From an uncultured Verrucomicrobiales bacterium (GTDB lineage Bacteria; Verrucomicrobiota; Verrucomicrobiia; Verrucomicrobiales; DEV007), in contig CALAHF010000177.1 of assembly GCA_937891465.1 (NCBI GenBank), forward strand, positions 1-54,553: a stretch of DNA of 54,553 bases, written 5' to 3'. Every line of letters starts with the position of its first letter. The stretch's first letter is position 1. This document shows, piece after piece, positions 1-54,553 of this stretch. Below the pieces are notes generated by a model that made no database searches, was not told where the DNA came from, and saw only the letters and a list, made by a program, of their open reading frames with translations. The position numbers and the translations under genes were made by a program.

Positions 1-215
1 TCGACGAGTGGACCGATTGGCAGACTGTAAAAGAGTCCTACGACTATATCGAAGGATTCTCAAAACAGGTCGCCACGACTCCTGCAAAGCTCGACGTTTC
101 AAGCCTTCCCGAAGGTTTCGGATTTCAATTTGAGTGCCGCCTGACGGATACGACCGAAAACAAGTCCAAGCCGATGCTCGATCGGATTGAGCTAAGCTTC
201 GGTGATTCGAAGTAG
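1..215 (+). CDS. C-terminal end of an unidentified protein (5' end outside window)
   Basis: An open frame with codons starting at position 3 runs from the window edge to a TAG at 213-215 and encodes about 70 residues. It has a mixed polar composition and ends in a short strand-like segment (DRIELSFGDSK). I recognise no catalytic motif. The acidic, Trp- and Asp-containing tail resembles a beta-rich C-terminal domain of a secreted enzyme, which would fit the sulfatase downstream, but that is only a guess. A 43-bp palindromic element begins 17 bases after the stop. Confidence 0.5.
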   Translation, partial: DEWTDWQTVKESYDYIEGFSKQVATTPAKLDVSSLPEGFGFQFECRLTDTTENKSKPMLDRIELSFGDSK

Positions 216-231
216 CATTGCTCCACTTCTA

Positions 232-274
232 CGATCGAACAGGGTTGATTTACCGATCATACCCTGTTCGATCG
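232..274. repeat. 43-bp double-palindrome element, copy 1
   Basis: This is the most symmetrical copy. The outer 14 bases (CGATCGAACAGGGT, 232-245) are perfectly complementary to 261-274, leaving a 15-base centre. In the family frame it holds two 19-bp units (233-251 and 255-273) with a 3-bp spacer. It lies just after the stop codon of the upstream gene. Confidence 0.85.
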
Positions 275-285
275 AAACGGCCTCA

Positions 286-328
286 CGATCCAAAAGGGCA
301 AGTTCATCGAACGGCCCCTATTGAGGCT
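286..328. repeat. 43-bp double-palindrome element, copy 2 (degenerate right end)
   Basis: This copy fits the family frame: CGATCC start, GGG at frame positions 11-13, GTTCATCGAAC centre and CCC at 31-33. It ends GCT instead of TCG. It lies 11 bases after copy 1 in the same orientation. Confidence 0.6.
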
Positions 329-408
329 GTCGGAAAAACCAAGCTGAGCGCAAATTTTGTTAAAGGCGTCGCTCTGCGACGACTTTCGGTGATTTTTCCG
401 ACAACCTC
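323..408. repeat. 86-bp inverted repeat upstream of the sulfatase gene
   Basis: GAGGCTGTCGGAAAAA (323-338) pairs with TTTTTCCGACAACCTC (393-408) at 15 of 16 positions. The loop contains a smaller GTCGC/GCGAC hairpin. It could be a small non-autonomous mobile element or a structured leader for the sulfatase gene that starts at 481. Only one copy is seen in this window. Confidence 0.55.
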
Positions 409-480
409 CATTAGATCGTTTTTTATATCTGCCGATAATGCGATAGCCACATTCTGAGTTTTCGTCTAAAAACCAGACTC

Positions 481-2010
481 ATGAAACACGCTATCACTCT
501 GGCTTCGCTAATCGTCGCGGCCCTTTTCCTTCCCTTTTCTGCAAATGCGGATGCCGTTCGTCCCAACGTGATCCTTATTTTCATTGATGACATGGGCTAC
601 GGCGATGTCGGATTCAACGGCGCGACCGTTCCGAAAACGCCGAATCTTGATCAGATGGCGGCTGAAGGAATGAAATTTACTGATTTTTACGTCGGGTGTG
701 CCGTTTGCAGCGGATCGCGAACAGCCCTGATGACCGGCACGCATTATCAACGCCTCAGCATGCCGGCCGTCCTTTTTCCCAACAGTTCAAATGGATTGCA
801 CCCTGATGAAGTCACGCTTGCGGATATGACCAAGGCAGCGGGGTATCGGACGGCCTGTGTCGGAAAATGGCACCTGGGCCACCTGCATCCGTGTTTACCG
901 ACTGATCAGGGCTTCGAGTCTTACTATGGAATTCCCTACAGCAACGATATGTGGATCGATCCGGCCAACAAACTGGCCGCAGACATCATCCTGCGCAAAG
1001 GACTTACGCTCGAAGAAGTTAAAGCCGGTCATCGCCAAAGGAACGACGTCCCACTTTTCCGAAATGACGAAGTGATCGAATACCCTACCGATCAGACCAC
1101 GGTTACGAAGCGCTACACCGAAAAAGCGATCGAATTCATCACCAAAACCGGAGATGACGCTGACAAACCGTTTTTCCTATATCTCCCGCACACCATGGTA
1201 CACCTGCCGCTAGCGGTGTCGGAGGCTTTTAATGACCCAAACAAAACACTGATCACCAATGCGATCGAAGAAGTTGATTGGTCAGTCGGTGAAATTCTAA
1301 AAACCGTGAAAGACGTTGGAATTTCTGACAACACGCTCGTCATTTTCACTAGCGACAATGGAGCAGCGGTTGGTTCATCTCTCCCCCTTCGCGCGAAAAA
1401 AGGCAGCGTTTATGATGGCGGAATCCGCGAGCCAACTCTGATGTGGTGGCCGGGGGAAATCCCTGCAGGAGCTGTTTGTTCTGAAGTTGCCGCGTCGATC
1501 GACATCATGCCCACACTGGTTGGCCTTAGCGGCGGGAAAATGCCGGAACGCCAGATCGATGGCAAAGACATCTGGCCACTGATCAGCGGTGTTGAGGGCG
1601 CCAAAAGCCCACATGAAGCCTACGTCCTGATGCATGGCCCCGGAACCGTTCGCAGCGGAAAATGGAAATTTTACCCGTGGCAGGAAGGAAAAAGCAAACG
1701 CGATTGGAGCAGCAAAAATCAGAAGAAGGACCAGAATTTCTCTGAATTCCCCGTGCAGCTCTACGATACGATTGCAGATATCAGCGAAACCACGAACGTT
1801 GCGGAAACAAATCCTGAATTAGTGGCAAAACTACAAGCCGCTTACGATGCGCATGTGACTGAACTGGAGGCCAATAAGCGCCCTACCGCAAAGTTGATCC
1901 GACCGGACGGCAGCGTCTCATCCGAGCGCCCTGGAGGCCCAAAACAGAGGAAGAAGCCTCAGCCAAAAGGGAAAGGCAAGGGCAAGAGCAACGGGAAAGC
2001 CGCGAAGTAG
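481..2010 (+). CDS. Secreted sulfatase (formylglycine-type arylsulfatase family)
   Basis: A 509-residue protein with a signal peptide (about residues 1-23, ending ANA-D), so it probably acts outside the cytoplasm. Family features: the N-terminal metal-binding strand with Asp36-Asp37, the active-site sequence Cys76-Ser-Gly-Ser-Arg80 followed by TALMTG, a GKWHLGH block and a late TSDNG block that supplies further metal ligands. Family knowledge: these enzymes hydrolyse sulfate esters of polysaccharides or aromatics after the Cys is converted to formylglycine. The third core residue is Gly where Pro or Ala is usual. The C-terminus carries a strongly basic Lys/Gly/Pro tail (about residues 480-509). 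The substrate cannot be told from sequence. The ATG lies 14 bases after an in-frame stop-rich stretch; no strong ribosome site is visible. Confidence 0.93.
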   Translation: MKHAITLASLIVAALFLPFSANADAVRPNVILIFIDDMGYGDVGFNGATVPKTPNLDQMAAEGMKFTDFYVGCAVCSGSRTALMTGTHYQRLSMPAVLFPNSSNGLHPDEVTLADMTKAAGYRTACVGKWHLGHLHPCLPTDQGFESYYGIPYSNDMWIDPANKLAADIILRKGLTLEEVKAGHRQRNDVPLFRNDEVIEYPTDQTTVTKRYTEKAIEFITKTGDDADKPFFLYLPHTMVHLPLAVSEAFNDPNKTLITNAIEEVDWSVGEILKTVKDVGISDNTLVIFTSDNGAAVGSSLPLRAKKGSVYDGGIREPTLMWWPGEIPAGAVCSEVAASIDIMPTLVGLSGGKMPERQIDGKDIWPLISGVEGAKSPHEAYVLMHGPGTVRSGKWKFYPWQEGKSKRDWSSKNQKKDQNFSEFPVQLYDTIADISETTNVAETNPELVAKLQAAYDAHVTELEANKRPTAKLIRPDGSVSSERPGGPKQRKKPQPKGKGKGKSNGKAAK

Positions 2011-2027
2011 TGATTGGTTGAGTGGAT

Positions 2028-2050
2028 GCGGAACTTTTCGCAAGTTCCGC
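2028..2050. terminator. Hairpin after the sulfatase stop
   Basis: GCGGAACTT (2028-2036) and AAGTTCCGC (2042-2050) form a perfect 9-bp stem with a TTCGC loop, 18 bases after the sulfatase stop codon. There is no T-run behind it, so it is not a textbook intrinsic terminator. A transcript-end stabilising hairpin is equally possible. Confidence 0.5.
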
Positions 2051-2578
2051 TGCACGGGGGGTGATGTCGTGGAATCTTAACCAGATTTCAGGGTGCTTCG
2101 TGAATTCAAGCAATTGAATCGGCCTTTGACGGTGGTGGAGCCGATTTTCGGAGACAAAGGCTCTCCCGATTGGATCAGCACCTCGTGAGCAAGACAGGTC
2201 AGACTCCTGATTCGAAGAAGGTCGCGGCCGCGCACCTCCACCTAATTTTGGAGGAAATCCGAAATCGGAAAGGATTCCTTCCTCCAGTTCAAGATTGCGC
2301 ACCTCCAACCGCCCCGGCTCAGCACTCTTCATTTCTAAAAATTTCCAACGAGCGGACTTCCGACTACATCGTCACGGCTCAATGAATTTTTAAAAACTTC
2401 ACCGCCAGCCAATTCTTTGGGAAATGAAGCCATAGCAACGCTTTTAAGAGTAGAGCGTTACTGGCATACTTTAGAGTTTAATTTTAAATTTATTAAAAAT
2501 TAACACTTCAAAAATATAATTTACTCCTGTCTTATTTTAAATTTATAATTATATTCCAAAATTATCATAAATTTATAA
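2051..2578. other. Gene-free stretch with a very A+T-rich 3' end
   Basis: I see no convincing gene here. A small imperfect hairpin (GGAGGAA to TTCCTCC, about 2250-2286) lies in the middle. From about 2455 to 2578 the composition changes sharply to runs of A and T, with repeated TTTAAATTTAT-like words, ending directly at the ATG of the next gene. This segment could hold its promoter, be bound by a nucleoid protein, or mark a recent insertion. Confidence 0.5.
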
Positions 2579-3817
2579 ATGGGGCGTATTTTTGGTTTTA
2601 TGGGCATCCTTTGCCTGATTTTGATAGGGGTTTCTTCGCGATTCCCCTATCTGTTTCGCGAACTCACAGCGGCTGTGGAGCGAGGCCGTTTTGAGCTGAC
2701 TGAACCCAACCGAAAGAAGTTTCTTGCGAAAACCCTGCAGGAAGTCAATCGGCTCAGAACTCCACTTTCCTTGAAACCGATGTCGATTGATCGGGATATT
2801 CAGGATGCGCTGACTGATGTGTTAAATCTTCAGAACGATCCCGATGATTTGGTTTTGCAGGATCTCTTTACTCACCTCCAGGATCGTTTTCCGGGCGCTC
2901 AATTTCTTTCAGCCAATGTTTCGCACAGCCTTACCGACGTTGGCTTGATCGAATCGATCGCAATGTGGGAGGACGTGACGAGCTCAGACTACGAATCCAT
3001 CAGCTCGGTACTTTTTGTAAACGGGCACCGGCTCGGTTGCATTTCAGTTCTGGCAAAGCGCCTCCCTGAGTTCAATGTCACCGCAGCCAACAAGCTGGGG
3101 GGCCGGTATTTCAATCGATGCCCGCATTGCAAGCTGACCCATGCGGTTGAGCTGAAGAAAAAGTCGCGCACGCTGGTTTTGGCCTGCCCTGATTGCAACC
3201 AGGCCTACGACGTCCTTGCTGCCGATACGCATGGAGTATTCTACCGTGCAAATGACTTCCTCCTCGGATTCAAACTTCCCCATGTTGTTGGAATTGATGA
3301 AGACGAAATGAGCAAGCCTTCTGAAAAGCTGCTGCTTCACATTTGGCGGACCGTGGTGAATCATTGTGAATATCAGAATGATGCAAGTCGCACCGCTCAG
3401 CGTGAAGCGTGGAAGACTCCGGATCAGACCTGGTTGGAACGGGCCGGAGATTGCGAGGATACCTCCATTTTGCTAGTTGATTCCCTGATTTCAGCCGGAT
3501 TTGAAGCTCGTGTCGCTGTTGGTTGGAATACGCAAATTGGTCAGCATGCGTGGTGTGTCGCGAAAGTCGGCAACAAGCAGTATGTGATGGAATCAACGAT
3601 TCAGGACGGCAAGAACGTACGGCTGCTCAGCGCTGAAGACGCGGCAGCCGAATATAGTCCCGAACAGCTTTTTGACCGCGATCATCTCTATTTTCGAACG
3701 ACGGCGAAGGAGATGACTCTCAACGATTATTGGGGTGATAACACGTGGAAGGCTGTTGAATTTCTGGTGCAAACCCCGATTACTCGTTTCGATCCTGAGA
3801 TAATCGGAGCCAACTGA
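2579..3817 (+). CDS. Transglutaminase-like (cysteine protease fold) protein with embedded zinc ribbon
   Basis: A 412-residue protein. The N-terminal hydrophobic stretch (about residues 4-18) is a likely signal peptide or anchor. Residues 181-206 hold two CxxC pairs (C181/C184 and C203/C206) spaced like a zinc ribbon. Residues 285-340 match the transglutaminase-like core: Cys292 in GDCEDTS, His323 in GQHAW and an acidic residue, Glu338 in VMEST, where Asp is more usual. Family knowledge: such domains act as proteases, amidases or transglutaminases on proteins or peptides. The substrate is unknown. It is monocistronic and convergent with the transporter gene, the two stops being 18 bases apart. 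The ATG follows an A+T-rich stretch without a clear ribosome site. Confidence 0.8.
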   Translation: MGRIFGFMGILCLILIGVSSRFPYLFRELTAAVERGRFELTEPNRKKFLAKTLQEVNRLRTPLSLKPMSIDRDIQDALTDVLNLQNDPDDLVLQDLFTHLQDRFPGAQFLSANVSHSLTDVGLIESIAMWEDVTSSDYESISSVLFVNGHRLGCISVLAKRLPEFNVTAANKLGGRYFNRCPHCKLTHAVELKKKSRTLVLACPDCNQAYDVLAADTHGVFYRANDFLLGFKLPHVVGIDEDEMSKPSEKLLLHIWRTVVNHCEYQNDASRTAQREAWKTPDQTWLERAGDCEDTSILLVDSLISAGFEARVAVGWNTQIGQHAWCVAKVGNKQYVMESTIQDGKNVRLLSAEDAAAEYSPEQLFDRDHLYFRTTAKEMTLNDYWGDNTWKAVEFLVQTPITRFDPEIIGAN

Positions 3818-3835
3818 GATTCGTCCCGGAACGGA

Positions 3836-5110
3836 TCAAAGATCTGCTTTCTTGGGACGGAACAGCAGGCAGAACAGCACCAGCACGACAACTAGGTAGC
3901 CTGCCGGAATCAGCCAGAATCCCTTCCAGGCGCTAAACGATGAGCCATCGGTCATGGCTTTGTTGTAGAGGTATCCCGCAAAAAGCTGGGAGCTGATTAA
4001 AAATCCGATTCCCTGAGTCACCACGGTGAGCAGCCCCTGAGCTTGCGCGCGGACGTTTTCGCCCACGTTTTTGTCCACATATAAATAGCCGGAGATAAAC
4101 ACGAAATCGTAAGCGAAGCCATGCAGAATGACAGCTCCGAACAGCAACGGAAATGCCGCCGATGAAGGTTCGGTCAACTGACCTGCAACCAACCCGCCTT
4201 CGGCCATTCCTCCCGCCGCGAACGAGAACAATACATAGCGAATGACCCAGCAGCTCATTCCGATGATCATGGTCCATTTGATTCCGAATTTACGGATAAA
4301 AACCGGTAAGATGAACGCCAGCACAACGAGTTCAGCCATTTGTCCATAGGTCAAAAAACCGGCAGCGCCTTTGATTCCGGATTCAGCAAGAAACGTCCCG
4401 CCGTTCGCCCAATACGGCATCATTGCAATCGCAGCGAGAAAGGAAGCGATGATGAAAAATGCGAACGCTGGCTTTCGAAAATACGGAAAGGTTTGCACCC
4501 CGCAAATGTCCCCAACCGACAACGGCTCTCCCTTCCCTGCCGGTGGCGTTTTCGGCATGAAAAATGAATACACACCCACCACAACCGCGGCAATCCCGGC
4601 CACGTAAAACTGAATTACTGACGTGTCAGCTTGGAGACCTTTGCTAATGAAAAGCCCGGCGACAATCCAACCGAGGGTCGCAAAAATCCGCACGATCGGA
4701 TAGTCCTTCTCCGAATTTGCGAGATGCTTCAGACAAATCGTATTCGAAAGTCCCAAGGTCGGCATAAAACAGAGCGCGTGGACCAAAAGGATGATGATGA
4801 AAATCTCGGGCGTCTCTGCCGATGCAAACTGCGGGGCAATCGCGATGGCAATTCCAGACAGGATCAGCAAGATTCCCTGAAGCCGCTCTGCATTCATAAA
4901 CCGGTCAGCAAACACGCCCATGAAAAACGGCGTAATGATCGCTGCGATCGGAGTCGTTGAATAAGCCCAGCCGATGAATTCGGCCATTCCCGCTTGATTC
5001 ATGAAAATCCCGACGGAAGCAAACCACGCTCCCCAAGTGAAAAACAGGAGGAACATCATGACGCTCAAATTGATGAAGAGCCCCATCGAGGATTTTTTTG
5101 CAACGGACAT
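3836..5110 (-). CDS. Nucleoside:H+ symporter, NupG/XapB-type major facilitator
   Basis: A 424-residue, very hydrophobic protein with about 12 membrane segments. Recognisable family blocks are FMPTLGLSNTI near residue 120 and the later GFAYDFVFISG and RAQAQG blocks, which match the NupG/XapB nucleoside transporters rather than sugar transporters. Expected role: proton-driven uptake of nucleosides across the inner membrane. I chose the ATG at 5110; an in-frame TTG ten codons upstream (5140) is possible but less likely. No catabolic nucleoside genes lie beside it. A 43-bp palindromic element sits in the divergent gap upstream. Confidence 0.87.
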   Translation of the reverse strand: MSVAKKSSMGLFINLSVMMFLLFFTWGAWFASVGIFMNQAGMAEFIGWAYSTTPIAAIITPFFMGVFADRFMNAERLQGILLILSGIAIAIAPQFASAETPEIFIIILLVHALCFMPTLGLSNTICLKHLANSEKDYPIVRIFATLGWIVAGLFISKGLQADTSVIQFYVAGIAAVVVGVYSFFMPKTPPAGKGEPLSVGDICGVQTFPYFRKPAFAFFIIASFLAAIAMMPYWANGGTFLAESGIKGAAGFLTYGQMAELVVLAFILPVFIRKFGIKWTMIIGMSCWVIRYVLFSFAAGGMAEGGLVAGQLTEPSSAAFPLLFGAVILHGFAYDFVFISGYLYVDKNVGENVRAQAQGLLTVVTQGIGFLISSQLFAGYLYNKAMTDGSSFSAWKGFWLIPAGYLVVVLVLFCLLFRPKKADL

Positions 5111-5214
5111 AAACAGGAGTCTGCCATTTTCTGAGATCAAAAATCAAGCAAACTCTCACCGCGATTCTTTCCGATCACGTATTTCCACAACAAATGGCTG
5201 CATCCCGTTTTTCA

Positions 5215-5257
5215 CGATCCAACCCTGTTGATTCGATAAACAGACCCTCTTTGTTCG
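5215..5257. repeat. 43-bp double-palindrome element, copy 3
   Basis: This copy fits the family frame from CGATCC to GTTCG. Its left unit has the centre CCT (AACCCTGTT) rather than AGG, so both half-cores read in the same direction. It lies between two divergent genes, on the promoter side of both. Confidence 0.8.
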
Positions 5258-5346
5258 TAGGACAGGGACGCGGATCCAAATACCCGCCCGATTGAAAAAT
5301 GATTCAGATTTATCCTATGAATTCACAGCGTGAAGTGTCTTTTATC

Positions 5347-5775
5347 ATGATGACTACAAAAGTTTCGAAATCAAATTGGATCATAGCGGCAATCATTTTT
5401 ACTTTAAGCGCCGAGCTCAAGGCCAATAACCCTGCTGATCCGCTAATCACTGCCTTGGATGAACCGAATGCAGAAAAAGCGGTGTTCGACGATGCCACTC
5501 GAACCAAGCCGATTGTCCTGAAATCAGCAGACGATGCGGCAAAGTATTTCAGCAAAGCCGAACTGGCGAAGCTCACCAAAGCTGTCGATTTCAAAAAACG
5601 GGTCGTCCTTATTTTTGCATGGCGCGGCTCCGGTCAGGATCTGATGGACCTCTCAGTGGGCGAGTCCGACCCCGAACGGGTGATTTTTAAGGTCAAGCCG
5701 GGCAGGACGAGAGATCTCCGGCCGCATACCGTCATTTACTCTCTTCGGTCGAATGTGATGTGGAGTGCGAAATGA
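5347..5775 (+). CDS. Secreted protein of unknown function
   Basis: From the ATG at 5347 the product is 142 residues with a signal peptide (WIIAAIIFTLSAELKA). Longer starts at 5299 and 5320 would put a charged extension before the signal, so they are less likely. The mature part is alpha/beta-like, with a strand RVVLIFAWRGSG followed by DPERVIFKVKPG and a final strand. I see no Cys, His or Ser motif of a known enzyme. It may be a small beta-sandwich or binding domain of a type common as secreted proteins in Planctomycetota and Verrucomicrobiota. Confidence 0.6.
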   Translation: MMTTKVSKSNWIIAAIIFTLSAELKANNPADPLITALDEPNAEKAVFDDATRTKPIVLKSADDAAKYFSKAELAKLTKAVDFKKRVVLIFAWRGSGQDLMDLSVGESDPERVIFKVKPGRTRDLRPHTVIYSLRSNVMWSAK

Positions 5776-5928
5776 GTATCAGCCTAATTGTCGCCTTTGG
5801 TTTTCTTGGAATTGGCAACCGCTGAAAGATCGAGAGGGAGATGAGTTAGACCAACTAAAAACAGAAGGCAATATCAGACGATAGAAGATCCGTCTGTTGA
5901 ACAGGATCTGGAGGTAGAACACCCTTCC

Positions 5929-6702
5929 TCACTCAGCCTTCTTCACCTGCACAAAATTGAAGTGCCGGCTCTCGATGTAACCGCCGATTCGCCAGACGTA
6001 GTCGCACTCCATGGAGGCTGAAATGGCTTCAGAAAAACGATCCATTACGTCGTAAACGGGCATATCAAACAGACTGAGTGAGATCTCTTTTTTCGTCGAC
6101 AAATAGGTTTCGCGAACGGGCCCGCTGTAGACCATGGCGTGAGCAAATCCGTTTGGCTCAGTGACATCAGGCCCGAGTTTGAAAATTGCTTCGCCAATCA
6201 CAGTCGGCGGCATGATGAGCATGTTTTTGTCGCGAAAATCATTGGTTGCGGGAACCACTCCAAGACGGTTATCGCCTTCCCAAATCCGGTAGCGGGCGCC
6301 TTTGGTGATGGCGACTTTCAGGAGATCGTGAACAACGAGCGGCTCTTCGGTTTTCAGATCAAACCGCACTTCGTAATAATGAAAAATCGTTGCGAGCTGT
6401 TTGGCCGTCTCTTTCTCGGTCTTCCGTCCCAGCTCCAACCACCATTTCTCACGCTCATTCAAAGTCTCAACCTTCTGTTTGCCAAAGGTATCGAGAACTT
6501 TTTGATACGAAACTCCATCATCCCACGTCGCGGGGTATTCTTCGAAATTCAAGGGAGCACCTTTCTTCTGAAGGAAATCAATGAGCTCCCGCATTGAGAT
6601 GTCAGATTTTTCGAAGGGAGCAATGACCTGAGGTTTCTTGTCATCCTGCGCAACCATCGATCCCGCCAAAACGGCGACCAACAGGGCGAGCTTTCCTTTC
6701 AA
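5929..6702 (-). CDS. Secreted protein of unknown function with a C-terminal STN/secretin-like segment
   Basis: A 257-residue protein with a short signal peptide (MKGKLALLVAVLAGSMVAQ). The C-terminal part, about residues 205-255 (EISLSLFDMPVYDVMDRFSEAI and onward; the start of this block is quoted), has the beta-alpha-beta rhythm of the small N-terminal domains of secretins and TonB receptors. A similar pattern (SDISMRELIDFLQ) occurs near residue 33. This similarity is by eye and weak. It is divergent from the WXG100 operon, with 87 bases between the starts, so the two may share a control region. Confidence 0.6.
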   Translation of the reverse strand: MKGKLALLVAVLAGSMVAQDDKKPQVIAPFEKSDISMRELIDFLQKKGAPLNFEEYPATWDDGVSYQKVLDTFGKQKVETLNEREKWWLELGRKTEKETAKQLATIFHYYEVRFDLKTEEPLVVHDLLKVAITKGARYRIWEGDNRLGVVPATNDFRDKNMLIMPPTVIGEAIFKLGPDVTEPNGFAHAMVYSGPVRETYLSTKKEISLSLFDMPVYDVMDRFSEAISASMECDYVWRIGGYIESRHFNFVQVKKAE

Positions 6703-6789
6703 AAATGGAATACTGAAATATCCAACAAAATTGCCGGATAGAAAAGAGATTTGGCTTGTTTATTCGATGGTTATTTTTGATGATTGGGC

Positions 6790-7062
6790 ATGGCTCAAGC
6801 AATCATGGATCCGGAGGACGTGCGCCGATTCGCAGAGGAATTGAAGCGGTTCAATGGTGACTTACAAAACAACATGTCGGCGCTGCAAGCTCGTTTTGCG
6901 GCGCTCGGCGACACTTGGCAGGATCAGGAGAATCAGAAATTCGCGGCCGAATTTCATGACACAATGAAAGTGCTGCGGAAATTTATCGAGGCTTCCAACG
7001 CCCAGGGGCCGTTTCTGATGCGGAAAGCCCAGAAGATTGAGGAATACCTTTCTCAGCGTTGA
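6790..7062 (+). CDS. WXG100-like (ESAT-6-like) small helical protein
   Basis: A 90-residue, almost wholly helical protein with two long heptad-rich helices joined by GDTWQDQEN. The Trp sits at about position 46, where WXG100 proteins have their Trp-x-Gly turn; here it is Trp-Gln-Asp. A Phe-rich second helix (FAAEF) follows, as in the family. Family knowledge: WXG100 proteins form helical-hairpin dimers and are substrates or partners of FtsK/EssC-type ATPases in type VII secretion. It is the first gene of a four-gene operon that ends in such an ATPase. I use the ATG at 6790; a TTG at 6784 is the alternative. Confidence 0.78.
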   Translation: MAQAIMDPEDVRRFAEELKRFNGDLQNNMSALQARFAALGDTWQDQENQKFAAEFHDTMKVLRKFIEASNAQGPFLMRKAQKIEEYLSQR

Positions 7063-7087
7063 TTCGACGCCCCCTCTCCCCTTTTGA

Positions 7088-7624
7088 ATGGCACAGAAAG
7101 CCCATGTTACCTCGATTGAGACACTCGATAAGTTGCGAGTGGCCCTTCTCATTTTTATCGAAAAAGCCACGCTCGTTCTCGACGAAGTGAGCGAGGAGGT
7201 GAAGCGAACACGGATCTGGCTCCAAGTCGAGCAGGGGCCGCTGATTGCCAGAATGCAGAAGCAGCGGATGAAGGAGTTGGACATGTTTCAGCAGGAACTC
7301 TACACGGCCCGGATGTCGGCGCTGAATGAGACAAAAACGGGGTACCAGCAACGGGTGAACAAAAAGCGGAAGCAGCTGCGCGATCTGGAGGACAAGATGC
7401 GAACGGTGAAAAAATACACCCGCAATTTTGATTCCGAAGTCGAACCCGTAGCGAAAAAGGTCGAGAAACTTCGATCCGTGATCGATGTCGAAATGAAAGC
7501 TGCCGTGATTTTTCTAACTAAATCCGTAAAAATTTTAGAGGCCTATTCGGAAGTGAAATCTGTCCCAAAAGCAGCTGTGGCAGCAACAACTGAGCTGACG
7601 GAAGACTCCGAAGCCGAATCTTGA
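7088..7624 (+). CDS. Coiled-coil protein of the WXG100/FtsK operon
   Basis: A 178-residue protein, mostly helix, with Lys/Arg/Glu-rich heptads (about residues 60-115) and no signal peptide or membrane segment. A second helical part (about residues 120-160) precedes an acidic, Ala/Thr-rich tail. I know no named domain for it. It lies 25 bases after the WXG100-like gene and one base before the next, so it is co-transcribed. Possible roles are a chaperone, a scaffold, or a larger helical substrate like LXG or PE/PPE proteins; none of their signature motifs is present. Confidence 0.7.
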   Translation: MAQKAHVTSIETLDKLRVALLIFIEKATLVLDEVSEEVKRTRIWLQVEQGPLIARMQKQRMKELDMFQQELYTARMSALNETKTGYQQRVNKKRKQLRDLEDKMRTVKKYTRNFDSEVEPVAKKVEKLRSVIDVEMKAAVIFLTKSVKILEAYSEVKSVPKAAVAATTELTEDSEAES

Positions 7625-7625
7625 T

Positions 7626-7856
7626 ATGAGCCTTCACCAACCCAGAACCCGTCTCGCTGGAACAGCCAAAGCGTTCAAACGTGAATGGTTGGACCTGAAA
7701 GACCAATGGCGAGACGAAAAGGCCACTGAATTTAAAAATCGCTACATCGAGGAGCTGTTTGACTCCGTCGATCATGCCGTCGCGGCCATTGATGGGCTCG
7801 ACAAAATCATCTCCAAAATCCGCGAAGACTGCGATGTTGAAACTACCGACTACTAA
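7626..7856 (+). CDS. Small helical WxD protein, probable second WXG100-like partner
   Basis: A 76-residue helical protein. Its centre reads LKDQWRDEKATEFKNRY, which lines up with the turn of the first gene (LGDTWQDQENQKFAAEF): Trp-x-Asp followed seven residues later by Phe. This suggests two related helical hairpins that could pair as a heterodimer, as EsxA and EsxB do. The gene starts one base after the preceding stop. Its 3' end overlaps the ATPase gene by 23 bases in another frame, a sign of translational coupling. Confidence 0.7.
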   Translation: MSLHQPRTRLAGTAKAFKREWLDLKDQWRDEKATEFKNRYIEELFDSVDHAVAAIDGLDKIISKIREDCDVETTDY

Positions 7857-10800
7857 CGAGATTCTCGATCTCATCGGAACGCTGACCGCGACGGTCAAAG
7901 ACTTCGCGGAGCGCGAGGGCAAGCTCAACTATGCCCTGAAGCTTAGGATATCGAACTTGCAGCAGGGTCTTCGTGAAGAGATCGAGGAACTCGAACGGGA
8001 TTCGCAAGGGCAGATCGCGGCGGTGGCGCAAGTCGCCGAGACTGAAAAAGAGCGGATTACGGAACGCCTCGATTTCCGCAAATCTAAGCTGGCAAAGGCT
8101 CAATTATCCGCACGGAAGGCACTGCTGGATCGGATTCAGAAAAAAGAAGGCTACGAAAAATACGAAAGCCAAAAACACGTGATCGATAGCGGGCGGACCC
8201 GGGATCAAAAACTGCAACAGGCCGAAATCGAATTTGCTGAAAAAAGTGAAGCATTGGCAAGTTGGCAGAAGAAATTCGGGAAGCTCGAAAGTGGAACTCA
8301 CAAAGGAATTCGGGCATTTGGCTCGCTCGAAAAACGTCTTAAAAACGATCTCGCGGCAGCTTCCAAAAACGACCGGAATGTGTCGGATGAGGAACTGGCG
8401 GCGCTCAACACGATTTTTCAAGAAGCCCACCCCGTTCAGAAGTCGATCCGGAAGCAGTTCATCGCCCAGTTTTTCGGCACCTTTCCAGTATCACTCATTG
8501 TCATTTTACTGTTGATCATCGGCGGCGGTTTGGTGCCGGTTTTAGACCTTCTAAAAATCGAATCACCGCTGACCTCCGTTTATGTGGGGGCGGCGTGCGG
8601 CGGCTTGATCGTTCTGTTCCTTGCGCTCTTTTTCATCACTCGCGGCGCTATCGCCCCGAAAGCGAACGGCATAATCAAACAACTCGCAGAGGCCCGTTCG
8701 ATTCGAAAAAATTTGGCGATTCATTTCACATCATCTCACGAATCGCGGGTCGAAAATATCACCGCCGAATTTGACGACGCCCGCACTGAATTTGAAGGCA
8801 ACTTGAAAGCTTCGTCGGCCGCCGCAGGGGCCATGCGTGTTTCCGAACCGGAAGCAATCGAGCAGAAAGCGGTGCGAATTGCCGAACGAATTGAAACGGC
8901 AAAAGCCGAACAGACCGCTGCTGTTGATGCTGAACTTTCGACGCAAATGCAGGCGCTTCGCGACAAGAACGAAGCATCGATCAATGCGCTGACAGGCGAT
9001 TCAGACTCGACCGGCTCTCAGTTCTCCGACGAAAACGCGCGACAATGGGCCGCCCTCGAAGATGAATGTAAAGCCACCATCCCCGCCCTTTTTGAGAAGG
9101 CGGCAACCGCTCAAACCGTTGCGACGCAGGAGTTTTTGCCATGGACCAAAGAAGCCGTCGAAAGCTGGGCGGCTCCTGCAGAATTCCGACACACGGCGAA
9201 ATATGGCTCGCTCACTTTTGATCTTACCGAAGCCGTCGAAACGCTCCCGAGCGATCCGCGCCTGGCTCTACCGGCTGACACTCAATTTGAACTCCCCCTC
9301 GCCCTCTCGTTTCCCGAATCCGGTTCGATCTTGTTTGAAACCAAAAACACGGGAAATCAGGAAGCCATCGATGCGCTGAACAATCTGATCCTGCGAATTT
9401 TTACAGGCACTCCTGCCGGCCGCGCCCAGTTCACGATCATCGATCCCGTGGGGCTTGGGCAGAATTTTGCAGGCATCATGCACCTTGCTGATCACGAGGA
9501 ATTTCTCATCTCGTCGCGGATTTGGACTCAGGCAAATCAGATCGAGCAGCAGCTGGCCGATCTCAGCGAGTACATGGAAAAAGTGATCCAGATGTATCTC
9601 CGAAACGAGTATGCGACGATCACCGAATACAATGAGAAAGCGGGGAACATTGCCGAGAAATATCACTTCGTGGTCGTGGCGGATTTTCCCCATGGATTCA
9701 CCGAACAATCGGCCCAGCGGCTTCTCAGCATCGCCAACACGGGCGCGCGATGCGGCGTTTATACATTGATTCATTGGGATCAACGGGCTCAGATGCCCCT
9801 CAGCTTTATGGGCGATGATTTGCGGAAATCGAGCGTGTGTTTAAAAACCAACAGGGACGGTTTTTTCCTGCCGGGGAATCCGGTGCCGTCGTCAAAAATG
9901 ACACTCGATCCACCGCCGTCAGATGCTCTCGCGATTGATCTCGTCAATCGAATTGGGAAAGCCAGCAAGGACTCGAATCTCGTTCAGGTTCCCTTTTCTC
10001 ACATCGCTCCATTGACGGATACCGAGTTTTGGTCGCTTGACACCAGCAGCGAACTCCGCGTGCCGATTGGACGAACAGGAGCCACAAAATTGCAGTATCT
10101 CGAAATCGGAAAAGGCACCTGCCAACACGCGCTCATCGCCGGTAAAACAGGCTCAGGTAAATCGACTTTGTTTCACGTCATCATCACCAACCTGGCTTTG
10201 TGGTGCGATCCCGATCAGGTCGAGTTCTACCTGATCGATTTCAAAAAAGGCGTCGAATTCAAATGCTACGCTGATGCCAAATTGCCTCAAGCCCGGGTCA
10301 TCGCAATTGAGTCCGACCGCGAGTTCGGTCTCAGCGTGCTGCAACGACTTGATGAAGAATTGAAACGGCGTGGTGAGCTGTTCCGCAAAATGGGTGTTCA
10401 GGACGTGGCTGGCTACAAACGCGCTGGCGGCACCGAACCGGTTCCGCGTTCGCTACTATTGATCGATGAGTTTCAGGAATTTTTTATCGAAGACGATTCC
10501 GTTTCGCAAAACGCAGCTCTCCTACTTGACCGAATCGTTCGTCAAGGCCGTGCTTTTGGAATCCATGCCATCCTTGGTTCGCAAACTCTGGGAGGCGCTT
10601 TCACCCTCGCCCGAGCGACATTGGGGCAGATGGTGATTCGGATCGCACTGCAATGCAACGAAGCCGACGCCTATTTGATCATGGATGATTCCAATCCTGC
10701 ACCACGGATGCTGACGCGGCCGGGAGAAGGAATCTACAACGACAGTGCTGGCGCCATCGAAGGCAATAGCCCGTTTCAAGTGGTCTGGCTTGGCGATGAA

Positions 10801-11715
10801 AATCGCGATGAATGGATCTCCAAATTGGACGGGTTAAAATCGAATTTCGACAACCGGCATTCCGAAGCGGTGATCTTTGAAGGAAATGCTCCGGCGGACG
10901 TCTGCGAAAATTCCGTCATCACCAAGCTCCGAACGACCACTCCCGAATCCCGCCCTCCCGCAGCTCGGCTCTTCCTCGGCGCGCCCAATTCAATCAAAGG
11001 CCCGACCGAAATCATTCTGCAACGTCAGAGCGGCAACAATGTGCTGATCATCGGCCAACGTGACGAAACCGTGCTCAGCATGATCGCCATTGGATTGCTT
11101 GGTTTGAAACATCAGTTTGCCGACGGCGACGCAAAACTCATCTTGATCGACGGAAGCCCCGAAGGTTCTTCCGAAGCCAATTTTCTCAATGCCATTTTGC
11201 CTACGATTTCAGCAAAAATTGAGCGTCCATCTCCAGCAGACATCGGAACCACAATCAACGCTCTCGCGATTGAAATGAATCGTCGGGTTGATGAAAACGA
11301 TACCACCGCGTCCCCGATTTTCTGCTTCATCAACGGGCTTCAGAAATTCAAAAAACTCCGCTACGAAGACGACTTCAGCTTTTCGATGAGCGATAACGAC
11401 GAGGTAGCCGAGGCCAAGCCCGGCAACTCGCTGAACGATATCATTACCGAAGGCGCCGGCGTTGGAATTCATCTGATCGTCGCGATTGATACCTTCAACA
11501 ATCTCAACCGCGCCATGAGCCGCAAAGCTATCACCGAATTCGAAATGCGGGTCCTTTTCCAAATGAGCGCGAACGATTCAGCGAGCCTGATCGACACCAT
11601 CAAAGCGAGCACTCTTGGCTTGAATAGAGCTCTGTTTTACAACGAACAAGCCGGTTATCTCGAAACGTTCCGTCCGTATTCCCAGCCTGATCGAAGCTGG
11701 TTCTCCGAGGGGTAA
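7834..11715 (+). CDS. Coiled-coil, membrane-anchored FtsK/SpoIIIE-type ATPase (EssC/EccC-like role)
   Basis: 1293 residues from the ATG at 7834; the frame is open further upstream but that part overlaps the previous gene. Order: N-terminal coiled coil (about 20-190), two membrane segments (about 212-238 and 250-272), a second helical region (about 280-440), then an FtsK/SpoIIIE ATPase with Walker A AGKTGSGKST (769-778, Lys776) and Walker B LLLIDEF (Asp878, Glu879). A second, ATPase-like domain follows, but its P-loop position (VLIIGQRDET, from 1070) lacks the GK[ST], so it is probably catalytically dead. No FHA domain is visible, unlike EssC of Firmicutes, and no DNA-binding gamma domain, unlike FtsK. 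The WXG100-like genes in the same operon argue for protein export rather than DNA transport. Confidence 0.88.
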   Translation: MLKLPTTNEILDLIGTLTATVKDFAEREGKLNYALKLRISNLQQGLREEIEELERDSQGQIAAVAQVAETEKERITERLDFRKSKLAKAQLSARKALLDRIQKKEGYEKYESQKHVIDSGRTRDQKLQQAEIEFAEKSEALASWQKKFGKLESGTHKGIRAFGSLEKRLKNDLAAASKNDRNVSDEELAALNTIFQEAHPVQKSIRKQFIAQFFGTFPVSLIVILLLIIGGGLVPVLDLLKIESPLTSVYVGAACGGLIVLFLALFFITRGAIAPKANGIIKQLAEARSIRKNLAIHFTSSHESRVENITAEFDDARTEFEGNLKASSAAAGAMRVSEPEAIEQKAVRIAERIETAKAEQTAAVDAELSTQMQALRDKNEASINALTGDSDSTGSQFSDENARQWAALEDECKATIPALFEKAATAQTVATQEFLPWTKEAVESWAAPAEFRHTAKYGSLTFDLTEAVETLPSDPRLALPADTQFELPLALSFPESGSILFETKNTGNQEAIDALNNLILRIFTGTPAGRAQFTIIDPVGLGQNFAGIMHLADHEEFLISSRIWTQANQIEQQLADLSEYMEKVIQMYLRNEYATITEYNEKAGNIAEKYHFVVVADFPHGFTEQSAQRLLSIANTGARCGVYTLIHWDQRAQMPLSFMGDDLRKSSVCLKTNRDGFFLPGNPVPSSKMTLDPPPSDALAIDLVNRIGKASKDSNLVQVPFSHIAPLTDTEFWSLDTSSELRVPIGRTGATKLQYLEIGKGTCQHALIAGKTGSGKSTLFHVIITNLALWCDPDQVEFYLIDFKKGVEFKCYADAKLPQARVIAIESDREFGLSVLQRLDEELKRRGELFRKMGVQDVAGYKRAGGTEPVPRSLLLIDEFQEFFIEDDSVSQNAALLLDRIVRQGRAFGIHAILGSQTLGGAFTLARATLGQMVIRIALQCNEADAYLIMDDSNPAPRMLTRPGEGIYNDSAGAIEGNSPFQVVWLGDENRDEWISKLDGLKSNFDNRHSEAVIFEGNAPADVCENSVITKLRTTTPESRPPAARLFLGAPNSIKGPTEIILQRQSGNNVLIIGQRDETVLSMIAIGLLGLKHQFADGDAKLILIDGSPEGSSEANFLNAILPTISAKIERPSPADIGTTINALAIEMNRRVDENDTTASPIFCFINGLQKFKKLRYEDDFSFSMSDNDEVAEAKPGNSLNDIITEGAGVGIHLIVAIDTFNNLNRAMSRKAITEFEMRVLFQMSANDSASLIDTIKASTLGLNRALFYNEQAGYLETFRPYSQPDRSWFSEG

Positions 11716-11726
11716 TCCAGATTTTT

Positions 11727-11769
11727 CGATCCAACCCTGTTGGTTCATCGAATCTACCCTCCCTCTTCG
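11727..11769. repeat. 43-bp double-palindrome element, copy 4
   Basis: Starts 11 bases after the ATPase stop. Left unit CGATCCAACCCTGTTGG, centre TTCATCGAA, right unit less conserved, ending CTTCG. It fits the 43-position frame exactly. Confidence 0.75.
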
Positions 11770-11847
11770 TGAAACTCTTTATTTTTCTGTTGAGGTAATA
11801 TTGAATTAAAGGACGCGTCCAAAGCGGCGAACCTAAATCATCTACTC

Positions 11848-12006
11848 ATGAAAAAATTGATCCAACCCCTCACCATCGGTGCTGCGACCGCTGGCATCGC
11901 GCTCACCACAAGCTGCGAACAGAAGTCAGAATCTGAAAAAGCCGTCGAGAAAATTGGCGATAAGATCAAAGACGCCGCAGATAAAGTCGAAGATGCGCTT
12001 GATTGA
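11848..12006 (+). CDS. Small lipoprotein (52 residues)
   Basis: An ATG at 11848 opens a 52-residue frame. The N-terminus is a lipoprotein-type signal (MKKLIQPLTIGAATAGIALTTSC) with Cys23 as the probable lipidated residue. The mature part is a short, highly charged amphipathic helix (EKAVEKIGDKIKDAADKVED). Such entericidin-like small lipoproteins are common in Verrucomicrobiota; their function is unknown. It is monocistronic and is followed by a strong terminator at 12075-12111, which supports expression as its own unit. Confidence 0.75.
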   Translation: MKKLIQPLTIGAATAGIALTTSCEQKSESEKAVEKIGDKIKDAADKVEDALD

Positions 12007-12028
12007 TTTCCTAAATTTTCAATCCTGA

Positions 12029-12046
12029 AGCCACGTTGCGGTGGCT
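12029..12046. other. Short hairpin after the lipoprotein gene
   Basis: AGCCAC (12029-12034) pairs with GTGGCT (12041-12046) around a 6-base loop. It is followed by a C-rich run, not a T-run. It lies between the lipoprotein stop and the strong terminator and may be part of one structured 3' end. Confidence 0.4.
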
Positions 12047-12074
12047 CCTTGATTCCTCCCCCCCAAATTCGAAT

Positions 12075-12111
12075 AGCCCAGTTTCAGTTATTACGGAAGC
12101 TGGGCTTTTTT
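12075..12111 (+). terminator. Strong intrinsic terminator of the lipoprotein gene
   Basis: AGCCCAGTTTC (12075-12085) pairs with GAAGCTGGGCT (12096-12106), an 11-bp stem with one G-T pair and a 10-base loop, followed at once by six T residues (12106-12111). This is the textbook rho-independent form. Confidence 0.9.
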
Positions 12112-12133
12112 GTGTAATTTCGTTCCGGAAACC

Positions 12134-12271
12134 CTACCAAAACCCATCGTCCCCACGCTCACTCACATCCAGCACTCGACGCTCAGCTATTCTTTGAATC
12201 AATTCCTCAGGAAGTGAATCTTCATAGCGAACTTGTAGACTGCCATGCGTTGTTTCGAAGCCATTTTCTCC
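12134..12271 (-). pseudogene. Remnant of a DUF1801/YdhG-like protein (C-terminus only)
   Basis: The minus strand is open for 45 codons between a TAG just upstream and a TAG at 12136-12134, with no start codon. The product contains FETTHGSLQVRYEDSLPEEL followed by IQRIAERRVLDV. This resembles the C-terminal end of DUF1801/YdhG-like proteins (Gly-Thr-hydrophobic stretch, then PLP..LI..LV..R). The match is by eye. The rest of the gene is not found nearby. A 43-bp element lies just upstream of its broken end. Confidence 0.4.
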
Positions 12272-12323
12272 CTATCTTTTAGAACATCCTCTCAAGGGAG
12301 AAAAGCCGATCTAAACGATGAAA

Positions 12324-12366
12324 CGATCTAACCGTATGCGGCCATCGAATCACCCCTGTTGGTTCG
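12324..12366. repeat. 43-bp double-palindrome element, copy 5 (left unit degenerate)
   Basis: The right unit (GAATCACCCCTGTTGGTTC) and the ATC centre are well kept. The left unit has diverged (CGATCTAACCGTATG) but the 43-base spacing from CGA to TCG is exact. It lies upstream of the phosphofructokinase start. Confidence 0.65.
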
Positions 12367-12410
12367 TGAAATGCTTGCGCAGGTTTTGAGAAATGCTTTA
12401 TGATATGTGA

Positions 12411-13525
12411 ATGACAAAACACATCGGAATTCTCACAAGCGGAGGCGATTGTCCGGGCTTAAATGCCGCGATTCGCGGGGTCGCGAAAGCGGGGATTGGC
12501 AACTTCGACATGAAGTTTCTCGGTTTTAAAAATGGATTCAATGGACTGTGCCACGACCAAACGATGCCGTTGGCATGTTGTCAGGAATTCTGACGGATGG
12601 AGGAACGATTCTGGGAACGAGTCGCGATAAGCCGAATAAAATGCCAGTCGGCGGTAAAAAGCGCGATATGACGGCTGAGATTGTCGGTGTCTACGCGCGG
12701 CATCACTTGGATGCGCTGGTCTGCCTTGGTGGCGGCGGAACGCAGAAAAATGCGCTTCATTTGAAAAACGCGGGTCTAAATGTGGTGACGCTTCCGAAGA
12801 CGATCGACAATGACGTATTTGGAACGGACGTGACGTTTGGATTTGATACGGCTCTGGGAATCGCCACGGAAGCGATTGACCGAATTCACTCAACGGCAAC
12901 GAGTCACAATCGAGTGCTCGTTGTCGAAATCATGGGGCACCGCGCCGGATGGCTCGCGTTGGAATCCGGAATCGCTGGCGGGGCGGACGTCGTTTTGATT
13001 CCTGAGATCGCCTATGATCCTGAAATCATCGCCGAAGCAATCAAAGATCGGAGTCGTGCCGGGAAACATTTCAGCATCGTGGCGGTCGCAGAAGGGGCCA
13101 TGACAATAGATCAAGCGAAGCGCATCGAGATATTGTCCGCCCAGAAAGAAGACGCGTCGACAAAAGAGGAGAAGGCGGAGGCCTCGCAGGAGTTATCGGA
13201 TTTTCATCGCGAACACGTTCGCCACACGCAGGATCTAACGGCTACACTAGAGGAACTGACTGGCTGCGAATCGCGCCTCACGATTCTAGGACACATTCAA
13301 CGCGGCGGAACCCCGTCGCCGGTTGATCGCGTTCTGGCAACTCAGCTTGGAGCAACCTGCGCTCAGTATTTGGCGGATGGCGGTCATGGAGATATGATGT
13401 CGGTCCGCGGATCGGAGATCGTTCCGGTTCCGCTGGAAGAGATCGCCGGTCGGAAAAACCTTGTTCCCACCGATCATCCGCTTATCCAAACTGCTCGCCT
13501 CGTCGGCACGTGCTTTGGCGATTAA
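12411..13525 (+). pseudogene. pfkA: 6-phosphofructokinase, interrupted by one frameshift
   Basis: The ATG at 12411 opens a frame with the PFK start motif [17 protein letters not shown] and goes on to [13 protein letters not shown]. It then runs out of homology and stops at 12593. The rest of the enzyme continues in another frame from about 12575 with [20 protein letters not shown], then [18 protein letters not shown], an [12 protein letters not shown] block and [11 protein letters not shown]. One missing base near 12570 would join the two parts into a full-length enzyme of about 371 residues that phosphorylates fructose 6-phosphate. The GGGGT loop favours ATP as donor, while the Lys in PKTIDND is also seen in pyrophosphate-linked types, so the donor is unsure. 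It is either a real pseudogene or a sequencing error. Confidence 0.85.
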
Positions 13526-13631
13526 TCAGCTCACCGCGACTGCGGGAGTATCACCTGTCTGTTTTTTGGTAAAAACTTCTGAAACCCCAAATTCTCCCTG
13601 AATCCTGTTATTCCGGAAGGATCTCGTCTCC

Positions 13632-15503
13632 ATGAATATTCGTCCAACTTTCACTTCCATAGTCGCTTTGGCCATCGGCCTGGCTTCGATCGCTAGCGCT
13701 CAAGCCGCACCACGCCCGGCAAAGCCGAATATCGTTCTCTTGCTAGCTGACGATCTTGGCTGGCAGGACGTCGGTTGTTACGACATTGACGAACCTTGCC
13801 CGTATGAAACGCCGAATCTCGATCGGCTCGCAACGGAAGGCGTGAAGTTTTGGCAAGCTTACTCCCCTTCCCCGACCTGTGCCCCTAGCCGGTGCGCGAT
13901 CCTTTCTGGTAAACATCCGGCACGCGCCCAGAAAACCCATGTGGTTGGTGGAGCGCCTCCGTCTCCGTTTTCGAGGAACAATCCGATGATATCGCCGTGG
14001 TATAGCGGTCGAATGAAGATGGATGAAATCACGATTGCAGAGGCTTTAAGAACAAATGGCTACATCACGGGTTGTATCGGAAAATGGCATTGTGCAATCG
14101 AACACAACGCTTTCCCTCAGCCGAAGGATCAAGGGTTTGATGTTTCAACGATGGAACGCGGCGCCACGTCGAGACCAAAGCCTGATCGGCTGTCGAACTT
14201 TTCGACTACTGCTGAAGACGATCCCTATCGTCTAGATGAAAACGGATTTCCCTTTCACCATAATGCAGAAGACGCGCTAATGTTTCTTCACGAAAACGAT
14301 GACAAACCGTTTTTTCTTTATCATCCCACCTGGCTTGTTCATTCACCAATTCATACGCGGAGCGAGGCCTTGCTAAAGAAATACTGCGAAAAAATGGACG
14401 TGCCCTATCCCACAGACCCAGATAAGTGGGAAATCGAAGGCCAAAAAAATCCGTTCTATGGCGCGATGGTTGAAGCGCTCGATTACTACGTGGGCAACGT
14501 CATCAAATACTTGGATGAAACCGAGGACCCGCGCTGGCCAGGGCATAAACTCGCAGAAAACACGTATGTCATTTTCACTTCCGACAACGGCGGTTTTGTT
14601 TCACATCCGGGCGAATTCATCACCACTAATGCACCGCTGGATAAAGGTAAAATCAACGCCAAAGAAGGCGGAACCCGAGTTCCCTTAATCATTCGCGGTC
14701 CGGGAATTGCTGCTGGAAAAGAGACAGATACGATAGTCAACGGCCTCGATTTTTATCCAACGATCATGAACTGGACGGGAACAGAGAAACCTGCTGAGCA
14801 GCAACTCGACGGGCTCGACCTCGCTCCGTTTTTGAAATCTGACTTGTCTGACAATGCTCTAATTGCGGATGCTTCAGGAAAGGCGCGCGATACAATGATG
14901 TGGCATTTCCCAAATTCTGTGGCGATGCAATCCACCATTCGGCGGGGCAATTATAAACTGATTCGCAACTGGCTGCCGTATTTTAAGACAAACGGAGGTG
15001 GGCTCTATTTGTTCGAACTCTACGACGATTCCGGCAAGCGCGTCGACATTGAGGAGGCGAAAAATGTTGCCCCCGAAAACCCTGAATTGACCAAGGAATT
15101 GAACAATTTGCTCGAAGAGATGCTGACCGAGATGAAAGGCAGTCCGCCATTTTTGAATCCAATCGCTAAATCAAACCCAGCAACTAAAACCAAAATCTGC
15201 ACGCCGCTTGAACACGGCATTGATGGAAAAAAAGTGTGGATGACCTACAAAGAAAACGGCGCAAAAGTAGTCAAGACTCATCTGCTTTACACCGACAACG
15301 GCGGCACTCGCTACGAGGAGTGGTATCGGATCGATGCCGTCATCGAAGCCGGCGGCAAAGTGACGGCACGGCTTCCCCGCAAAACTACTCACTATGTTTT
15401 CAATCTAATCGATGAAAATCATTACCTCGTGAGCTATCCCGAAATGGTTCCTGAGAACGAGCGTAAAGAGAACTATTCAATGAAAGCGCTGAGCGCCCGC
15501 TAA
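13632..15503 (+). CDS. Secreted sulfatase (arylsulfatase A/N-acetylhexosamine-sulfatase type)
   Basis: A 623-residue protein with a signal peptide (about residues 1-25, ending AQA-A). Active site: Cys83-Ala-Pro-Ser-Arg87 followed by CAILSG, a canonical formylglycine signature. Metal ligands: Asp40-Asp41 in LLLADDLG and the TSDNGG block further on. The GKWH block is also present. About 120 residues at the C-terminus, after the sulfatase fold, hold a beta-rich segment ending in a YSMKALSAR tail; it may bind carbohydrate or close the active site. The enzyme needs the formylglycine-generating enzyme, which is not in this window. It is monocistronic. Confidence 0.93.
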   Translation: MNIRPTFTSIVALAIGLASIASAQAAPRPAKPNIVLLLADDLGWQDVGCYDIDEPCPYETPNLDRLATEGVKFWQAYSPSPTCAPSRCAILSGKHPARAQKTHVVGGAPPSPFSRNNPMISPWYSGRMKMDEITIAEALRTNGYITGCIGKWHCAIEHNAFPQPKDQGFDVSTMERGATSRPKPDRLSNFSTTAEDDPYRLDENGFPFHHNAEDALMFLHENDDKPFFLYHPTWLVHSPIHTRSEALLKKYCEKMDVPYPTDPDKWEIEGQKNPFYGAMVEALDYYVGNVIKYLDETEDPRWPGHKLAENTYVIFTSDNGGFVSHPGEFITTNAPLDKGKINAKEGGTRVPLIIRGPGIAAGKETDTIVNGLDFYPTIMNWTGTEKPAEQQLDGLDLAPFLKSDLSDNALIADASGKARDTMMWHFPNSVAMQSTIRRGNYKLIRNWLPYFKTNGGGLYLFELYDDSGKRVDIEEAKNVAPENPELTKELNNLLEEMLTEMKGSPPFLNPIAKSNPATKTKICTPLEHGIDGKKVWMTYKENGAKVVKTHLLYTDNGGTRYEEWYRIDAVIEAGGKVTARLPRKTTHYVFNLIDENHYLVSYPEMVPENERKENYSMKALSAR

Positions 15504-15530
15504 TTAGCTGAAACTTTTACTTAGCTATGA

Positions 15531-15698
15531 GCCAATTCAGTAAGAACTCAAACACCCGCTGTTCTGACCCGCGTGGTTCACGAATTTTCCGATGCTGACG
15601 ATGTCGAAATCATTCTGAATGCGCTGAAAGCAGAAGAATTCAAACTGCGATCGATGATTCTGGAGATTGCGGGGAGCAATCCGTTTTGGACGAAATAG
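15531..15698 (+). pseudogene. C-terminal remnant of a DUF1592/DUF1588/DUF1585-type cytochrome-associated protein
   Basis: A 55-codon frame without start runs from just after a TGA (15528-15530) to a TAG at 15696-15698. It ends in a helix-rich tail (LKAEEFKLRSMILEIAGSN, then PFWTK). This is the kind of end found in the large secreted Planctomycetota/Verrucomicrobiota proteins with DUF1592/1588/1585 domains, where a short "IVxSxPF" motif closes the protein. Nothing of the remaining gene (usually more than 700 residues) is present upstream, where the sulfatase ends at 15503. Identification rests on the tail only. Confidence 0.4.
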
Positions 15699-15870
15699 AA
15701 TGACGATCGCAAAATTACCTCACAGACAAATTGCGACTTCTTTACAAGCTCCTGACAACGTTCCCAAGATACCGGTGATTCTCTTTTCACCATGAAATAG
15801 AGTCTCAAACGAATCGCCAAGTCGCTACCCTCAGCATCACCGAAGCATTCGTTTAAACACTCTTCTCCCA

Positions 15871-16344
15871 ATGAAACTCAGATTAAACAAACCCGCTAAA
15901 TCACTCTTTATCATCGCCTTGCTTAGCTTTCCCATCGCCATTTGGGGAGCAAAAATACCAGCAAGCCCGGAAAAACTCGAAAAGCAGGCAGACCTTGTCG
16001 TTACTGGAAAGGTGATTTCAATAACCTCAAAAATCGGGAAATCGAAAATTGAAACGTCTCCGGGTCTTCATCGCGACGAAGTCTTTACGATCAAGATTCT
16101 GGTTTCAACAGTCAAAAAGGGAGCGGGAGTCAAATCCGGTGATCAAATTGAAATCGCTGTGTGGAAGCCGGTGAAGCGAATCCCACAGGTCCCCGGTTTG
16201 CAAGGTCACCAACCCGTTCCCGCCAAGGGAGATACCGCGACATTCTTCCTTAAAGGGAAAGTTGGAATGCTACTCGAACCTATTTTGCCGAACGGAATTT
16301 CGATCGCAAAGCCGTTGCCCGCAAAACCAAAAGCGATCAAATAA
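15871..16344 (+). CDS. Secreted small beta-rich protein of unknown function
   Basis: A 157-residue protein with a signal peptide (about residues 1-26). The mature part starts ASPEKLEKQADLVVTGKVIS and continues with alternating strands (FTIKILVSTVKKG, GDQIEIAVWKP), ending in a Pro/Lys-rich tail. The "ADLVVTGKV" opening and a late GDTATFFLKG strand resemble OB-like secreted domains that are frequent in Planctomycetota and Verrucomicrobiota. No catalytic residues stand out. It is convergent with the next gene, with 34 bases between the stops. Confidence 0.6.
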   Translation: MKLRLNKPAKSLFIIALLSFPIAIWGAKIPASPEKLEKQADLVVTGKVISITSKIGKSKIETSPGLHRDEVFTIKILVSTVKKGAGVKSGDQIEIAVWKPVKRIPQVPGLQGHQPVPAKGDTATFFLKGKVGMLLEPILPNGISIAKPLPAKPKAIK

Positions 16345-16378
16345 TGCCGCATCTCGACGCGGTCGGAAGCGCCCGAGG

Positions 16379-17326
16379 TTATTCAGCCTCGTCGGCCCCA
16401 TCTTCAGACGATTCCGCTTCCTCGCCTTCGAGCTGAGCCCCTAAAATCCGCTTCAACTCGCCTTTGTGGAGATCCCAGGTCTTTTGAATGTGATCGCGGC
16501 GAGTCACCCACATCGCGCTGTCATCGGGCTCCAACTGGTAATTCATCACAGCGAAGATCCGATCTTTCAGCATGTCGAACTCCACCGTTGTACCGGATTC
16601 GTCTTTACCGGAAACGACAATCTTTTTGACGATCTCATTCTCGTCATCAGAAAAATCATCGTGAATTCGCAGCCACGACTCCAGCGTGGCTGCAGCGACC
16701 GCCTGATTTAGCGTTGCCCCTTTTTCGCGAGCCGATTTCATCACGATCTCAATTCCGGGAGATTCAGTTTGCGCTGCATTTTGAATGACTCGCATCGTGT
16801 TTTCATCGAGGCTTTCCAACGTCGGCATCACATCAATGACTTCAGCCGAAATATGAATTTTGCGAATCACGGGGAGAATTTTCATCTTCATCAAGTCCGT
16901 CGGGCGAAGGATCGGCTTAATCTCAACATCGCCGTCGATACTGCCCTGCTGCTTGATGAAACTCGCCATCTGTTTGGCTGAAACGGCTTTGCTATTCCGT
17001 TGCAGCACGAGAATCCCACTCTCAAAATCATAGTAGAACGCTGAGCATTCCGCCATGCCCTCGTTCTTGTCGAGATTCACCGCCGTGATCTCACCCGTCA
17101 GATTGGCCCGAAAACCCGCCGGAGCCATCGAAATCCGCATCATGTCCCCGAGATACCCGGCATCATTGACCTTGCCTCGGGTCAGGCGAATCCAATCATC
17201 ATTGATTTCGACATTCCGCTTTTCGCTATCAGCCGGAATTCCATGGACATTCCGAAGAACGGTTTCGAGATCTTTTGAATCTGTAATTTCAACGGTATAG
17301 AAATCAATTTTCGACGATTTTTGCAT
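16379..17326 (-). CDS. Cytoplasmic protein of unknown function, possibly DUF6731-like
   Basis: A 315-residue soluble protein without signal or membrane segments. The N-terminal half is beta-rich (IDFYTVEI, then MAECSAFYYDFESGILVLQR). This order, with the phrase YDFESGILVLQRN near residue 105, reminds me of DUF6731 proteins, but I recall that family only loosely. The C-terminal half has longer helices (QAVAAATLESWLRIHDDF) and an acidic tail. Function unknown. The gene lies 87 bases downstream of a phosphotransferase gene on the same strand. Confidence 0.6.
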   Translation of the reverse strand: MQKSSKIDFYTVEITDSKDLETVLRNVHGIPADSEKRNVEINDDWIRLTRGKVNDAGYLGDMMRISMAPAGFRANLTGEITAVNLDKNEGMAECSAFYYDFESGILVLQRNSKAVSAKQMASFIKQQGSIDGDVEIKPILRPTDLMKMKILPVIRKIHISAEVIDVMPTLESLDENTMRVIQNAAQTESPGIEIVMKSAREKGATLNQAVAAATLESWLRIHDDFSDDENEIVKKIVVSGKDESGTTVEFDMLKDRIFAVMNYQLEPDDSAMWVTRRDHIQKTWDLHKGELKRILGAQLEGEEAESSEDGADEAE

Positions 17327-17413
17327 GTGCCGTCCTCGTAGCCGCAGACCTCGTTGTGGTCAAACCGTTCGCGAAAGATTTGAGGGACAATTGATCATTT
17401 TTCAACGGTGTAA

Positions 17414-18397
17414 TCACAACCGCCCAATGACCTGGCTGGCAAGACGTTCGCTGTACCCAGTGATTTTCCAATGGCCGGGACACCAGCCCTTCAAAAAACG
17501 ATGAAAATCCGTCCACGCCACCGGGAAAAGTTCGCGCCACTCAGCCTCGACCTCGTCTGGATTGATGTCCGGATGATGAATCGCTAATGCAGCTCGCAGC
17601 GATGAAAAATACGCATCTAACAATGGCGATTCCCTCGCCTCGCAAGCGCGTTCGTCGAGACAGCTGCCGATGAAATACGCAACGTCCTTCATTCCACAGC
17701 CGCCACCGACGTATTGAAAATCAAGCATCGCCACGTCATCCCCATTTTCGGAAAAACAGAAATTCGCCAGCTTCGCGTCGCCGTGAACCAGCGTCTTAAA
17801 TTGCGCTGAGTTTAGTTTTATATCGATCGCCTTTGCTGCATTTTTCAAAGCCGGATCGTCGAGCACTTCAAGTTCGTCAGGGCGAGTATCGAGATGCCAG
17901 TAGGTTCCGATTTCCCACAAGTCGCCTGGCTTCGCGCCCATGAAAGTTGCGTGAAAATTCGCCAGCCACGTCAGGCAGTTTTCGATCTGGTTCGTCGTCA
18001 GCCCATTCAACCGAGCCGGAAATCCAGCCGCATCGAGATCCTCTAACACCAGCAGGACCTCATCCCCTACCCGATCAAAGGCGAGAAACTTCGGCGTTCT
18101 GACGCCAGCCCCACAACGATCGTTCCAATCCTTATACCAATTCGTTTCCACGCGATAAGACTCCACTTTTCGCTGATGCGAAATATCCGAATTCCACCCA
18201 CGTGGGTGATTCCCCGCCAACGGCACCGTGACGTGTTTCACCACGACCGTTTCAACATCCGCGCCGTGCAGCTCCAGACGCAAAATCTTGCCATAGCCGC
18301 TCCACAGTTCCTGAATCACGCCGAGAACACGCAGACTCGAAGCGCCCGTCGCGCAAAGGACGGTCGTTTTAAACGCTTCGCTGAGATCATGATTCAT
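17414..18397 (-). CDS. Phosphotransferase of the choline kinase/aminoglycoside phosphotransferase superfamily
   Basis: A 327-residue soluble protein from the ATG at 18397; a TTG 11 codons upstream is possible. The kinase-like core is clear: a small-lobe strand with ETVVVKHV (nucleotide Lys), a hinge VLEDLDA, the catalytic loop [13 protein letters not shown] and the metal Asp in MLDFQYVG. The order and [13 protein letters not shown] after the metal site suit the choline/ethanolamine kinase and ecdysteroid-kinase-like branch. The substrate is a small alcohol or amino alcohol, not determinable here. It probably forms a unit with the two small upstream frames on the same strand. Confidence 0.85.
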
Positions 18398-18506
18398 CGG
18401 CACCCGCGAAAATCGGCAATTTTCCGACAATCACAACCTCGAAGCCTTGATCTTGAAATTTACCAGCTAGCTTTGCGATCAGATCGAGCCAACTCCGAAT
18501 TTTCAC
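18387..18506 (-). CDS. Possible 39-residue peptide overlapping the kinase start
   Basis: A GTG at 18506 opens a 39-codon frame that ends at a TGA overlapping the ATG of the kinase by 11 bases, a common sign of coupling. The predicted peptide [20 protein letters not shown], then [18 protein letters not shown], is amphipathic helix plus strand. It has no known relative that I recognise, so it could be chance. The stretch would otherwise be an 83-base leader of the kinase gene. Confidence 0.25.
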
Positions 18507-18509
18507 CCT

Positions 18510-19151
18510 TTAATTTTCCAATTCTTGCAACCTCTCCGCCAAACGAGCCTTCAAGCCAGCATCGTTGAGTTGATCATAGAGCGTGGAGATCTCGTCCCGC
18601 TTCATTGAGGAAGCGTTGCTGTAAAGGCCTTCTGCAATTCGCTCCCATGCAAGGTGTCTGGAATTAGTATTGAGCCAATTCGCAAGATTTTCGGTTCCAT
18701 GACCAGAAATCCAGTTTTTTGCCAACGCTTTAAAAGCATTCGGGCTCTCCAGGCCATATTCCTGATCTGCATACTCAACCCATTCGATTACCTGATTAAC
18801 ATCCCTACGAACCATTTTGGCAGCCGCGTAATCAGCAAACGAATCCTCGGCGTAAGGCTGGCCCACATGTTTTTTCGCCCACTCAACTTTGTTATCAATG
18901 CCAGACGTTCCAAGAAGTCGATTTTTCAGACTCTCGAATAGCGGCTTCAAATGCTGGCTGTCTTGCTCCTCAGTCGTAGAAGCTCGAGCGAATGCACTAT
19001 CGAAAAGGTTGGAAGCTTCTTCAATTCCCTTTGTTTGAATGATAGTCGGCAAGAGGTTTCGAGAATACGTTTTCCGGTAGTCAGCAGGAAGTTGTTCCAA
19101 TAAAAAGCAAAGCTCGCTCTGGATCAGCCATGATTGCACTCCAAATTTCAT
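18510..19151 (-). CDS. Helical-repeat-like protein, possibly N-terminally truncated
   Basis: The ATG at 19151 gives 213 residues; a GTG at 19157 is the alternative. The sequence is all-helix with repeated Trp/Ala patterns (VEWAKKHV, VIEWVEYADQ, ALAKNWISG, NLANWLN). This is typical of large Verrucomicrobiota proteins with weak helical repeats, which often are over 400 residues with a signal peptide. The present N-terminus has neither a signal nor a clear domain start, so it may be the C-terminal part of a former longer gene. Function unknown. Confidence 0.55.
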   Translation of the reverse strand: MKFGVQSWLIQSELCFLLEQLPADYRKTYSRNLLPTIIQTKGIEEASNLFDSAFARASTTEEQDSQHLKPLFESLKNRLLGTSGIDNKVEWAKKHVGQPYAEDSFADYAAAKMVRRDVNQVIEWVEYADQEYGLESPNAFKALAKNWISGHGTENLANWLNTNSRHLAWERIAEGLYSNASSMKRDEISTLYDQLNDAGLKARLAERLQELEN

Positions 19152-19268
19152 GGGCACATCGTAGGATGGGATTGAATGATTGATTCAATTAAAATCACCA
19201 CGCTCATTCAGCTTCGAAACCTTGATCGCGCAATTTCAAGGATCACGAAAACTTGCCAAGATGCCTAT

Positions 19269-20678
19269 ATGAAACGATTCGCCCTCGCTCCCATTTTGAT
19301 TTTCGCAGCCAACTCGTTGCTTGCCGAACCACTTGAAATTGGAGACCGGCTCGAACTTTTTGCTGATGACTATTTGATCGACAGCCTGACCGGCGACCTT
19401 TCCCAAAAGGTTCATCAGCCCACTCCAAAAGATGTCGTCTTCACTGCCGACGCCAGTTGGGAAGGCAACACTTCCGGTTACTACACCTTGTTGCGCGACG
19501 ATGATCTCATCCGCATGATTTATCGCGGCTGGGCTCACAATCCCGAAAAACCCGTCCGGTCGCTCCATCGTGAATTTACCTGCTACGCCGAGAGCAAAGA
19601 CGGCCTCACCTTTACCAAACCCAAGCTGGGACTCGTCGAATGGGAAGGATCAAAAGCTAACAACATCATTCTCGACGACCCTTCGACTCACAACTTCGCG
19701 GCGTTTAAAGACACCAATCCCAATTGCCCACCCGAAGCCCGTTACAAAGGAATTGGCGGCGAGAAGAAGGAAGGCGGCCTTTGCGTTTATCAATCATCTG
19801 ACGCGATTCATTGGAAAAAAATGACCGACAAGCCCGTGATCAGCGACGGGGCGTTCGATTCGCAGAACATCGCGTTTTGGGATTCCCACGCAAAGATCTA
19901 CCGAGCCTACTACCGGATTTTCTCCAAAGGCGGGACTGAGAACGGCGAGTGGAAACCGAAAGGCGTTCGCGCAATCCGGACATCGACTTCGAAGGATTAC
20001 ATCAATTGGGAACCGGGCACCAACGCGACCTATGACAAAGGCACCAAGCCCCAACAGCTCTACACCAACGCGGTTCAGCCCTACTTTCGTGCGCCCCATC
20101 TGCTCGTGGCCTTCCCTACCCGCTACCTCCCTGACGAAGGCGAACGCGTCGAGCCAATTTTCATGATGAGTCGCGACGGCGTGAAATTCAAACACTACAC
20201 CGAGCCCGTCGTTCCTGAATCAGCCCCGTCCGACCGCGCCGGAAATCGCAGCAACTACATGACCTGGGGAATGTTTACCCTGCCCAGCGAACCCGACATC
20301 ATTTCCGTTTACGCCACCGAAGCCTACTACGGAACCGTTCCCGGCCGCGTCCGCCGTTTTACCTATCGGCTCGATGGATTTGTCTCACTTCATGCCGAAG
20401 GCAACGGCGGCGAAGTCCTCACCAAGCCAATCGTTTGCGGAGGAAAATCCCTCGAAGTAAACTGCGCCGGAAAACTCAAAGTCGAGCTGCAAGGCCCCGA
20501 CGGCAAAGCCATCCCCGGATTTTCACTCGCCGAATGCGATCCCTTTGAAGGCGACTCCACAAACGCGAAACTCACCTGGAATGGAAAAAGCGACCTTTCT
20601 TCGATTGCCAAAAAGCCAATTCGCATCCGATTCGTCGTCGAAAAAGGCGATCTCTATTCCATGCGCTTTCAGAAGTGA
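19269..20678 (+). CDS. Secreted GH32/GH43-like five-bladed propeller protein
   Basis: From the ATG at 19269 the product is 469 residues with a signal peptide (MKRFALAPILIFAANSLLA). The upstream in-frame extension from 19176 is polar and precedes the signal, so it is rejected. The body has propeller-type blades: LELFADDYLID, YYTLLRDDDLIRMIYRG, FDSQNIAFWDSHAKIYRAYY and a SRDGVKF blade. The DSQN and IYRAYYR blocks resemble GH32/43/68-like proteins. A final beta-sandwich of about 100 residues follows. Probably a glycan-active or glycan-binding protein; catalytic acid residues cannot be assigned with confidence by eye. Confidence 0.7.
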   Translation: MKRFALAPILIFAANSLLAEPLEIGDRLELFADDYLIDSLTGDLSQKVHQPTPKDVVFTADASWEGNTSGYYTLLRDDDLIRMIYRGWAHNPEKPVRSLHREFTCYAESKDGLTFTKPKLGLVEWEGSKANNIILDDPSTHNFAAFKDTNPNCPPEARYKGIGGEKKEGGLCVYQSSDAIHWKKMTDKPVISDGAFDSQNIAFWDSHAKIYRAYYRIFSKGGTENGEWKPKGVRAIRTSTSKDYINWEPGTNATYDKGTKPQQLYTNAVQPYFRAPHLLVAFPTRYLPDEGERVEPIFMMSRDGVKFKHYTEPVVPESAPSDRAGNRSNYMTWGMFTLPSEPDIISVYATEAYYGTVPGRVRRFTYRLDGFVSLHAEGNGGEVLTKPIVCGGKSLEVNCAGKLKVELQGPDGKAIPGFSLAECDPFEGDSTNAKLTWNGKSDLSSIAKKPIRIRFVVEKGDLYSMRFQK

Positions 20679-20719
20679 TTTCGCGTTTTCACGAGATTCA
20701 GGCACACTAAAGGTTTGGA

Positions 20720-20854
20720 GGTGGGGCGAAGCGTCCCGCTGAGCCGCGTGGTCCGGAAAAATCGGATTCGCGCCATTCACTTCGCTGCGAAGCGGAAAGG
20801 TAATTTCAACCTGTTCCCGGACCACGCGGCTCATCAGGGACGACTCGCCCCACC
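20720..20854. repeat. 135-bp long imperfect inverted repeat (miniature element candidate)
   Basis: The left arm (20720-20756, GGTGGGGCGAAG to GTGGTCCGG) and right arm (20817-20854) match in inverse orientation over about 37 bases with a handful of differences, at GGGGCGA-AG/GT and around the CCCGC/TGA step. The inner 60 bases hold a small CTTCG/CGAAG hairpin. It lies 42 bases after a stop codon and encodes nothing convincing. Size and symmetry suit a MITE or REP-type element. No second copy is in this window. Confidence 0.7.
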
Positions 20855-20898
20855 CCGGAGATTATTCGGCAATTCGACTTTTTTCGCTCGTGTTTCTA

Positions 20899-20941
20899 CG
20901 AATTAACAGGGTGCGTTCATTGAACAGACAGAGTTGGTTAG
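20899..20941. repeat. 43-bp double-palindrome element, copy 6 (weak)
   Basis: Reads CGAATTAACAGGGT at the left and has GTTCATTGAAC at the centre, with the right unit degraded (CAGAGTTGG) and ending TTAG. It fits the 43-position frame. It lies between the 135-bp repeat and the 16-bp hairpin, all in one convergent gap. Confidence 0.5.
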
Positions 20942-20953
20942 AAAAATGTAGCA

Positions 20954-20995
20954 GCGAGCGTGAGCGAGCAGCAGAGGTGGCTCGCTCACGCTCGC
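20954..20995. terminator. Perfect 16-bp hairpin between convergent genes
   Basis: GCGAGCGTGAGCGAGC (20954-20969) pairs perfectly with 20980-20995 across a 10-base loop. It lies nine bases after the stop of the helicase gene (minus strand, stop at 21004) and at the end of the plus-strand transcript from 20678. Being symmetrical it could end both. There is no T-run on either side, so rho-independent termination is not certain; a mobile-element relic is the alternative. Confidence 0.55.
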
Positions 20996-21003
20996 ACCTT
21001 CGT

Positions 21004-23532
21004 TCAAGCGAGTTCAACCGAACCAAGCCCAACCAGCATCAACACCGCCCGTTTCTCCTCATCGCTCGCGGCCAAATCGACTTCGAACGTCACCTGCCAG
21101 TCGTTCAGATCTTCCTGATCAATGAGAGTCTGTTCGATAGTCCAAACCCGCTTTTCCGAATCTTCATCGACTCGAAAATGCTTGGCGTTGCGGGCTTCGG
21201 GATCGAGCCGAATCAAGCCATGTTCGTCGGTGTAACCCGCCATGGTTTCGACGAGCTGGGGAACGGTCCATTCGCCCGGATTGACGAATTCCAACGCTGC
21301 TTCGAATTCGCTGCGTGAGAGCTCTTTGATGAAATCAAAGACAACTAGACGAACGGCACGGGTGAAAGCGGCTTTGTCCTGTGTGAACAAGATTTCACGC
21401 TCGAGCTGTTCCGGCATTGCCACTTCGTCGCGGACGAAATCCGGATTTTTGAGCCGCTCCCATTCGTCGAGCAAACTCGAATCAACGCCACGAAGCAGGG
21501 TTTCGAAAAACGACTCGGCCTCCTGAACTTCCTCAGTTTTGAAGGCCGGCGGCACGGTTTGGGCCATGACTTTGTAGACTTCGGAAAGATGTCGTAACAG
21601 CACGGCTTCACTGCGTTCCAGCTTGTAGACTTTGATGTAATCCTCAAACGAATTCCAATTCTGATACATCTCGCGGGCAATCGATTTGGGGCGCACCCCC
21701 GCTTCCTTGGCCCACGGGTTCGTCAGCACAAATTCGTTGTAGCTATCGTAGATAAAATCTTTGCCGGGCTTAGGATTCTCAACGCCTTCGAGTCGCTCCA
21801 TCCGCTCGTCGTATTCGACGCCTTCGGCTTTCATCTCTGCGACGAGCTCGTCTTTCGCCTTATCGACCTGCTTTCGAATTACGGCGGTTGGATCTTCGAG
21901 AATCGATTCAACGAGTGACAACACGTTCAGCGGGTATGCCGGATCTTCCTGATCAAGCTTGGGAATGGCTTCGAGAAGAAACAATCCCAGTGCTTGATTC
22001 AGCGAAAAGTCCTCCTGCAACTCGATGTTCAGCGCGATCTTGGCAGGGCCGGTTCGCTCGGCTTTTGGAATGATACTGAGCACATTTCCCTCGACCAATC
22101 CACGAAACAGAGAGAAGGCCTTTTTCCGCAACCCTTGCTTTTTCAGCGGAGTTTCGTGACTCACCCGGATCAATCGGCGCAGTTCTTCGCAGCCGTCTTC
22201 ATTTTTGCGGCTGAGAACGTTTAACAGCATGGCATGATGAACAATGAAACTGGATCGTAAGGCTTCCGAATCTGCCGTGATCAGATTTCTAAACGTGGAT
22301 TCATCCCACATCACAAAGCCTTTTTCGGGCGGCTTTTTCTTCATCGCCTTGCTCTTTTTCCCTTTGGCGGCAGCTTTTTCGTCGGCCTTCTTGTTGTCGA
22401 TGACATGCTCAGGAGCCTGCGCCACAACGTAGCCAATCGTGTCAAAACCGCGGCGCCCTGCCCTTCCGGCGATCTGTTTGAAATCACGCACCGCCAGGGT
22501 TTTGGTCGATTGCCCGCCATATTTGAAAAGCTGGGTAAACATCACCGTTCGGATCGGAACGTTCACACCGACGCCGAGAGTATCGGTTCCGCAAATGACT
22601 TTCAGAAGGCCTTTCTGGGCGAGCTTTTCGACGAGTACCCGGTATTTTGGCAGCATTCCCGCGTGGTGAATTCCCAACCCGTGACGCAGCAGCTTTTTCA
22701 CCTCTTTTCCATAAGGGCTCCGGAAATCAGCCCCGATCAGCACTTCGTTGATCTGATTCTTTTCTTCCTTAGAGCAGAAGTTTCGGCTCATCAGGTTTTG
22801 TGCAGTTCTGGCACAGGAAAGCTGGGTGAAATGAACCAGATAAATCGGTGCCCGATCGGCTTCGACGAGTTCTTCGACTTTCTCCTCCAGCGGAGTCACG
22901 CTGTAATCAAATTCCAACGGAACCGGCCGGTCGTCCGACTGAACCAACACGGTATCACGACCGGTCAGCGTATTCAGTTCTTTCGTAAAAAACGATGGCT
23001 CCCCCAGAGTAGCAGACATCAGCAGAAACTGAGCCTGCGGCAGGGTCAGCAAAGGAACCTGCCAGGCAACGCCACGGCTGTGATCCGAGTAATAGTGAAA
23101 CTCGTCCATGATGATGTCGTCCACCCGCGCCGCCGCACCCTCGCGCAACGCCAGATTCGAAAGGATTTCTGCCGTGCAACAAATCACCGGAGCCTCAGCA
23201 TTAACCGTCGCGTCGCCAGTGATCATCCCGACGTTCTCAGGACCAAACGTCTTGCATAGCGAGAGGAACTTCTCGTTCGCCAATGCCTTCACCGGCACGG
23301 TGTAGAACGAGCGACGTTTCTGACAGATCGCCCGAAACTGCAACGCCATCGCAACCAGCGATTTGCCCGAGCCCGTCGGAGTATTGAGAATCACATTGTT
23401 CTCCGCAAACAGCTCGAGAATCGCCTCCTCCTGGTGATCATAGGGTTCGATCCCTTCATCAACAAGATAGCCGAGAAACGCATCGAGGATTTCGTCGGAC
23501 GAAGTGGATTGGGGAAGCAGAGGGAAAGACAT
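21004..23532 (-). CDS. Superfamily 2 DEAD/H-box helicase with DUF3516-type C-terminus
   Basis: 842 residues, cytoplasmic. Helicase motifs in order: Walker A TPTGSGKS (51-58), motif II DEFH (143-146), motif III SAT (173-175), a HHAGM block (289-293) and motif [12 protein letters not shown] (353-362). The Ski2-like arrangement is followed by a Lys-rich insert near residue 385 ([20 protein letters not shown]) and a long helical C-terminal half, as in DUF3516 helicases known from Actinobacteria and PVC genomes. Probably an RNA or DNA unwinding enzyme in RNA metabolism or repair; the exact role is unknown. It is a lone gene, with 104 bases to the next minus-strand gene. Confidence 0.87.
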
Positions 23533-23636
23533 CGATTGCCGACAGCGTCCGACGGCCAGCGGGAAACCTCAATCACTTTTCAGAACAAGATCAAAAAACC
23601 TACGCCTGAATCAGAAATCGATCACAAACCCCGAAA

Positions 23637-24074
23637 TCAGGACTGTGTAAGTTGATCATTTCCATCACATTCACTTTTCCAAAGAACCCAGCCGATCAAT
23701 ATCAGGCCGAGGTTCTGAGCTATTTTCACAGGATAATTCAAATCTTCAACGCTACCAAAACAGCCGCAGGTGATATCCAGTCCCCTCGCCCACGAAATCG
23801 CAACTGCCGAGGTAAAAACCACCAAACTGGCGACCAGAATCGATACGCCGCCACGAAAGAGAATCCCCGCCATTACTGCGATTCCAGCGATGACTTCGAC
23901 CCACGGAATAAAGAGGGCAGCTGCAGCCGCAAAAGGGTCTCCAATCAACTCGTAGTTCCTCACATCCTCGGTGAACCGGATCGGATTCTTGATCTTCGCG
24001 ACCCCACTCCAGATAAAAAGCGCCCCGAAAATCAGTCGCAGGACCAACCAAACTGAGGACAGAATTTTTTTCAT
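23637..24074 (-). CDS. MauE/DoxX-type membrane redox protein
   Basis: A 145-residue protein with four predicted membrane segments. The first segment has FIWSGVAKIKNP, typical of DoxX/MauE. Between segments 3 and 4 lies CGCFG (Cys103, Cys105), the motif of MauE-like proteins. Family knowledge: these proteins are linked to disulfide handling or electron delivery in the envelope. The partner is not evident here. A GAGG lies a few bases before the ATG. The gene is divergent from the DUF1460 gene, with an inverted repeat between them. Confidence 0.82.
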   Translation of the reverse strand: MKKILSSVWLVLRLIFGALFIWSGVAKIKNPIRFTEDVRNYELIGDPFAAAAALFIPWVEVIAGIAVMAGILFRGGVSILVASLVVFTSAVAISWARGLDITCGCFGSVEDLNYPVKIAQNLGLILIGWVLWKSECDGNDQLTQS

Positions 24075-24139
24075 CCAAGGAACCTCACGCCGATTCGTCT
24101 CAATTCAAGAGCGCAGACATGAACTGAATCCCGCGACGC

Positions 24140-24162
24140 TTTATTTAAGCTATCTAAATAAA
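24140..24162. promoter_or_regulatory. Operator-like inverted repeat in a divergent promoter region
   Basis: TTTATTTA (24140-24147) and TAAATAAA (24155-24162) are perfect inverted copies with a 7-base spacer. They lie in the 125-base gap between the divergent MauE/DoxX and DUF1460 genes, at the distance from both starts expected of a transcription-factor site. No regulator gene is beside it. Confidence 0.4.
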
Positions 24163-24199
24163 TCTGGAAATTCGAGCCACACCCCTTAAAATCAACTCC

Positions 24200-25189
24200 A
24201 TGAAGCCGACTGTCGCCCTCTCCCGTCGATCCGCCCTTTCCCTGAGCACCGCAGGCCTCATTTCCGCCGCCGGACTCCCTCTTTTCGGACAGGACCGCGC
24301 CGCAGCAAAGCGGAAGCTCCCGATGAGCACGATTTTCAAAGGCGAAGCGACGTTTAAAAAAATCGTCAAGAAAGCCACGGATGAGAACTGGAAAGCATTG
24401 GCCATCGGTGATCGGATCATCAAATTTGCCCGTGAACTGCATGGAAAGCCCTACAAGAGTTTCACCCTGGAGATCGACAATAAAATTGAATCGCCTTCGG
24501 TGAATTTTGATGGCGTCGATTGCTGGACGTTTTTCGAAATGTCACTCGGTCTCGCCCGCATGATCGGCTACGAGCGCAGCGAATACACACCGTCCGACCT
24601 GCTCCGTGAAATTGAATTCACCCGCTACCGCGCCGGCTACTGCGGAGGAAATTACCTTGAGCGGATTCACTACCTCGCTGAATGGTATTTCGAAAACGAT
24701 GCTCGCGGAACGATTGATCATATAACGGATAGCTTCGGAAACTCGAAGAAAATCAGCGGTCGGAAAGTTCAGGAAATGACGGTACTGTGGAAGAGCTACC
24801 GCTATTTGAAAAATAACCCCGAGCTGCGCACCCCCATGAAAAAGTGGGAGAACTATGTCGCCAACATGCCCGTCAGCTACGTGCCAAAAGACAAAGTCGC
24901 AGCGATCGAGCCTAAACTGAAAGACGGCGACGTCATCGGGATCGCAACCGTTCACGACGGCGGATTCTGCTCCCACGTCGGACTCGCCGTTCGCACCAAC
25001 GACGGCGTGATGCGGCTCATGCATGCGTCGACGAACTACAAAAAGGTCGTCATCGACAAGTCAATTTCCGGTTACCTCAACTCGTTCAAATCCCACGCAG
25101 GAATCATCATCGGTCGCCCGCTCGAAGTCAGCGAAACCGTGACCGATTCCAAGATCTACAAAGCCAATTTGAAGAAGCTGATTGGTTGA
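24200..25189 (+). CDS. DUF1460-family secreted amidase (NlpC/P60-like)
   Basis: A 329-residue protein. The N-terminus LSRRSALSLSTAGLISAAGL has a twin-arginine-like start (Arg9-Arg10), so Tat export is possible; a Sec signal is the alternative. The catalytic Cys is Cys108 in DGVDCWTFFE. The probable His is His259 in CSHVGLAV, followed by a MHAST strand and a SHAGIIIGRPLE ending. This order fits DUF1460, whose characterised members are N-acetylmuramoyl-L-alanine amidases active on peptidoglycan. Expected role: cutting or recycling of cell-wall fragments. The gene stands alone and divergent. Confidence 0.85.
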   Translation: MKPTVALSRRSALSLSTAGLISAAGLPLFGQDRAAAKRKLPMSTIFKGEATFKKIVKKATDENWKALAIGDRIIKFARELHGKPYKSFTLEIDNKIESPSVNFDGVDCWTFFEMSLGLARMIGYERSEYTPSDLLREIEFTRYRAGYCGGNYLERIHYLAEWYFENDARGTIDHITDSFGNSKKISGRKVQEMTVLWKSYRYLKNNPELRTPMKKWENYVANMPVSYVPKDKVAAIEPKLKDGDVIGIATVHDGGFCSHVGLAVRTNDGVMRLMHASTNYKKVVIDKSISGYLNSFKSHAGIIIGRPLEVSETVTDSKIYKANLKKLIG

Positions 25190-25285
25190 TCTGGTTGGAT
25201 TCCACCCACATGGGCTTCCGGTGCTCTCTAGCTATTCCTGATCAGAGAATAAGATCTCCCAAGTCCCGAACCAAATAGGTCCTGA

Positions 25286-25960
25286 AGACTTGCATTTGAC
25301 CTTTGCGTTGGCTTTTTATTGTTGCACCGAAAGACATTTTGGCCGGCTGCCGCATGCGTCATCATGTTTCATACGGTTAATTATTCACTTTTCAAAATTG
25401 GTCTATTTCCTTTGATTAGAATTCCTCTCTTGATTCCCTTCTTCCAACCTCACTGGCCATGTTTCAAGAAAAAGAAATCTTCGGAAAATCGAGTGAGCGA
25501 TCTCCCTGTCGTTGAGGGGAATACAAAAAGACTCCCTTCCCCGGGAATAACCGCATTTGTAATCATCTATTTGTTCGTTCAGGTTTCACTTCCATTCAGG
25601 AACCTAACCTATGGGGGAGACCCGAGCTGGTCCGAAGTTGGCCACTATTATTTGTGGCGAATGATGCTTAGAGATAAGGACGCCTATGTAAAATTTTTCT
25701 TCAATCCTGCAGATGCTGAAAAGCTGCTTGAAGCATCCGACCTGCGCCCAAACATCGGTAAAACCCACGTTCAAAAGATGGTTAAAAACCCTCATATGAT
25801 TTTGCAATATGTCCACGCGCTCGATGACACCTTTCAAGAAATGGGGATCAATGATGTCGAGATTCGAGCTACCGCGATTGTCTCCCTCAATGGCCGACCG
25901 TATCAGCTCATTATTGATCCAGAAGTCGACTTAACAAAGGCGGGCTTGCCAGCGGTCTGA
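25286..25960 (+). pseudogene. Vitamin K-dependent gamma-carboxylase remnant lacking the N-terminal half
   Basis: The frame is open from just after a TGA (25283-25285) to the stop at 25960. It begins inside the family with LAFDLCVGFLLLHRKTFWPA (a membrane segment) and runs through FHTVNYSLFKIGLFPL, GGDPSWSEVGHYYLWRMMLR, MILQYVHALDDTFQ and SLNGRPYQLIIDPEVDL. These are the later blocks of VKGC/HTTM proteins (GHxFSWRMxLR and LNGRxPQxLIDP). The earlier membrane segments and the catalytic region are missing, and no homologous sequence precedes the TGA. A protein might start at TTG 25319, but it would be inactive. It ends in an 18-base word that is repeated downstream. Confidence 0.72.
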
Positions 25961-26040
25961 GGATTCTCGCGAAGCGGAACCGGAAGATAGCCCTTGTTAC
26001 GAGCCAACAGGGCGACAAGCTGGCTTGCCAGCGGTCTGAG
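25944..26040 (+). repeat. 18-base direct repeat, two copies 79 bases apart
   Basis: The word GCTTGCCAGCGGTCTGAG occurs at 25944-25961, where it forms the end of the carboxylase remnant and its stop, and again at 26023-26040 in non-coding DNA. The second copy is part of a GCTGGC-TT-GCCAGC hairpin (26019-26032). This suggests a local duplication or the insertion of a short element. Confidence 0.6.
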
Positions 26041-26098
26041 TCTGGCCGGTACCGACCTGCGTAAGACGTTTCTATTACAATACCACCCTGTTCATTCG
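26000..26098. repeat. 43-bp element apparently split by about 56 extra bases
   Basis: CGAGCCAACAGGG (26000-26012) matches the left quarter of the 43-bp family and ACCCTGTTCATTCG (26085-26098) its right third. They lie in the right order and orientation but 56 bases too far apart. The DNA between carries the second copy of the 18-base direct repeat and a hairpin. An insertion into an older copy is the simplest reading. Confidence 0.45.
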
Positions 26099-26164
26099 TG
26101 CGACCCGTCACTCGAAAAGGTGACTTGCACCGCAGTCATTTCCGCCGTTGTTTCGCCCACTTTT

Positions 26165-27322
26165 ATGAAGAAATTCAACGCACTTTTACTCACGTTCGCG
26201 ATGGCCGCTGGCAGTGCCGCGACCGCGCAGGAACCAACGCCACTTTTTGGCGCAGGCGACAACGATTTTGAAATGTATCGCTTTCCGGGCATCGTCATGA
26301 CGTCCACTGGAAATTTGATCGCGTTCGCCGAAGGCCGCAAAGACGCTGCAATGCGTTGGAGCGAGACCCGCCCGTTCATCCGCGTTTCCAGCGACAAAGG
26401 TGCTACATGGAGCGAAGCCAAACAATTTGCAGACAAGCCAGCAGATGCGGCTCAGAACAAGATTCTTCTCGATAGCGGTGCTGCGGAAGCAGGCCGGATC
26501 GGTGTTCACAATCTTACAGCCATCGCTGATAAAGACGGCGCGGTTCACTGGGTTTATGCCGTTGAATACAACCGGATTTTCTACGTGAAAACCGACGATA
26601 AAGGCGAAGGCGCGAGCGATCCCGTTGAGATCACCGCGACACTCGACAAATTCAAAGAAGAAGTGGATTGGAAACTTGCAGGGGTTGGCACCGGTCACGG
26701 AATTCAGATTAAAGACAGCGGTCGTTTGGTTTTCACCGTGTGGATTTCTGACGGAACTCAGGGCATCGGCCTCCAGAACGCAGCCGTTGCAACGATTTAC
26801 TCCGACGACGCCGGCAAGACTTGGAACCGTGGTGAGATCATCGCGAAGCAGTTCGGTCTCGAAAAAACAAAGACCGGCACGGAACTCGAAATGCCGGGTG
26901 AAACCGCCATTACACAGGCTGCCGACGGCACCGTGATCGTAAACATTCGTAACAAAGCGCTCAAAGGTCAGCGCGCTCAAGCAACCAGCAAAGACGGTGC
27001 CACCGGTTGGAGCGAGGCGGCATTTGTTGATGGTCTCATGGAGCCAATCTGTCAGGGCAGCATCACGACTGCGGGCAACGCGGTTGTCTTTGCAAACCCG
27101 GCCAATATGATCATGCGGAAGTCACTGACTGCATTTGTCAGCACTGACGGCGGCAAAAAGTATCCTAAGAAGCACGTCATTGATTCGGGCGTTTCCGGAT
27201 ACTCCGACCTAGCGAGCGATGGCACAACCGTTTACGCGATCTACGAGAAAGGCGCTCAGTCTTCCGCAAACGATCCTGAAGCAGTCGTCTTCACGAAATT
27301 CGCCGTAGGTGACGCGAAGTAA
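26165..27322 (+). CDS. Secreted exo-sialidase (BNR-repeat neuraminidase)
   Basis: From the ATG at 26165 the product is 385 residues with a signal peptide (KKFNALLLTFAMAAGSAATA). The upstream in-frame extension from 25994 lies in repeat DNA and is rejected. The YRFPGIV block (Arg39) replaces the usual FRIP/YRIP at the first catalytic Arg. Asp-boxes follow: SSDKGATWSE, YSDDAGKTWN, a degenerate TSKDGATGW and STDGGKKY. An EVDWKLAGVGTGHGIQ segment matches the sialidase core. Family knowledge: it removes terminal sialic acids from glycans outside the cell. A double terminator follows the stop. Confidence 0.87.
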   Translation: MKKFNALLLTFAMAAGSAATAQEPTPLFGAGDNDFEMYRFPGIVMTSTGNLIAFAEGRKDAAMRWSETRPFIRVSSDKGATWSEAKQFADKPADAAQNKILLDSGAAEAGRIGVHNLTAIADKDGAVHWVYAVEYNRIFYVKTDDKGEGASDPVEITATLDKFKEEVDWKLAGVGTGHGIQIKDSGRLVFTVWISDGTQGIGLQNAAVATIYSDDAGKTWNRGEIIAKQFGLEKTKTGTELEMPGETAITQAADGTVIVNIRNKALKGQRAQATSKDGATGWSEAAFVDGLMEPICQGSITTAGNAVVFANPANMIMRKSLTAFVSTDGGKKYPKKHVIDSGVSGYSDLASDGTTVYAIYEKGAQSSANDPEAVVFTKFAVGDAK

Positions 27323-27330
27323 TTTTTGAG

Positions 27331-27399
27331 AGTCTCAATCTGAGACTTCAGACTTTTTAAAAAGCCGCTACCGATTGTTTGATTGGTGGCGGCTTTTTT
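27331..27399 (+). terminator. Tandem hairpins with T-run ending the sialidase transcript
   Basis: AGTCTCA-ATC-TGAGACT (27331-27347) is a 7-bp hairpin followed by T residues at about 27353. A second, stronger one pairs AGCCGCTACC (27363-27372) with GGTGGCGGCT (27385-27394), ten pairs including one G-T, and is followed by TTTTTT up to 27399. The second is a typical intrinsic terminator and lies 27 bases before the mnmE start. Confidence 0.9.
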
Positions 27400-27425
27400 G
27401 TAGACTCCAGTCAACTCCCCATTTC

Positions 27426-28763
27426 ATGCCGACTATCGCCGCCATCGCCACACCGCCCGGACAGGGCGCAATCTCGCTGATCCGCGTCAGCGGGCCGACG
27501 GTTCGTGAAATCGGCGACACGGTGTTTTCTGGACGAACCAAAGCGCTCAATCCCCGACTCCAGAATTTTGGAAAAATTGTCGATTCAAAAGGCGAGACGA
27601 TTGATGAAGTGTTGCTGACGTTTTTTGCCAATCCGCAAAGCTATACTGGCGAAGACACCCTCGAAATCTCCTGTCACGGCGGGATCTTGGTGACGCAACG
27701 CGTCTTGGAACGCATCTTCCAAGCCGGAGCCCGAGCCGCTTTGCCCGGCGAATTTTCCCAGCGTGCCTTTTTGAATGGGAAAATGGATCTGACTCAGGCC
27801 GAGGCCGTGATGGATCTGATTTCTGCCCAGACCGACCTTGCTTTGAAAGCTGCTCACGAACAGCTCGCAGGCCGACTCGGCAGCCGACTGCTCGAATTGC
27901 GGCAGGATTTGATCGGTGTTGTCGCGCACGTCGAGGCCTACATTGATTTTCCAGACGAGGATATCGATCCTGAATCGTCCGAAGAAATTGTCTCCAAAAT
28001 CCGCACCATCCGAGCCGAAGTCGACGAACTCGTCGCCACCGCCGATCAAGGAAAAATCCTTCGTGAAGGCGTTCGCACCGTGATTTGTGGAGCACCCAAC
28101 GTCGGCAAATCGAGTTTGCTGAATGTGCTGCTTGGCTTTGATCGAGCGATCGTGAGCGACACCGCCGGAACCACGCGCGATACGATCGAAGAAGTGATCA
28201 ACCTGCGCGGAATTCCCCTCCGACTCGTCGATACCGCCGGAGTTCGTGAAAGCGAAGATGCGATCGAACGCGAAGGAATTTCCCGAACTCAAGCCCAGGT
28301 CGAAAATGCTGAGCTCGTTCTCGAACTCGTCGATGTGAGCTTGCCACAATCTGAGTGGACGCCGGTCACCGTGCCGGAATCAGCCCGCTACGTTCGCGTG
28401 AAAAACAAATCCGATTTGGGAATCGATCCCTCTTGGGAAAACGAAGACGGGATCGCCATTTCCTGCGAAACCCGCGACGGCGTCGAAGGACTGAGCGATT
28501 CCATTTTCCGACTGCTGAGCGGCAGCGGCAACGTTTTCGCCTCGACAAACTTGATCGCGATCAACGCCCGTCACAAACACGCGCTGATAGAAGGACGTGA
28601 GTTTCTCGATGCTGCAGCAGGTCGGTTGAGCAACGGTGAATCCCCTGAGTTCGCTGGATTGGAATTGCGCGCCGCGCTCGATTCGATCGGTGAAGTCATC
28701 GGAAAAACCGACGTAGAAGAGATTCTCGGCGAGATTTTCAGTGCCTTTTGTATCGGGAAATAG
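27426..28763 (+). CDS. mnmE: tRNA uridine-34 modification GTPase MnmE
   Basis: 445 residues from the ATG at 27426; an upstream in-frame extension overlaps the terminator and is rejected. The N-terminal domain starts PTIAAIATPPGQGAISLIRV, the family opening. The helical middle encloses a G domain with G1 GAPNVGKS (222-229), DTAGTTRDTI, DTAG and the NKSD-like block KNKSD. The last residues are CIGK (Cys442), the conserved end. Family knowledge: with MnmG it installs the 5-carboxymethylaminomethyl group on wobble uridines. The preceding T-run isolates it from the sialidase transcript. Confidence 0.96.
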   Translation: MPTIAAIATPPGQGAISLIRVSGPTVREIGDTVFSGRTKALNPRLQNFGKIVDSKGETIDEVLLTFFANPQSYTGEDTLEISCHGGILVTQRVLERIFQAGARAALPGEFSQRAFLNGKMDLTQAEAVMDLISAQTDLALKAAHEQLAGRLGSRLLELRQDLIGVVAHVEAYIDFPDEDIDPESSEEIVSKIRTIRAEVDELVATADQGKILREGVRTVICGAPNVGKSSLLNVLLGFDRAIVSDTAGTTRDTIEEVINLRGIPLRLVDTAGVRESEDAIEREGISRTQAQVENAELVLELVDVSLPQSEWTPVTVPESARYVRVKNKSDLGIDPSWENEDGIAISCETRDGVEGLSDSIFRLLSGSGNVFASTNLIAINARHKHALIEGREFLDAAAGRLSNGESPEFAGLELRAALDSIGEVIGKTDVEEILGEIFSAFCIGK

Positions 28764-28858
28764 ATCCCAATACAAACTCTGGCCAGACAGATTTCCAATT
28801 CCACAGAATCTGAAATTCATGTCGAACAAAACGCTCGCTCCTTTGTCTACGCTCGGAG

Positions 28859-29817
28859 ATGATCGTGCAATTCTGAGATTACTATGAAGTGCTAGGCGTT
28901 TCCCGCGATGCGGGGACCGACGATATCAAACGCGCGTTCCGCAAACTGGCGCGGAAACATCACCCCGATGTATCGAAAGATGATTCCGATGCGGCTGAGA
29001 CCAAGTTCAAAGAAATCAATGAGGCCTACGAAGTCCTGAGTGACTCTGAAAAACGGAAGAAATACGATCTTCTCGGAGAAAACTGGGAGCACGGCGCGAA
29101 TTACTCCAACCCATCGGGTGGCGGCGCCGGCGGATGACCGTGCGGGGGAGACCAGGGAGCTGGCGGCGGATACGAATACAATTTCGGCGGCAGCACGGGG
29201 TTCAGCGACTTTTTTGAATCCATGTTTGGCTCGCGGGCAGCGGGCGATCCGTTTGGCGGAGCAACGGGAGGAAACGCGGGATGGATGTGGACAGTGATCT
29301 GATGGTCTCGCTCGACGAAGTCATGAATGGCTCCGAGAGGAAGCTGCAATTGCAAAAACCCGGCCAGGAAAAGCTGAAAACCATCAAACTCAAGATTCCC
29401 AAAGGCGTCGCTGAAGGGCAAATTTTAAGCTGCGGAGGGCTCGGTGGCCTAGGCCTGAACGGTGGTGGAAATGGTGATCTACTGCTCCGCGTCCGACTGG
29501 AACGCCATCCACTTTTTCGAGTCGATGGTTCCGATCTCCACTTTGACTTAGCATTGGCTCCCTGGGAAGCCGTCCTCGGAGCATCCATTGATGTGCCGAC
29601 ATTGACAGGAAACATGAAGCTCAAAATTCCACCTCTAAGCCAAGTCGGAGACACGCTCCGCCTTCAAAAACGAGGGCTCCCACTTGCGGATTCTCCCGAC
29701 AAAAACGGGGATCTTTTTGTCCAAGTGGAAATTGCCGTGCCCGAAGAAATTTCACCCGACGAGGAAGCCCACTGGAAAAAACTCGCTGAAAACTCAAATT
29801 TCGATCCGCGAGCCTAA
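28859..29817 (+). pseudogene. cbpA: Decayed CbpA-type DnaJ co-chaperone (two stops, one frameshift)
   Basis: From an ATG at 28859 the frame reads MIVQF, then TGA (28874-28876), then [20 protein letters not shown] and the J-domain HPD (HHPDVS). A second in-frame TGA lies at 29135-29137 in the Gly-rich linker; the frame goes on with Gly/Phe-rich text (GYEYNFGGSTGFSDFFESMF) to about 29280. There it shifts, and the substrate-binding half continues in another frame from 29281 with MDVDSDLMVSLDEVMNGSER to the end. The order (J domain, G/F linker, two beta domains) is that of CbpA, the partner of DnaK. The intact cbpM 18 bases downstream supports this. It is either a pseudogene or hit by consensus errors. 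Confidence 0.88.
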
Positions 29818-29835
29818 AACCCACCACAACGAGCG

Positions 29836-30147
29836 ATGACTGAAATAACCCGAACTGAAATCGTAGTAATTTCCGCAAATGCACCGGATTTGGTCGACCT
29901 TAAAACCGCGAGCCAACAGACCGGGCTACATCCCGATTTAATCGCTGAACTGGTCGAGGTTCATTTGGTCTCAGCAACCGCGAGCCTCCAATTTGATCGG
30001 CGCGGGTTGAACCGGCTCCACCAAATCGCCAACCTTCGCGATCAGGACAACCTCCCCTTCCGGATGGTTCGATCCATCGTCCGATTGATCGACCGGCTCG
30101 AAACAGCGGAGGAAGAATTGCGGAGTCTCCGCGAACAGAGTCGCTAA
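29836..30147 (+). CDS. cbpM: CbpM-type modulator of CbpA
   Basis: A 103-residue soluble protein. It begins with a strand pair (TEIVVISANAPDLVDLK) and goes on with the MerR-like helix-turn-helix helices seen in CbpM (QTGLHPDLIAELVEVHLV, then FDRRGLNRLHQIANLRD), ending with a coiled helix (RLIDRLETAEEELRSLREQ). Family knowledge: CbpM binds the J domain of CbpA and inhibits it. It lies 18 bases after the cbpA stop, the usual pair arrangement. If cbpA is truly broken, its target is missing. Confidence 0.8.
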   Translation: MTEITRTEIVVISANAPDLVDLKTASQQTGLHPDLIAELVEVHLVSATASLQFDRRGLNRLHQIANLRDQDNLPFRMVRSIVRLIDRLETAEEELRSLREQSR

Positions 30148-30162
30148 CGGTTCTCAAATTAA

Positions 30163-30180
30163 TGAAGCTGAGCTGCTTCA
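30163..30180. other. Hairpin between convergent cbpM and moaA
   Basis: TGAAGC (30163-30168) and GCTTCA (30175-30180) form a 6-bp stem around TGAGCT. It lies in the 53-base gap between the two convergent stops. No T-run follows on either strand. It could slow or end both transcripts, but this is weak. Confidence 0.3.
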
Positions 30181-30200
30181 GGTCAGGAGAGCTTCAGTTA

Positions 30201-31214
30201 TCACCCACCAATCGCAATCATCTTTCGCCCCGGCTCGTAGTTATCGCGGAACTCATGCTGCTCAGGTTTGCGATCGACCACGTTCAGGAAAAATTTGGCG
30301 ACATCGTCGTCCGTCATTTCCGGATCGCGCAACACATCGCGCATGTCGAATTCGAGATGGCTTCCCAAACACGGACGCAGTTTGCCATCGCAGGTGAGAC
30401 GGAGCTTGTTGCAGGTATCACAGAAGTGGAAATTCGTCATCGCGCCAATGAAACCAATTTTCTGACCACCTGAATCGGGAACTTCAAAATAGCTCGCCGG
30501 ACCATTGGTTTTGAATTCCGGCAGCGGTTTCAATGCTCCCAGTCGATATTCGAGGATTTTTTTGGCTTCGGCCGTCGGCAGAAAATTCGCATCGGTCAGC
30601 ATTTCCTTCGAACTCACCGGCATCAGTTCGATAAAACGAAGCAACAGCTCGCGTTCACGGGCAAACTCGACAAGATCCCACAACTCATGCTCGTTTTGGC
30701 CGCGCATGAGAACGGCATTGATTTTCACGGCCTCAAATCCAGCTTTTTTGGCGGCGTCGATTCCGGCAATCGCCAGATCATAATAATCCCGCCCTGCGTT
30801 GTGCGCATACGTCTCGCGATCCAGCGTATCGAGGGAAATATTGGCGGTGCGAACTCCAGCGCGCACCAAACAATCCGCCACGGTGAGCGATTCACCTTCG
30901 TTTGCCGGCTTCGCCAGCAGCGTTGCGTTTGTCGAAATCCCGATATCGTTGATCCCCTCGATTTTTCCCAGCTCCTCGAAAAACCAAATCACATTTCTGC
31001 GGGTAAGTGGCTCGCCTCCGGTGATGCGAACCTTTGAAATCCCCATTCCAACTCCCACCCGGATGACTCGCAGAATTTCTTCGTAGCTGAGAACATCGTC
31101 TCGCGGCAACCACTCCTGTTCTTCCTGAGGCATGCAATAACGGCACCGCTCGTTGCATCGATCAGTGATCGAGACACGGAGATAGCTGATATGATGGCCG
31201 AAGCGGTCTTCCAT
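30201..31214 (-). CDS. moaA: GTP 3',8-cyclase MoaA (molybdenum cofactor)
   Basis: 337 residues, a radical-SAM enzyme. N-terminal cluster Cys20-x3-Cys24-x2-Cys27 (CNERCRYC). C-terminal cluster Cys265-x2-Cys268-x13-Cys282. The last residues are Ile-Gly-Gly, the conserved Gly-Gly tail. A TGGEPL block lies after the first cluster. Reaction: GTP to (8S)-3',8-cyclo-7,8-dihydroguanosine 5'-triphosphate, the first step of molybdopterin synthesis, together with MoaC, which is not in this window. A separate moa gene cluster elsewhere is likely. It is transcribed alone. Confidence 0.96.
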   Translation of the reverse strand: MEDRFGHHISYLRVSITDRCNERCRYCMPQEEQEWLPRDDVLSYEEILRVIRVGVGMGISKVRITGGEPLTRRNVIWFFEELGKIEGINDIGISTNATLLAKPANEGESLTVADCLVRAGVRTANISLDTLDRETYAHNAGRDYYDLAIAGIDAAKKAGFEAVKINAVLMRGQNEHELWDLVEFARERELLLRFIELMPVSSKEMLTDANFLPTAEAKKILEYRLGALKPLPEFKTNGPASYFEVPDSGGQKIGFIGAMTNFHFCDTCNKLRLTCDGKLRPCLGSHLEFDMRDVLRDPEMTDDDVAKFFLNVVDRKPEQHEFRDNYEPGRKMIAIGG

Positions 31215-31253
31215 TGGTTGTTTTGAGAGGCCGGAAGGTAGCGCAAAATTTGA

Positions 31254-34244
31254 CTATTTCGCCCCGAAACACAACAACTCGCCGTTTTCCAACACCACGA
31301 AAATTCGGCCCTGACTGTCAATCGCAGTTCCGCCTTTAACCGGCACTGCAGGCAGGTCCATTTTCCAATTATCCGAGCCGTCTTTGATCTTTGTAGAGGT
31401 CAAAAAAGCGGTGTCTGGTTTTTCATCAATGTGTCCCGTTCCCAAAAGCCCGCCGCTCTTTTCGGAAACGATGAAACTGGTGAATCGACGATTTTCCTCG
31501 TCTTTCCAAATCTCTTTCGGGGCTGGTGGAGCATCGTTTCGGCGGCGGCTTTGATTGCGGATGAATTCCCCTGCCCTGTCCTTCCGAGGACGGGCACCTC
31601 CAGTCTCTTGCAGTGAAATCGGCGTAAAGTAGAGCCCTTCGTAATTCGAATCGTGATTCAGAATTTTGCCATCAGCCAGCGTGTGTTCGAGGGAAACATA
31701 TTTGCCATAGTTCGGATACCATGGATAAAACGCCGTTCGAAAATCCGATTTGATCTGAACTTTCGGCTGATTGAGAACGGCCAGGTTTTTAAGATCGTAA
31801 CGAGCCACTTCATAAACGCCGCCCCCAAGGAATTGCAATTCTCCGTCGACAATTTTCAGATTTCCCTGCATCGAAATTCCGCTATTCACTTCACTCGACA
31901 TCACGCCGGACGTCGTGTTCTGCGCTTTCAGGGCACCTGTTTCTGCATCAAGCCCAACAACCATCGTGCCATCGTAATCGGTCAGTCCGCCCGCGGCGTA
32001 AACCGTGCCGGATGCCTCATCAGCAACGACTCCGCCCGCAATCGGCCAGCTGGAAACGAGCTTTCCAAAAATAGGAATGAGACGGTTTTCCGGTCCCACT
32101 CGAAAAGTCCACAGCTTGCGGCCAGTCTTTGCTTCAAAGGCATACACATTCCCATCTGCGGCACCAACAAACAGTCGATCGCGCGAGATCACGGGCGAAT
32201 AAAAAACCGCGCCATCTGTGAAATTCGTCCAGACCAGTTCCCCGTCAGCCGCCGCATGCGCTTTAACCACACCGTTTCGATCTGCTGTGAAAACGAGGCC
32301 ACCTGCCGCAACGGGAGCGGTCACCAGAGCATCTCCCGAATCAACTTTCGCAGACCAGTTGAGTTTCACATCAGCGGGCAACGCGACATTTGTGACACCC
32401 GTTCGCGAATCATCCCTCCGATAGCGCGTCCAGTCATCCGCGTCCGCCCCGAGCGATTCAACCTTTTCAAAATCACCGAAGGTAACGAGCGAATCAGAAA
32501 AAATCTCCGGCCCGGTCGGCAATTCAGCCCTGGGAGCCAGCCCGATGTTCCCATAAAGCGAAAGCTGGCAGCCACACATCCACGGCCCCCAATACAAATG
32601 ACCGTTCGATACCAACACCCCGTCCTGACAGGGCGGACGCATCGGAGCAATATGCTGGGCGGTATTTGTTTCAGTCAGCATGCGCACGGTCCCTCCAGCG
32701 GCGCGGAAAAAGATCGAATCGATACAACCAGTGGCCCGCGTGCAGGCTCGACGGGCCGGAAGATTAGCAAGGACGTTGCCGGTTTTGTAATCCAGCTTCA
32801 CGCCGCCTTCGGTATTCTGCGCTCCAGCGGCATAAATGGCGTCGTCCCGTAAAACGAGCTGCAAATTCCCCACCGGATGCGTCCACGCGAGACTACCACC
32901 CTTCGCATTGGCAACGGTCATTCGGGCGCGTTGTGGTCCGGCGAAAAACAGATAATCCGCCGTGCATTTCATATACGTCGTCGTCGCGTAACCCGTAATG
33001 TAATGCTGCGCTTTTTCGTTCGCGCCGATGGCATCGAGCAGCTCTTTATCGGAGTTTTTCCAAAGCAATTTCCCCGTCTCGCGACTGATACAGGCAATGA
33101 ATTTATCGGGGCAATAACAGAAAATCTGCGTGTCGTTCATGCACACCGCGCGGGCATCAAGAAACTCATCATCACGGTAATTCCAGACCGGTTTCTTTGT
33201 TTTCAAATCAATCGCCAACAGCGTCCTGCCATACCCGAACGACGTGCGCGGATCATTGTAATCGTGACCGTCCCACATCCCCCACGGCCAATGACCCAGA
33301 CCGCGACGGATCGATTTTTGCGTCTCCAATTTCTTCTCCACGTTCCCGACCAGCGCATACAAAATCCCGTCCTGCATCGCCATCCACTTCCAGGTCGGAC
33401 CGTCCGAAATCCCCTCCGGCACCACGATTTCATCGCGGATCTCGCCGGTGTCGCCGTCGTAGATTTTGCACGATTCAAAGTCGCCGAGATACAACGCATC
33501 TTCCGTCGCGATCATCGTATTCCGGTGAATCATGAACCCTTCCGGCAACGGACGTTTCCACAAAATCGTGCCGTTGTAGGCATTCACGCCGAGCAGCGTA
33601 TTGAGATGCTCGTTCTGATTCGCCTTGTGCGCAATGTGCCCCATCGCCTTATACATTCGGCCTCCGCCAATGACGGTTTGTTCCGGCATCGGCGAGAATT
33701 TCGGCACGTTGATGAACTGGGTCCGAAAGTCTCCTTTCACAAATTGATCCTTCGAATTTGGATTGTTGTCCGGCCCGTGATACGGATGCGACCAGTCTTC
33801 ATACCCATCAGGAACTGGTTTCACCAATGGTCCGCCATCGCCACCCGTTGGGATAAAAGCTTTGCCAAGCGGTCTCAACACCCGCATTACTTCATCAGTC
33901 CCCAGCTTCGTTTTCTTCTCAAAATAGACCGCGTCCGCCACATTCGACGCGAGATGAATTTTCTCGGCCGGATCTCCCGTCGCCGCAAAAACCCGTGTCC
34001 CCAGTAGCTTTGCTGACGCCGCTTTCTCCTGCAGGGTTTTGGTTTTATCAGGATCAGCCGATTGCGCAAAAATGGTTAGCTCGCTCGCCTTCGCCAGTTC
34101 GATCACAAAATCCGGATCGTAATCGCCGGGCAGACAAACGATCCCGCGTTTCACGCCGATCTTCTCGAGCGCATCATCGACGGGGCCCGCCTTGAGAAAA
34201 GTTGCAGTTAGAAGCAGGACGAAAATTGGGACGCAAGTTCTCAT
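31254..34244 (-). CDS. Large secreted PQQ-type beta-propeller protein with methyltransferase-like N-domain
   Basis: 996 residues from the ATG at 34244; a GTG nine codons upstream would place charges before the signal peptide (MRTCVPIFVLLLTATFLKA). Residues about 25-150 form a Rossmann-like domain (GIVCLPGDYDPDFVIELAK, then VMRVLRPLGKAFI) like a degenerate SAM-methyltransferase. The rest has many propeller blades with the PQQ-type "tryptophan docking" pattern (YNGTILWKRPLP, TGKLLWKN, DGELVWTNF, TGRKLWTF). Cys residues are numerous. Such fusions are typical of Planctomycetota and Verrucomicrobiota; the cofactor and substrate are unknown. Between its start and the divergent vWA gene lies a pair of 43-bp-family elements. 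Confidence 0.8.
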   Translation of the reverse strand: MRTCVPIFVLLLTATFLKAGPVDDALEKIGVKRGIVCLPGDYDPDFVIELAKASELTIFAQSADPDKTKTLQEKAASAKLLGTRVFAATGDPAEKIHLASNVADAVYFEKKTKLGTDEVMRVLRPLGKAFIPTGGDGGPLVKPVPDGYEDWSHPYHGPDNNPNSKDQFVKGDFRTQFINVPKFSPMPEQTVIGGGRMYKAMGHIAHKANQNEHLNTLLGVNAYNGTILWKRPLPEGFMIHRNTMIATEDALYLGDFESCKIYDGDTGEIRDEIVVPEGISDGPTWKWMAMQDGILYALVGNVEKKLETQKSIRRGLGHWPWGMWDGHDYNDPRTSFGYGRTLLAIDLKTKKPVWNYRDDEFLDARAVCMNDTQIFCYCPDKFIACISRETGKLLWKNSDKELLDAIGANEKAQHYITGYATTTYMKCTADYLFFAGPQRARMTVANAKGGSLAWTHPVGNLQLVLRDDAIYAAGAQNTEGGVKLDYKTGNVLANLPARRACTRATGCIDSIFFRAAGGTVRMLTETNTAQHIAPMRPPCQDGVLVSNGHLYWGPWMCGCQLSLYGNIGLAPRAELPTGPEIFSDSLVTFGDFEKVESLGADADDWTRYRRDDSRTGVTNVALPADVKLNWSAKVDSGDALVTAPVAAGGLVFTADRNGVVKAHAAADGELVWTNFTDGAVFYSPVISRDRLFVGAADGNVYAFEAKTGRKLWTFRVGPENRLIPIFGKLVSSWPIAGGVVADEASGTVYAAGGLTDYDGTMVVGLDAETGALKAQNTTSGVMSSEVNSGISMQGNLKIVDGELQFLGGGVYEVARYDLKNLAVLNQPKVQIKSDFRTAFYPWYPNYGKYVSLEHTLADGKILNHDSNYEGLYFTPISLQETGGARPRKDRAGEFIRNQSRRRNDAPPAPKEIWKDEENRRFTSFIVSEKSGGLLGTGHIDEKPDTAFLTSTKIKDGSDNWKMDLPAVPVKGGTAIDSQGRIFVVLENGELLCFGAK

Positions 34245-34309
34245 GACAGACTCATCGTGAGAGATTTTCACCGATCAGGCGATTCCATAATCACGTTTTT
34301 GCCTCGATT

Positions 34310-34384
34310 CGAACCAATAGGGTTGGTTCGCAATGCCGTTTCGATCCGACCCTTTTGATTCATCAAACTGACCCAGTTCGATCG
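34310..34384. repeat. 43-bp element family: one single unit (34310-34330) and one full copy 7 (34342-34384)
   Basis: CGAACCAATAGGGTTGGTTCG (21 bases, 34310-34330; the 19-bp unit is 34311-34329) is a lone unit. After 11 bases a full 43-base copy follows, from CGATCCGACC to TTCGATCG. The single unit shows that the 19-bp palindrome is the building block. It lies in a divergent promoter region. Confidence 0.75.
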
Positions 34385-34456
34385 TAAAACCTTCCACGAA
34401 TACGCACTGCATGATCCATTGGAAACCAACCAATCCCCGTGCTAGGTTCTGTTTGA

Positions 34457-36451
34457 ATGACTCGGGACGTCCACAAACTTGAAGCACTGTTGGCAAAAGT
34501 TCCCGGGGACTGGTCGATTCGCATCACGTTGATCGAGGAACGCATTCGGCAGGATGACAAGGAAGGCGCCAAGCAGCTGGTGCGGGATTCCCCCGACAAC
34601 AGCCCCCTTCCCTACGAGCTTCAGTATCGGCTTCACCTGCTGATGACGCGGGGCAAATCGGAGCTTGAGCCATTGCCTTCAGAAAAGCGAGCTGTGGCAG
34701 AAAAGTTGGAGGCTACGCAACCGCTCATACCGATCCCGCGTGAGCCCGTTCCCGCGGCAAAGTCGAAACCAACCCGCGAGCCGGTTCCTCCTGCGAAATC
34801 CGAGCATCGTCGCGAGCCTGTTCCTGCTGCGAAGTCGGAGCCTGAACGAAAACCAGTCCCGCCAGCGAAATCGGAGAAGGAACCGACGCCCAAGAGCGTT
34901 GATTCGGAGCCCACTTTCCCGTCTTCTCAAAAACCAAATTTTGATGAGATCGCACCGGTCAAAGGCGCCGCAGCGAAGGCGAAACGCGATGAGATTTCCG
35001 GATTGAAAAAACCGGCTCCGAAACCGGAGATCGAACTCAAGAAAAATACCGACGGCGCGAAAAAGTGGGACAAATACGACGGTAAATTACTGTTAACAGA
35101 TAGCGATATCGAGATCGGAGAAAGGCCGGAAAGACAGTCGTTTTTTGCTGAAAAGGTCTCGGCTCTATCCGCGGCACTCATTGTGCATTTGGTCATCGCG
35201 GTAGCCTGCGCGTTTGTCATTATCCAGAATCAAAGACAGGCGCCCCCGGAGCTGATCGTTTCGGTGATTCATGAGAAAGAAGTCGATCTTACGGTCACTC
35301 ACATCAATAAAACGAAGGAGAAAAACCTGTCGGCCGCAGCGATGCAATCCGTTAATCTGTTGAGCACGGTGGGCGCCTCATCGATGAAGATCCCTGAGAT
35401 GGAAGACACAAAAATGACCAACATCTCGACACCAGTCACTGGAATCGAAACACTGGGCGTTGGCATGAGCTTCACGGGTGCCAAGGACCGGCAATCCGAC
35501 ATCAGTTTCTTCGGAATTTCGGGAGGCGGTGATCGCGTGATCTTTGTGATCGATGCCACCCGACCGATGCTGGTTGACGAAAAAGGCGGGATGTTTGCCT
35601 ATGATAAAGTGAAGAATGAAATCAGCGCCATGTTGAACGAACTGCGGCGCGGCACGTATTTCAATGTCCTGCTTTATGACGGAAGGAGCGTGGTGGCTTT
35701 TCGCGAAAAACCGGTGGCGGGGTTGCCCTCAAATCGGCGCAAAGCAGCGGAATGGCTCAAGCCATTGAATCGGGACTACGAGAATTTGGGACTGCGAAAT
35801 GGATTCCGCGAAGGGCAAATCATCATGGCCGAAGAAGGAGTCAAACCAATTCAGTCCGTTGATCTCGCTCACTACACCAAATGCATTCAGAAAGCCCTCG
35901 AATGGCAAGCCAGCGCCGTATTTTGCATCTCAGGTGGGTATGGCCGGATGGGCCAGTCGCCGACTCCGGAAATGCGGGAGAAATTTAAAGGCAAAACCGT
36001 GACCCCGGGAACGCCGGGCAAAGTCCCGCCAGCTGAAGCAAAGGCATGGAAAGCAGCTCAGCAAAAGACCCGCGAGTGGTTACAAAAGGAAAATGCGGCT
36101 CGCAAAGAGAAAGGGCTTCCGTCAAAAGTGGTGGTGAATTTCAATGCCTTGATCAAACAGGTAACCGGAGCCTCACCTCCCCGGGCGACCGGCGGAACCC
36201 CCTCATCCGGCGGAATGCCGCGCCTTCCCAATCACACACCAGAAGACACCGAAAAGCAGATTCGCAATTTGGTCGCCAAGTATTACGACGAAGAAGGCCG
36301 CGAAAAACCTTCGATCCACATGGTATTGTTTTTAGGCAAAAAAGAGAAGATCGGAGATTACGAAGATCACTTCAAAACGCTAACGCGCAAGAACCGCGGA
36401 AAGCTAAAGGTCCTGCGGGGATTGGCTGAGTTGGAGAATGTGACGCAGTAA
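34457..36451 (+). CDS. Membrane protein with Pro-rich repeats and degenerate von Willebrand-type domain
   Basis: 664 residues. Order: a helical N-terminal part (about 1-65, cytoplasmic); four 12-residue repeats of the form REPVPPAKSE-x-x (about 95-142); a charged linker; one membrane segment (about 236-258); then a vWA-like domain from about 360 (GDRVIFVIDATRPMLVDEKG). The metal-site motif, normally DxSxS, is Asp366-Ala-Thr-Arg-Pro, so metal binding is doubtful. The C-terminus is Lys-rich and flexible. No signal peptide precedes the anchor, so the N-terminus is inside and the vWA-like part outside. Neighbours give no pathway clue. Possibly an adhesion or envelope-sensing protein. Confidence 0.7.
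   Translation: MTRDVHKLEALLAKVPGDWSIRITLIEERIRQDDKEGAKQLVRDSPDNSPLPYELQYRLHLLMTRGKSELEPLPSEKRAVAEKLEATQPLIPIPREPVPAAKSKPTREPVPPAKSEHRREPVPAAKSEPERKPVPPAKSEKEPTPKSVDSEPTFPSSQKPNFDEIAPVKGAAAKAKRDEISGLKKPAPKPEIELKKNTDGAKKWDKYDGKLLLTDSDIEIGERPERQSFFAEKVSALSAALIVHLVIAVACAFVIIQNQRQAPPELIVSVIHEKEVDLTVTHINKTKEKNLSAAAMQSVNLLSTVGASSMKIPEMEDTKMTNISTPVTGIETLGVGMSFTGAKDRQSDISFFGISGGGDRVIFVIDATRPMLVDEKGGMFAYDKVKNEISAMLNELRRGTYFNVLLYDGRSVVAFREKPVAGLPSNRRKAAEWLKPLNRDYENLGLRNGFREGQIIMAEEGVKPIQSVDLAHYTKCIQKALEWQASAVFCISGGYGRMGQSPTPEMREKFKGKTVTPGTPGKVPPAEAKAWKAAQQKTREWLQKENAARKEKGLPSKVVVNFNALIKQVTGASPPRATGGTPSSGGMPRLPNHTPEDTEKQIRNLVAKYYDEEGREKPSIHMVLFLGKKEKIGDYEDHFKTLTRKNRGKLKVLRGLAELENVTQ
34739..34882 (+). repeat. 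Four 36-base in-frame repeats (12-residue units) in the vWA gene
   Basis: Four units of 36 bases code for REPVPAAKSKPT, REPVPPAKSEHR, REPVPAAKSEPE and RKPVPPAKSEKE. Third-base differences between the units show they are not a recent duplication. They give an extended, charged, Pro-rich spacer ahead of the membrane segment. Confidence 0.85.
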
Positions 36452-36522
36452 CGATGGTATCGAAAAGACGGGTAAAATGGTGAGTGACCCAAGTGGCACT
36501 AAGCGGTGTTCGTAGAGTCGAA

Positions 36523-36565
36523 CGAAGCAACAAGGTACGATCGATGAAACCATCGGGTTTGTTCG
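36523..36565. repeat. 43-bp double-palindrome element, copy 8
   Basis: CGAAGCAACA at the left, GATC-GATGAAACC at the centre and GTTTGTTCG at the right, exactly 43 bases. In this copy the right half-core reads GGG where other copies have CCC. It lies between the convergent stops of the vWA gene and ligA. Confidence 0.65.
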
Positions 36566-36580
36566 TGAAACGGCAGGTAG

Positions 36581-36602
36581 GGACGATTATCCCTAATCGT
36601 CC
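36581..36602. terminator. Perfect 9-bp hairpin in the vWA/ligA gap
   Basis: GGACGATTA (36581-36589) pairs with TAATCGTCC (36594-36602) around TCCC. It lies 130 bases after the vWA gene stop and 224 bases before the ligA stop. No T-run follows, so a role as terminator is only a possibility. The remaining gap (36452-36825) holds copy 8 and no gene I can support. Confidence 0.4.
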
Positions 36603-36825
36603 GCGGAGCCTATTCGGCAGTCGGACCAACGCAGACGATGAAAGACAATGGTCATCAGCCATCTCGGGTTAAAAGAAAATCGAAGGTAGGTGCGAGCTTA
36701 CATGATTCACACTTACCTGCTGACACACTAATTTTGCCATATGAAGAGCGTCGCCAAAAACCGGTCCAGATCTGAAAGCGGATGAGTTTCCCAAGTGGCC
36801 ATGATAGCCTCACTCCCTCACACGA

Positions 36826-38955
36826 TCACATCAACCCCGCCAGCCCGTCTTCATCAATCACAGCAACGCCAAGCGTTTCCGCCTTCTTCAGCTTGGATCC
36901 CCCACCCTCTCCGGCGACGAGGTAATCGGTATTTTTGCTGATCGCACCGGTGACTTTGCCTCCAGCGGCTTGAATCTGATCTTTGATTTCATCGCGGCCT
37001 GCTGACAGGGTTCCGGTGATCACGAAGGTTTTTCCTGCCAAGGGAACATTGCTGCCAACTTCGACTTCGCTTGGTTTTGGCGCAAAGTTATCGGACTTCG
37101 GATCGATCCCTAGCTCGGTCATTTTCGCGAGAACGGCTTTGCCAATGTCGCCATTGAAAAACTCGAGCGCTGCTGCGGCAACGGTCGGCCCGATTTCGGA
37201 GGCGATTTCATACGGGGCCAAAAACGGACTATCTTCTTTCTTCTGACCGGTTTTGAAAGTCCTCAGCTCGTTCAGAATCGGAGACTCGGCGATGGCTTGA
37301 AAGGAGTCGTGAATCCGCGCCAACTCCGCTGATGCCGATTGCCCGACTTGGGGAATCCCAAGTCCATAAATCCATTTCGAAAGCGGCTTCTCGCGTTTCG
37401 CTCGCTCGCAGGTTTGGACAATCTTGGCTCCGTTTTTCTCGCCGAGCATGCGCGGCTCGAGACCGGTTCCGATATTAAAGGCTCCGAGTTCATCAACGGT
37501 CAGGGTGAACAAATCCAACGGGGACCCCACTCGGCCACGCTCGACCAATTTTTCGGCAACGATATTTCCGACGCCATCGATATCGAGCGCCTTGCGACTG
37601 ACAAATTGCTTCACCTTGCTCGCCATTTGCGCGGGGCAGGTGTAGTTCACGCACTTCCAGGCGACGAAGCCCTCGGGTTGCTCGATCGCGCCACCACAGC
37701 TCGGGCAACGACCGCTTTCGCCGTCGAACTTGGCTTCATCAAAAATCGAATAGGGAACGGAATCGGCCGGCCGCTTTTCGGGAATCATCCTGATGACTTC
37801 AGGAATGATTTCCCCTGCTTTGTGCACCATAACGGTGTCGCCCACCCGGACATCTTTTCGATCGATCTCATCCTGATTGTGCAAGGTCGCCCGGCGCACG
37901 GTGGTCCCGGAAACAAACACGGCATCGAGTTCCGCCACGGGAGTGAGCACGCCGGTTCGACCGACTTGAATTGTGATCGCTTTCAACAAAGTCTCCTTTT
38001 GCTCCGGCGGATATTTGAACGCCGCCGCCCAGCGAGGAGCCCGCGACGTTGCCCCGAGTGCTTCCTGGTCGTCTCGATTGATGACTTTGATGACAGCGCC
38101 GTCCGTTCCGTATTCCAGTCCGTGCCGATCCACATCCAACTGACGAATCGCGTCGAGAATTTCCTCCAATGTTTCGGCATGCCACGTCGGGTCATTCGTG
38201 GGCAGCCCCAATTCGACGAGCAACTTCCGGAAATCAGTGACGGACTCCAATTCGAGGCCTTCGAGCTGCCCCACGCCGTGAGCAATGAAATCGAGGGGCC
38301 GCTTGGAGACTTCACGCGAATCGAGCAATTTCAGCGCACCGGCCGCAGCATTTCGCGGATTCACAAAGGTCTGCAATCCGGCATCTTCCCGATCCTGATT
38401 GAGCTTCGCAAAGCCCGCGTTCGGCATGAAGATTTCGCCGCGCACTTCGAACACCGAAGGGAATTTCCCGGCGGGAAGTTCAATCGGAATCGACCGAATC
38501 GTCTTCACATTTTCGGTGATGACATCGCCCATCGTTCCGTCGCCCCGAGTCACCGCGTAATCCAAAACACCGTTGCGATACACAATCGAAGCTGCGACAC
38601 CATCGATCTTTGGCTCAATAATCACGGGGATTTTGTCCGTCCCCAGATTCTTGACGAGCCGGTTGAAAAAGTCTTCCACTTCGCTGTCGGAGAACATGTC
38701 ATCGATACTCAGCATCTTGACGACGTGCGCTTTTTTCTCGAATCCATCGATCGCATCGCCCCCTACCCGCTGGGTCGGAGAATTCGGCGTCGCCAACTCG
38801 GGGAACTGCTTTTCCAACTCTTCCAGTTTACGAAATTGCGCATCGTATTCCGCGTCAGAAACCTCCGGCGTGGCATCGATATAATACAGCCGGTTGTGGC
38901 GATCGAGATCAGCAGAGAGTTGAGAAATGAGGGAGCGAGCTTCGTCTTCAGTCAT
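36826..38955 (-). CDS. ligA: NAD-dependent DNA ligase
   Basis: 709 residues, full length. Adenylation site Lys116 in EPKIDG, then the TRGDGTMGD block and a YGTDGAVIKV block of the nucleotidyltransferase domain. The zinc finger uses Cys417, Cys420, Cys435 and Cys440 (RCPSC, then KCVNYTC). Helix-hairpin-helix repeats follow and a BRCT domain closes the protein (GKTFVITGTLSAGRDEI from about residue 633). Reaction: sealing of nicks with NAD in replication and repair. It is a lone gene; the two small membrane-protein genes behind it are divergent. Confidence 0.97.
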   Translation of the reverse strand: MTEDEARSLISQLSADLDRHNRLYYIDATPEVSDAEYDAQFRKLEELEKQFPELATPNSPTQRVGGDAIDGFEKKAHVVKMLSIDDMFSDSEVEDFFNRLVKNLGTDKIPVIIEPKIDGVAASIVYRNGVLDYAVTRGDGTMGDVITENVKTIRSIPIELPAGKFPSVFEVRGEIFMPNAGFAKLNQDREDAGLQTFVNPRNAAAGALKLLDSREVSKRPLDFIAHGVGQLEGLELESVTDFRKLLVELGLPTNDPTWHAETLEEILDAIRQLDVDRHGLEYGTDGAVIKVINRDDQEALGATSRAPRWAAAFKYPPEQKETLLKAITIQVGRTGVLTPVAELDAVFVSGTTVRRATLHNQDEIDRKDVRVGDTVMVHKAGEIIPEVIRMIPEKRPADSVPYSIFDEAKFDGESGRCPSCGGAIEQPEGFVAWKCVNYTCPAQMASKVKQFVSRKALDIDGVGNIVAEKLVERGRVGSPLDLFTLTVDELGAFNIGTGLEPRMLGEKNGAKIVQTCERAKREKPLSKWIYGLGIPQVGQSASAELARIHDSFQAIAESPILNELRTFKTGQKKEDSPFLAPYEIASEIGPTVAAAALEFFNGDIGKAVLAKMTELGIDPKSDNFAPKPSEVEVGSNVPLAGKTFVITGTLSAGRDEIKDQIQAAGGKVTGAISKNTDYLVAGEGGGSKLKKAETLGVAVIDEDGLAGLM

Positions 38956-39048
38956 TGGAATGGCCCCGACCCTAGCGCAGACATTTTCTTACGCCAAGCA
39001 GAGAAAAATTATCTCGACCACTTCTCCATTTCCTAACAAAATCTCGCG

Positions 39049-39213
39049 ATGATGTTCTCTTTCGCATTCCTCATTCTTGCAGTTTTTGTGGTGATTGGCT
39101 TGGGGGTGCTCATCGTCTGGCTCTGCAAACAGGTGGGCGGAGTGAAGAATTCGATGGGCGAAGCCAAAGCCAGGCAAGAAGAAATGGAGCGTGACCCGAT
39201 TGATTTTGAATAA
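39049..39213 (+). CDS. Small single-span membrane protein (54 residues)
   Basis: The ATG at 39049, followed directly by another at 39052, opens a 54-residue frame. One membrane segment (FAFLILAVFVVIGLGVLIVW) is followed by a charged helix (GEAKARQEEMERDPIDFE). Function unknown. It lies six bases before the next small membrane-protein gene, so the two are probably made together and might form a pair. Confidence 0.6.
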   Translation: MMFSFAFLILAVFVVIGLGVLIVWLCKQVGGVKNSMGEAKARQEEMERDPIDFE

Positions 39214-39219
39214 CCGCTC

Positions 39220-39417
39220 ATGAATTCTCTACTTTCGATTCTTCCCGCACAACTCGGCCTCATCGGCGGTCCGGAACTGATCGTAATTTTTCTGGTGCTA
39301 GTTCTATTGATCGGAGTTCCAGTCGCCATCGTTTTCATCGTCCTTGCGGTAGTGAAAAAGAATCAAAAAAATGCCGCCGCGAAGGAAGAATCAGATCAAA
39401 CGAACCCGCAAGATTGA
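39220..39417 (+). CDS. Small membrane protein (65 residues)
   Basis: One long hydrophobic stretch (LIVIFLVLVLLIGVPVAIVF) with a Pro in the middle, followed by a basic and polar tail (KKNQKNAAAKEESDQTNPQD). It has no known motif. The start ATG is six bases after the stop of the previous small gene. The SLC13 permease gene starts 87 bases further on the same strand. Confidence 0.6.
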   Translation: MNSLLSILPAQLGLIGGPELIVIFLVLVLLIGVPVAIVFIVLAVVKKNQKNAAAKEESDQTNPQD

Positions 39418-39504
39418 TTTCGCTTCCTCCCTGCATTGCCACATTTTCCGAAAAACATTCTTTCCTGAATTCGCGCATTGTGTCACGATGATTAAAGGTT
39501 TGAA

Positions 39505-41874
39505 ATGACTCTGGAAATTGCCGCCGTCCTCCTTATCCTGCTTGTTTCTTTGGTGCTGTTTGTCACCGAAAAACTGCGGATGGACGTCGTCGCGCTGCTC
39601 GTCATGAGTGCGCTTGGAGTTTCTCGACTCGTTGAACCCACAGAAGTCATCGCGGGTTTTTCCGATCCAGCGGTCATCACCGTTTGGTCAATGTTTATCC
39701 TCTCGGCCGGCCTCAGTATCACCGGCGTGGCGGATATTATCGGACGGCAGGTGTTGAAGCTGGCCGGTCGAAGTGAGCCCCGCATGATCCTCGTCATCAT
39801 GCTCACTACCGGCGTTATGTCCGGCATCATGAACAATATTGGAGTCGCCGCCCTCATGCTCCCGGTGATCATGGACATCGCCCGGCGCACGAATACCTCG
39901 CCGTCGCGATTGCTCATGCCGATGGCCTACGCATCGCTCCTCGGTGGACTCACCACGCTTGTTGGAACCCCGCCCAATCTGGTTGCTTCGGGCGCGCTTA
40001 AAGATGCCGGATTCGAAGGCTTTTCCCTATTCGAATTTGCTCCCGTCGGCGTTCCGGCACTGATCATTGGCTCGCTTTTTGTTGCTTTCATTGGTCGGCA
40101 CATGTTGCCAAAACACATGCCGGAATCCATTCGAGAGCAACAGGGAGAGGCGGACTCCAAGATGCGCTTCTTCCACGATCTCGATGAACACCGGTTCCTG
40201 CTTCGCGTTTCAGACAACTCCCCGCTTCACGATCTTCCGATTTCGGAATCGCATCTCGGCGATCTCCTCGGTTTGCAGGTGTTCTCGATCGAACGTAGTG
40301 GCGAAACGATTACTGAAATCGATAGCGAGACCACTCTGAAAAACGGGGATCTTCTAAACGTGCAGGGGCGGAAAGAAACCGTTCGGGAATTCATTCGCTG
40401 GCACGCTCTTGAAATGGGTCACGGCCCGGAAATTCTCGAAATTCTTGGAAAGAAAAAGCTCGTCCTGCTTTCAGCAACCGTCGCGGAAGGTGCTGAAATC
40501 GCCGGACTGAAAGTCTGCGAGTCCGACTTCTCCCGCCGGTTCGGTGGATACATCCTCAGTATCCGTCGGGGAAGCAAAATCCTCCGTCGCGACTTTGCTG
40601 ATTTCGTTTTCCAAGCCGGTGACCAACTCCAGATCGAATCCCGCGCCGAGAATTCGGAATCGATTAAAAACTCCAGCGAACTCGTTGATTTCGAACTCAT
40701 CACCGAAGAATCAATTGATCAAATTTACCCCGCAGACACCACCTTGATCGGCATGGATGTGCCGGACGACTCCCGAGTCATCGGCATGAAAATTTCCGAA
40801 ACCGGTTTTTCAAAACTCGACCTCCGGATCCTCGGAATTGCCCGGAAAAGCGGCTCACTGCTCATTCCTTCGAGCAGCGAAATCATCCTAACCGGCGACA
40901 AATTACTCATCCACGGCAATCGAAAAACCGTCCTGGCGCTGCGCCGAATCGAAGGCCTCGAAGTCATTTCTGCGCCTGAAAACGGGAACAGCTCCGAACC
41001 GACCGACTTGGGTTACTCCGAGGTCACGCTTGCTCCGCAGAGCGATCTTGTCGGCAAAACCCTGCGCGAGCTGAACTTCCGCAATCGCTACGGCCTGAAC
41101 ATCCTCTCCATTTGGCGAAACGGAAAATCCATCGCCAGCCATTTGCGAAACATGAGCCTCGAATTCGGCGATGCTCTGCTGCTTTCCGGCCCTCGCGAGA
41201 AAATCGAAGCCCTCGCCCATGACGACGATTTTCTCGTGCTGTCGCGCTCGGCTTACGATGATCCGGATAACAACAAATCGCCCCTGAAATCGATCATCGC
41301 CGCAGTTCTGATGCTCTCGGTGGTCGGCATCGTCCTCGCGGGCGTCATGCCCATTCAAATCGCTGCAATCGCCGGAGCCACCTTGATGATCGTCTGCCGG
41401 TGTCTCAATATCGACCAGGCTTACCGCGCGATCGAATGGAAATCCGTCTTTCTCATCGCCTGCATGATCCCCCTCGGCGTCGCCATGAAAGAAACCGGCG
41501 CCGCCAAATGGCTCGGAGATGGCGTGGCAGCAGTCGCCGGTCCCTTTGGACCGTGGGGCCTCATCATTGCCCTGTATTTAATGACCTCGCTTGCGACGAC
41601 AATTGTGCCGACCTCCGCCCTTGTGTTGATCATGGCCAATATCGGAATGGACGCCGCCGCCACGATGGACATCGATCCCCGCATGATCGTTATGGCCATC
41701 GCCATGGCCGCCAGCGCCAGCTTCACCAGCCCGATTTCCCATCCCGCCAACGTTCTTGTGATGGGTCCCGGCGGCTACCGTTTCGTCGATTACGTGAAGA
41801 TGGGTTTGATACTTGCCCTCGTGGTGGCATTGACCGTGCTACCACTTCTAGCATGGTGGTGGGGCCGTCAATAA
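39505..41874 (+). CDS. SLC13/DASS-type anion permease with four RCK_C (TrkA-C) domains
   Basis: 789 residues. About 205 N-terminal residues hold the first membrane part with MNNIGVAALMLPVIM and GTPPNL, typical of SLC13/CitM-like transporters (sulfate, dicarboxylate or phosphate). Then four RCK_C-like cytoplasmic domains follow, at about 229-290, 316-375, 404-475 and 502-565, each with the "D..hl.G.../r.g..l.P.....l..GD.l" pattern. The second membrane part (about 595-789) carries SFTSPISHPANVLVMGPGGY. The gene probably encodes a regulated anion transporter; the RCK_C domains may bind a cyclic nucleotide or other ligand. The start follows a stop-rich gap. Confidence 0.87.
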   Translation: MTLEIAAVLLILLVSLVLFVTEKLRMDVVALLVMSALGVSRLVEPTEVIAGFSDPAVITVWSMFILSAGLSITGVADIIGRQVLKLAGRSEPRMILVIMLTTGVMSGIMNNIGVAALMLPVIMDIARRTNTSPSRLLMPMAYASLLGGLTTLVGTPPNLVASGALKDAGFEGFSLFEFAPVGVPALIIGSLFVAFIGRHMLPKHMPESIREQQGEADSKMRFFHDLDEHRFLLRVSDNSPLHDLPISESHLGDLLGLQVFSIERSGETITEIDSETTLKNGDLLNVQGRKETVREFIRWHALEMGHGPEILEILGKKKLVLLSATVAEGAEIAGLKVCESDFSRRFGGYILSIRRGSKILRRDFADFVFQAGDQLQIESRAENSESIKNSSELVDFELITEESIDQIYPADTTLIGMDVPDDSRVIGMKISETGFSKLDLRILGIARKSGSLLIPSSSEIILTGDKLLIHGNRKTVLALRRIEGLEVISAPENGNSSEPTDLGYSEVTLAPQSDLVGKTLRELNFRNRYGLNILSIWRNGKSIASHLRNMSLEFGDALLLSGPREKIEALAHDDDFLVLSRSAYDDPDNNKSPLKSIIAAVLMLSVVGIVLAGVMPIQIAAIAGATLMIVCRCLNIDQAYRAIEWKSVFLIACMIPLGVAMKETGAAKWLGDGVAAVAGPFGPWGLIIALYLMTSLATTIVPTSALVLIMANIGMDAAATMDIDPRMIVMAIAMAASASFTSPISHPANVLVMGPGGYRFVDYVKMGLILALVVALTVLPLLAWWWGRQ

Positions 41875-42094
41875 GGCGACCACCTGTAAGCAAATTTCAG
41901 CGCACGCGACAAATCACCGAAACAATATCGACATAGCCACGCAGGAAAATAACGGTGAACATTCCGCCCCGCTTCGCGATAAAATCGAATTCTGGGCGAA
42001 GAAACACGCTGCGGAATATCCTCCTGAAGTCCTTCAGCTGTTTGCCGATAAGTCGGAAGCCGTTCTCAAATCCGGGATCCTTTCCAAAAGTCCC

Positions 42095-42613
42095 GTGATT
42101 GGTCAAAAGGTGGACGATTTCGAACTGCAAAGCTCAGACGGCTCAACCATCCGCCTCAGCGAAAAAGTCAAAGACGGCCCCGTGATCCTGAATTTCTACC
42201 GCGGATCGTGGTGTCACTACTGCACGCTGGAATTTCAGACATTGCTGGAAAAGCTACCGCAATTTCAATCACGCGGCGCAGCGATTTTGGCGATCAGCCC
42301 TCAGGTCAATGAAACCACGAAAATCCCGACGGAGGCCGCAGGCGGATTCATCAACCTATCGGATCGCGGCAACGAAGTCGCGCGCCGATTCGGTCTCGTT
42401 TATCCATTGGGCCACGAAATCCGCAAAGTCTACGAAGGCTTCGGCATTCGACTCGACATCTTGAACGGCGACGACAGCTACGAAGTTCCCGTCCCCGCCA
42501 GCTACGTCGTCAACAGCGACATGAGCATCCGCTGCGCTTTCACCAACGCAGATCTCACCGAACGAGCCGAGCCGGAAACACTGCTCGCAGAGGTTGCTGC
42601 ATTGGCCGCGTGA
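42095..42613 (+). CDS. Peroxiredoxin-like protein; true N-terminus unclear
   Basis: From the GTG at 42095 the product is 172 residues with a thioredoxin fold. The active site is Cys40-His-Tyr-Cys43 in FYRGSWCHYCTLEF, as in the AhpC/TSA-related "peroxiredoxin-like" group. Peroxide reduction is likely. The frame is open for over 200 bases upstream, and that stretch codes for a helix-rich segment (LRDKIEFWAKKHAAEYPPEV, then LQLFADKSEAVLKSG), as expected of the family's usual N-terminal part. No ATG, GTG or TTG in that frame starts it, so the real start may be a rare codon or have been lost by an indel. Confidence 0.8.
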   Translation: MIGQKVDDFELQSSDGSTIRLSEKVKDGPVILNFYRGSWCHYCTLEFQTLLEKLPQFQSRGAAILAISPQVNETTKIPTEAAGGFINLSDRGNEVARRFGLVYPLGHEIRKVYEGFGIRLDILNGDDSYEVPVPASYVVNSDMSIRCAFTNADLTERAEPETLLAEVAALAA

Positions 42614-42637
42614 GGCGTTTGTCTCCACTTGCATTTT

Positions 42638-42680
42638 CGAACCAACAGGGTTGATTCGATGAACCAACCCTATTGGTTCG
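42638..42680. repeat. 43-bp double-palindrome element, copy 9 (best match to the ideal form)
   Basis: CGAACCAACAGGGTT (42638-42652) pairs with AACCCTATTGGTTCG (42666-42680) at 14 of 15 positions. Both 19-bp units are clear with a GAT spacer. It lies 24 bases after the peroxiredoxin-like stop. An incomplete unit (CGAACCAATAG) begins at 42702. Confidence 0.85.
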
Positions 42681-42797
42681 TGGAGCCGCTTTGAACCATT
42701 TCGAACCAATAGTTAGAAACGACCGGCGATACCGCCTACCAAAACCCCACCTAATCGCGACACTAGTTTTGCTGAAATCCCACGATTTAACCATACG

Positions 42798-42840
42798 CGA
42801 TTTGGTAGGGTAAGTTCATCGAACAGACCCTGTTCGTTCA
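42798..42840. repeat. 43-bp double-palindrome element, copy 10
   Basis: CGATTTGGTAGGGTAAGTTC, then ATCGAACAG, then ACCCTGTTCGTTCA. Only the last base departs from the family end (TTCA, not TTCG). It ends 18 bases before the gltX ATG, inside the leader region. Confidence 0.75.
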
Positions 42841-42858
42841 AAAAACCGAATTTTTATC

Positions 42859-44211
42859 ATGAGCGTTCGTACCCGATTTGCCCCCTCACCGACTGGCTTC
42901 CTCCACATTGGCGGAGCCCGCACAGCTTTGTATAACTGGCTCTTTGCCAAAAAAAACGGAGGACAATTTATCCTGCGCGCGGAAGACACGGACGCGGAAC
43001 GAAGCACTGAGGCATCGCTCGATGTCATTCTCGATGGACTACGCTGGTTGGGGCTCGAATGGGACGAAGGTCCGGGTAAAGATGGTCCTCACGGTCCGTA
43101 TTATCAAAGTCAGCGCACCGACATTTACGATGCATATTTGGCGAAACTGGAAGCGGCTGGTTTGACCTATGAAGATGAAGGAGCGATTCGATTTCGGGTG
43201 CCGGATAAAGACATCACGGTGAATGATTTGATCTGTGGTGATGTCACGGTGAATCTGAAAGAGACTCGCTCGATTGGATTTGATCCTGAAACAAAAACCA
43301 CCCTCGAGCGGAATCCTGACCTCGTCATCAAACGCCCGAATGGCGGATACATTTTTCACTTCGTAAATGTGGTCGACGACATCGAAATGAAGATCTCGCA
43401 CGTCATTCGCGGGGAAGATCACCTTTCGAATACCGTTCTCCACCTCGCGCTTTTCGAGGCCTTTGGTGAGAAGCCTCCGGTATTTGCTCATATCCCGCTC
43501 AATTTAAACGAAAACGGTTCGAAAATGAGCAAGCGGGACAAAGGCGCGTTGATTCACGAATATATCGAAGCCGGATTTTTGCCCGACGCGGTGAACAACT
43601 ACATGGCGCTGCTCGGGTGGTCTCCGAAAGACGACACCGAGATTTTTACACCTGCAGAATTGATGGATCGATTCAGCATGGAAGGCGTCAACAACGGCAA
43701 TTCCAAGTTCGACTACACCAAATGCGTCTGGGTGAATGCAGAACACCTAAAGCGACTTTCGCCGGAGGATCTGAATTCAAACGCGGCTCCATTTTTGGAA
43801 AAAGCGGGAATTTCTGCCGACGACCCACGCGTTACCGGAGCGCTGGAGCTTGCTCGCGAGCGTGCCGAATTGCTTTCCGAAATTCCCGGCGTGATCGATT
43901 CAATTTTCACCGACGATCTCGATTACGACGAGCCTTCGATCGAAAAAGTTCAGAGTATTTCCGGAATCGACGATCTGATGGCTGCGCTTTATCGCGCGCT
44001 CGAGGGCGTTGAGGATTGGGCCGTCGACGAAATCAAAGCATCGATCAAAGAATCAGCCGAAGGACGTGGGCTCAAGATGGGCGCTTACATGTTGCCTTGT
44101 CGGGTTGCAACGATGGGCTCAATGAAAGGACCCGATTTGGTTCCCGCGATGGTTTTGATCGGGAAAGAAGAAGTGCTCGGCCGCGTGGAGAACTTTGCAG
44201 AGCTGATTTAG
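42859..44211 (+). CDS. gltX: Glutamyl-tRNA synthetase
   Basis: 450 residues, class I synthetase. HIGG at 16-19, the RAEDTD block that starts the glutamate pocket (family usually RIEDTD), a FAHIPL segment and the KMSKR loop at 222-226. The last 150 residues form the helical anticodon-binding part. It lacks the extra zinc-binding insert of some bacterial forms. Reaction: charges tRNA-Glu (and tRNA-Gln if the indirect route is used). It heads a run of plus-strand housekeeping genes (rsfS, cinA). It is preceded by two 43-bp-family elements. Confidence 0.96.
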   Translation: MSVRTRFAPSPTGFLHIGGARTALYNWLFAKKNGGQFILRAEDTDAERSTEASLDVILDGLRWLGLEWDEGPGKDGPHGPYYQSQRTDIYDAYLAKLEAAGLTYEDEGAIRFRVPDKDITVNDLICGDVTVNLKETRSIGFDPETKTTLERNPDLVIKRPNGGYIFHFVNVVDDIEMKISHVIRGEDHLSNTVLHLALFEAFGEKPPVFAHIPLNLNENGSKMSKRDKGALIHEYIEAGFLPDAVNNYMALLGWSPKDDTEIFTPAELMDRFSMEGVNNGNSKFDYTKCVWVNAEHLKRLSPEDLNSNAAPFLEKAGISADDPRVTGALELARERAELLSEIPGVIDSIFTDDLDYDEPSIEKVQSISGIDDLMAALYRALEGVEDWAVDEIKASIKESAEGRGLKMGAYMLPCRVATMGSMKGPDLVPAMVLIGKEEVLGRVENFAELI

Positions 44212-44317
44212 AGTGCGCCCTGAATTTGTATCGAGCCGCCTTATTTTTCTTCCTCAAAAATCACCCTCGCACACCGGCCGATCTGCGTTATTATCACGCC
44301 CTATTTTTAGAAAAGTT

Positions 44318-44740
44318 ATGGCGGACGAGGAAACAACAGTTCAGGAATGCGCAAGGAGTGCGAACGAAATCGGCGCTGAAGATATCGTAGTGATCGATCT
44401 TCGGGGGATCTCGTCGATTGCGGATTATTTCGTGATCTGCACGGGCACGTCGATGCCTCACCTCAAAGCGATTCAGCGTGATATTGAAAAGGGCGTGGAA
44501 GCGGCGATTTCGGAGATTCCCATTCGGAAGGACGGCAAGGCGGACAGCATGTGGGTGGTTTTGGATTACGCCGATGTGCTCGTCCATATATTCCACAAGG
44601 AAATGCGCGACGTCTACAATCTCGAAAACCTTTGGTCTGATGCTCCCCGCGTTACTTATGATTTCATTGATGAATCGAAAAAAGCGGCGGCGGCTCCAAT
44701 CGCAGACCTCGCGGATGAAATGGAATCGGAGGACGTTTAA
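44318..44740 (+). CDS. rsfS: Ribosomal silencing factor RsfS
   Basis: 140 residues from the ATG at 44318; the frame is open upstream but that part overlaps unlikely sequence. Family blocks: ECARSANEIGAEDIVVIDLR, SSIADYFVICTGTS, DSMWVVLDYADVLVHIFH and YNLENLW. Family knowledge: RsfS binds ribosomal protein L14 and keeps the subunits apart in starvation. The final 20 residues are an acidic, Ala-rich extension. It lies between gltX and cinA on the same strand. Confidence 0.94.
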   Translation: MADEETTVQECARSANEIGAEDIVVIDLRGISSIADYFVICTGTSMPHLKAIQRDIEKGVEAAISEIPIRKDGKADSMWVVLDYADVLVHIFHKEMRDVYNLENLWSDAPRVTYDFIDESKKAAAAPIADLADEMESEDV

Positions 44741-44754
44741 TCCCGCCCCCTGTC

Positions 44755-46002
44755 ATGCGAGTCGAAGTTGTTAATATCGGGACCGAGTTGTTACTCGGAA
44801 AGGTAACCAATACCCACGCGGGTTATTTTGGTGAAGAGCTTTTTAAGCTGGGCTTGCGAATCCAGCGCCAGACGACGATTCCCGATGACGATGCAATACG
44901 CACGGTTTTGAAAGAGGCGTTTCCACGCACCGATGTAATATTGGTGACCGGTGGCCTCGGCCCGACCAGTGACGACATCACTCGCGAAGTGGTGGCTGAA
45001 ATGCTGGGCCGCAAGCTGATTTTGGATCAGGGAATTGTCGATGATCTGAAGGCATTTTTCGACAACCGCGGCTACGAAATGAGTTCGTCGAACGAGCGTC
45101 AGGCAATGGTTCCTGAAGGCGCTGTCGTTTTGGACAATCCGAATGGAACGGCTCCCGGGCTTTATGTTCCTGCAGTCGAGAGCGAAGGAACCCCTCACCT
45201 TTTCCTGCTTCCCGGACCTCCCCGCGAGCTGAGGCCAATGACGGCGAACCTGGTTTTGCCAAAATTAGTCGAATTACTAGGACCGGAAAATGCGCCGGAG
45301 ACGTGGCATAATTTTCGAATCTATGGTGCGGGTGAGTCAGCGATCGCCGACAATCTCGAGCCCAAACTCGAAAGCATTGAAAATCTGGAACTTGGCTACT
45401 GCGCACGTCTTGGCGAAGTCGATTTGCGATTGATCGGGCCACAGCAATCAATCGATCAGGCGGCAGACATCATTCGCGCCGAATATGCCCGTGAGATCAT
45501 CGCTGAATCTGAGGAGTCGATCGAAAGTGTCATCGTGAGGCTTTTGTCGGATCGGCACGAAACGGTCGCCACGGCAGAAAGTTGCACCGGAGGTCAAATC
45601 GCCAACACGATCACAAACGCAGCGGGATCAAGCGGCGTTTTTCATCGCGGCTATGTAACGTATGCGAACTCAGCGAAGGCCGAACTTCTCGGGGTGCCTG
45701 CAGAACTGATCGTAAAGCATGGTGCCGTCAGCGACGAAGTCGTCCGCGCAATGGCGGAAGGTTGTTTGGCACGAAGTGGAGCCGATCACGCCCTCGCTGT
45801 AAGCGGAATCGCCGGTCCGGGGGGCGGATCAGAAGAAAAACCAGTCGGGACCGTTTTCATCGCACTCGCCTCGAAAGGACACGACACGTTTTCAAAACGC
45901 CATTTCACACCGGCCGATCGCATCAGTTTTAAAATGCGCGTGACCCGCCTCACTCTCGATTTGCTGCGACAGCACCTCGCAGGGTTTCAATTAATTGCAT
46001 GA
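44755..46002 (+). CDS. cinA: CinA: NMN deamidase/ADP-ribose-type damage-inducible protein
   Basis: 415 residues. The N-terminal molybdopterin-binding-like domain has VTGGLGPTSDDITREVVAEM and NPNGTAPG; the C-terminal PncC domain has VATAESCTGGQIANTITNAA, GYVTYANSAK and SGIAGPGGGSEEKPVGTVFI. Known activity: conversion of NMN to nicotinate mononucleotide, with competence-related naming in older literature. It lies 14 bases after rsfS and overlaps the next gene by 4 bases (ATGA), so the three form one operon. Confidence 0.95.
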   Translation: MRVEVVNIGTELLLGKVTNTHAGYFGEELFKLGLRIQRQTTIPDDDAIRTVLKEAFPRTDVILVTGGLGPTSDDITREVVAEMLGRKLILDQGIVDDLKAFFDNRGYEMSSSNERQAMVPEGAVVLDNPNGTAPGLYVPAVESEGTPHLFLLPGPPRELRPMTANLVLPKLVELLGPENAPETWHNFRIYGAGESAIADNLEPKLESIENLELGYCARLGEVDLRLIGPQQSIDQAADIIRAEYAREIIAESEESIESVIVRLLSDRHETVATAESCTGGQIANTITNAAGSSGVFHRGYVTYANSAKAELLGVPAELIVKHGAVSDEVVRAMAEGCLARSGADHALAVSGIAGPGGGSEEKPVGTVFIALASKGHDTFSKRHFTPADRISFKMRVTRLTLDLLRQHLAGFQLIA

Positions 46003-46595
46003 AATCGAAGTCCGAACTCTGGATCAAAGAATCATTCGGCGAGGTCGAATTCGATGTGTTGAACCTCGATCATCCGGAAGTCGAAGCACGTGTCATCGCC
46101 GAAATGGATTCGGGAGTCGGGGTTTATTACGATACCCGCTGGGGAGCGACGAGTATTTTCTCGCTTTGGCTGGGTGAAAACGGAGCTGAGTTTTCAGGCA
46201 AACGCGTTTTTGCGATTGGTGCCGGGGTTGGCTTTGAAAACCTATTGTTGGCTCGTTCTGCAGATCAGGTCACGATCAACGATTTTGCTCCTGTATCTGT
46301 CGAGTTATGCGCTGAACAACTCACCAAAAACGGGCTGACAAATTTCGATAAACTGCCGGGAGATTTCACAACGCTTCCCCTGCCCGACTTTGATATCGCA
46401 GTCGGTTGTTACATCATTTACAACAACGAGACTCGCGAGGCCGTCGAGAAATTCCTCGATCGCTACGACGGCGAAATCATTCTAGTGAACGAACGTCTCA
46501 AGGCATTTCGACAATTTCTAACCGCGTGTGAACGTCCTTTCGAAACCATTTTTGAAGAGGAGTCTGCCATTGCGTTGAGGTTCTTTAAGAGGTGA
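45999..46595 (+). CDS. Class I SAM-dependent methyltransferase (METTL/nicotinamide methyltransferase-like)
   Basis: 198 residues. The SAM-binding Gly-rich loop is FAIGAGVGFEN (about 71-81), followed by an acidic strand end TINDFAP. A GAT..FSLWL block before it matches the METTL21/ETFB-like group, which methylates protein lysines. The substrate is not known. The ATG overlaps the cinA stop by 4 bases, so it is translated from the same transcript. The last strands (ILVNERLKAF and ALRFF) complete the fold. Confidence 0.82.
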   Translation: MKSKSELWIKESFGEVEFDVLNLDHPEVEARVIAEMDSGVGVYYDTRWGATSIFSLWLGENGAEFSGKRVFAIGAGVGFENLLLARSADQVTINDFAPVSVELCAEQLTKNGLTNFDKLPGDFTTLPLPDFDIAVGCYIIYNNETREAVEKFLDRYDGEIILVNERLKAFRQFLTACERPFETIFEEESAIALRFFKR

Positions 46596-46671
46596 CCAAG
46601 GGGCGGCGCCTTTGCCTTCAAAATGACGCAAAAACCGCTACCGTTCTTAAGGTTCGCAGCGTAGTTCCAGC

Positions 46672-47562
46672 GTGCCCTGGTATCTATTTCTTCCCCTCGC
46701 CTCAGCGATTATTTATTCGTTGGGGTCAGTTTTCATCAAACGCTCCCTTACAGAAGGAGCGACGATGGACCAGTCCTTTCACATCACGAACTGGGTCGTC
46801 GCGCTGCTTTTTCTCCCGCTTTTCCTTTTCGAAAATCAGACCGTAAACTGGTCGCTCATCTGGATGCCACTTGTGATGGGCGTCATATTTTTCTTCGGAA
46901 CGTGGACCACGTTTCTCGGCATTCGCATCGGCGACGTCTCACTCGTGACGCCGCTGATGGGAACCAAGGTTGTCTTCGTAGCGATTGGAGTCGTTGTCAC
47001 AATGGGTCAAATGCCTTCAAATTCGCTATGGTTGGCGGCAATCTTCACCACGTTAGGAATTTTCTTGATGGGCTGGCGGGATTTCCGATCAAAAGCGACA
47101 GGAATGACGTTTGCCATTCTCATCACGCTGCTCAGTGCCGCCTTATTTGGGTTTAGCGATGTGTTAGTTACTTGGTGGGCGAATGATTTTGGGCCGATGG
47201 CATTCCTCACCATGAGCACCCTCAGTGTTGCTCTCTGTTCATTCATCATGTGGATCATTCAAGGGCGACCGGGGTTTTCAATGCCGGCGGCGGCCAGGAA
47301 GCCAACGGTACTTGCCGGAATCTTGATCGGGCTGCAAGCCATCGGAATGGGCATCGCGCTCAGCTTTTTTGACGACGCCACGGGGATCAACGTGGTCTAC
47401 GCATCCCGGGGATTGTGGGCGATTGTCCTGATCGGTCTTTTTGGCGTATGGCTGGGAAACCACGAACGGCACACCTCGGGCAAAACATTCTGGTGGCGAG
47501 CGGTGGGAACGCTGTTTCTGACAGCTGCCGTCATCATCGCCGTGCTTGACCGCTCGGCGTGA
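46672..47562 (+). CDS. EamA-type DMT-superfamily transporter
   Basis: 296 residues with about ten membrane segments in two halves, as in EamA/DMT permeases. It starts at GTG 46672 (MPWYLFLPLASAIIYSLGSVFIKRS). The SLVTPLMGTKVVFVAIG and VVYASRGLWAIVL blocks recall the two halves of this fold. Probable role: export or uptake of a small metabolite. The substrate cannot be predicted. It lies 76 bases after the methyltransferase gene on the same strand. Confidence 0.8.
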   Translation: MPWYLFLPLASAIIYSLGSVFIKRSLTEGATMDQSFHITNWVVALLFLPLFLFENQTVNWSLIWMPLVMGVIFFFGTWTTFLGIRIGDVSLVTPLMGTKVVFVAIGVVVTMGQMPSNSLWLAAIFTTLGIFLMGWRDFRSKATGMTFAILITLLSAALFGFSDVLVTWWANDFGPMAFLTMSTLSVALCSFIMWIIQGRPGFSMPAAARKPTVLAGILIGLQAIGMGIALSFFDDATGINVVYASRGLWAIVLIGLFGVWLGNHERHTSGKTFWWRAVGTLFLTAAVIIAVLDRSA

Positions 47563-47582
47563 TTTCGGGTACAAAGAGCGGC

Positions 47583-48575
47583 ATGAAACATTGCCTACTC
47601 GCCAGCCTCGTTTTTGCGGGGACATTTCCGTTCGCATTTGCCCAACAAAGTGAAACTGAGATCATTCAAAACGGCAATAATGCCGGGTTGAAAATTGCTG
47701 GCAAAGTGGCCTTTACCGAAGGCCCTGCATGGCATGCGGCTACGAAGTGCGTCTTTTTCACCGACGTTGAAAACAATCGAATCATGCGGCGGGATGTTTC
47801 AGGGAAAATTCATACCTTCCGAACTCCATCTGGTCGCGCCAATGGCCTGACGTTCGACAAAGAAGGGCGACTTCATGCCTGTGAAGGAGGCCGCGAAGGC
47901 GGGAATTTCCGTGTGACTCGAACCGAGCTCAACGGCACGATCACCGTCCTGACCTCCGATTTTGAAGGCAAAAAATACAATTCCCCGAACGATCTCGTGA
48001 TTGATTCCCAGGGCCGCATTTACTTCACGGACCCGCGCTATGGTTCTCGCGATAACATGCAAATTCTCGATGAGGACGGGAAAGAAATCGAAGGCGTTTA
48101 CCGTATTGATCCGGATGGAACGGTTGCTCAAATTCTGACCCACGAAATTGACCGGCCCAACGGCATTGTCGTTTCGAGTGACGAAAAACATCTCTTTGTC
48201 GCTGACAACTCAAATGGAAAAGCGGGAGCCAACCGAAAGCTGTGGCGCTTTGATTTGAAAGTTGACGGCAGTGTTGACCCTGCGAGCCGGATACTGCTTT
48301 TCGACTGGGGAAACGAACGCGGTCCCGATGGCATGTGTCAAGGCAAAAACGGAAACCTCTATGTCACTGCCGGATTGAATTTTCCCAATGCCCACATCGA
48401 AACCGCAACGAAATACAAAGCGGGCGTTTACGTGATCGATCCGAACGGCGACGGGCTTGCACAATTCATCCCAATTCCGATGGATATGATTACGAACTGC
48501 ACGTTTGGCGGCGATGAAGGAAGGACGCTTTACATCACTGCGGGTCACACGCTTTGGAGTATCGAAATCGAGTGA
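47583..48575 (+). CDS. Secreted SMP-30/gluconolactonase-type propeller
   Basis: From the ATG at 47583 the product is 330 residues with a signal peptide (KHCLLASLVFAGTFPFAFA). The six-bladed propeller has the family blocks TEGPAWHAATKCVFFTDV, ANGLTFDKEGRLHACEGG, SPNDLVIDSQGRIYFTDPRY, RPNGIVVSSDEKHLFVAD and GPDGMCQGKNGNLYVT, which supply the metal site (Glu, Asn, Asn, Asp). Reaction class: hydrolysis of sugar lactones or related esters. Its stop abuts the stop of the convergent acetyltransferase gene. Confidence 0.88.
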   Translation: MKHCLLASLVFAGTFPFAFAQQSETEIIQNGNNAGLKIAGKVAFTEGPAWHAATKCVFFTDVENNRIMRRDVSGKIHTFRTPSGRANGLTFDKEGRLHACEGGREGGNFRVTRTELNGTITVLTSDFEGKKYNSPNDLVIDSQGRIYFTDPRYGSRDNMQILDEDGKEIEGVYRIDPDGTVAQILTHEIDRPNGIVVSSDEKHLFVADNSNGKAGANRKLWRFDLKVDGSVDPASRILLFDWGNERGPDGMCQGKNGNLYVTAGLNFPNAHIETATKYKAGVYVIDPNGDGLAQFIPIPMDMITNCTFGGDEGRTLYITAGHTLWSIEIE

Positions 48576-49184
48576 CTAGATTTGCGCTGGGTTTAATTTC
48601 CCAAAAAGCGTCCGGTTTACCCAGCCTCTTTCAGGGTGGTATACCCAATGTCGGATACAGCCTTCGTCCTCAAACCCAACTCGCCGGAGGAGTCGGATAC
48701 AGACTTCATTTTGATCGTCGCAAGCTGCCTCCATTCGATGAAAATTCATTTCTTCGAATCCAAATTTCATGATCTCGGTGACGGCTTCCGTTCCAAAGCC
48801 CCTTCCCCAAAACGGGTGATGAAACATAAACCCAATCACCCCTGTTAGAAAAAGCGGCTCAGTGGTTAGCGAAACCGTCCCAATGGTTTCAGCGGTTTCT
48901 TTCAACACTGCCCGAAAACGGAGTGAAAAACTCTTTTTGAATCCCCGGGGAAACTGGCACTGCTTGAGACTTCGAATGAGCGTCTTTTTATCTTCCGGAG
49001 CTGAAATCTCGTAGTGATGATTCTCTTTACCAGCAAACATCGGTAAGAGAAGTTTCCAATCTCGCGGCTCTGCTAAGATCAATTTGAGCCGCGAAGTTTC
49101 GCGTTCGAACGAAAGTCGCCTCGCCGACTCACCGTCTTTATCCGGAAGTCGAACCACGCTCCCGCAGCAGCGTGCCCCGATCAT
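48576..49184 (-). CDS. GNAT acetyltransferase (RimJ/RimL-like); start uncertain
   Basis: Up to 202 residues from the ATG at 49184; longer starts at 49268 (ATG) and 49277 (GTG) are possible. The GNAT core starts around RETSRLKLILAEPRDWKLL and has IGFMFHHPFWGRGFGTEAVT (the acetyl-CoA loop RGxGTEA) and a late RLLRRVGFEDEGCIRHWVYH. Likely role: acetylation of a protein N-terminus or small amine. The first 25 residues before the core are poor in family similarity, so the real start may be a GTG within them. It ends at the SMP-30 stop. Confidence 0.78.
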   Translation of the reverse strand: MIGARCCGSVVRLPDKDGESARRLSFERETSRLKLILAEPRDWKLLLPMFAGKENHHYEISAPEDKKTLIRSLKQCQFPRGFKKSFSLRFRAVLKETAETIGTVSLTTEPLFLTGVIGFMFHHPFWGRGFGTEAVTEIMKFGFEEMNFHRMEAACDDQNEVCIRLLRRVGFEDEGCIRHWVYHPERGWVNRTLFGKLNPAQI

Positions 49185-49369
49185 AACGCGGTCAGCGAAA
49201 AAGCTACCACACTCCATCCCCGTCCGGCAAATACAGCGGAAACTGAAGCGATCATTTTTTGGATCCATTCGATGCACTGATCACTTCGACTGGGTTCCCG
49301 TCAAATCTTGAGTTGGCTTCAGTTGCTCAAAATGAGACCGCAAAAGTTCAATATTGTCATGCTCACCAG

Positions 49370-49412
49370 CGAACGGACAGGGTTGATTCATCGAACGCAC
49401 CCTATTGGATCG
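49370..49412. repeat. 43-bp double-palindrome element, copy 11
   Basis: CGAACGGACAGGGTTGATTC, ATCGAACGC, ACCCTATTGGATCG: 43 bases exactly, in the promoter-side gap of the GNAT gene and 27 bases before the stop of the next minus-strand gene. Confidence 0.85.
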
Positions 49413-49438
49413 CAATTCAGCTCTGGATCACGAATATC

Positions 49439-50371
49439 TCACTTTTTGCTTTTCGCGGCTGGATACACCACGGTCTCAAGCCACGCTTTTACCTTGTCTT
49501 TTCCTGACTGCGCAAAAGTATGTCCGGTGTCTTTCATTTCAAAAGACTCGGTTTCCATTCCGCTGGCTTTTTTCTCAGCCGCTTCGGTGGCTGCAGCGTT
49601 CGGGCTCGTTTCCCCCCACGTTGCGAAGAGGAAATCCCCTTTCCCGCCGCGTAATCGCTTGTCTCCATTTCCGCCATCAACGAGGATGAACACATTGCAG
49701 AAATCAGGATAACCTCCGTTTTTTGCCTCCTGCATGACCCCGGCGATACAATGAGCGCCGTTACTGAATCCCCCGACGATGCTGAGGTTCCGATCAATGT
49801 TCGGAATACGTTTAAACACTTGAGTGAGCATGGGTTGGTGGTAGTCATCCCAAATCGTATCGAAGTCTCCCACCATGTTTGCCTGGCCTGGATTGTTGGC
49901 CCCTTTGGGAAAAGGAAGTCCGACAAGAATGAATTTATCGCTGTCCACGACACCGGCATTGGTCGGTCCATTCGCGCCATCACCGCCTGACATCCAAATG
50001 AAAATCGGAGCTGGTTTTGCCGGGTCATAGTCCGGTGGAATTGAAACGCCTACCTGAGCTGGAGTGCCCTTTCGATCGGGTTCCAAATCGGGGAAATCAA
50101 TCGTGAATCGGGCACTGGGTTTGACGGATTCATCCGGCTTCGGAGTTTTATCGGCAACCCAGCTCTTAATGAATTCCTGATCAACCTGACTCAGACTCGT
50201 GATCGGAATCGTGAACTCTTTATTGTCGGCATCGCGAACAATCGTCACCTCTTCACCGGAAACTGATTTGATTTCGGCATTGATCACCCGGTTTTTAGTG
50301 TCTTTGAACGGTCGGCCAAAAGACACCGAAGAGCAAAGGGTGACGAGGGCAATGATCACTTTGATTTTCAT
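49439..50371 (-). CDS. Secreted hydrolase with an SHD1 domain (alpha/beta-hydrolase fold)
   Basis: 310 residues with a signal peptide (KIKVIIALVTLCSSVSFG). The N-terminal domain (about 20-72, KDTKNRVINAEIKSVSGEEV) is an SHD1-type module, frequent in secreted Planctomycetota/Verrucomicrobiota proteins. The rest is alpha/beta-hydrolase-like: IFIWMSGGDG (oxyanion region), Ser203 in GGFSNGAH as nucleophile and His284 in DTGHTF as the general base. An esterase or peptidase role is plausible; the substrate is unknown. The gene is monocistronic. Confidence 0.8.
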   Translation of the reverse strand: MKIKVIIALVTLCSSVSFGRPFKDTKNRVINAEIKSVSGEEVTIVRDADNKEFTIPITSLSQVDQEFIKSWVADKTPKPDESVKPSARFTIDFPDLEPDRKGTPAQVGVSIPPDYDPAKPAPIFIWMSGGDGANGPTNAGVVDSDKFILVGLPFPKGANNPGQANMVGDFDTIWDDYHQPMLTQVFKRIPNIDRNLSIVGGFSNGAHCIAGVMQEAKNGGYPDFCNVFILVDGGNGDKRLRGGKGDFLFATWGETSPNAAATEAAEKKASGMETESFEMKDTGHTFAQSGKDKVKAWLETVVYPAAKSKK

Positions 50372-50538
50372 AAGCTTGCCAACATTCTAGTGGATCAGAA
50401 ATCGGTGGCCAGCTTTTCCCAACCCGATAAAATGGCGTGAAACCGCTTTTTCGAGCGCTCGACATTTGCGGTGACGAATGGTGAATTGCTTCACGAGCTT
50501 GCTCTTACGTTTCCGATCTAAATCTTCCCACACTTTAA

Positions 50539-51474
50539 ATGAAGCTCTTACGAAACCTTCCCGCCGCGATCGCCGGCATTGTACTTTTGTTTGTGATTCC
50601 AGCCCGTGCTGAAACGAAAATGGTCAGCGTCCTGACCATTGGAAACAGCTTTGCTGAAAATGCTCTGAAACACTTGCCCGAAATCGTAAAGGCTCAGGGT
50701 CACACCCTAATCGTCGGTCGCGCCAATCTGGGTGGCTGCACGCTCGAACGACACTGGAGGCATGTATCAGAGTTCGAAAAAGATCCCGGGAGCAAAGAAG
50801 GCTCTCCCTACGGAAATGGGAAGCGGTCGCTCGATGAAATGTTGAAAAGCCGAACGTGGGATTATGTCACCGTTCAGCAGGTGAGCACTCGCAGCCACGA
50901 TCGCTCGACGTATTATCCGTTTGGCCCTGATTTGATTGCTTACATTCGGGAACGCGCGCCTGATACAACAATTCTGGTTCACCAAATCTGGGCGTATCGG
51001 GTGGATGATCCCAGGTTCACCCCAAAAAACGAGGGGAAATTGCCTCATACTCAGCAATTGATGTATCAAAAAGTGCGATCGGCGTATCATGATTTTGCGA
51101 AGAAATTAGATCTCGGAATCATGCCGAGCGGAGACGCGATGCATCTGGCGGATACCGACCCTAAGATGGGTTACCAGCCGGATCCAGATTTCGATTTCAC
51201 AAATGCAACTCCGCCGGCCAAGCCGAAGCAGATTCATTCCCTCCACACCGGTTGGCACTGGAAAAAAGATAACAAGGGCAACTCGACTTTGAAAATGGAT
51301 GGTCACCACGCCAATAACGCCGGTGAATATCTACTCGGTTGTGTTTGGTTTGAAAATCTATTCGGAGAAAGTGTGATTGAAAATTCGTATGCGCCAAAAG
51401 GAATTGATCCTGAATTCGCTAAATTCCTCCGGAAGACAGCGCATCGTGCCGTTGCTGCTCAGAAAACAGAATAG
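50539..51474 (+). CDS. Secreted DUF4886/SGNH-like hydrolase
   Basis: 311 residues with a signal peptide (about residues 1-24, ending ARA-E). The first SGNH block is TIGNSFAEN (Ser37, Gly and Asn nearby). The final block DGHHANNAGEYLLG has the Asp-x-x-His pair. The middle has WDYVTVQQ, as in DUF4886 proteins. Expected activity: esterase or deacetylase on a carbohydrate or lipid. It is divergent from the SHD1 hydrolase and monocistronic. The bases 50372-50538 hold no feature I can name. Confidence 0.75.
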   Translation: MKLLRNLPAAIAGIVLLFVIPARAETKMVSVLTIGNSFAENALKHLPEIVKAQGHTLIVGRANLGGCTLERHWRHVSEFEKDPGSKEGSPYGNGKRSLDEMLKSRTWDYVTVQQVSTRSHDRSTYYPFGPDLIAYIRERAPDTTILVHQIWAYRVDDPRFTPKNEGKLPHTQQLMYQKVRSAYHDFAKKLDLGIMPSGDAMHLADTDPKMGYQPDPDFDFTNATPPAKPKQIHSLHTGWHWKKDNKGNSTLKMDGHHANNAGEYLLGCVWFENLFGESVIENSYAPKGIDPEFAKFLRKTAHRAVAAQKTE

Positions 51475-51550
51475 CCTATTCAGAAATAGATCAGCAATAT
51501 TGTAACCTGCGAACAACTTAGACCGTCTTCTGTGGTTAAACCTGATATCT

Positions 51551-53071
51551 ATGAATCGATTTCTTTTTGCGCTTTGTTTTCTCATTCCACTCGCAGCCGC
51601 TGCCGTTGAAGAACCCAATTTCAACGAACACATCGCTCCGTTGATTCATCAGAATTGCACGGAATGTCATCGCCCCGGCGAAGCGGGACCGTTTTCATTG
51701 ATCACCTTCCGTGATGTTTCAAAGCGATCCAAAATGTTGGACCGAGTCATTTCAGATCGCTACATGCCACCGTGGCATCCCGTTCACGGAATTGTGGAAT
51801 ACTCAAATTCACGCCGACTTTCAGATGAGCAGATCGCGCTCTTTTCGAAATGGGTCGAAGCTGGAAAGCCAGAGGGCGATCCTGAAAAAGCCCCCACACC
51901 ACCGAAATTCCCAGAAGGTTGGCAGCTAGGTGAACCGGATCTGGTCGTGACCATGGCTGAGGCGTATCCTGTCCCTGCTGATGGCCGCGACATTTATCGG
52001 AACTTCGTTCTACCGCTCGATTTGCCCGAGGACAAGTGGGTAAAGGCTGTCGAGCTTCGCCCCAGTGCACGGTCAGCCATTCATCACTCGTTGTTTTTTC
52101 TCGATACAACCGGGACGGCGCGGAAGAAGGATGGCGAAGGCGGAAAGCCCGGTTTTAGCGGGATGGGTTTTCGAAAATCCGGTTCGCTCGGCGGATATGT
52201 TCCTGGAAGCACGCCGAAGAAGTTCCCCGGCGATCTCGCATTGCCCCTTCCAAAAGGCTCTGACCTCGTGCTGGCAACACATTTTCACCCTTCCGGAAAA
52301 GCAGAGATGGAGCAAACCAAAGTGGGATTCTTTTTCGCTGACAAACCGCCTTCAGTAAAAATGGAAAGTGTACAGGTCCCGCCGGGCTTTGGTCGGGGGA
52401 TGAAAATTGATGTTCCCGCCGGAAAAGCGGATTATAAAATCGAGGACACGTTCAAAATTCCGGTCGATGTCCGAGCGATTCAAATCAATGGCCACGCTCA
52501 TTACATCGCTCAGGAAATGGAGATGATCGCGACATTACCCGACGGAACCGTGCAGCCGCTTTTGAAAATCGACGACTGGGATCTCGATTGGCAGGACAAC
52601 TACATTTTTGCCGATCCGATCAAGCTTCCTGCCGGGACGGTTTTGAAAACCACCATCATCTACGACAACTCGGCGGACAATCCTGACAACCCGTTCAGCC
52701 CGCCTCAGCGAATCAAATGGGGCCGTGAATCGACTGATGAAATGGGCTGTGTCACGTTGATGGTTGTTCCCGACGACACCGAAAAATCGCGTCGATTAAC
52801 TGCAGCAAACAAGATCAACCAAGTGAAAATCCTAGCTCAGGTCGGTCAGGAATTGCAACGCACTCGGGTTCTCGATCGGTTACCGCAGATTGTGAAGGAG
52901 CTCGACAAAAACGCCGACGGCCTTCTACAGAGTGGCGAATTGCCGGCGAGAATGCGGAAGCCGTTAATCGAAAAACTCGATGAAGACGGCAACGACGCGC
53001 TGGATTCCGAAGAGACTGAGGCATTGCGTCAGTGGTTGCAAACGATGCGGGAAAAGCGAGAGAAGGCTTGA
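51551..53071 (+). CDS. Secreted cytochrome c/copper-monooxygenase-like (PHM-type) protein with EF-hands
   Basis: 506 residues with a signal peptide (about residues 1-18). A heme site C36-x2-C39-H40 (NCTECH) opens the mature protein. Next comes a domain like the copper type II, ascorbate-dependent monooxygenases (PHM): His-rich blocks AIHHSLFF, LATHFHPSG and INGHAHYI, and a Met in STDEMGC that fits the copper-ligand Met. Two EF-hand-type loops near the C-terminus (DKNADGLLQSGE at 452-463, DEDGNDALDSEE at 477-488) suggest calcium binding. Probable role: oxidation of an extracellular substrate with electrons from heme. The redoxin gene 64 bases downstream is a likely partner. Confidence 0.8.
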   Translation: MNRFLFALCFLIPLAAAAVEEPNFNEHIAPLIHQNCTECHRPGEAGPFSLITFRDVSKRSKMLDRVISDRYMPPWHPVHGIVEYSNSRRLSDEQIALFSKWVEAGKPEGDPEKAPTPPKFPEGWQLGEPDLVVTMAEAYPVPADGRDIYRNFVLPLDLPEDKWVKAVELRPSARSAIHHSLFFLDTTGTARKKDGEGGKPGFSGMGFRKSGSLGGYVPGSTPKKFPGDLALPLPKGSDLVLATHFHPSGKAEMEQTKVGFFFADKPPSVKMESVQVPPGFGRGMKIDVPAGKADYKIEDTFKIPVDVRAIQINGHAHYIAQEMEMIATLPDGTVQPLLKIDDWDLDWQDNYIFADPIKLPAGTVLKTTIIYDNSADNPDNPFSPPQRIKWGRESTDEMGCVTLMVVPDDTEKSRRLTAANKINQVKILAQVGQELQRTRVLDRLPQIVKELDKNADGLLQSGELPARMRKPLIEKLDEDGNDALDSEETEALRQWLQTMREKREKA

Positions 53072-53135
53072 AAAGTCTCCACATGGCGTAGCGAAAAGCG
53101 GCAGACTAGTTGGAACGAAAGAAATTCAAAACACT

Positions 53136-53714
53136 ATGAAGATCCAATTTCCGATTTTTCTCTTCCTTGTTTTCGCAATCGTTCCTTCAGGATTTTCGGA
53201 GGACAAGACCGCCCCTCCCCTCGTCTTCAAAACCCTTTCAGGAAAAGACACCACGCCGCTGAAATCCGAAAATGGAAAACCAGTCGTTGTCGCTTTTATC
53301 ACGACCGATTGCCCGATTGCAAATGGCTATGCGCCGGAGTTGAATCGGATCGTGGCTGAATATTCAAAGAAGGACGTGAAAGTCACGCTGGTTCATGTCG
53401 ATCCCGATTTAACCCTCGCCGATGCAAAAATCCATACCGACGAGTATGCGTTGAAAGCGGACATCGTTCTCGATCCCACACAAAAACTGGTCGCGGCAAC
53501 TGAAGCCACGATTACCCCCGAAGCAGTGGTTTATAGCGCAGGGGGAAAACAGATTTATCGTGGCCGAATCAACAATCAATATTCCGATCTTGGGGACCGT
53601 CGCAATACGGTGAGTGATCACACCTTGCGGAACGCGATTGACGCTGCACTTGCCGGAAAACCGATGCCAAAAGCAAACACGCCAGCGGTTGGGTGTTTCA
53701 TTCCGGAGAAGTGA
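53136..53714 (+). CDS. Secreted thioredoxin-fold (redoxin) protein
   Basis: From the ATG at 53136 the product is 192 residues with a signal peptide (KIQFPIFLFLVFAIVPSGFS). The redoxin fold has VVVAFITTDCPIANGYAPEL with a single Cys59 at the active-site position and no second Cys two residues on. VDPDLTLADA and a late TPEAVVYSAGGKQIYRG strand complete the fold. A one-Cys redoxin next to a cytochrome/monooxygenase-like protein suggests an electron-transfer or peroxide-handling role. Its 3' end overlaps the convergent mpaA-like gene by 17 bases. Confidence 0.8.
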   Translation: MKIQFPIFLFLVFAIVPSGFSEDKTAPPLVFKTLSGKDTTPLKSENGKPVVVAFITTDCPIANGYAPELNRIVAEYSKKDVKVTLVHVDPDLTLADAKIHTDEYALKADIVLDPTQKLVAATEATITPEAVVYSAGGKQIYRGRINNQYSDLGDRRNTVSDHTLRNAIDAALAGKPMPKANTPAVGCFIPEK

Positions 53715-54411
53715 ACGCACCGGAAAGCAATTCTACCAACACCGGAACGGTTGTGTGAAACATCGTTTCGATTCCTTCGATCGGGAACTCCCACGTAATG
53801 ATCGGGGTTCCACGTTCCGCAGCCCACGTGCCGAACGATCCCGGCGTCGGATAACCCGCGTCCGCCACGACCGGAAGTCCGGTTTTTTCAGAAATCCAAT
53901 GCGCCAATTTTGAGTCGTCGGGATCATCGATCCAACCCAGCGGGCCGTGCAACGCGATCAACTGCTTCGGCTTCAATTTTTCAACCAATTCAATCAGCGC
54001 CGTCGCTTCAGGCTCTGAACCTCCCACCTCTCCAGACGAAAGCTGCACTTCATTCCCGCAGTCAATCGTCCACCGATGAGTCACCGAATCGCTCGACCAA
54101 TCTGCGGTCGGAAAATTTCGATTCAAATCCACTCCGTTCGCATTTCCCCGCGTTCCGCGATTGATTCCGTCAGGATTGGCACATGTGACGATGGCAGTCC
54201 GCTCCGGCATCGCATCCAGCATTCGCATCGCTTTCGACAAAATCACGGTGCAATCCGGCTCTTCCCCATGGATCCCTGAAATGATCAAGACATCGGTTTC
54301 ACCGCTCGCCGAAGGCCAATATTCAAGACAATTTCCGATGACTGATCGCCCATATTCAATCGGTTCAGAGAGATGAGTGCCGCGATTTCCGACTGGCCGA
54401 ATAGTGCTCAT
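53698..54411 (-). CDS. mpaA: MpaA-like zinc carboxypeptidase (M14, murein-peptide amidase type)
   Basis: 237 residues, no signal peptide. Zinc ligands His48-x-x-Glu51 in SGIHGEEPD and His155 in ALHGPLGW; the catalytic Glu is Glu208 in TWEFP. NPDGINRGTRGNANGVDLNR matches the substrate-binding loop of MpaA. Reaction: removal of meso-diaminopimelate from the L-Ala-D-Glu-Dap peptide in cell-wall recycling. It fits with the DUF1460 amidase elsewhere in the window, though the two are not linked. Convergent with the redoxin gene. Confidence 0.85.
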   Translation of the reverse strand: MSTIRPVGNRGTHLSEPIEYGRSVIGNCLEYWPSASGETDVLIISGIHGEEPDCTVILSKAMRMLDAMPERTAIVTCANPDGINRGTRGNANGVDLNRNFPTADWSSDSVTHRWTIDCGNEVQLSSGEVGGSEPEATALIELVEKLKPKQLIALHGPLGWIDDPDDSKLAHWISEKTGLPVVADAGYPTPGSFGTWAAERGTPIITWEFPIEGIETMFHTTVPVLVELLSGAFTSPE

Positions 54412-54553
54412 ACGTCGATCAGTCTAGCAGCACCTTGCCGAATACGATACAAAATTTAAAGCGTGGAGGCACGGAAATCGCGTTGCTCCGAAGCAACGGG
54501 GTTGGTTCACCCGTATATTCAAACAGCAAATGCATAAAATCGTGGCGAGTTGA
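54412..54553. other. Gene-free end of the window with a hairpin and a single 19-bp unit
   Basis: GTTGCT-CCGA-AGCAAC (54482-54497) is a 6-bp hairpin. It overlaps CGAAGCAACGGGGTTGGTTC (54489-54508), which equals one unit of the 43-bp family; the second unit is not recognisable. The rest up to the window end has no visible gene. Confidence 0.45.

What the first reader, a model, noticed from the sequence alone, without database searches (positions are those of the whole stretch)
6790..11715. Minimal WXG100/FtsK operon: a candidate type VII-like export system outside the classical groups
Four tightly packed genes encode a WXG100-like protein, a coiled-coil protein, a second Trp-x-Asp helical protein and a 1293-residue membrane ATPase with an FtsK core. 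Known type VII systems (ESX, Ess/Yuk) need further membrane parts such as EccB/D/E or EsaA/EssB/YukD; none is here. The ATPase has an N-terminal coiled coil instead of FHA domains. Sequence and operon structure are seen; the secretion role is inference. In a diderm PVC cell the outer membrane poses an extra question about the route.
Basis: partly seen in the sequence, partly recalled or inferred. Interest (0 to 1): 0.78.

Follow-up and report, generated by a model that had tools for sequence, protein, structure and literature searches.

The report
Minimal type VII-like export cassette
Four neighbouring genes in a Verrucomicrobia-type bacterium encode a stripped-down relative of the type VII (WXG100/EccC) protein-export machine, inherited as a closed set and without the toxin and immunity genes that related cassettes elsewhere carry; what it moves, if anything, is unknown.

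Summary
The operon holds a true WXG100 protein, a long helical-hairpin protein, a second small Trp-x-Asp protein and a two-TM ATPase with three FtsK-fold domains, of which only the middle one keeps its Walker motifs. In the order, 28 of 30 testable loci keep the four genes in this order. In 388 phylum genomes the ATPase and the WXG100 occur in exactly the same 20 genomes. Each of the three small proteins is single-copy. EssB/YukC, YukD and LXG are absent from 15 relatives, with a positive control. The ATPase branches with other WXG100-cassette ATPases, apart from cellular FtsK and from EccC. This kind of cassette is already known: Bell et al. 2024 describe it in CoCoNuT Type III-A operons, citing Anantharaman 2012 for stand-alone copies, and an H. 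pylori study names a WXG100 secretion system. New here are the membrane-anchored ATPase, the absence of a toxin or immunity gene, and the Verrucomicrobiota-wide all-or-none inheritance. A related Helicobacter plasmid cassette carries a coiled-coil WHH nuclease with a SUKH immunity gene, which favours export of effectors in the family. For this variant, export and cargo are inferred, not shown. New variant of a known kind.

The parts
6790..7062 (+). WXG100 protein (90 aa, W-Q-D in place of W-x-G), most conserved member of the set
   Evidence: Pfam WXG100 36.7 bits over cut-off; A1: 28 orthologues, all 90 aa, 79% mean column identity
7088..7624 (+). long helical-hairpin protein (178 aa) with a variable tail and no C-terminal domain
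   Evidence: AlphaFold2 helices 5-76 and 80-157, mean pLDDT 87; 28 orthologues; matches the first 138 residues of a longer Rhodococcus plasmid protein
7626..7856 (+). second small helical protein (76 aa), invariant W21, W28-x-D30, F36, C69
   Evidence: A3, 28 orthologues; weak profile similarity to the WXG100 around W-x-D
7834..11715 (+). membrane ATPase, 1293 aa, EccC/EssC-like
   Evidence: FtsK_SpoIIIE 2.5e-29; EccCa 112.6 bits, below the model's cut-off; orthologues 42-64% over full length
7834..8448 (+). N-terminal charged helical region (residues 1-205), probably coiled coil
   Evidence: sequence inspection and alignment A4 only
8455..8664 (+). two transmembrane helices (residues about 208-277)
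   Evidence: hydropathy scan: two hydrophobic stretches in 21 of the 23 aligned proteins; in two (L024, L026) only the second stretch passes the threshold
9193..9975 (+). FtsK-fold domain I (residues about 454-714), no Walker A motif
   Evidence: AlphaFold2 model; Walker A found exactly once per protein, in domain II
10054..10881 (+). FtsK-fold domain II (residues about 741-1016), the only one with intact Walker motifs
10141..10167 (+). Walker A GKTGSGKST (residues 770-778)
   Evidence: invariant residues G770-T778 in 23 aligned proteins
10450..10473 (+). Walker B SLLLIDEF (D878, E879 invariant)
10963..11706 (+). FtsK-fold domain III (residues about 1044-1291), no Walker A motif, ends in the conserved FRPY motif

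Best explanation
The operon encodes a minimal, self-contained type VII-like translocase of the inner membrane. The ATPase probably forms a hexamer through its FtsK-fold domains. It is held in the membrane by two TM helices, with its N-terminal helical region and ATPase domains in the cytoplasm, and it works with one active ring (domain II) between two inactive ones. The WXG100 protein, the small W-x-D protein and the long helical hairpin probably form a helical bundle that docks on the ATPase and is threaded across the inner membrane, alone or with a cargo. Shown: gene content, order, co-inheritance, motifs, TM helices, predicted folds, kinship of the ATPase. Inferred: the hexamer, the three-protein complex, the topology, the direction of transport and the cargo. 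In relatives the gene at the hairpin's place carries a nuclease, with an immunity gene beside it in Helicobacter; here it is a bare hairpin. This looks like the carrier part of a toxin-delivery cassette kept without its toxin, now serving another or an unlinked cargo.
For: Gene set and order conserved in 28 of 30 loci. Identical sets of 20 genomes for ATPase and WXG100 among 388. Helical protein and small protein single-copy and all-or-none in 37 relatives, apart from one weak stray hit each. A genome in which the trio is unlinked from the ATPase still keeps both (G044). ATPase with two TM segments and closer by profile to EccC than to FtsK. EccC and EssC crystal structures align over two to three domains of the model (4nh0 739 residues at rmsd 13.3; 4n1a 505; 4lya 491), FtsK over one. 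Tree: all cassette ATPases form one group (94/92) apart from the host FtsK group. Helical hairpin model. Helicobacter plasmid cassette: WXG100, coiled coil with WHH nuclease (1.1e-11), SUKH immunity (1.6e-6), small protein, ATPase. Separate coiled-coil proteins with TM helices beside the ATPase in the Deinococcus, second Rhodococcus and Akkermansia-type cassettes, so a membrane anchor recurs.
Against: No YxxxD/E signal in the WXG100 or small-protein families (0 of 28 each) and only scattered in the helical protein (9 of 28). The HxxxD/ExxhxxxH pattern occurs in 1 of 28 WXG100 rows. No YukC, YukD, EccB or LXG matches in 15 relatives. Only one WXG100 in the genome (the second Pfam hit is a coiled-coil region of a long repetitive protein), and no other protein carrying the helical domain, so no dispersed substrates. 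The CoCoNuT relatives' ATPases lack TM helices (PMC11090510). Secretion has been shown for no member in any source read here.
Confidence: 0.52

Rival explanations
1. Not an exporter: a membrane-tethered conflict or stress-response machine. The ATPase acts as a remodelling motor on the three helical proteins inside the cell, as part of phage defence or envelope stress sensing, as in CoCoNuT and TerD-linked cassettes.
For: Closest relatives sit in CoCoNuT Type III-A operons (VWA, CARF/Card1, PP2C, kinase, helicase) and beside TerD genes; no toxin, immunity gene or dispersed substrate here; the WXG100 is more conserved than the ATPase, which suits a machine part better than an effector.
Against: The Verrucomicrobiota copies stand alone: no recurrent neighbour family in the flanks apart from local synteny. 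PADLOC matches are FtsK/HerA-domain matches only. TM helices and the toxin-immunity pair of the Helicobacter relative point to export.
Confidence: 0.28
2. A DNA translocase or DNA-pumping system with WXG100 proteins as accessory factors.
For: The active domain aligns with the FtsK motor domain at Z 30.9, rmsd 2.6 over 278 residues, as any FtsK-fold domain would.
Against: Groups apart from the host FtsK proteins (100/99 for FtsK); profile 112.6 bits to EccCa against 26.4 to FtsK; three tandem domains, one active, ending right after domain III with no room for a DNA-binding gamma domain; co-inherited with a WXG100.
Confidence: 0.06
3. A full member of the classical ESX/Ess T7SS whose accessory parts are unlinked in the genome.
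For: WXG100 and EccC-like ATPase are the two parts shared by all T7SS (PMC11217815).
Against: YukC/EssB and YukD profiles find nothing in 15 relatives while the B. subtilis control rings; only three FtsK-fold domains, against four NTPase domains reported for EccC/EssC (PMC11217815).
Confidence: 0.05

Closest known systems
WXG100/EssC-like ATPase cassette of Type III-A CoCoNuT operons (Bell et al. 2024, PMC11090510; example loci L151, L168)
   Same: WXG100, coiled-coil protein, second WXG100-like small protein, ATPase with an N-terminal coiled coil and three FtsK-fold domains of which only the central one is active, in the same order; WXG100 of L151 35% identical over its full length
   Different: There the coiled-coil protein carries a restriction-endonuclease-like domain, a further small gene lies beside it, the ATPase has no TM helices, and the set is embedded between VWA, CARF, PP2C, kinase and helicase genes
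Stand-alone WXG100/FtsK secretion cassette (Anantharaman et al. 2012, as cited by PMC11090510; 'WXG100 secretion system' of H. pylori, PMC4978471)
   Same: WXG100 plus FtsK-type ATPase in a diderm, proposed as a minimal type VII-like system
   Different: The H. pylori cluster also has an HNH/ENDO VII nuclease and a DnaK homologue (PMC4978471); here there is no nuclease and the helical protein is bare. The 2012 paper itself was not available here
T7SSb (Ess/Yuk) and T7SSa (ESX); subtypes c-j of PMC11217815
   Same: WXG100 protein and a membrane-bound EccC/EssC-type ATPase
   Different: No YukD/EsaB, YukC/EssB, EccB or LXG found; three FtsK-fold domains rather than four; only the second active; no FHA; diderm host
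Helicobacter plasmid pNHP190012_1 cassette (L169)
   Same: WXG100 (89 aa), coiled-coil protein, 77-aa protein, FtsK-type ATPase in one run
   Different: The coiled-coil protein ends in a WHH nuclease followed by a SUKH immunity gene; ATPase 823 aa

Membership tests
WXG100 superfamily (for P0002) | passes the curated Pfam profile cut-off; about 100 aa with a Trp-x-Gly (or variant) turn | tested here: met
   PF06013 36.7 against 27.3 bits; 90 aa; W43-Q44-D45, W and D invariant. The third residue is Asp, not Gly
WXG100 superfamily (for P0002) | C-terminal HxxxD/ExxhxxxH pattern of Poulsen et al. 2014 | tested here: not met
   1 of 28 orthologues (pattern from PMC3935865)
WXG100 superfamily (for P0004) | profile match or clear homology | tested here: inconclusive
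   no Pfam match; hhalign to A1 only 28% probability over 33 columns around W-x-D
Type VII secretion system (any subtype) | membrane-bound EccC/EssC-type ATPase | tested here: met
   two TM helices; EccC-type profile scores (under the models' own cut-offs); two-to-three-domain alignment with EccC/EssC structures. It branches apart from EccC in the tree
Type VII secretion system (any subtype) | co-encoded WXG100 protein | tested here: met
Type VII secretion system (any subtype) | four NTPase domains in the ATPase (PMC11217815) | tested here: not met
   three FtsK-fold domains in the model of residues 440-1293; the region before it is TM and charged helical sequence
T7SSb (Ess/Yuk) | EssB/YukC and EsaB/YukD | tested here: not met
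   0 of 15 genomes each, B. subtilis control positive
T7SSb (Ess/Yuk) | LXG substrates | tested here: not met
   0 of 15 genomes, control positive
T7SSa (ESX) | EccB | tested here: inconclusive
   0 of 15, but no control genome rang
T7SSa (ESX) | EccD, EccE, MycP | not tested
   not searched genome-wide; none in the operon
T7SSa (ESX) | YxxxD/E secretion signal on a WXG100 or partner | tested here: not met
   0 of 28 in WXG100 and small protein; 9 of 28, at scattered positions, in the helical protein
Type VII secretion system (any subtype) | ATPase-dependent export of the WXG100 | not testable with these tools
   needs cells
WXG100/EssC-like ATPase cassette (Bell et al. 2024) | WXG100, coiled-coil protein, second small helical protein and ATPase with only the central domain active | tested here: met
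WXG100/EssC-like ATPase cassette (Bell et al. 2024) | nuclease domain on the coiled-coil protein | tested here: not met
   178 aa hairpin with a low-confidence tail; none of 28 orthologues is much longer
FtsK/SpoIIIE DNA translocases | groups with cellular FtsK | tested here: not met

The most novel reading that the evidence does not exclude
A toxin-free, membrane-anchored branch of the WXG100/EssC-like cassettes has become a vertically kept core apparatus of many Verrucomicrobiota: a four-protein machine with no separate effector. It either exports its own helical complex into the periplasm or works as an envelope device, which would be a use of WXG100 proteins outside effector delivery.
Probability: 0.3. 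Interest if true: 0.72.

Novelty: new variant of a known kind. Interest (0 to 1): 0.52.

Why it matters
If it exports, it is a four-gene type VII-like system in diderm bacteria, small enough to rebuild and test whole. That would make directly testable the open question of which parts of a T7SS are needed for translocation and how WXG100 cargo leaves a cell with an outer membrane. If it does not export, it would show WXG100 proteins and an EccC-like motor doing another job, and would bear on how the CoCoNuT and TerD-linked cassettes work.

Tried and rejected
Second WXG100 hit in the genome (C217, 22.4 bits): part of a 1354-residue low-complexity, coiled-coil-rich open frame, rejected. Dispersed substrates carrying the helical or small-protein domains: none in 37 relatives beyond one weak stray hit each. 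Viral carriers: the viral-contig scan found no relatives, and phage records hold only partial FtsK-domain matches (PHROG match). PADLOC: only FtsK/HerA-domain matches to the ATPase and weak coiled-coil or chance matches. Fold search of the hairpin: only generic long helical hairpins (SMC arms, PI3K iSH2, Vipp1, YscO) at Z 10-11, not informative. Mapping domain I to the EccC DUF or D1: profile search found nothing usable, and domain III gave only a weak hit to EccC5, so the exact equivalence of the three domains is left open. Homology of the helical protein to the CoCoNuT coiled-coil nuclease and of the small protein to its counterparts was not shown by profile comparison; their equivalence rests on position, size and pattern, except for the Rhodococcus coiled coil. 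Promoter and terminator scans of the region gave fewer sites than shuffles, so nothing was concluded. The inserts between genes in L042 and L044 were not resolved.
Full report
Observation. The four genes are present at the stated coordinates. They are packed tightly: 25 nt between the first two, 1 nt between the second and third, and a 23-nt overlap of the third with the ATPase. The first is a WXG100 protein by Pfam (36.7 bits, cut-off 27.3), with the turn read W-Q-D. The second has no convincing family. The third has no family but carries W-R-D-x-K-x-x-x-F, the pattern of a WXG100 turn. The fourth matches FtsK_SpoIIIE, and among curated models scores EccCa (112.6 bits) and EssC (86.3) far above FtsK (26.4), though below the T7SS models' own cut-offs.

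Conservation. A search of 57 relatives found full-length orthologues of the ATPase (42-64% identity) in most of the family and in other families of the order. I fetched 32 loci and called ORFs. Of 30 loci with readable upstream DNA, counting the window, 28 have WXG100, helical protein, small protein and ATPase in that order. In the other two, L041 (G053) keeps only the small gene next to the ATPase and L054 (G044) keeps none; both genomes hold the WXG100 at an unlinked place, and G044 holds the helical and small genes there as well. No other gene family recurs beside the set except local synteny. The WXG100 is the most conserved part: all 28 copies are 90 aa, with 79% mean column identity, against 58% for the ATPase, 44% for the helical protein and 48% for the small protein.

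Co-inheritance. In 388 genomes sampled across the phylum, strong ATPase matches and strong WXG100 matches fall in exactly the same 20 genomes, and the genome with two ATPases has two WXG100s. Two further genomes have partial ATPase relatives without this WXG100 (G365 fragments; G101, whose locus L155 has its own pair of WXG100-like genes). The helical and small proteins are single-copy and all-or-none in 37 relatives, apart from one weak stray hit each. Named records place the family in Verrucomicrobiota: Prosthecobacter, Verrucomicrobium, Roseibacillus, Pedosphaera/Limisphaerales, Chthoniobacteraceae and others.

Anatomy of the ATPase. Residues 1-205 are charged helical sequence (judged by eye). 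Two hydrophobic stretches at about 208-277 appear in 21 of 23 aligned proteins; in two, only the second stretch passes the threshold. A further helical stretch follows. An AlphaFold2 model of residues 440-1293 (24 sequences, mean pLDDT 83.7) shows three tandem FtsK-fold domains. The Walker A motif occurs once per protein, in the middle domain. EccC and EssC structures align over two to three domains of the model (4nh0: 739 residues at the loose rmsd of 13.3; 4n1a 505; 4lya 491), while FtsK aligns over one, tightly. In a tree of the active domain, the window, its orthologues, CoCoNuT-associated, Rhodococcus, Deinococcus, Helicobacter and Akkermansia-type cassette ATPases form one group (94/92), apart from the host FtsK proteins (100/99) and from EccC (89/82). 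The tree is midpoint-rooted and has long branches, so the position of the group relative to EccC is open.

Small proteins. The helical protein is predicted as one long hairpin, helices 5-76 and 80-157 (pLDDT 87). Structure search gives only generic long hairpins. The T7SS signal YxxxD/E is absent from both small families, and the HxxxD/ExxhxxxH pattern is nearly absent from the WXG100.

What related cassettes look like. In genome G258, the second WXG100/ATPase pair sits among VWA, Card1-type CARF, PP2C-like, kinase and SF1 helicase genes. This is the Type III-A CoCoNuT arrangement of Bell et al. [quoted passage not shown] They note that its ATPase lacks TM helices and cite Anantharaman et al. 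2012 for stand-alone copies as secretion systems. A Caballeronia plasmid has the same arrangement. A Rhodococcus plasmid has the set next to TerD genes; its WXG100 and coiled coil match the window's by profile (91.6% and 81.3%) and its coiled-coil protein has an extra C-terminal part of unknown kind. A Helicobacter plasmid has WXG100, coiled coil with a WHH nuclease, SUKH immunity, small protein and ATPase, a toxin-immunity arrangement that favours delivery. An H. pylori pan-genome study names a WXG100 secretion system in that species (PMC4978471). In the Deinococcus, second Rhodococcus and Akkermansia-type cassettes a separate coiled-coil protein with TM helices lies by the ATPase, so membrane anchoring recurs. 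In the window it is built into the ATPase.

Interpretation. The window set belongs to this known kind. It differs in three ways: TM helices within the ATPase, a bare helical carrier with no toxin and no immunity gene, and clade-wide all-or-none inheritance with no dispersed substrates. I think a type VII-like translocase of the inner membrane is the likeliest reading (0.52), with an intracellular or envelope conflict machine the main rival (0.28). It is not a classical T7SSa or T7SSb: YukC, YukD and LXG are absent with a working control, EccB was inconclusive, and EccD, EccE, EsaA and EssA were not searched. Export has not been shown for any member in the papers read.

Noticed in passing
window 12411-12591 and 12548-13525: The 6-phosphofructokinase gene downstream is split over two frames: its N-terminus ([23 protein letters not shown]...) reads from 12411 in one frame to a stop at 12591, the rest continues in another frame from about 12548. 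Frameshift, either real or from assembly.
   Followed up: partly
L151 (genome G258) 3666-18999: A Type III-A CoCoNuT-like locus in a distant relative in the same phylum, with VWA genes, Card1-type CARF nuclease, PP2C-like, kinase, SF1 helicase and a non-membrane copy of the WXG100/ATPase cassette; the same genome also has the stand-alone membrane type (L150).
   Followed up: partly
L155 (genome G101) 6734-10802: An Akkermansia-type cassette with two WXG100-like proteins of 97 aa, a 316-aa coiled-coil protein with several TM helices and an 836-aa ATPase without them: the anchor and motor are separate proteins here.
   Followed up: partly
L169 4722-9124 (Helicobacter plasmid): WXG100, coiled coil with WHH nuclease, SUKH immunity, small helical protein and ATPase in one run: a likely polymorphic-toxin version of the cassette.
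   Followed up: partly
L166 6508-16604 (Rhodococcus plasmid): The same cassette in reverse order (ATPase first) beside TerD genes and DUF475; its coiled-coil protein has a C-terminal part of about 170 residues with no Pfam match.
   Followed up: no
window 7626-7856, residue C69 (alignment A3): An invariant cysteine in a conserved C-terminal D-C motif of the small W-x-D protein, unusual for a WXG100-like protein and unexplained.
   Followed up: no
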